Virus record (IMG/VR): IMGVR_UViG_3300028025_000928
Location: 1 to 24,081 of that record
Source of the DNA: a virus
Reading direction: 5' to 3' (one strand)
Length of the DNA: 24,081 nucleotides
The stretch's first letter is position 1; each line of letters begins with the position of its first letter. The notes under the pieces are model-generated. The model saw only the letters and a list, made by a program, of their open reading frames with translations, made no database searches and was not told the origin of the DNA. The position numbers and the translations under genes were made by a program. Shown here piece after piece: positions 1 to 24,081 of the stretch.

Positions 1-60
1 CGTACAGCAGGTTATATTAATGTAAACAATTTAGGTGATGGTAGAACAGAGGTTTCTTAA
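1..60 (+). CDS. 3' end of an unidentified upstream gene (partial)
   Basis: Frame 1 is open from the window edge for 19 codons and ends with TAA at 58-60. The last base of that stop is the A of the next gene's ATG (TAATG), an arrangement typical of translationally coupled phage genes. Visible residues end in GDGRTEVS. This is too little to name a product. It could be a chance open stretch, but the one-base overlap with a strong gene makes a real gene end likely. Confidence 0.5.
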   Translation, partial: RTAGYINVNNLGDGRTEVS

Positions 61-1052
61 TGTCTAAGACATATATTTTAGTAGATACAGCAAATACATT
101 CTTTCGTGCTCGTCACGTAGTTCGTGGAGATCTTAATGATAAGATTGGCATGAGCATTCATACTGTATTAAGCAGTATTCGAAAAGCATGGCGTGACTTT
201 AACGGTGACCATGTAGTGTTCTGTCTTGAAGGTCGCTCGTGGCGTAAGGACTTCTATGCTCCTTACAAGCGTCAACGCACAGAGGCTCGTGCCGCACATA
301 GTCCTAAAGAAGCAGAAGAAGAAAAAGTATTTTGGGAAACGTTTGATAATTTTAAAGACTTTATCATTACTAAAACAAATACCACAGTCTTACAGAATCC
401 ACAATTAGAAGCAGATGATTTGATTGCAGGCTTTATTCAAGCACATCCGAACGACAACCATGTAATCATTTCAACAGATGGCGACTTTGCACAACTCATT
501 GCACCTAACGTGAAACAATATAATGGCGTAATGCAGATCACAACCACACACGAAGGATACTTTGATGAAAAAGGTAAACGTGTTAAAGATAAAAAAACTA
601 ATGAAGTTAAAGCCGCGCCGGACCCAACTTGGTTACTCTTTGAGAAGTGTATGCGTGGCGACACCTCCGACAACATCTTCTCTGCTTATCCGGGAGTACG
701 TGAGAAGGGGACAAAGAATAAGGTTGGTCTCCGTGAGGCCTTTGCCGATAGAGAATCCAAAGGCTACAATTGGAACAACATGATGCTTCAGCGTTGGACC
801 GACCACGAAGGTGTTGAACACCGTGTAATGGATGACTATACTCGTAATGTACAACTCTGTGATCTTACAGCACAACCTGTCGAGATTAAAGCCTTAATTA
901 AAGAAACAATTGATACTGCAACATCTGCAGAGAAAAGTATTCCGCAGGTTGGAATTCGTTTGTTAAAATTCTGTGCAGAATTTGATCTTCAAAAGATTAG
1001 TGAGCAGGTACAAAGTTATGCAGATCCACTTAATGCGAGGTATGTAGCATGA
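60..1052 (+). CDS. rnh: T4 RNase H-like 5'-3' exonuclease (FEN/PIN-like nuclease)
   Basis: This is probably the phage 5' nuclease that removes RNA primers and flaps from lagging-strand fragments during replication. The 330 residues are close to T4 RNase H (305). Acidic metal-binding residues typical of the FEN/PIN-like family lie in the expected order: D9 in ILVDTAN, E117/D119/D120 in LEADDLIAGF, D140 and D142 in STDGDF, and D201/D204 in RGDTSDNI. The last motif is followed by a glycine-rich helix-hairpin-helix-like stretch (PGVREKGTKNKVG) that binds DNA in this family. Between residues 50 and 75 a basic arch-like segment (R59, R62, Y66, K70, R71, R73) is as expected. The start ATG overlaps the preceding stop by one base, and the 3' end overlaps the next gene by ATGA. 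Family membership is secure. The symbol follows T4 usage; it is a structure-specific 5' nuclease, not a classical RNase HI. Confidence 0.93.
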   Translation: MSKTYILVDTANTFFRARHVVRGDLNDKIGMSIHTVLSSIRKAWRDFNGDHVVFCLEGRSWRKDFYAPYKRQRTEARAAHSPKEAEEEKVFWETFDNFKDFIITKTNTTVLQNPQLEADDLIAGFIQAHPNDNHVIISTDGDFAQLIAPNVKQYNGVMQITTTHEGYFDEKGKRVKDKKTNEVKAAPDPTWLLFEKCMRGDTSDNIFSAYPGVREKGTKNKVGLREAFADRESKGYNWNNMMLQRWTDHEGVEHRVMDDYTRNVQLCDLTAQPVEIKALIKETIDTATSAEKSIPQVGIRLLKFCAEFDLQKISEQVQSYADPLNARYVA

Positions 1053-1525
1053 ATTTTATATCAAAGGTAGTAATTCCAAACAAAGAATGGATTATTGAGG
1101 ACCACGGGCAAAAGATCGGATCAGTAGCAAAACTAAAAAAGGGCTATGAATTTTTTAGACGTGGTCAAAGAATTAACTTTAAAGACCTCAAAGCACTCAC
1201 TGATGAATTTGGTTTTACTCTTGCCGAAGGTACTAAGACTTCTAAGTTTGAAATAGAACCTGTTAGTTATAAAATTTATGAATTTCCATGTAGTTCAAAA
1301 CCTTTTGAAGCAGTTTATAATGTTAAAAAGAAACTACCGTTGTTTGCCAAGAGTGCTAAAAGTAAGAGTCAATATTGTGCAGGATATTATGTAATCAAGT
1401 TCCGCAAAGGATGGGTTAAGAGTTTTTGCCCAAAGCTAATTACATTAGAACGCTATCCATTTCACGGGCCTTATAAAACAGAAATTGAAATGAAAGCTAT
1501 GCTCAATACTGTTAACAAAACATGA
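1049..1525 (+). CDS. Conserved T4-like phage protein of unknown function
   Basis: A 158-residue basic protein. It starts in the ATGA overlap with the nuclease gene and ends in another ATGA overlap with the next gene, so translation is probably coupled along the run. The N-terminal part (about 1-60) is rich in Lys and alternating hydrophobic residues. The C-terminal half holds a compact motif-like region (KKKLPLFAKSAKSKSQ, then CAGYYVIKF, then KSFCPKLITL) with two cysteines. From memory this region resembles hypothetical proteins of T4-like cyanophages; that is recollection, not a search. No catalytic motif, signal peptide or membrane segment is visible. Its place next to a replication nuclease hints at a nucleic-acid-related role, but this is only context. 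Confidence 0.8.
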   Translation: MNFISKVVIPNKEWIIEDHGQKIGSVAKLKKGYEFFRRGQRINFKDLKALTDEFGFTLAEGTKTSKFEIEPVSYKIYEFPCSSKPFEAVYNVKKKLPLFAKSAKSKSQYCAGYYVIKFRKGWVKSFCPKLITLERYPFHGPYKTEIEMKAMLNTVNKT

Positions 1526-1746
1526 AACAACTTAACACATTACCTATAGAAGACTTCTTAGAAAAGACTAGAATTGCTATCAAAAGCAATCAAAAGAGCC
1601 TAACTTTAACTATAAAAGAAGCCACAGATTTACAGAACAGTCTTAGTATTGTAATGACTAGACTGAGCGGAAACTTAGACCAAATGCTGGCAGATAATCA
1701 AGTTCCAGACAAGATTGAGATAAGAGTAGACGGTGGTAAATTCTAA
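1522..1746 (+). CDS. Small hypothetical phage protein, 74 aa
   Basis: A short soluble protein starting in ATGA overlap with the upstream gene. Most of it (about residues 8-60) is predicted helical by eye, with heptad-like hydrophobic spacing, and it ends in a short strand-like segment (KIEIRVDG). It has no cysteines and no known motif. In T4-like genomes small regulators such as gp33 or DsbA lie near rnh, but I see no specific resemblance and do not assign either. The coupling to neighbours and absence of disruption support a real gene. Confidence 0.7.
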   Translation: MKQLNTLPIEDFLEKTRIAIKSNQKSLTLTIKEATDLQNSLSIVMTRLSGNLDQMLADNQVPDKIEIRVDGGKF

Positions 1747-1759
1747 AAACCTGCTAAAT

Positions 1760-1788
1760 ATATACGCACTTTTCGGAGATACGTATAT
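1760..1788 (+). promoter_or_regulatory. Possible hairpin presenting the ribosome binding site
   Basis: ATATACG (1760-1766) and CGTATAT (1782-1788) are perfect inverted repeats of 7 bp around a 15-nt loop. The loop holds GGAG (1775-1778), and the downstream ATG (1790) lies just beyond the stem. The structure could modulate initiation at 1790. The stem is AT-rich and weak, so it may be chance. Confidence 0.35.
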
Positions 1789-1789
1789 T

Positions 1790-2089
1790 ATGAGCAGGCC
1801 AAAACCCAAAGTTTTGTTAGAAATAACTAATAAAAAATCCTATAAAACTGATCAAGTTTTAGAGTCTGATGCCATTTGGGCAGTCTTTTACGAAGACAAA
1901 CCGATTAATCTCAAAACCACTAGTGTAGTTGCACAACAACTAGGTCCAAAATATAAAAAAGTTAGTTTTTCAAACAGCGGTCATGCATTCAATCTAGCTG
2001 AAAAATTAAACAAGCTATTCAATACCACTGACTTTGCCGTTTACAAATTAACTACCGGCGAAAAAGTCATAAATGAATCCGAAGCATGA
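1790..2089 (+). CDS. Small hypothetical phage protein, 99 aa
   Basis: The frame is open from an ATG at 1733, but I prefer ATG 1790. It has GGAG 11 bases upstream (1775-1778), and from there the protein begins with a natural basic N-terminus (MSRPKPKVLLEI). The longer form would overlap the previous gene and add a 19-residue leader with no clear meaning. The product is a mixed alpha/beta-looking soluble protein with Lys-rich turns and a central AIWAVFYEDKP strand-turn. No motif is recognised. Its end overlaps the next gene by 17 bases, consistent with one transcript. Confidence 0.65.
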   Translation: MSRPKPKVLLEITNKKSYKTDQVLESDAIWAVFYEDKPINLKTTSVVAQQLGPKYKKVSFSNSGHAFNLAEKLNKLFNTTDFAVYKLTTGEKVINESEA

Positions 2090-2462
2090 AATAACCAAAA
2101 TCGTTCTAGAAGCCAAAGGGCTTGTAGCAGATGAAAAGCGGATTAAACAAACTATCCCAATTTGGTGGGTAAACCCAAGAAAAAAAGAAAAAGGTGGACT
2201 CAGGCTTACTGAGCAAGGGTTCGAATGTCTGCAACAGGCAGATATCAAATGCTACGAAATTAGATTTGACGAGCCCATTTTCTTTACTAACAAATTAGCT
2301 ATTTGGATTGATCAAAATATGGACTGTCCATTTTACTTAAACAATAAACGTATTTGGGTATTTGGAGAAAAAATGGCTGTCCAATTAGTGTTGTTTTCTG
2401 GCAACATTGCAAAGTTCCAAAGAGCTAGAGAAAGATTCACAGAAAAACAAAAAAACGCTTGA
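2073..2462 (+). CDS. Conserved T4-like phage protein of unknown function, 129 aa
   Basis: A soluble 129-residue protein with a GGLRLTEQGF segment near residues 40-50 and a later VFGEKMAVQLVLFSG stretch near 95-110. From memory these segments recall a hypothetical protein found in many T4-like cyanophages; this is not verified. The WWVNPRKKEKGG region is basic and may bind nucleic acid. No catalytic residues can be named. The start overlaps the previous gene, and the ribosome binding site is weak, so expression probably depends on coupling. Its stop codon TGA lies inside the -35 box of the next promoter. Confidence 0.75.
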   Translation: MNPKHEITKIVLEAKGLVADEKRIKQTIPIWWVNPRKKEKGGLRLTEQGFECLQQADIKCYEIRFDEPIFFTNKLAIWIDQNMDCPFYLNNKRIWVFGEKMAVQLVLFSGNIAKFQRARERFTEKQKNA

Positions 2463-2487
2463 CAAGAGACAAGATCTTTGCTATAAT
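2459..2487 (+). promoter_or_regulatory. Consensus sigma-70 promoter for the MoxR-type ATPase gene
   Basis: TTGACA at 2459-2464 and TATAAT at 2482-2487 are both perfect, with an optimal 17-bp spacer. Transcription should start near 2494, giving a leader of about 46 nt. The -35 box overlaps the stop codon of the upstream gene. This predicts use by the unmodified host RNA polymerase, so the downstream gene could be expressed early. Confidence 0.9.
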
Positions 2488-2494
2488 TAACGTA

Positions 2495-2509
2495 CTGTAA
2501 AACATACAG
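2495..2509 (+). promoter_or_regulatory. Short hairpin at the predicted 5' end of the ATPase mRNA
   Basis: CTGTA (2495-2499) and TACAG (2505-2509) form a 5-bp stem with a 5-nt loop right after the predicted start site of the consensus promoter. It could protect the 5' end of the message. Too short to be sure. Confidence 0.3.
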
Positions 2510-2539
2510 CTTCAACAGTTTTTTTAAAGAAAGTAGATT

Positions 2540-3622
2540 ATGTCCGAAAAAATGTCAGCTAATCGCACTGTTAGCCCTAACGAAGCCAAAGCGGCTATTC
2601 GTAAGTGTATCAAAAAGCAACGCCCTGTGTTTATGTGGGGCCCCCCTGGTATTGGCAAATCCGATATTGTTAAACAAATCGGTGATGAACAAGAACGTGA
2701 AGTTATTGACGTTCGTTTGAGCTTGTGGGAACCCACTGACATTAAAGGTATTCCATATTACAACTCCAATTCTAATTCAATGACATGGGCTCCTCCTGCA
2801 GAATTGCCCACTGATCCAGAATCTACTGCAATTCTGTTCTTGGACGAGTTGAACTCTGCGGCTCCTGCTACACAGGCGGCGGCCTTCCAGTTGGTGTTGA
2901 ACCGCCGTGTTGGTACTTATGTACTGCCAAAAGGTGTGTCAATTGTTGCCGCTGGTAACCGTGAAGGTGACAAAGGTGTAACTTATCGTATGCCTGCTCC
3001 GTTGGCTAATCGTTTCTTGCACGTTGAACTCCGTTGCGACTTTGATGACTGGCACCAGTGGGCTGTTACTAACCGTGTTCACGAACAGGTTGTAGGTTAC
3101 TTGGGTTTCGCCAAGCAAGACTTGTATGACTTTGATCCTAAGTCTAGCTCAAAGGCATTTGCTACTCCACGTTCTTGGATGTTCGTTAGCGAACTGTTGG
3201 AAGAAGATGATGTTCCAGATAACACATTGACTGATTTGATTGCAGGTGCAGTCGGTGAAGGTCTTGCTGTTAAGTTTATGGCACACCGCAAGGTTGCAAA
3301 ACAGATGCCTAAGCCAGAAGATATTTTGGCAGGTAAGGTTAAGAAGTCTGAGATCAAAGAAATCTCAGCTATGTATTCTTTGACAATTAGTCTGTGCTAC
3401 GAACTTCAAGAAGCAGATCGTAAGAAGGCCAAGAACTGGGATTCTATGGCAGACAACTTCTTTGGCTTTATGATGGATAATTTCCCAACTGAACTAGTTG
3501 TTATGGGTGCAAAGGTTGCGTTGACTAACTATCAATTGCCATTCGATGCTAGTAAACTTGCCAACTTTGACAAGTTCCATGACAAGTATGGTAAGTACAT
3601 TATCCAGGCAATGGAAGGCTAA
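2540..3622 (+). CDS. MoxR-type AAA+ ATPase
   Basis: A 360-residue AAA+ ATPase, expected to couple ATP hydrolysis to remodelling of a partner protein or metal-containing complex. Walker A is GPPGIGKS at residues 34-41 and Walker B is ILFLDEL at 98-104 with D102/E103. A sensor-1-like segment VAAGN lies at 136-140, followed by the MoxR-like pattern of Asp/Gly, then MPAPLANRF with R158 as likely arginine finger. The C-terminal part (about 170-360) is helical and less conserved. MoxR ATPases normally work with a VWA-domain protein, and the very next gene encodes one, which strongly suggests a pair. It has its own perfect promoter and is closed by an intrinsic terminator before the partner, so the two can be transcribed separately. 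Only a weak AAAGAAAG ribosome binding site precedes the ATG. Substrate unknown. Confidence 0.92.
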   Translation: MSEKMSANRTVSPNEAKAAIRKCIKKQRPVFMWGPPGIGKSDIVKQIGDEQEREVIDVRLSLWEPTDIKGIPYYNSNSNSMTWAPPAELPTDPESTAILFLDELNSAAPATQAAAFQLVLNRRVGTYVLPKGVSIVAAGNREGDKGVTYRMPAPLANRFLHVELRCDFDDWHQWAVTNRVHEQVVGYLGFAKQDLYDFDPKSSSKAFATPRSWMFVSELLEEDDVPDNTLTDLIAGAVGEGLAVKFMAHRKVAKQMPKPEDILAGKVKKSEIKEISAMYSLTISLCYELQEADRKKAKNWDSMADNFFGFMMDNFPTELVVMGAKVALTNYQLPFDASKLANFDKFHDKYGKYIIQAMEG

Positions 3623-3626
3623 AATT

Positions 3627-3648
3627 GGACCCTGCGGGGTCCTTTTTT
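3627..3648 (+). terminator. Intrinsic terminator after the ATPase gene
   Basis: GGACCC (3627-3632) pairs with GGGTCC (3637-3642) around the tetraloop TGCG and is followed by six T residues (3643-3648). It starts 4 bases after the stop codon. This is a textbook Rho-independent terminator on the + strand. Confidence 0.92.
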
Positions 3649-3650
3649 AC

Positions 3651-3679
3651 TTGCTCTTTTGATAAATTGAATGTATAAT
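3651..3679 (+). promoter_or_regulatory. Probable sigma-70 promoter for the VWA gene
   Basis: A perfect TATAAT lies at 3674-3679. The best -35 at 17-bp spacing is TTGCTC (3651-3656), which keeps only the TTG half. The site lies immediately after the terminator and upstream of a good ribosome binding site, as expected for a restart of transcription. The transcript would start near 3686. It is weaker than the promoter before the ATPase gene. Confidence 0.65.
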
Positions 3680-3694
3680 AGTATTATCGCAACT

Positions 3695-3699
3695 AGGAG
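3695..3699 (+). promoter_or_regulatory. Strong ribosome binding site AGGAG
   Basis: AGGAG ends 5 bases before the ATG at 3705 and fixes the start of the VWA/metallopeptidase gene. It contrasts with the weak site before the partner ATPase gene, which suggests different expression levels for the two proteins. Confidence 0.8.
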
Positions 3700-3704
3700 T
3701 TATT

Positions 3705-4961
3705 ATGTCCGTAATGAAAGCAGAAAAGCAAAAGAAACAAGATTGGGTAGGCAAAGAGTTTAGTGCCGCAGAAAAAGCAAAGATTCTCGACAAGCTGATT
3801 ACAGCTCGAGTTGGTTTGTTGTTGCGTCATCCATTCTTTGGTAACCTTGCTACACGACTTAAAATGGTAGATGCCAGTGACTGGTGTCATACACTGGCCA
3901 CAGATGGTCGTAACTTTTATTTCAACTATGGTTTTGTAAATAAACTCACTCCTAAAGAAGCAGAGTTTGGTTTTGCACACGAAGTCCTACATAATGTATT
4001 TGATCACATGGGACGTCGTGATAGCCGAGATCCCCAGTTGTCTAACATTGCCGCTGACTTTGCTACCAATCAAATTCTTAAAGATGAACGCATTGGTACA
4101 GTGCCTAGCTTTATTAAAATTTTCCAAGATGACAAATATCGTGGCATGAGCTATGAACAGATCTATGATGACCTTTATGAGAAAGCAGAAAAGATTGACA
4201 TTGGTTCATTGGGTGAGTTGTTGGACGAACACTTAGACGGTGAAGGTGATGATGAAGGTGATGACGGAGAAGATGGGAACAAAGACGGCAAAGGTCGCCC
4301 ACGTTTGACTGCAGAAGAAAAGAAACAGATCCGCGATGAGATCAAAGAAGCAATGGTTGCGGCTGCTCAGAGTGCCGGAGCAGGTCGTGTTCCAGCAGGT
4401 GTTCAGCGTATGATCAAAGACTTCACTGAACCTAAAATGGATTGGCGTCAACTGTTGCGTATGAATATTCAAAGTATTCTTAAGAGCAATTTCAGCTTTA
4501 GCCGCCCTAACCGCAAGTCACAGCATAGTGGTGCTATCTTGCCAGGCATGACTAATGACGAAACTATTGACGTTTCTATTGCTATTGACATGTCAGGTTC
4601 TATTAGTGACGCAATGGCTAAGGACTTCTTGTCAGAAGTTAAAGGCATTATGGACGAGTACGTCGACTTTAAATTGGATTTGTGGTGCTTTGATACTCAA
4701 GTATACGGTTATGCCCAGTTCACTGGTGACACCGCAGATGAAATTATGAGCTACGAATGCAAAGGTGGTGGTGGTACTGACTTTGATGTAAACTTTGATT
4801 TTATGAAGAATGAAGGTATTGAGCCTAAAAAGTTTATCATGTTTACAGACGGGTATCCATGCGGTAGCTGGGGAGATGAAGAATACTGCGATACTTTGTT
4901 CATTGTACACGGCAACGAAACCATAGTTTCCCCATTCGGCCAGACTGCCTATTATAAATAA
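3705..4961 (+). CDS. Metallopeptidase-like plus VWA-domain protein (MoxR partner)
   Basis: A 418-residue two-domain protein. The N-terminal domain (about 20-165) carries AHEVLHNVFDH at residues 91-101, a zincin HExxH core with a further His at 101, as in the putative metallopeptidase family paired with VWA domains (DUF2201 type; family name from memory). A strongly acidic Asp/Glu/Gly linker spans about 178-195, then a helical segment. The C-terminal VWA domain (about 285-418) has a complete MIDAS: DMSGS at 295-299, T358 after four glycines, and TDG at 381-383, so metal-dependent protein binding is likely. It follows the MoxR-type ATPase gene but has its own promoter and a strong ribosome binding site. 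Inferred role: adaptor and possibly protease acting with the ATPase on host or virion complexes. Whether the zinc site is catalytic is unknown. Confidence 0.88.
   Translation: MSVMKAEKQKKQDWVGKEFSAAEKAKILDKLITARVGLLLRHPFFGNLATRLKMVDASDWCHTLATDGRNFYFNYGFVNKLTPKEAEFGFAHEVLHNVFDHMGRRDSRDPQLSNIAADFATNQILKDERIGTVPSFIKIFQDDKYRGMSYEQIYDDLYEKAEKIDIGSLGELLDEHLDGEGDDEGDDGEDGNKDGKGRPRLTAEEKKQIRDEIKEAMVAAAQSAGAGRVPAGVQRMIKDFTEPKMDWRQLLRMNIQSILKSNFSFSRPNRKSQHSGAILPGMTNDETIDVSIAIDMSGSISDAMAKDFLSEVKGIMDEYVDFKLDLWCFDTQVYGYAQFTGDTADEIMSYECKGGGGTDFDVNFDFMKNEGIEPKKFIMFTDGYPCGSWGDEEYCDTLFIVHGNETIVSPFGQTAYYK
4953..4960 (+). promoter_or_regulatory. T4-type late promoter box TATAAATA
   Basis: An exact TATAAATA overlaps the last codons and stop of the VWA gene. 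By T4 spacing, transcription would start near 4966, 8 bases before the ATG at 4974. That leaves a very short leader holding AGG-like bases. An AT-rich genome will contain such octamers by chance, so this is plausible but not proven. Confidence 0.5.
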
Positions 4962-4973
4962 AGTAGGTATATA

Positions 4974-5267
4974 ATGTCACTAAATAGAGGGACAGTTAAT
5001 GCGTTAAATGTTTTGGGATTTAGGAAGCTATCCTTTATTCCAGAACATTTTGCCAGACTCTCTATAGATCATAGGATAGATGTTAAGTCCGTAGAACATT
5101 GGATTGAATACAATCTTAACAGTAGGTATTCAATTTGTAGAAACTACGGGTTGGATCATTCTAGAAAGGTTATCGAAATTACAGAGATCGGTCTAGAAGA
5201 TGCTAAAGAACTAACTATGTTATCATTAGGGTGTCAACATTTACATAAGAAAAAGGAATTATTTTAA
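4974..5267 (+). CDS. Hypothetical phage protein, 97 aa
   Basis: A basic, probably soluble protein with several His residues, among them a CQHLHKKK cluster at the C-terminus. The middle part (about 30-60) reads as helix (VKSVEHWIEYNLNSRYS). The two cysteines and clustered histidines could bind metal, but no known motif is seen. AGTAGG lies a few bases upstream of the ATG. It follows an exact late-type box, and the next gene begins one base after its stop codon, so it probably leads a small cotranscribed group that runs into thymidylate synthase. Confidence 0.7.
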   Translation: MSLNRGTVNALNVLGFRKLSFIPEHFARLSIDHRIDVKSVEHWIEYNLNSRYSICRNYGLDHSRKVIEITEIGLEDAKELTMLSLGCQHLHKKKELF

Positions 5268-5268
5268 A

Positions 5269-5511
5269 ATGGAAAATACAGAACAAGCACAAACCGCTAG
5301 TCAACCAGTCGGCGGAGAAGCTCAACCGGCTGCACCCGAGTTAACAATTACAGATTTAATCAACATCAGATCAGTAGTAGATGTTGCAGTTCGCCGTGGT
5401 GCATTCGGAGCCAATGAAGCGTCAGCAGTCGGGGCGGCCTTTGATAGATTGAATACGTTCTTAAATGCTGTTGCACCAGCTAAGACCGAAGAACAACCGC
5501 CAGCACAATAA
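5269..5511 (+). CDS. Conserved small phage protein, 80 aa
   Basis: The N-terminal 25 residues are a low-complexity Glu/Gln/Ala/Pro tail, and the C-terminal dozen residues are similar. Between them a compact helical core (about 25-68) contains LTITDLINIRSVVDVAVRRG and later ASAVGAAFDRLNTFL. From memory this core is common in T4-like marine phages, where its function is not known. AAGGA at 5253-5257 lies 11 bases upstream of the ATG. The gene sits between two phage genes on the same strand, with 12 bases to the next. An oligomerising core with disordered ends is a reasonable reading of the sequence, no more. Confidence 0.75.
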   Translation: MENTEQAQTASQPVGGEAQPAAPELTITDLINIRSVVDVAVRRGAFGANEASAVGAAFDRLNTFLNAVAPAKTEEQPPAQ

Positions 5512-5512
5512 A

Positions 5513-5517
5513 AGGAG
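5513..5517 (+). promoter_or_regulatory. Ribosome binding site AGGAG
   Basis: AGGAG ends 6 bases before ATG 5524 and selects that start over the in-frame ATG at 5542. Confidence 0.75.
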
Positions 5518-5523
5518 AAGCAC

Positions 5524-6135
5524 ATGAAACATGTGGGAAAAATGAAAAACAACTCTGCTAGAATTGCAGTAGCATATAGAACACTACCAGGTGATTCAGC
5601 AAGCGCCTTAGTTATTGGTACCTCTGGACTACCAGATGCATATCACGATTCGTTGATGGCATTGATTGAGAGCGATGCAGGACAACAGGCTAACGAACTA
5701 GCCGATGTATTAGCAACACGTAGGTTTCCGGACGGTGGCGTAATGCTCCAGTGGCTACATGCAGGCGGACACTTGAAAAAAGTTCCTACTACTCTTGTGC
5801 TAATGACTCCAAACAATCAAAGTTTAATTCCCCTCAACGAATTAAATCAAGTGATTGCTGAACAAAAAGGTGTCACTGTTGATGAACTAGCTGTTACTGA
5901 AGATGGTAAGCCTGCTACAAAGAAAGAATTAGCTGCCGCTAAAAAGAACAAAGAAGAAATCATTGTTACCAGCGAAGTTGAAGAAAATGTTAGTAGCAAA
6001 GAAATGACTCCTACTGAGATGCGCTCAAGAGCAGATAAACTCTTTAAAGAAGCGCAGGCTCTACGCAAGCAGGCGGATGCAGTTGATCCACCTAAGAGCA
6101 AGAAAAAAGAAGCTGTAGTAGTGGATATTGAATGA
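5524..6135 (+). CDS. Conserved T4-like phage protein of unknown function, 203 aa
   Basis: The N-terminal domain (about 1-110) is an ordered alpha/beta-looking region with YRTLPGDSASALVIG, LPDAYHDSLMALIES and RRFPDGGVMLQWLH. From memory similar sequences occur in T4-like marine phages as proteins of unknown function. The C-terminal half (about 120-203) is highly charged, Lys/Glu-rich and probably a helix or coiled coil (MRSRADKLFKEAQALRKQAD) ending in a disordered basic/acidic tail. There is no signal peptide or enzyme motif. The stop overlaps the thymidylate synthase start by ATGA, so the two are translationally coupled. A structural, DNA-binding or scaffolding role is possible, but nothing in the sequence decides it. 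Confidence 0.78.
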   Translation: MKHVGKMKNNSARIAVAYRTLPGDSASALVIGTSGLPDAYHDSLMALIESDAGQQANELADVLATRRFPDGGVMLQWLHAGGHLKKVPTTLVLMTPNNQSLIPLNELNQVIAEQKGVTVDELAVTEDGKPATKKELAAAKKNKEEIIVTSEVEENVSSKEMTPTEMRSRADKLFKEAQALRKQADAVDPPKSKKKEAVVVDIE

Positions 6136-7016
6136 TACACCCAGATAAGGTCTACCTCGATGCTCTAAAGAATATTTTAGAGAACGGTGAAGACCGCCCA
6201 GATCGAACCGGAGTTGGTACACGTAGTATCTTTGGACTCCAAATGCGTTTTAATTTAGAAGACGGCTTCCCTGCTATTACTACAAAAAAGTTAGCATGGA
6301 AAGCTGTTGTATCTGAATTACTTTGGTTCATTGAAGGTAGCGGTGATGAATATCGTCTGCGTGAAATTTTACACGGAGATCGTTATTCTGAGAAGAGAAC
6401 TATCTGGACTGATAATGCAGAAGCCGACTACTGGGTTAAACGTAAACTCCAAAGACATCCCGGTGACCTAGGTCGTGTGTATGGTGTACAATGGCGTAGA
6501 TGGCGCAAGCCGTTGATTCGTATCAACAAGGTTATTCTACAAAATCACGATCAGCTATTAGAGCTCATTGATGGTATTAAGTCTGATCCGTACAGCCGTA
6601 GACATATTATTACAGCATGGAACCCAGGTGAACTTGACTTAATGGCATTGCCGCCATGTCATATGATGGCACAGTTCTATGTTAATAATGGAAAGTTAAG
6701 TTGCCAGATGTATCAGCGAAGTGCTGATATGTTTCTTGGAGTGCCATTTAACATCGCTAGCTACGCATTGTTTACACATATGATAGCGCAGGTCTGCAAT
6801 TTAGAAGTTGGAGAGTTGATTATTACTCTAGGCGATGCCCATATCTATAACAATCACTTTGAACAAGTTAAAGAACAACTCAAACGTGAACCAAAGCCAT
6901 TAGCTACGTTACAGTTAAATTCAGAAATTGAAAGTATTACTGAGTTTGAAATGGAAGATATTGAGTTAGTCGGTTATGAAAGCCACGAAGCTATTAAAGC
7001 TCCAATGGCTCGTTAA
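6132..7016 (+). CDS. thyA: Thymidylate synthase (ThyA family)
   Basis: Converts dUMP to dTMP with methylene-tetrahydrofolate as carbon donor, supplying thymidine nucleotides for phage DNA synthesis. The catalytic Cys is C176 in MALPPCHM. Phosphate-binding arginines are R25 in DRTGVGT, R156/R157 in SRRHI and R196 in QRSAD. N207 in PFNIASY and H237/Y239 in DAHIYNNH complete the nucleotide site. At 294 aa it is longer than the E. coli enzyme (264) and near T4 Td (286); the extra length is mainly a basic insert around residues 95-125. The C-terminus reads APMAR, where most family members end in Val or Ile, an oddity because this end closes over the active site. It is coupled to the upstream gene by ATGA. 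Its stop shares TTAA with the stop of the opposing tail-fibre gene. No intron is seen, unlike T4 td. Confidence 0.97.
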   Translation: MIHPDKVYLDALKNILENGEDRPDRTGVGTRSIFGLQMRFNLEDGFPAITTKKLAWKAVVSELLWFIEGSGDEYRLREILHGDRYSEKRTIWTDNAEADYWVKRKLQRHPGDLGRVYGVQWRRWRKPLIRINKVILQNHDQLLELIDGIKSDPYSRRHIITAWNPGELDLMALPPCHMMAQFYVNNGKLSCQMYQRSADMFLGVPFNIASYALFTHMIAQVCNLEVGELIITLGDAHIYNNHFEQVKEQLKREPKPLATLQLNSEIESITEFEMEDIELVGYESHEAIKAPMAR

Positions 7017-8287
7017 ACTACTAATACTTCAATAACCCCAAAGCCCTCGGATTGAGTTCCCAGGGCTTTTCCTATTACAGAACCTTCTTGAGCATGTGGT
7101 GCCCAACTTGCGGCATGACCTGGGTAGGTACTAGTTACTAATAGATCACCTTTGTTTATAGTCCCTACAACTTTACACAAAACTCGACCTTTTAAGGCAA
7201 TAAAGGGGTGAGTTTCATCGGTTCCAGCCTCTGAATTCATCATATAGGCAGGGTTTTTAGACACTATGCCCGCTACCCTTGTATCTGCATATTTGTCAGT
7301 TACAGTAACTTCTTTATCACCGCCAATTATTAGAACTGTTCCGTATTCATAGACTGCATCGGCTTCATAGCGTTCTGCCAAATCAGCGTAACGTGCTCTC
7401 GATGCTGTAGTGTCCAAAACACCAGAACTAGGATTAAAAGTAATTCCCGAACTCTTGTAGGCAGTATTAGTAACTGTGTTAATAAATGGAACCCAGTATG
7501 TTGCATTAGTATTAGTAGTCTCGGCACTAATACCAGAACTGGCAGTTGCAACATCGGCATGCAGTGCATTTAACGCTTCGGCGGCAGTACCCCAAAAATA
7601 ACTGCTAGTGGTTAGTCCAGTGACTTCACTTCTAGATGATCCTGTTACAGGATCAGCCCCTTGTAATGTAATACCTTTTGCAATCTTTGTAAAAGTAGCA
7701 GTCCTAGAAGCATAAGATGGAGGAGTAGTATAAGCATCGTCCATATCATATGTCTCAGCCGATACTATAGCAATCACTTCATCATTGGTACCCAATACTG
7801 CTTTAATATTAAAAACTGGAATGTCGGGTGTTAAAACATTATATTCAAAATCACTTCGCCATTGGGCTTTTATGTTAGCTCCTGTTGCAGGTCCGACAGT
7901 GACATATTCTACACCGCTCCAAATTTTTAACTGACCGCTTATTAAATCATACCATAACTGTCCTTGGTCGACGTCTGTTGGAGCAGTTTCACTTGAATTT
8001 AATTTCGATAAAGGTTTAAATTTTGCGGCTACAGTTCCGCTAGCTTCTGCATAACAAACGTTTAAAGTGTTGTCTGAAGTATTATACCAAGTTTGGCCAA
8101 TTAGTGGACTTGCTGGCGGAGTTGGATTTGAAAAATTTTCTAATAATTTTAAAAAGTTTTCATTCTGTATTTCACCGTAGCCTGAATAGTTTCTGCCTAC
8201 GAAGATTAGATCAGTCGTCTGATCTACTGATGCATCCTGGACTATTGTAAGTTGCTGACCGTTAGTTTTGTTTATAATGTATGGCAT
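7013..8287 (-). CDS. Tail-fibre paralogue A with GRV-type C-terminal cap, 424 aa
   Basis: A probable structural tail-fibre or baseplate-attached protein, third of three paralogues. The N-terminal module (about 1-130) has the shared pattern: a strand, then VGRNYSGYGE, FLKLLENF, GQTWYNT, and a second GQLWYDL-LKIWSG unit. A third module has DEVIAIVSAETYDM (about 170-185). The middle is Thr/Ser/Ala-rich. The C-terminal domain (about 310-424) has YEYGTVLIIGG, RVAGIVS, PAYMMNS, GRVLCKVVG, KGDLLVTS, PGHA, VIGKALG and IEVLVV. From memory this resembles the beta-rich end domain of many T4-like cyanophage fibre proteins. AAGGAA sits shortly before the ATG. The gene ends tail to tail with thymidylate synthase. 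No membrane segment or signal peptide is seen. Receptor or chaperone-like function is inference. Confidence 0.82.
   Translation of the reverse strand: MPYIINKTNGQQLTIVQDASVDQTTDLIFVGRNYSGYGEIQNENFLKLLENFSNPTPPASPLIGQTWYNTSDNTLNVCYAEASGTVAAKFKPLSKLNSSETAPTDVDQGQLWYDLISGQLKIWSGVEYVTVGPATGANIKAQWRSDFEYNVLTPDIPVFNIKAVLGTNDEVIAIVSAETYDMDDAYTTPPSYASRTATFTKIAKGITLQGADPVTGSSRSEVTGLTTSSYFWGTAAEALNALHADVATASSGISAETTNTNATYWVPFINTVTNTAYKSSGITFNPSSGVLDTTASRARYADLAERYEADAVYEYGTVLIIGGDKEVTVTDKYADTRVAGIVSKNPAYMMNSEAGTDETHPFIALKGRVLCKVVGTINKGDLLVTSTYPGHAASWAPHAQEGSVIGKALGTQSEGFGVIEVLVV
7040..7070 (+). terminator. Possible terminator of the + strand operon, inside the opposing gene
   Basis: AAAGCCCT (7040-7047) and AGGGCTTT (7062-7069) form an 8-bp stem with a 14-nt loop, and the final T residues run to 7070. 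It lies 24 bases after the thymidylate synthase stop and within the last codons of the opposing tail-fibre gene. The T tract is short (4), so termination would be modest. On the - strand no T tract follows. Confidence 0.45.
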
Positions 8288-8297
8288 TTAATATTCC

Positions 8298-9287
8298 TTA
8301 TGGAACAATATTGAGAGAAGTTGATGTAGACCACAGCCACGATGCTGTTGCAGTAGTATATGGATATCCATTCAAAGGTTCCCACCAAAATGGTCCGTAT
8401 AAGTTAGTAAGATAAAACTTTCTAACAGATGTTTGTGTATTATAAACACATACTACAGATGCTGTAGAATTTGGCAAATATGTACTTGTCGAAAACATCT
8501 TTGCAAGATCAGCAGCAATAGCACGATTAGCATCATTATAAGCTACAAGATTAGTAGTGGTGTTAGTAGAAGTGTAAGATCCATAAGGGGTTATATTGTA
8601 ATATGCCGATAAATCGGTATTAGGATGATTTCTAACATTCCATCCGTTAATAAAAATATTACCTTTAACATCTAAATCTTTAAAGATAGTAACACCTTCA
8701 CCAATTGACTGAGTAGATGGAATTCCAAGTAATACCGTTGAAGAACTTGCCTCCATTGTAAACGAAGAAGTTGAAATTAAGCCTATATAACTTCCGTAAG
8801 AATTAATTAAACTAACTTTTTGAGTAATTTTTGAAGTGTTATCCCTAATAGGAACTTGAGAAGGCAATATGCCAAACGTTCCTAATAACCCAGAAGCAGA
8901 AGGACCTACTAAATTATAGCTGTTACCATCCCATACTTTTAACTGACTATTAACTGTGTCGTACCAAAAGTCGCCTGTACTAGTTGTTACTGGAGCTGTT
9001 CCGCTAACATGAGAGCCATAAGTTGGCTGAAAAGAAGTACCATCATAGACTGTAAGTCTTTTAGTAGTTTTATTAAACCATAATTGTCCAGTCTGTGGAC
9101 TTCTAGGTTGTTCTGTTGCCGGCGATGCAAAACTAGTCAACAATCTAACTAGGTTAGTATTATAATATTCGCCGTAGTTATTAACGTTCTTGCCTATTAA
9201 ATCTAGGCTAGTAGAATAGCTATCAACATCACCTACTGCGATAGTCGATAAAACAGTTCCGTCATTGTTGTATATAGTATAGGCCAT
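8298..9287 (-). CDS. Tail-fibre paralogue B, short form, 329 aa
   Basis: Shares the N-terminal module of its two neighbours: TSLDLIGKNVNNYGE, a Leu-rich helix with LLTSFASP, GQLWFNK-LTVYDG, then a second unit FWYDT-LKVWDG ending VGP. The third module reads SYIGLISTSSF. The remaining part is Ser/Thr/Asn/Tyr-rich beta-like sequence with neither the collar domain of paralogue C nor the GRV-type cap of paralogue A. It ends in an aromatic-rich stretch (GPFWWEPLNG) that may be a short tip. It starts 1 base after the stop of the upstream gene (TAAAATG) with only a weak ribosome binding site, so it is probably coupled. A truncated or streamlined copy of the family is likely. Confidence 0.8.
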   Translation of the reverse strand: MAYTIYNNDGTVLSTIAVGDVDSYSTSLDLIGKNVNNYGEYYNTNLVRLLTSFASPATEQPRSPQTGQLWFNKTTKRLTVYDGTSFQPTYGSHVSGTAPVTTSTGDFWYDTVNSQLKVWDGNSYNLVGPSASGLLGTFGILPSQVPIRDNTSKITQKVSLINSYGSYIGLISTSSFTMEASSSTVLLGIPSTQSIGEGVTIFKDLDVKGNIFINGWNVRNHPNTDLSAYYNITPYGSYTSTNTTTNLVAYNDANRAIAADLAKMFSTSTYLPNSTASVVCVYNTQTSVRKFYLTNLYGPFWWEPLNGYPYTTATASWLWSTSTSLNIVP

Positions 9288-9288
9288 T

Positions 9289-11034
9289 TTATGTCTTTAT
9301 ATGATAATAAATTGGAGCTCCGTTAGTTCCAGATACTGTAGCAGTTGTTAAATTAGGAATTCTAAATTTTCCAAAAGAAGCTGTACCGTAGGTAGTTCCG
9401 ATGAGTGCAAACAAACTTGTATAAGTTGTTGCAGTATGCTCTGATCCATCGCAGTATAACCAACCTGTATACGGGCCAGGTGTAATGTAACCGATGATCA
9501 TACCCGGTGAAATTAAATTAGTATATACATCTGATAAGAAATCACGTTTACTAATCTGTTCTAATCCAGTGGTTGCACCCGATGCAGTGTTTAATACCAT
9601 CAATGTCTGCGTAGCGGTTGTCGATGTTGTAACAGATTGAGCAGAAATTAGTGTAGAAGATGCCGTAGTAACCAACGTAACATTGGCAGCACCGTTAAAT
9701 TGTACAGGAGCCTGTGTGGTCATTTGTCCACTTATTTGGAAAGCTCTTACAGTTTCCAATGTAGTAGCAGTTGTGACACTACCATAAATTCTAACATAAG
9801 TTGTAGAGCTACCAATATTTCTTACATATACGCTTTCAAAAGGTTTGCTTGCAGATCCTAAATCTGTAGTCGAATTGATCGGAACAACATCTCCAACAGT
9901 TACAGATGACGCAGTCGATAATTCTGTTCTACCATATATAGTTAAGTTTCCTAAAACGGTTGCATTACCTGCAACAGTAGTAGATCCTCCTAGATCAAGT
10001 ACAGATGTTGCTGAACTGGCTGCTGATATTGTTAAATTTTCTTTGAATGTACCACTACCATTAACAGTTAATGCAACACCACTAACGGTGCTAGTATTAA
10101 TCGCAACTGTACCCAAGAAGCTATCAAACTTAATATAGGATCTGTTGTGGATTCCAACTTTAAATATAGAGCTGTTGTTATCAAAATTAATAACAGCACC
10201 AGTTGTTGTTGTATAAATTTGTATTTCTTTGCCGTTTTGTCTCTTAACAAACAGTCCTTGAGGAGATTCTACGATCAATGACCCAGCATGTGTCTGGCGC
10301 TGAGAAGTTGGCCAAACATTTTTTAATACTTCACTGGCTTGTATATAGATGCCATTAGAAATTTCTAATGCTTTTGCTCTATCTGCAAGCCCGTTAAACT
10401 GTGCGGCAACTCGAGTAGTAAGATTAATACCAGGACTTAGATTGGCAAAACCATCAATGACTGTTCTAGGAGTAAATTCATGATATGCAATGATTGCAAT
10501 AACTTTACCGTTAACCCAATTTAAGATTACAGGATATGTTCCGCCGGTATTACTTATTAAATCTACCGATTCAGTACCAGTTTTATTACTGCCGGTTGAA
10601 ACATTAGGTCCTACTAGTGTCCAGGTATTACCATATCTAATTTTAAGTTGGCTATTTCCAGTATCAACCCACATATCTCCGTCAATTAAATTTTGACTAT
10701 ATTCTATGCTAGGATCATTTGCTTGTTGGTAAATGCCGTTAGCACTAGGCCAACGAGCACTAGTCGGAGCACCGTTATTAACACGGAGAACTTTGCGATT
10801 TGGATTGCTGGTATCATACCATAATTGGCCTTCAATCGGATTTAACGGCGCATTAGGACTGGCAAAGTTTTCTAATAACTTTAAAAAATCTTGAGCAATG
10901 GCTTCTCCATAGGCAACATAACCAGGTCCTACAAGATCTAAACTAGTACTATAATTATTTTTTATAGGACCGTTAATGGTAATAGTATTAGTTTTACTAG
11001 GATCTGAAAAATTTAGTGTATATTGTGTCGCCAT
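9289..11034 (-). CDS. Tail-fibre paralogue C with C-terminal tail-collar domain, 581 aa
   Basis: The largest of three paralogues. The N-terminal module holds TSLDLVGPGYVAYGE, FLKLLENFASP, GQLWYDT, then GDMWVDT-LKIRYG ending VGP (about 1-145). It is followed by the KVIAIIAYHEF module (about 175-190), a long Ser/Thr/Val beta-rich shaft (about 250-500), and a phage tail-collar domain at about 507-581. The collar has the family pattern PGMIIGYI, GWLYCDG, YTSLFALIGTTYG and FRIPNL. Tail-collar domains occur at the distal ends of short tail fibres such as T4 gp12, so this protein is probably a receptor-contacting or tip fibre. GGGA lies upstream of the ATG, in the stop region of the preceding gene, 2 bases away. 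The product is expected in the virion. Confidence 0.87.
   Translation of the reverse strand: MATQYTLNFSDPSKTNTITINGPIKNNYSTSLDLVGPGYVAYGEAIAQDFLKLLENFASPNAPLNPIEGQLWYDTSNPNRKVLRVNNGAPTSARWPSANGIYQQANDPSIEYSQNLIDGDMWVDTGNSQLKIRYGNTWTLVGPNVSTGSNKTGTESVDLISNTGGTYPVILNWVNGKVIAIIAYHEFTPRTVIDGFANLSPGINLTTRVAAQFNGLADRAKALEISNGIYIQASEVLKNVWPTSQRQTHAGSLIVESPQGLFVKRQNGKEIQIYTTTTGAVINFDNNSSIFKVGIHNRSYIKFDSFLGTVAINTSTVSGVALTVNGSGTFKENLTISAASSATSVLDLGGSTTVAGNATVLGNLTIYGRTELSTASSVTVGDVVPINSTTDLGSASKPFESVYVRNIGSSTTYVRIYGSVTTATTLETVRAFQISGQMTTQAPVQFNGAANVTLVTTASSTLISAQSVTTSTTATQTLMVLNTASGATTGLEQISKRDFLSDVYTNLISPGMIIGYITPGPYTGWLYCDGSEHTATTYTSLFALIGTTYGTASFGKFRIPNLTTATVSGTNGAPIYYHIKT
9292..9516 (-). other. Tail-collar domain segment
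   Basis: About 75 C-terminal residues of paralogue C match the tail-collar pattern: PGMIIGYI, then WLYCDG, then a Tyr/Leu/Phe helix (TSLFALIGTTYG), then FRIPNL. Boundaries are approximate. It marks the likely distal, trimeric end of the fibre. Confidence 0.75.
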
Positions 11035-11036
11035 GA

Positions 11037-11687
11037 TTAGTTCCCAATATTACTCAAACTCTGAATTCGTATTGTATAATCAATTTGAATCAATCTATTC
11101 AATGATTTTTGTACAGGGTGGAAAATAACGTGAGTTAAAAGCATGCCAGTATTAGGACCTTCGGTGCTAAATGATTTTAAACCTAATTCATCAAATACAT
11201 AAGCACCCTCAGAATTAGTTGCATTGTCAAATGCAGCTTGATCATTAGGTTCACCAAAGTCTAATAAACAACTTACTAAAACATCTGTATAAGCAACACC
11301 TGCAATGTGTCTTGTTTCCATAAAGTTTCTTGCAGGATCTAGGGAATAAGTCTGTTTAGCATCAACAGTTTTGTAGTAAGTTTGATTATATAAAGCAGCA
11401 ACATTACCAGTATTGTTAGGAGTTAAGTAAGTAATAATTCCCGTTGGATCGACTCTAGTACCACCATTACCAAATACCATTTCTGCAATAGTGCCCTCTC
11501 CTTGATTTGCTATACTCTGTGCCAATGCAATAGAGAAATTTTCGTAGTGAATAGCATTTCTTTTATTAATAAAGACTTCTTTAGTAGTAGGGTCATAGAT
11601 TTTAATATGGCCTTGAATGCTGACACTGCCAGCTTCATTAGGTTTAGAAGGGGCGGGTGCTATAGGATCTTTTGGTAAATTGCTCAT
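11037..11687 (-). CDS. Probable virion structural protein, 216 aa
   Basis: The frame is open to an upstream ATG at 11702 (221 aa), but I choose ATG 11687. GGAAG lies 8 bases before it, and a late-type box (11708-11715) would start the transcript near 11702, leaving the longer start without a leader. The first 25 residues are Pro-rich and probably flexible. The rest is a compact domain with GHIKIYDPTTKEVFINKRNA, ALAQSIANQGEG, MVFGNGGT and a YTIRIQSL C-terminus. From memory similar proteins occur in T4-like marine phages, often called virion structural proteins. It sits between the protease and three fibre paralogues on the same strand, supporting a tail-related role. No enzyme motif is seen. 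Confidence 0.75.
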   Translation of the reverse strand: MSNLPKDPIAPAPSKPNEAGSVSIQGHIKIYDPTTKEVFINKRNAIHYENFSIALAQSIANQGEGTIAEMVFGNGGTRVDPTGIITYLTPNNTGNVAALYNQTYYKTVDAKQTYSLDPARNFMETRHIAGVAYTDVLVSCLLDFGEPNDQAAFDNATNSEGAYVFDELGLKSFSTEGPNTGMLLTHVIFHPVQKSLNRLIQIDYTIRIQSLSNIGN

Positions 11688-11707
11688 GTTTTTATCTTCC
11701 ATACTGA

Positions 11708-11715
11708 TATTTATC
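11708..11715 (-). promoter_or_regulatory. Late-promoter-like box GATAAATA
   Basis: On the - strand GATAAATA matches the T4 late box TATAAATA at 7 of 8 positions. It lies in the only sizeable gap (about 47 bases) of the - strand cluster. Expected transcription start is near 11702. It would drive the 216-aa protein and the three fibre paralogues separately from the upstream giant gene. Confidence 0.5.
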
Positions 11716-11734
11716 CATATAATTTATTCGTATT

Positions 11735-13417
11735 TTAACTTCCGTATCTGTAAATTTTAGGTCTCGGCCAAGCTAATCCTGTACTAGGACGAAGGCCTTG
11801 ATTTACTTTAGGACCTACTTGTCCTGCTTCAGGACGTTCTTTATAAAAATATAAAAATCTATTAGTAGATCCTTGAAGATCAGTGAAATCCGAGGGGCCA
11901 CCTGTACCTGCTGTAATCTGATTAGTCTTAGCGTGAGTATGGATATACTCTACAGCCAAAGATTGATTTAATCTAGGCCAAGTTTCTGCTAGACATGCTA
12001 ACACTCCGGCTACTTGAGGGCTTGCCATTGAAGTTCCGCTGTATTTGGTTATATAGTATGAAGTATCTCTTAGATCATTAGAATAGACGCCTAACGTAGA
12101 ATTTACGCTACTCATTATGAATCTACCAGGAGCATAAACATTTACTCTAGGGCCGCAGTTGCTTGAAACTACTTTTGAATCATCGAATAAAGAACTTATG
12201 GCACCAACTGTTACAGCATTTTCTACAGATGTTATTGTTCCTCGCATATAATAATAATCAGTTACGCCAGCGGTAAAATAATTGTTATAGTCATCAGAAG
12301 TTGAAACAGACGGGTTTGCAATTTTAGAATAAGCATTACCTGCGGCGCCAACAACAATAACACCAGCGTTCATCAAATCAATTAAGTCTTGTTCAGTGCT
12401 TGTATTTCTTCTACTAGTAAAAGTAAACCCGCCTGAGTTAAAAATTCCATACCCTAAAAGTTGAGATGAAGTAAATGGTCCGCTAAAAGTATTTCCTCTA
12501 TATCTAACGGTGGTAATTTCAGTAATATTAACACTATCAAATACTCCGTAACTATGATTTGTTATTGTAGGATTTTTAACTCCTGTAATAGGATTAACAG
12601 ACTTACGCTGATGCCATACTTTTATATAATCTGTAAGGAAAGACGAATATCCAGGGAAAAAAGTTGCATTAGGGTTAGTAGAATAAGGATTTATATTATA
12701 GATATTTGCATCATGCGCCCAACCTTGTGTATTACCTGCAAGTATTCCAGCAACGTGAGCTCCGTGGTCATTATCAGATGTTCTGGCAGAGTAACCGTTA
12801 CTATCGGTAAAGGGATAAGTTGGGTCAACATAAGGTCCGTACTGATAAACTGTTCGAGATGGATCTACTGTTCCGACTACTAAAGAATCAAGTTCAAACC
12901 AGTTGTATTGATTTACTCGTGAGCCGCCCGTGCCGTTAACATTAACTGCAAATTCAGGATGATCGGGATTCATATGTCCGTCTACAACTACTACATCAAC
13001 GTGTTTTCCACTAGCAGTTACATTGATGGTACCGGAGGCATTGGGAACTCCGTTTGATCCCCAACTGGCTCGTTGTTGGCCTTCAACTGATCTTAAGAGG
13101 CCCCAATTCTTATACGTAGACGATACCGAATTAGATTTATTCCAAAAAGTACTAGACTGCGTCCAGCTTGGTCGAAGTTCTAGCCCCTCTTCTTCAAGAG
13201 ATAATTCAACTGCCATGACCCTAGGATCTTTTCGAATTAACTCAGCTTCATCGCTGGTTAATCTATAATGAGTATTTCTACTAACTGGTCGACGGATAGC
13301 TACAGGAACTGCCCTATCTGGAATGAAGAGGGCGCCACCTGGGGTTTCTAAATCGTCATAAAAAGAATCTAGATCCTCATGTTTGTGTAAAGTTACAACA
13401 TATTCGCGCTCTTGCAT
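11735..13417 (-). CDS. Subtilisin-like serine protease (S8 family) with propeptide-like N-terminus
   Basis: A 560-residue endopeptidase with a complete subtilase triad: D146 in DVVVVDGHM, H218 in DNDHGAHVAGI and S463 in GTSMASPQVAG, plus the oxyanion Asn N361 in GAAGN. Residues about 4-75 (REYVVTL to VMAVEL) read like an inhibitor-I9 propeptide that folds the enzyme and is then cleaved. There is no signal peptide, so it is probably not exported by Sec; a virion or intracellular role fits better. Relative to typical S8 enzymes there is an insert of about 50 residues between D146 and H218, and a Ser/Thr/Tyr-rich one before N361. The gene sits among tail-fibre genes with 1 base to the upstream fibre gene, and the GGA-type ribosome binding site is weak. 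Likely tasks are processing of fibre or adhesin proteins, or digestion of host surface proteins. Substrate unknown. Confidence 0.92.
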   Translation of the reverse strand: MQEREYVVTLHKHEDLDSFYDDLETPGGALFIPDRAVPVAIRRPVSRNTHYRLTSDEAELIRKDPRVMAVELSLEEEGLELRPSWTQSSTFWNKSNSVSSTYKNWGLLRSVEGQQRASWGSNGVPNASGTINVTASGKHVDVVVVDGHMNPDHPEFAVNVNGTGGSRVNQYNWFELDSLVVGTVDPSRTVYQYGPYVDPTYPFTDSNGYSARTSDNDHGAHVAGILAGNTQGWAHDANIYNINPYSTNPNATFFPGYSSFLTDYIKVWHQRKSVNPITGVKNPTITNHSYGVFDSVNITEITTVRYRGNTFSGPFTSSQLLGYGIFNSGGFTFTSRRNTSTEQDLIDLMNAGVIVVGAAGNAYSKIANPSVSTSDDYNNYFTAGVTDYYYMRGTITSVENAVTVGAISSLFDDSKVVSSNCGPRVNVYAPGRFIMSSVNSTLGVYSNDLRDTSYYITKYSGTSMASPQVAGVLACLAETWPRLNQSLAVEYIHTHAKTNQITAGTGGPSDFTDLQGSTNRFLYFYKERPEAGQVGPKVNQGLRPSTGLAWPRPKIYRYGS

Positions 13418-13418
13418 T

Positions 13419-14261
13419 TTAGTTTTCCAGTTGTAGTATAGTTAGGTCAATGTTAATGACTCTAGACAAAGAATCTTTATTGGTAACTGCTAGGTAAATT
13501 GTTGATGTCGATGTTGTATCATTGTTGAACCCAAGAACACCAGGAGTAATTAACTGAGATAACGCAGTAGATGAAGTAATAACTTCTGCAATAACTCCAG
13601 TTCCGGGCATCGGATCATTGCCTTCTGTCCTGCTTGCATCAGCAGTTCTACTAGCACCATCAGAATAAATTCTTACCCAGGCAGGATAGTCAGTGACTAA
13701 TTTTGATAATAGATATGATTTAGCTCCAGAAACTTGACAATTTTCTGTAGCACCTGCAACAACAGATAGTCCAGTAGTGGCTCTAACTGTTTGTCTGGTT
13801 GACAAACCAATACCACCACCAACTGTTCCGGGTTGCCATGCCGAATTACTAGCACTCCATACAAGAGCTTGTCCGTTTGTAGGTGCAACCGTTACTGTGT
13901 CAACATCTAGAAAAGAATTAATGCTAGTTGCAGCATATGATGCAGGGGTTCCAATTAATGATGAATATTGTCCGCTAGTGGACACCGCCGACAATGTAAG
14001 CCACTTAGTATTGTAATCTGTAGAGTCTACTTTTGCTAATACCTGATTAGCAACACCTCCTATAATTACACCAACACCAGCTGTTCCTGTAGAACCGTTA
14101 ACACCGGGGTTACCTTTAAAACCAGCATCTAGTAAATCTGCAGATATCTGATTTAAAAAATTTAAATAATTAATTCGTTTTGTAAGTCTATTATCAACAA
14201 TTACAAAAGTTGTTGAATCTGTAACGTTTGTGATAGTTGGTAGCAGCGTAATATTTGGCAT
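13419..14261 (-). CDS. Tail-fibre protein with short collagen-like stretch, 280 aa
   Basis: A probable trimeric fibre. The N-terminal 46 residues include a strand-helix region (FVIVDNRLTKRINYLNFLNQI). Six Gly-X-Y triplets follow at 47-64 (GFKGNPGVNGSTGTAGVG), a minimal collagen-like neck. A region with FLDVDTVTV, PTNGQALVW and WQPGTVGGG (about 115-150) recalls repeats seen in many phage fibres. The C-terminal domain (about 155-280) has PAWVRIYSDG, ADASR, DPMPGTGVIAEV, LGFNND, TIYLAVTN and a final INIDLTILQLE. From memory it matches a domain widespread in T4-like cyanophage fibres. AAGGA precedes the ATG and overlaps the end of the giant gene, whose stop lies one base upstream. Host-recognition or shaft role is inferred. 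Confidence 0.82.
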   Translation of the reverse strand: MPNITLLPTITNVTDSTTFVIVDNRLTKRINYLNFLNQISADLLDAGFKGNPGVNGSTGTAGVGVIIGGVANQVLAKVDSTDYNTKWLTLSAVSTSGQYSSLIGTPASYAATSINSFLDVDTVTVAPTNGQALVWSASNSAWQPGTVGGGIGLSTRQTVRATTGLSVVAGATENCQVSGAKSYLLSKLVTDYPAWVRIYSDGASRTADASRTEGNDPMPGTGVIAEVITSSTALSQLITPGVLGFNNDTTSTSTIYLAVTNKDSLSRVINIDLTILQLEN

Positions 14262-14262
14262 T

Positions 14263-17200
14263 TTAATATCCTTCTAGAGGTTCTCCGTTTTCGTCTGTTA
14301 AAGCATTGCTATTTTCAAGGAGCACTTTTTCTCCTCCATAGAAATATATGTCAGGTAGATCTGCTGGTCTTGAACGTAAGAAATTAGCTTGTGTAGAAGT
14401 ACTTGTTAGTAACGATGTAGCTTCCGTTCCTGTCCACAATGCACCTTCTTTCTTAACTATAGTTATTCTAGTTCCAGTTGTGATATCTTCAGCAATATTT
14501 AATGTTATCTGCTGAGTCGATGTAGTTATAGTAAACTCCGGAGGGTATACCAATGTACTACTTGCTGAATCATAATAAGAAACAGATTTGTCATGTACAT
14601 TCAACGAAGTCTTTCTTAGTTGGCGGCCACCAAAATATACTTCAATTTGATCTATAGCATTTGTAAGAGTTGATAGTGTAATTCCATCCCCTGCATGTGT
14701 TGATGTATTGATAGAAAAAGTAGCCGTGTTACTTACATTACTAATAATGTAAGTCGTTGTGTTCGAACTAGGAATATGCTGAATCAAGCTATAATCGATT
14801 GTTGGAATAATCTGTCGTATACTCTGATCAATAACAGTAGTACCAATATCAGAAAATTTTGCAGGTCCTGTACCTAATGTCGATCTACGCAGGCCGCTCA
14901 ATATATTTCCATCTTTGGCAGTATATTCAATACGCTCGCCGTCAATTACAACAACTCCTGGTAAATTTCTGCCAGGATTTGGCTGCAATAAATGATTGCC
15001 ATCTTCTACATAAATCTTGTCGTCTGTATATTGTAAAGGTTGAGTTAATTTTGTAGAGAAATAATCTGACAGACGTCTAAACTGTTGTCTACCAAACATA
15101 TCTTTAAAGATTTTATAACCTAATACTGTAGTTCCGTATGATAGAGGATTAATTACAACAACTACTATATCATCAGTTTCTTTGACATTTACAAATTCTG
15201 ATAATTCAATAGTTTTCATATCTTCAAGAAGCATGTAATCAAAACCAGCAATCAATGGCTTGCTAGCCAGCGTTACCCATACATAGTTTTCATTAATTGC
15301 AGGATAGGCCAATACTAAAAGGTCGTTACCCTTAAAGCGCTCAGTCCTCATCATCATGTTATCATGATCAGTGAATGAAGTTACTTTGATTGTTGCCGAC
15401 GTTACAGGCGATGTTAACTGCAATCTATTACCAGTTACCATATAATCATAGTCAATTAATGATATAATTGCAATGGCATCTCCGTTAACAATTCCAGGTT
15501 TAACTAGAGTAATTTCACGAGATAATCCGTTCACTGTAAAATCATATCCAGGTCGTAACTCAATTCCGTTAATGTACACCTTAACATTATCTAATGTATA
15601 AGTGCGAGGTAGATCAGAATTTTTAGGATCAATAGGATAAGTCATTATACCACTACGAATTTTATAATAGCTCGCCCATGGTGGTAACATTCTATATCTG
15701 CTAGGATCTGTTATTTTTTCAACTATAACTTGTTCACTAACTGGTTCGATTCCGCCCGGGGCACTATCAAGAATTAATTCAGATGTTGCAGTAGATCCAA
15801 CATTAAAGAACTGTTCATGGACTCTATTAAAGTTAGGATATAGTGTATCAAAGAACCATACCTGCAAATTATATGTATTGCTACTCAAACCATTAACTGT
15901 AACCATTGCTCTATTATTGACAGAACTAGTCGGAGTTAATACGTAACCTTGAACACTTATATCGTTTGGAGAACTTGAAGGAGGTACTTCAAATTCATTC
16001 AACAATACATATACACTCTGAACTTCGTCAAAGGGTAATAAACTAGAAACTGATATTGTACCAGTATTACTAGCTGTAATTACTTCTGTTGCTACGTAAT
16101 TACTATCTACAACAACATCAGACCCTGCGGTAACAAAAGAATATCCTACCAATATATCTGCAGTCTGTGTGTTCACTACAATAGTGTTACCGAATATAGA
16201 ATAAACTTCTCGATCAGTCGGAGTAAACGAACCTTCATTAGTGACTCGCTCAAATGTCTTTCCATTAGCATAAACCCTAAATCCTAAAGGATTATCAGGC
16301 AACCAAGATATAGTGGCTCTTGTTATTCCTTTTCCGTCTGCAATAAATGCACCAGACACTACCATAGGATATGATGGTGGTTCAGCAACAGTATAAACAT
16401 TAATGCCTATACTATCTCGAACATGTCCTGGTACACACTCTTCTGGAGCATAGCTGTCGACTGAATTTAAAAAGTTATTTCCATCAATTGAAATATCTTC
16501 CGGTTTGTAACCTACAGATGTATCTAATATATTTCCGCCACTTATTGCACTATCCAAACTATTATAATTAGTATTGTAGGAATAGAATTCCAATTCGGTA
16601 GCTCCGAATAATCGAACATCTAAATCTCCGGATATAGTAGTTGTTGAATTAACATGTCTCAATGAAACTATAGCTCGATCTAATCCATCGACAGAATTAG
16701 TAATACTATACCATACTGAATTAGTACTAGTAGATAGAATTTCTGTAGGAACTGTACTTAACGATACTTCTGCTCGAACAATGTTGTTAAATTTAGCAAA
16801 AGTTTGAACTGATGCAACGCTAGTATTTGAGAAAACATCCGTAACTCTATCTAACAATTTATTAGATGCAGACAGTCTATTAATAATACTGCTGAGTCTA
16901 AATGCTGCTCCCGAATTTAAAGTAGTAGCAGTACTGCTCAATTCTATTTGGGAGGTTACTTCAACATAATTACTTGTACATTTCTTAACTCTAAGAACTT
17001 GATTAAATCCAGGATCTAAACTAGCAACGGCTGTTCCTGAAGAGGTGCTAGTTGTTCCACTTAAAGTCACTGTCGGTGGGTTAGTATATCCCATTCCAGT
17101 GATATCCATAACTACCTGCGTTACTGTGAATCCATCTTGTATAACGTGAGCAGTTGCCTGTCTACCGCTAGGAAGATCAGGTGGAGAAATTGTAACAGAA

Positions 17201-20200
17201 ACTAATTCTGTAGTCGATGTTGATACAACAGGTGGATTAGTTGATACACCAATACCGACACCGTAACCATACAAACTATTAACTCCGCTCACTGCTATAA
17301 AGTCGTCAACATTGACTGCATTATGGAATGAATCAGTTGTTTCAATAATTATGGTAGATCCAGATGCTGTACCAGTAGAATATATACGATCTATTCGCGT
17401 ATCTGATAAATCAAGCGTACTGATATATACTCTATTTCCCGACACAGATTCTACAACAGTGTGTTCTTTAAAAATTTGAGTAGAAGTATTTAAAGGTACA
17501 ATAGTCTGTCCTGGAAAAATACCATCTGACGACACTAGATCAATATAAGTTCTATGAGGATCTAAATTACTAATAACTTTAGCTAAAGTATAATTGTCAA
17601 CTGTATCTCCCCAAGGAGCAGTGTCGTATTGAGTTCCTGTACTATCCCAATTAGGCGATTGATCAAACATTAATCCTTGTATTGATATCCCTGGGTATTC
17701 AGCACCTTCCATTAATAATGGCAATTCTTTACCCGGCATTAAATCAGTAGGATTGTATAAGCTATTAATTCTATCTACGGCATTGTATAAATCAATATGC
17801 TTTTTATATGTTACTTTAAAAGTTTGACCATAATGTGGTACTCTATTTAAGAATACAAATTTAGCATAATGTCTAATATAACCCGGTAACTCTCCAGAAC
17901 GCTCTGTGTTCAAGAAATATTTGTAACGGTGATCGACCATTGTCTCACCTTCCCAAGAATACTTAGGGAAAGTTTGCGCTACGTCTATACCAGTTTGAGC
18001 TACTTTAACTTGATAATACTCTACAGTATAGTCAGAGCCAAATACCAGTTTTCCATCTAACAAAGGAGTAATTGTTTTCTTGTCAGGACTTGCCAACCAA
18101 GTTAACGTAAACTTATCTGTGATGCCATCGCATATAAACTCATCTGTTACAGTTAAGTCATTAACATCGCCCACTGTAGAAGTTCTATCAAATTTTATTC
18201 CAATGATATTCTTTCTAACAGTATCATTGGCCATAATGACTGATACTCTAGCAGTGTCATCACCTACATCGCTATCAGAAATAGTTACAATTGGTGGAAT
18301 TACATAACCAGATCCCGGATTGGTTACTAGTACTTTGTATACTTCGCCGTTTCTAATGTATGCTTCAGCAGTAGCTCCTGAACCAGTGTCACCTGTAGCA
18401 GTAGTAATAGTCACCGTAGGTCTCTGAGAATATCCAGAACCTGCATAACCTACTTCAATTGCACTAACATAAAACTTATAATTGTCAGCCCAATCTTTCC
18501 AAGGACGTACTCCTAGTAACGGGTCTCCTAGGCCAACAACTGCAAGAGAATCAGTGACCGTATTATAGTAAGAAGGTAGATCAAAATCTGTTATGTCTAA
18601 CGGCAATCCTTCAGATGTATTTTCTTGGTAGCTATACTTAGAAGTATAACTTCTTATCTTTGTATGATACGGTTTAACTTCGTTGATATAATTTTCAAAA
18701 TATTCTTCGTTGTTTAATTTATAAACTGGGCGTTGATCCAATGTTCCAATATTGTTAAACACGTTAACAAAAGAAGTTTTAAAAGACCAGTCTAATAACT
18801 TTTGCTCAGTCAATGCATATTTTACTGCGGCAAAGAAGAATAAGTTCCAATTTACTTTTAATGAATTGATAAAGATATTATTCTTTAGTGCTAAAAGAAT
18901 ATAATATAATTCTTGATCTGGAATTTGATCATATAAAGTTTCTTCAATTGTTGCACTATCATAAGCATACTTGCCTATGTTGTAATCCCATAAGGTATCT
19001 AATAACTGTATAGTACCTTGTTCTCTATAAACAATATCATAAGAAGGAATATAGTTCCCGTTGGCAGATACCTTTTGCAAAATAGCATATTTGCCATCGC
19101 CGATATTTTTAACTTTTACATAGTCGCCAGTGGCTATTGCCGTCAATGATCCGATTTCAAATAAATCTGATATTGTGTATTGAATAGATTTATATGAGTC
19201 ATAGTTGGTACCCACCCAATCAACTGTTTTCCAGTATAAGGGAGTATTATATTTCTGTGTCTGTACTTTAATCCATGTTCTTAAAGAATAATCAAAGTTA
19301 TGTTTTGTCCATCTATTTCCGTAATCAGAATTTACTTGTACAATAACGCTGTGAGGGCGAACTGATACTTTAGCTGTTATCAAACCTGTATCATCAGTTA
19401 CATATCCGCTACCAGCATTAACAATTGTAGTGGCTACTACTTTGCCTTCGCTGTCTAATTCTGCTAGAATTTCAGCATCAACGCCGCCGGATCCAGCAGT
19501 AGGAGTAATTGTAATCTTTGGAGATACAGTGTAACCGAAACCTGGATTTGTAACAACAACACTTCTTATTTTACCATTCTCTGCAAAACATTGTAGTTCT
19601 GCTCTGACAAAATTAATTGTAAAGACTTCGTCAAGTGCTGCTTGATCTTCAACTACTGCATCATATTCATATGAAAGAAGCGCAGGAATTTCTTCTACCT
19701 TATTAAGATTTTCAAAAGAATAATTTCCTACAATTCTATTTTCAAGCAATACAGAATTTGCAAAAGAAATCAAGTTACGCAATGCAGACAATCTATCTTT
19801 GAACAATGTCTGCTGAGGACGTATACCAATTCCGTATCTATTTCTATAGGTAAGATTCTTGGCAGGTACTTCATTACCAAAACTGTCGTGTCCTAATAAA
19901 CTATCAAATAATTTTTTCTCTAATAAAGTATTAGGTACACTAGTATGATCACCTTCATTTAACAGCAACCATTCAGTGTGCTTAGGAGTTGTAGGATTAT
20001 CGTCAGTACTAATATTTGCATTGATTCTATTTCCAGTCAACATCGATTGAACATTAGCAAATGCTACAGCATTAGGTGACAATACTTCAACAAATTTTAA
20101 TCCGTTGGCTACTGGATCTGCAATGTAACTAGCAACCTGGAAACTACTTAATCTACGATTCTTAATTCCAGGCAAGGTAACTTTGTTTTTAACCCAGAAA

Positions 20201-23200
20201 TAATAAACATTCTCAAATGAACCTGTTACATTATTAAACACTTGCTTAACTGAGATAACACTGTTGTCAGGATATTTTGGCTGGCCACTAATACTGTTAG
20301 TCAATCCCTTAGTAGTGTCGGCTTGAGCAGCCCATTCACTAGGTAATAGATCTGACTTTACCCATTCATAGACATCTATGCTTGCGCCTGGGAATAGTCT
20401 TCCCCAATTGTTCTTTCTGAAAACTTCGTCGCCTTGTTCGTACCAGGTATACTTGGCAGTGCTTAGATCCCACCATAGTTCACCAACGTGTTCATCCAAC
20501 CAGTTTGTTTCAGTGTTAACAATAGTGCCAGCAAGACCAATAGAATAAGTAGCAGGATCAAAAGCAGCTTTGAATTTTAATTCTTGTTCAGCAATGCCTG
20601 CAATTTTACCTTTAACTGGATCAATAACATCAAGGTAATCGACAATCTCTTCTTTGACAGTATCTATTAATGCTACACGACCAATAGTTGATACATCAAC
20701 TGTATCTGTTTGCTCTCTTAACACTTTCCAACTTTGTTGTGATGTGTCAATTTTACTAAACATGAACAATTTAGAAGCATCAGTTGTTGGTGATGGTAAC
20801 AAATTACTTTGATTTGTCGGAGCACCAACAAATACTTCATTATTAGTTACTACGACTGCACTGCCGTATCTGCTACCTGCTGTTATCGTGTATACAGCTG
20901 GCTCAAGTGTAAAGGTTGTATATCCTGTTCCCCAAACTTCAGTTGATGCATTTTTTGCATATATTGTTAAATTGCGAATACCTGCTGGCAATCTACTTGT
21001 GTCAATATAAAAATAATGAGTACGTATTGGAGAATTTTGAATTGTTCCGCCATACGGTCCGTAGGTTAAGTCGTCAACCTGGCCAATGATATAATTAATA
21101 TCAACATCGGTGCTGAATACAACAACTATTGTAGTTCCAATATTTGTTACAGTTTCAGATAGTATAATATTAGAAATCACAGGAGCTGTAGGTTCGTTAG
21201 CAATAACATTTAATGGAAGAGTATTTACTGAGGTAACATCTTCGATAATTCTAACATCGTTTAATTCATCAGCTTGTATAAACTTATTGCCTATCTTATT
21301 GTATAGATAAACGGTGCCGGCATCGGGCAATGATTCTCTAAACTTAGTAGAATCATTGTCAAAAGTAGTTTGTCCAGAATTATTATTTTCGTCAAATAGT
21401 TGCTCTTGACTTCGTGTTTTGCCTAGAGCACTGATACCGATAGTTTGCTCATCTTTACTAATAGATATAGCGTAACCAAATTTCAAATCATCAGTTGGTA
21501 ACGGATTACTAATAATCTGATCTAAAACATATAACCCTAAGTTATTTTTATATACTGCTACCTTACCGTAGGGCTCGTTTGTATTCTTAATTTCAGGTGC
21601 TGAAATTAGCAAATAATTTCCGCTGTCTGAAACTGCAATGTCCTGTCCAAATCTTCCGCCTGCGCCAAACGGTGAAGTAACAGTTTGAGAGAATGATAAG
21701 TTAGTGTTAAACAACTGAACAATACCAGTATCATTAGAGTACCCAGGAGCACTAATAGCGAATCCAATTGAACAACCGGCAATCTTATAACCCCACTGAT
21801 CGCCTGCCGACAATGTAATCGAAGAAGTAGAGTAGAGGTTAATACCATGAACATGCGATGTTACAGTGGAAGATGGAGTAATGCTGTATGCATAGACAGA
21901 TCCAGTTCCTGCAAATGTCGTAGATCCAGGGGCACCTACCAATAACGTTGTAGACGTAGTAGCAGCCACTTGATTAATGCAAACGGAATATCCAAATTTA
22001 GAATTATCTGCAGGAGCAGGATTCGCTATTACAATTTCAGTAAATGCTGGGAAATCTTCTTGGCGGCTATCAATTTTAACTAAGCCTTCATTAACATATG
22101 GTCTAGCATAACCAGTACCGGTACTAAAAGTTAAAACATTAGTGCCAGTAGCCCTAACATAACTTGATTCAGGAGCACCAGTGACATATAATTTTTTAGC
22201 AATATCATATTGCAACGAATATCCAAACTGTGTAGAACTTGTGGCACTGGCGTAAGTTTTTAGATTGTTATTTAAAACATAATCGTACTTGCGAGTCCAA
22301 ACACCATTGACTTTGTTAAAGACCTTAACACGCCCCCAACTATAAGTTCCATCAATTCTCCAGTCTGGGGCAGATACTAACATTACAGGACTATCATCTG
22401 ATGCAAAAATAGATGCGCCAAACTTTTGACCTGCAGGAATGTTTACTGTATCAGATACCCTAGCAGAATAGTTTTTAATTTTTTCATAGACCTGCCACTT
22501 GCCGTCAGTTCCACTATCAACCCAAACTTTATCGCCGGCATTTAATTTTAACAAATCTGAAACTTCAGCTAGACTAGCAAGACTACTGTATCTTGCTTCT
22601 TCAAACTTGTATAAAGAACCGTAGTTTAGTAGCTCTTCATTTTCAATACTAGACAATGAAGTAGAAACAGTGAATTGATTTGTGTTAACGATAGAGTTAA
22701 CAATGTAAACTCCATTAACTTGATCATTGAATCTTACTATAGAAATAACTTCACCGGCTTGAAGATTGTGATGACTGTCAGTTACAAAAGTAATTTCACT
22801 GGCAGGAGCACTAACAAACACTCCGGTGATTTCTGCTAGTTGTTTAGTATAACGATATACTGTCCAGTCTCCGTTTTCTTGGAAGCCCAACCAGATGGTG
22901 TCACCTTCTTGTATTGCAGAATTATTAGCAATGTCTAACAAACTGTTTTTATTGTAGGCAGTAGAGGTAACATCATCTGATCTCACATACCCAGCTGTGG
23001 TTAATTTTAAATTATTATCAGCCCAAGTACTTGAATAAGACCCAATAGTATTAGCAGTAGAATAATCAACTGGTGTTAGTAACAAAGACGAAGTTGTTAT
23101 ATAATTGATTAGTGGATTAGCATCAGTTGGTACTGAGTCAACAAATTTAACTAGGTAAGGATTTTCTAAGTAAGTACCTTCTTCTAAAGGAAACTCAATT

Positions 23201-24081
23201 TCATTTAATGTTTCAAAACTTCCGTAATGACCTATTCTGAATGCCCATTCTTCTTTGAAAGATAAGTCGCCCTTGTTAGTAAATTCTCCAGCTTTAGATA
23301 ATTTATCAACGGCATTTTTAGTGCCTTTGTCTTTGATCATACCTTGATAAAATTTATATTGACTAATAGGATTAGTAAAAATATTATTCAAATATGTTCT
23401 AGGAGTGTACCCAGTAAGGTGTTGAGCTAGCTGTTGCTGGCTGTAATCAAAGTTGTCAATGTCGAGACTATAGAAGTCTTCGAATTGATTAATTTTATAA
23501 TCAAAGTTTGGTAATAGCTGAGGAATTGGTTTGCTAGATAACTGGACCCATTCTGTAAAATTAAACGTAGCACTGGCAACTACTGTTACCAATGACTCGT
23601 AGTACCTACCATTATAACGTACAACCATGCCTGGTAGATATTTTTTGTAAGGTTGCCAATCAGAAATTTCAACATTATCATAAACAAAGCCTGGACTGAA
23701 TAAATCGCCGTTCCAGTTCTTGGTTCTAAATCCTGAAAGTTTAATTCTTCGTTGTTTGTATCCAGTTTCTATATCATAGATAGTATCATTGAATACTGTA
23801 AAGTTGTTGAACACCATTCCGTGCTCTTTTTGTACAGAATTCAAAGTAGCAAAGAACAGTCCCTCGTTGGCGTCTTTGGTTTTAATTGTACATACAGTAT
23901 CTTCACGAGCCATGGTAAATCTATCTGCAGGATAAGGCTTACCGTCAGCTTTTAGCAAACTATATTCATATTTGGTACCTGTAATATTATCTACTACAGA
24001 ATTAGGAAAGTTGTATTTGATATAATTTGCAAAAGGACTTAGGGTAATTAAATTACCATCAGCCCAATTTTGAGTTGTCCA
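14263..24081 (-). CDS. Giant multidomain tail-fibre/adhesin protein, partial (at least 3272 aa)
   Basis: The frame is open from the right edge of the window to TAA at 14263-14265, so the N-terminus lies outside. A TTG at 23956-23958 is not the start, because 41 sense codons run upstream of it. Order of parts, by window-internal residue: about 1-540 mixed structural sequence with WADG- and aromatic-rich segments; about 543-1113 seven integrin-like propeller repeats with an Ig-like insert; about 1500-2360 three GxGY repeat units with intervening helical segments such as KPYHTKIR; about 2450-3272 repeated beta modules of the VYING-GYDF kind, then GVVVIDGERIEYTA-LSGLRR, then a short acidic tail. 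No membrane segment or signal peptide is visible. The size and position with fibre genes suggest a long virion adhesin or distal-tail component. The precise function is unknown. Confidence 0.85.
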   Translation of the reverse strand, partial: WTTQNWADGNLITLSPFANYIKYNFPNSVVDNITGTKYEYSLLKADGKPYPADRFTMAREDTVCTIKTKDANEGLFFATLNSVQKEHGMVFNNFTVFNDTIYDIETGYKQRRIKLSGFRTKNWNGDLFSPGFVYDNVEISDWQPYKKYLPGMVVRYNGRYYESLVTVVASATFNFTEWVQLSSKPIPQLLPNFDYKINQFEDFYSLDIDNFDYSQQQLAQHLTGYTPRTYLNNIFTNPISQYKFYQGMIKDKGTKNAVDKLSKAGEFTNKGDLSFKEEWAFRIGHYGSFETLNEIEFPLEEGTYLENPYLVKFVDSVPTDANPLINYITTSSLLLTPVDYSTANTIGSYSSTWADNNLKLTTAGYVRSDDVTSTAYNKNSLLDIANNSAIQEGDTIWLGFQENGDWTVYRYTKQLAEITGVFVSAPASEITFVTDSHHNLQAGEVISIVRFNDQVNGVYIVNSIVNTNQFTVSTSLSSIENEELLNYGSLYKFEEARYSSLASLAEVSDLLKLNAGDKVWVDSGTDGKWQVYEKIKNYSARVSDTVNIPAGQKFGASIFASDDSPVMLVSAPDWRIDGTYSWGRVKVFNKVNGVWTRKYDYVLNNNLKTYASATSSTQFGYSLQYDIAKKLYVTGAPESSYVRATGTNVLTFSTGTGYARPYVNEGLVKIDSRQEDFPAFTEIVIANPAPADNSKFGYSVCINQVAATTSTTLLVGAPGSTTFAGTGSVYAYSITPSSTVTSHVHGINLYSTSSITLSAGDQWGYKIAGCSIGFAISAPGYSNDTGIVQLFNTNLSFSQTVTSPFGAGGRFGQDIAVSDSGNYLLISAPEIKNTNEPYGKVAVYKNNLGLYVLDQIISNPLPTDDLKFGYAISISKDEQTIGISALGKTRSQEQLFDENNNSGQTTFDNDSTKFRESLPDAGTVYLYNKIGNKFIQADELNDVRIIEDVTSVNTLPLNVIANEPTAPVISNIILSETVTNIGTTIVVVFSTDVDINYIIGQVDDLTYGPYGGTIQNSPIRTHYFYIDTSRLPAGIRNLTIYAKNASTEVWGTGYTTFTLEPAVYTITAGSRYGSAVVVTNNEVFVGAPTNQSNLLPSPTTDASKLFMFSKIDTSQQSWKVLREQTDTVDVSTIGRVALIDTVKEEIVDYLDVIDPVKGKIAGIAEQELKFKAAFDPATYSIGLAGTIVNTETNWLDEHVGELWWDLSTAKYTWYEQGDEVFRKNNWGRLFPGASIDVYEWVKSDLLPSEWAAQADTTKGLTNSISGQPKYPDNSVISVKQVFNNVTGSFENVYYFWVKNKVTLPGIKNRRLSSFQVASYIADPVANGLKFVEVLSPNAVAFANVQSMLTGNRINANISTDDNPTTPKHTEWLLLNEGDHTSVPNTLLEKKLFDSLLGHDSFGNEVPAKNLTYRNRYGIGIRPQQTLFKDRLSALRNLISFANSVLLENRIVGNYSFENLNKVEEIPALLSYEYDAVVEDQAALDEVFTINFVRAELQCFAENGKIRSVVVTNPGFGYTVSPKITITPTAGSGGVDAEILAELDSEGKVVATTIVNAGSGYVTDDTGLITAKVSVRPHSVIVQVNSDYGNRWTKHNFDYSLRTWIKVQTQKYNTPLYWKTVDWVGTNYDSYKSIQYTISDLFEIGSLTAIATGDYVKVKNIGDGKYAILQKVSANGNYIPSYDIVYREQGTIQLLDTLWDYNIGKYAYDSATIEETLYDQIPDQELYYILLALKNNIFINSLKVNWNLFFFAAVKYALTEQKLLDWSFKTSFVNVFNNIGTLDQRPVYKLNNEEYFENYINEVKPYHTKIRSYTSKYSYQENTSEGLPLDITDFDLPSYYNTVTDSLAVVGLGDPLLGVRPWKDWADNYKFYVSAIEVGYAGSGYSQRPTVTITTATGDTGSGATAEAYIRNGEVYKVLVTNPGSGYVIPPIVTISDSDVGDDTARVSVIMANDTVRKNIIGIKFDRTSTVGDVNDLTVTDEFICDGITDKFTLTWLASPDKKTITPLLDGKLVFGSDYTVEYYQVKVAQTGIDVAQTFPKYSWEGETMVDHRYKYFLNTERSGELPGYIRHYAKFVFLNRVPHYGQTFKVTYKKHIDLYNAVDRINSLYNPTDLMPGKELPLLMEGAEYPGISIQGLMFDQSPNWDSTGTQYDTAPWGDTVDNYTLAKVISNLDPHRTYIDLVSSDGIFPGQTIVPLNTSTQIFKEHTVVESVSGNRVYISTLDLSDTRIDRIYSTGTASGSTIIIETTDSFHNAVNVDDFIAVSGVNSLYGYGVGIGVSTNPPVVSTSTTELVSVTISPPDLPSGRQATAHVIQDGFTVTQVVMDITGMGYTNPPTVTLSGTTSTSSGTAVASLDPGFNQVLRVKKCTSNYVEVTSQIELSSTATTLNSGAAFRLSSIINRLSASNKLLDRVTDVFSNTSVASVQTFAKFNNIVRAEVSLSTVPTEILSTSTNSVWYSITNSVDGLDRAIVSLRHVNSTTTISGDLDVRLFGATELEFYSYNTNYNSLDSAISGGNILDTSVGYKPEDISIDGNNFLNSVDSYAPEECVPGHVRDSIGINVYTVAEPPSYPMVVSGAFIADGKGITRATISWLPDNPLGFRVYANGKTFERVTNEGSFTPTDREVYSIFGNTIVVNTQTADILVGYSFVTAGSDVVVDSNYVATEVITASNTGTISVSSLLPFDEVQSVYVLLNEFEVPPSSSPNDISVQGYVLTPTSSVNNRAMVTVNGLSSNTYNLQVWFFDTLYPNFNRVHEQFFNVGSTATSELILDSAPGGIEPVSEQVIVEKITDPSRYRMLPPWASYYKIRSGIMTYPIDPKNSDLPRTYTLDNVKVYINGIELRPGYDFTVNGLSREITLVKPGIVNGDAIAIISLIDYDYMVTGNRLQLTSPVTSATIKVTSFTDHDNMMMRTERFKGNDLLVLAYPAINENYVWVTLASKPLIAGFDYMLLEDMKTIELSEFVNVKETDDIVVVVINPLSYGTTVLGYKIFKDMFGRQQFRRLSDYFSTKLTQPLQYTDDKIYVEDGNHLLQPNPGRNLPGVVVIDGERIEYTAKDGNILSGLRRSTLGTGPAKFSDIGTTVIDQSIRQIIPTIDYSLIQHIPSSNTTTYIISNVSNTATFSINTSTHAGDGITLSTLTNAIDQIEVYFGGRQLRKTSLNVHDKSVSYYDSASSTLVYPPEFTITTSTQQITLNIAEDITTGTRITIVKKEGALWTGTEATSLLTSTSTQANFLRSRPADLPDIYFYGGEKVLLENSNALTDENGEPLEGY
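14870..15600 (-). other. Beta-module and IDGERIEY region near the giant protein's C-terminus
   Basis: Two successive modules share the pattern strand, loop, Gly-Phe/Tyr-Asp-Tyr/Phe, strand, charged loop, Ile/Val-rich strand: VYINGIELRPGYDF then AIAIISLIDY, and WVTLASKPLIAGFDYML then DIVVVVINP. A region with LSDYFSTKLTQPL, VVVIDGERIEYTA and LSGLRRSTLGT follows. From memory this last part is common in large structural proteins of marine T4-like phages. Boundaries approximate. Confidence 0.5.
17015..17215 (-). repeat. GxGY repeat, unit 3 (degenerate), in the giant protein
   Basis: Only the second half is well kept (ITGMGYTNPPTVTLSG, then GTAVASLD). The first half is replaced by a Pro/Ser-rich segment (TISPPDLPSG). 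Degenerate copy of the same module. Confidence 0.55.
18230..18475 (-). repeat. GxGY double repeat, unit 2, in the giant protein
   Basis: GYAGSGYSQRPTVTIT is followed by VLVTNPGSGYVIPPIVTIS, with GSGATAEAY between them. This is the clearest copy of the module. Confidence 0.7.
19350..19565 (-). repeat. GxGY double repeat, unit 1, in the giant protein
   Basis: VVVTNPGFGYTVSPKITITP is followed about 40 residues later by TTIVNAGSGYVTDD. The pattern of N-x-G-x-GY then P-x-hydrophobic-T-hydrophobic is repeated elsewhere in the protein and suggests a beta-rich module. Confidence 0.65.
20740..22450 (-). repeat. Seven FG-GAP-like repeats (integrin-type beta-propeller) in the giant protein
   Basis: Each unit starts with an aromatic-Gly pair and a strand, then a loop ending in a Gly/Ser-Ala-Pro-like motif: FGASIFA-LVSAPDW (near 22430), FGYSLQY-VTGAPES (22225), FGYSVCI-LVGAPGS (21995), WGYKIAG-AISAPGY (21790), FGQDIAV-LISAPEI (21645), FGYAISI-GISALGK (21485), YGSAVVV-FVGAPTN (20868). 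A strand such as KVAVYKN or TVYLYNK follows most units. Seven such units make a complete propeller. Between units six and seven lies an extra Ig-like segment of roughly 110 residues. Positions are approximate. Confidence 0.75.

Follow-up and report, generated by a model that had tools for sequence, protein, structure and literature searches.

The window analysed here spans positions 1 to 24,081 of IMG/VR record IMGVR_UViG_3300028025_000928, a 24 kb fragment of an uncultured phage for which no close named phage was found by Megablast. Contigs carrying relatives are up to 259 kb long. All features of the window given below are on the + strand. Two genes separated by 82 bp, both located where the original prediction had placed them, encode a MoxR/midasin-type AAA+ ATPase of 360 amino acids (2540..3622; phrog_1297), assigned by Pfam, PHROG and profile matches, and a zinc-metallopeptidase and VWA protein of 418 amino acids (3705..4961; PF13203 and PF09967, phrog_1314).

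The ATPase scored 31.7 bits against Pfam AAA_3 (cut-off 27) and 30.9 bits against AAA_5 (cut-off 22), and midasin was its best PDB profile match (7e−29). The profile searches kept it within MoxR/AAA_3-AAA_5, as had been predicted, and by this comparison the label "MoxR" is correct at the superfamily level. The three sites expected to be intact, namely Walker A (GPPGIGKS, residues 34–41; 2639..2662), Walker B (ILFLDELNSA, residues 98–107; 2831..2860) and the putative arginine finger R158 in PLANRF (3011..3013), are indeed so, with K40, D102, E103 and R158 retained in 99/99 relatives, as is the sensor asparagine at residue 140. The MoxR protein of cyanophage S-CREM1 has been reported to belong to the CGN (CbbQ/GvpN/NorQ) subfamily (PMC9964418).

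The partner protein matched PF13203 DUF2201_N (2.5e−41) and PF09967 VWA (3.2e−14), and its C-terminal domain adopts a VWA/I-domain fold in the AlphaFold model. The name "HNH endonuclease", carried by phrog_1314 and by many RefSeq phage records, is contradicted by these strong matches, by the modelled fold and by a Pfam search with E up to 0.1 that returned no HNH domain in the partner. The name is wrong, and practically no credence can be given to the partner being an HNH endonuclease. The MIDAS, also predicted to be intact, comprises D-x-S-G-S (residues 295–299; 4587..4601) and is completed by T358 (4776–4778) and D382 (4848–4850); D295, S297, S299, T358 and D382 are all invariant.

The N-terminal zinc site HEVLHNVFDH (residues 92–101; 3978..4007) retains H92, H96 and H101 in 90/90 aligned proteins and E93 in 89/90, and D118 and N122 are invariant in the aligned relatives. 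The partner thereby carries the zincin signature, HExxH plus a further ligand, and is a predicted peptidase. An alternative is that the HExxHxxxxH domain has a structural zinc or serves to hold peptides, so that the pair remodels its target without cutting, in the manner of CbbQO and RavA-ViaA, characterised MoxR/VWA pairs described as non-proteolytic. The partner of Agrobacterium phage Atu_ph07 has HQxxH in place of HExxH and is therefore probably without catalysis, which is consistent with such a chaperone. The retention of the catalytic glutamate in all but one aligned protein and of the zinc histidines in all of them, both of which were also kept in 21 of the 22 bacterial loci, and a weak profile match to MJ1213 and M48 peptidases argue against it, and we consider a chaperone function alone unlikely. 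Across the range from N4 and the jumbo phages to bacteria, little or no variation is seen at the active-site residues of either protein.

Linkage and neighbourhood of the pair

The VWA gene lies downstream of the ATPase gene on the same strand in 73 of 80 related contigs, and the remaining seven are explained by six contig ends and one insertion. Among named phages, the VWA gene is linked to the ATPase gene in 17/18 loci; when the VWA protein served as the query, the ATPase was linked in 22 of the 23 loci found, and the pair is linked in 19/22 bacterial loci. The survey of co-occurrence and adjacency that had been proposed as a check thus found the genes together and as neighbours, and neither of the two outcomes named beforehand as refuting the prediction was obtained. 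The ATPase without a VWA gene in phiTY18 was considered as an exception and set aside; it is another MoxR type, because it groups with RavA/YehL.

The pair is present in N4-like podoviruses (N4 gp24-gp25, core genes of the group), rV5/CR3-type phages, S-TIM5-type cyanophages, phage G and Thermus phage phiFa, and orthologous pairs are found on bacterial chromosomes, where a profile-wide scan with a three-sequence alignment detected the orthologues. Across 60 divergent loci, the ATPase and VWA distance matrices correlate with r = 0.91; in the clade itself the correlation is 0.75–0.84, versus 0.46–0.68 for either protein against seven neighbours. As judged from these matrices, the two genes co-evolve. 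The correlation and promoter statistics were drawn from related sequences.

Four conserved genes flank the pair. The small gene p129 (2073..2462), directly 5′ of the ATPase gene, lies within about 120 bp of it in 57/59 close loci and is linked in 14 distant jumbo-phage loci. It had no match in Pfam or PHROG, and tblastn detected nothing in named phages. The idea that p129 is a MIDAS ligand with a ubiquitin-like fold was rejected: the AlphaFold model is good (pLDDT 88), but Foldseek gave no PDB match and returned only uncharacterised phage proteins. Behind the VWA gene, p97 (4974..5267) is the next gene of the same operon in all close loci whose downstream DNA is long enough (44/44); a terminator separates the two in 2 of 60 loci, and none lies between them in the window. 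It is followed by p80 (5269..5511; phrog_13789) and p203 (5524..6135; phrog_15894), each conserved in 44/44 close and 13 distant jumbo loci. All 53 INPHARED records found for p203 come from jumbo-phage groups in which the pair is present. As candidates for a third partner, p129, p97, p80 and p203 were all discarded, none being common to N4-, rV5- or S-TIM5-type phages. No rubisco gene is present among the annotated neighbours in the window.

Promoters and terminator of the two genes

A sigma70-type promoter with a perfect TTGACA-17-TATAAT (2459..2487) precedes the ATPase gene and overlaps the 3′ end of p129. A promoter matching at least 9 of 12 consensus positions is found 5′ of the ATPase gene in 75/75 loci of the clade, and the match is 12/12 in 37 of 85 loci. 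Between the two genes lies an intrinsic terminator, GGACCC-TGCG-GGGTCC followed by TTTTTT (3627..3642; −15.6 kcal/mol, z = −4.3). It occurs at this junction in 70/74 loci of the clade, versus 0–12% at nine other junctions, and its hairpins have at least 51 different sequences across loci. A promoter-like site for the VWA gene, TTGCTC-17-TATAAT (3651..3679), keeps its register across loci; the scan also gave TTGATA-17-TATTAT at 3659–3687 as an alternative. The consensus match was better for the ATPase promoters than for the VWA promoters (47 loci versus 14).

The claim of two separate transcription units is borne out by this arrangement. The further claim of unequal dosage is supported indirectly, by the promoter and terminator pattern and by mass-spectrometry flags in the GenBank records of PA5oct and fENko-Kae01, which mark the ATPase and not the VWA protein. 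It does not extend to all carriers of the pair, as in bacteria and S-TIM5-type phages both genes overlap or nearly touch and the terminator is absent. Where conserved, the order promoter, motor, terminator, promoter and adaptor provides a concrete and measurable prediction of dosage.

Proposed machine and its role

With the domains, the intact and conserved active sites, the gene linkage and the separate transcription units established, our preferred reading, to which we give about even credence, is that the pair forms one two-gene machine, an AAA+ ring with a protease-bearing adaptor, used early or in the middle of infection on a host or shared complex. The ATPase would form the ring, presumably a hexamer, and the adaptor would dock onto it while the metal of its MIDAS grips an acidic side chain of the target protein. 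ATP hydrolysis would then pull or remodel the target, and the HExxH domain may cut the exposed segment. Because the motor has its own promoter and its transcription is ended by the terminator, it would be made in excess over the adaptor; such an excess is expected if one adaptor serves a whole ring. The target would be a complex of the host, or one common to host and phage, that is dismantled or activated. Use in early or middle infection, rather than in building one virion part, appears most likely because the promoters are of host type, N4 gp24/25 are middle genes (PMC4193335) and bacteria have orthologues.

In the proposal of Iyer et al. 2021 (PMC7824862), the pair acts in virion assembly, remodelling and proteolytically processing structural proteins of the head or tail. 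The analogy is to p618/p892 of Acidianus two-tailed virus: p618 is part of the virion, binds p892, a VWA protein, and has been implicated in the development of the tail. XaC1, GAP32 and fENko-Kae01 have the pair directly behind genes of the tail tube, neck and virion, an Hsp20 gene is located 5′ of it in S-TIM5, and roseophage virion proteins are encoded near gp24/25 homologues. The flags on the ATPase in PA5oct and fENko-Kae01 point the same way, but thymidylate synthase is also flagged in fENko-Kae01, and detection by mass spectrometry is therefore no proof of a virion location. The chromosomal pairs of bacteria and the middle expression of N4 gp24/25 also argue against this role. In addition, the neighbours in the window, Phosso, Atu_ph07 and SCTP-2 are mostly nucleic-acid enzymes, and across phage groups no structural protein family common to the surroundings of the pair was found. 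Virion assembly is thus a possible role that we hold to be somewhat improbable.

Counter-defence or competitor exclusion, in which the pair would disable a defence of the host or a phage arriving in the cell, is considerably less probable. Bacterial conflict systems have MoxR-VWA couples among their core components (PMC7159879), and an ADP-ribosylglycohydrolase gene lies near a Marinobacter relative. However, defence-system libraries (PADLOC) gave no match of note, the bpMoxR profile of the MoxR-vWA-beta-propeller ternary conflict system reached 16.7 bits on the ATPase, below its cut-off of 27, and the clade-wide presence and N4-like core status of the pair are unlike the patchy occurrence of anti-defence genes.

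Returning to the ring with a protease-bearing adaptor, a broader and more speculative proposal, to which we assign a low probability, is that a MoxR/midasin ring with a separate MIDAS-guided zinc protease constitutes a distinct class of energy-driven protease. Members of such a class would have passed between bacteria and phages that are unrelated, and would dismantle a host complex in early to middle infection; in large lytic phages its operon would be split by a terminator to give an excess of motor over protease. If the pair is an ATP-driven protease, it would offer phages a new route to rebuilding a host or virion complex. No biochemistry of the family was found, and with regard to essentiality data, N4-like phages go unmentioned in the main text of the CRISPRi-ART paper.

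Comparison with known systems

The kinship with MoxR/VWA pairs holds for a MoxR-like ATPase with a metallopeptidase-VWA protein, whereas RavA-ViaA and CbbQ-CbbO, named in the original prediction, are only distant relatives that lack the peptidase; judged from sequence, the pair is neither of the two. RavA-ViaA and YehL-YehP of E. coli share a homologous AAA core (RavA 24.8 bits, YehL 16.7) and a VWA domain with MIDAS, but ViaA and YehP lack the HExxH of the window partner, the match to RavA (1497 bp gene) is confined to the AAA core, and the tree separates RavA/YehL from the phage-bacterial group. The rubisco activase CbbQ-CbbO, whose mechanism has been studied well, likewise combines an AAA+ ring with one MIDAS adaptor, with a CbbQ6CbbO1 stoichiometry (PMC4660213); CbbO, however, is about 770 amino acids long, is unrelated in its N-terminal region, lacks a peptidase and acts on rubisco, whereas the window partner has 418 amino acids and DUF2201_N. 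Midasin (Rea1/Mdn1) also joins an AAA ring with a MIDAS, which holds the target while the ring works, but it is a single giant eukaryotic polypeptide, and a protease domain is absent from its architecture in PMC4660213.

Among viral systems, p618-p892 of Acidianus two-tailed virus is similarly a MoxR ATPase with a VWA partner, in which p892 stimulates p618, but Iyer et al. (PMC7824862) describe it as lacking a peptidase domain, and p618 has been placed in the RavA subfamily. A two-subunit MoxR system was credited to Bacillus phage 0305phi8-36 in 2007. The pair cannot be called "little-described" if that means unknown: the exact MoxR/peptidase-VWA pair was reported from group 2.2 jumbo phages by Iyer et al. 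2021, and that part of the original prediction is not upheld. Their proteins ASV44729.1/ASV44728.2 are taken to be those of Atu_ph07, which have the same domain order and adjacency at 36% and 44% identity but a glutamine where the window partner has the catalytic glutamate. New here are the occurrence far outside jumbo phages, the linkage counts, the conserved two-unit layout and the misnaming of the partner.

N4 gp24-gp25, Schitoviridae core genes, have the same families and gene order with both active sites intact. They differ from the window pair in sequence (29–31% identity), in belonging to a podovirus as middle genes and in having no terminator right behind gp24. N4-like phages have the pair in their set of 14 core genes, and many jumbo phages conserve it, with one half of it misnamed "HNH endonuclease" in databases; as N4 gp24-gp25 are the same system as the jumbo-phage pairs, it can be tested with phage N4 in E. 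coli K-12.

Domain content and linkage of the pair

Both ORFs of the original prediction were found in the window, a 24,081-base fragment recorded as viral in IMG/VR: the ATPase at 2540-3622 (+, 360 aa) and its partner at 3705-4961 (+, 418 aa). The ATPase scored above the Pfam thresholds of both AAA_3 and AAA_5 and matched phrog_1297 'ATPase' (1.7e-103), and the partner matched PF13203 (DUF2201_N, putative metallopeptidase; 2.5e-41), PF09967 (VWA-like; 3.2e-14) and phrog_1314 (1.6e-108). The PHROG name of phrog_1314, 'HNH endonuclease', is repeated in many RefSeq phage records, N4 gp25 included. Since the Pfam search of the partner gave DUF2201_N and VWA and no HNH domain, this name is wrong; the error was not found stated in the literature searched. 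Elsewhere in the window, a subtilase gene (peptidase S8, phrog_9158; 11735-13417, -) lies among structural and fibre genes, and 14263-23958 (-) encodes a predicted virion structural protein of 3231 aa (phrog_10938).

The two genes co-occur as neighbours, as had been predicted. The partner was directly downstream of the ATPase on the same strand in 73 of 80 related IMG/VR contigs; six contigs lacking it run out no more than 181 bases past the ATPase, and a single one (L028) carries a radical-SAM-like ORF (CNFNCSFC; L028:2900-4004) inserted directly behind the ATPase, at the expected VWA position. With the partner as query, the ATPase lay within 10 kb in 22/23 loci, the remaining locus ending at a contig edge. 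INPHARED tblastn detected the ATPase in 807 records and the partner in 739, with almost identical genus lists. Both genes were present in 17 of 18 named phage loci (N4, PA5oct, Phosso, rV5_ev168, phage G, phiFa, XaC1, S-TIM5, Atu_ph07, SCTP-2, CR3, Vibrio 2.275.O, GAP32, XC38, 4L372D, Pag-Yong1 and fENko-Kae01), the exception being phiTY18, whose ATPase groups with RavA/YehL; in rV5 the two genes lie several kb apart on opposite strands. Inserts of ~270-520 bp between the two genes in five loci (L024, L054, L056, L063, L066) carry a small conserved ORF (MAVKSWYLS...MFFTAP...YYIVKENY).

The same pair occurred in 19/22 bacterial genome loci. A few of them, such as L124 and L125, group with jumbo phages and may stem from phage DNA assigned to a bacterial bin. 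Among the bacterial MoxR/DUF2201 pairs of L127-L145, the Marinobacter locus also encodes a double-AAA protein and an ADP-ribosylglycohydrolase, and LRV-repeat proteins are encoded near the Ktedonobacter pair.

Across 60 divergent loci, the distance matrices of the two proteins gave a correlation of r = 0.91. Inside the close clade it was 0.75-0.84, where either protein against seven neighbouring genes gave only 0.46-0.68; shared ancestry inflates all these correlations, and it is therefore the contrast with the neighbours that is informative.

Two transcription units

A hairpin with a T-run follows the ATPase at 3627-3642 (-15.6 kcal/mol, z = -4.3), and the predicted terminator and separate promoters recurred in the clade. 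The terminator was found in 70/74 loci, versus 0-12% at nine further junctions within this block of genes, and its hairpin took at least 51 different sequences, indicating conservation of the structure despite sequence change. Positions 2459-2487 match the sigma70 consensus perfectly, all promoter calls being based on an E. coli-like sigma70. Promoter-like sites (≥9/12) were present upstream of the ATPase in 75/75 clade loci and upstream of the partner in 66/74, against 6-32% elsewhere, and the ATPase site was closer to consensus than the partner site in 47 loci and further in 14, these loci being related.

In deeper jumbo/T4-like lineages, terminators were present at 17/19 ATPase stops, versus 23/207 stops of other ORFs. 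Many pairs of bacteria and S-TIM5-type cyanophages instead overlap by 4 bases or are separated by 3-6, and terminators were found in 1/16 and 0/4, respectively. Insulation of the two genes is thus a trait of large-phage lineages; a conserved insulating terminator was not found stated in the literature searched. GenBank notes for PA5oct and fENko-Kae01 record mass spectrometry detection of the ATPase and not of the partner; as fENko-Kae01 thymidylate synthase is likewise marked, the mark reflects abundance, not virion location.

Active sites and putative role

The Walker A, Walker B and likely arginine finger noted at the outset are intact: Lys40, Asp102-Glu103, Asn140 and Arg158 were conserved in 99/99 aligned relatives. 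The MIDAS of the partner likewise held up, all five residues being invariant, and its HExxHxxxxH histidines (92, 96, 101), Asp118 and Asn122 were conserved in 90/90. Glu93 was conserved in 89/90. The sole exception is HQxxH in the Atu_ph07 partner (L090:10328-11617), whose peptidase is therefore probably inactive; the example accessions of Iyer et al. are presumably Atu_ph07 proteins. When the partner was modelled with AlphaFold (pLDDT 79, pTM 0.54), the C-terminal domain adopted a VWA/integrin-I-type fold; in sequence-profile searches, the N-terminal domain matched only MJ1213 (0.005) and M48 peptidases (0.02), both weakly.

In midasin and CbbQO, the VWA protein uses its MIDAS to bind a target carboxylate, and the AAA ring provides force. 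By this family logic, the partner MIDAS would bind a carboxylate of a target protein, the ATPase ring would supply force on it, and the near-invariant zinc motif would add cutting. In our approximate judgement, motor-adaptor coupling is very probable and proteolysis by the partner, a prediction, fairly likely. An early or middle host-directed role is put forward tentatively, ahead of virion assembly, in keeping with middle expression in N4, the host-type promoters of the window (if sigma70 is E. coli-like) and the orthologues on bacterial chromosomes, all of which argue against a function in virion assembly. The latter, for which tail and neck genes adjoining the pair in XaC1, GAP32 and fENko-Kae01 and the precedent of Acidianus two-tailed virus speak, is considered rather unlikely, these gradings being approximate too. 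No neighbour gene common to all phage groups with the pair was found. The family of p129, a small gene directly upstream (2073-2462), is kept beside the ATPase in jumbo phages; it gave a well-folded model but no solved relative was found, and p129 tested negative as a MIDAS ligand.

Relation to known systems

The pair had been proposed as a little-described system, a claim lowered here to a known pair of putative function because Iyer et al. 2021 (PMC7824862) had described it in group 2.2 jumbo phages, with a proposed virion assembly role involving proteolysis, and because phage 0305phi8-36 had been credited with a two-subunit MoxR system in 2007. N4 gp24 and gp25 belong to the 14 genes listed as core to N4-like phages (PMC4193335). 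In the literature searched, no statement was found that the jumbo-phage pair and gp24-gp25 are equivalent, or that the pair has bacterial relatives, and p618/p892 of Acidianus two-tailed virus was the only viral MoxR/VWA pair found with biochemistry.

By profile, midasins were the best solved relatives of the ATPase (7e-29), with other AAA+ proteins far behind. E. coli RavA and YehL matched it over the AAA core (24.8 and 16.7 bits, respectively), and ViaA and YehP matched the partner only in the VWA domain, both lacking HExxH. The MoxR-like assignment was therefore retained, the sequence profiles placing the ATPase in the MoxR/midasin branch, and the pair was rejected as a RavA-ViaA system.
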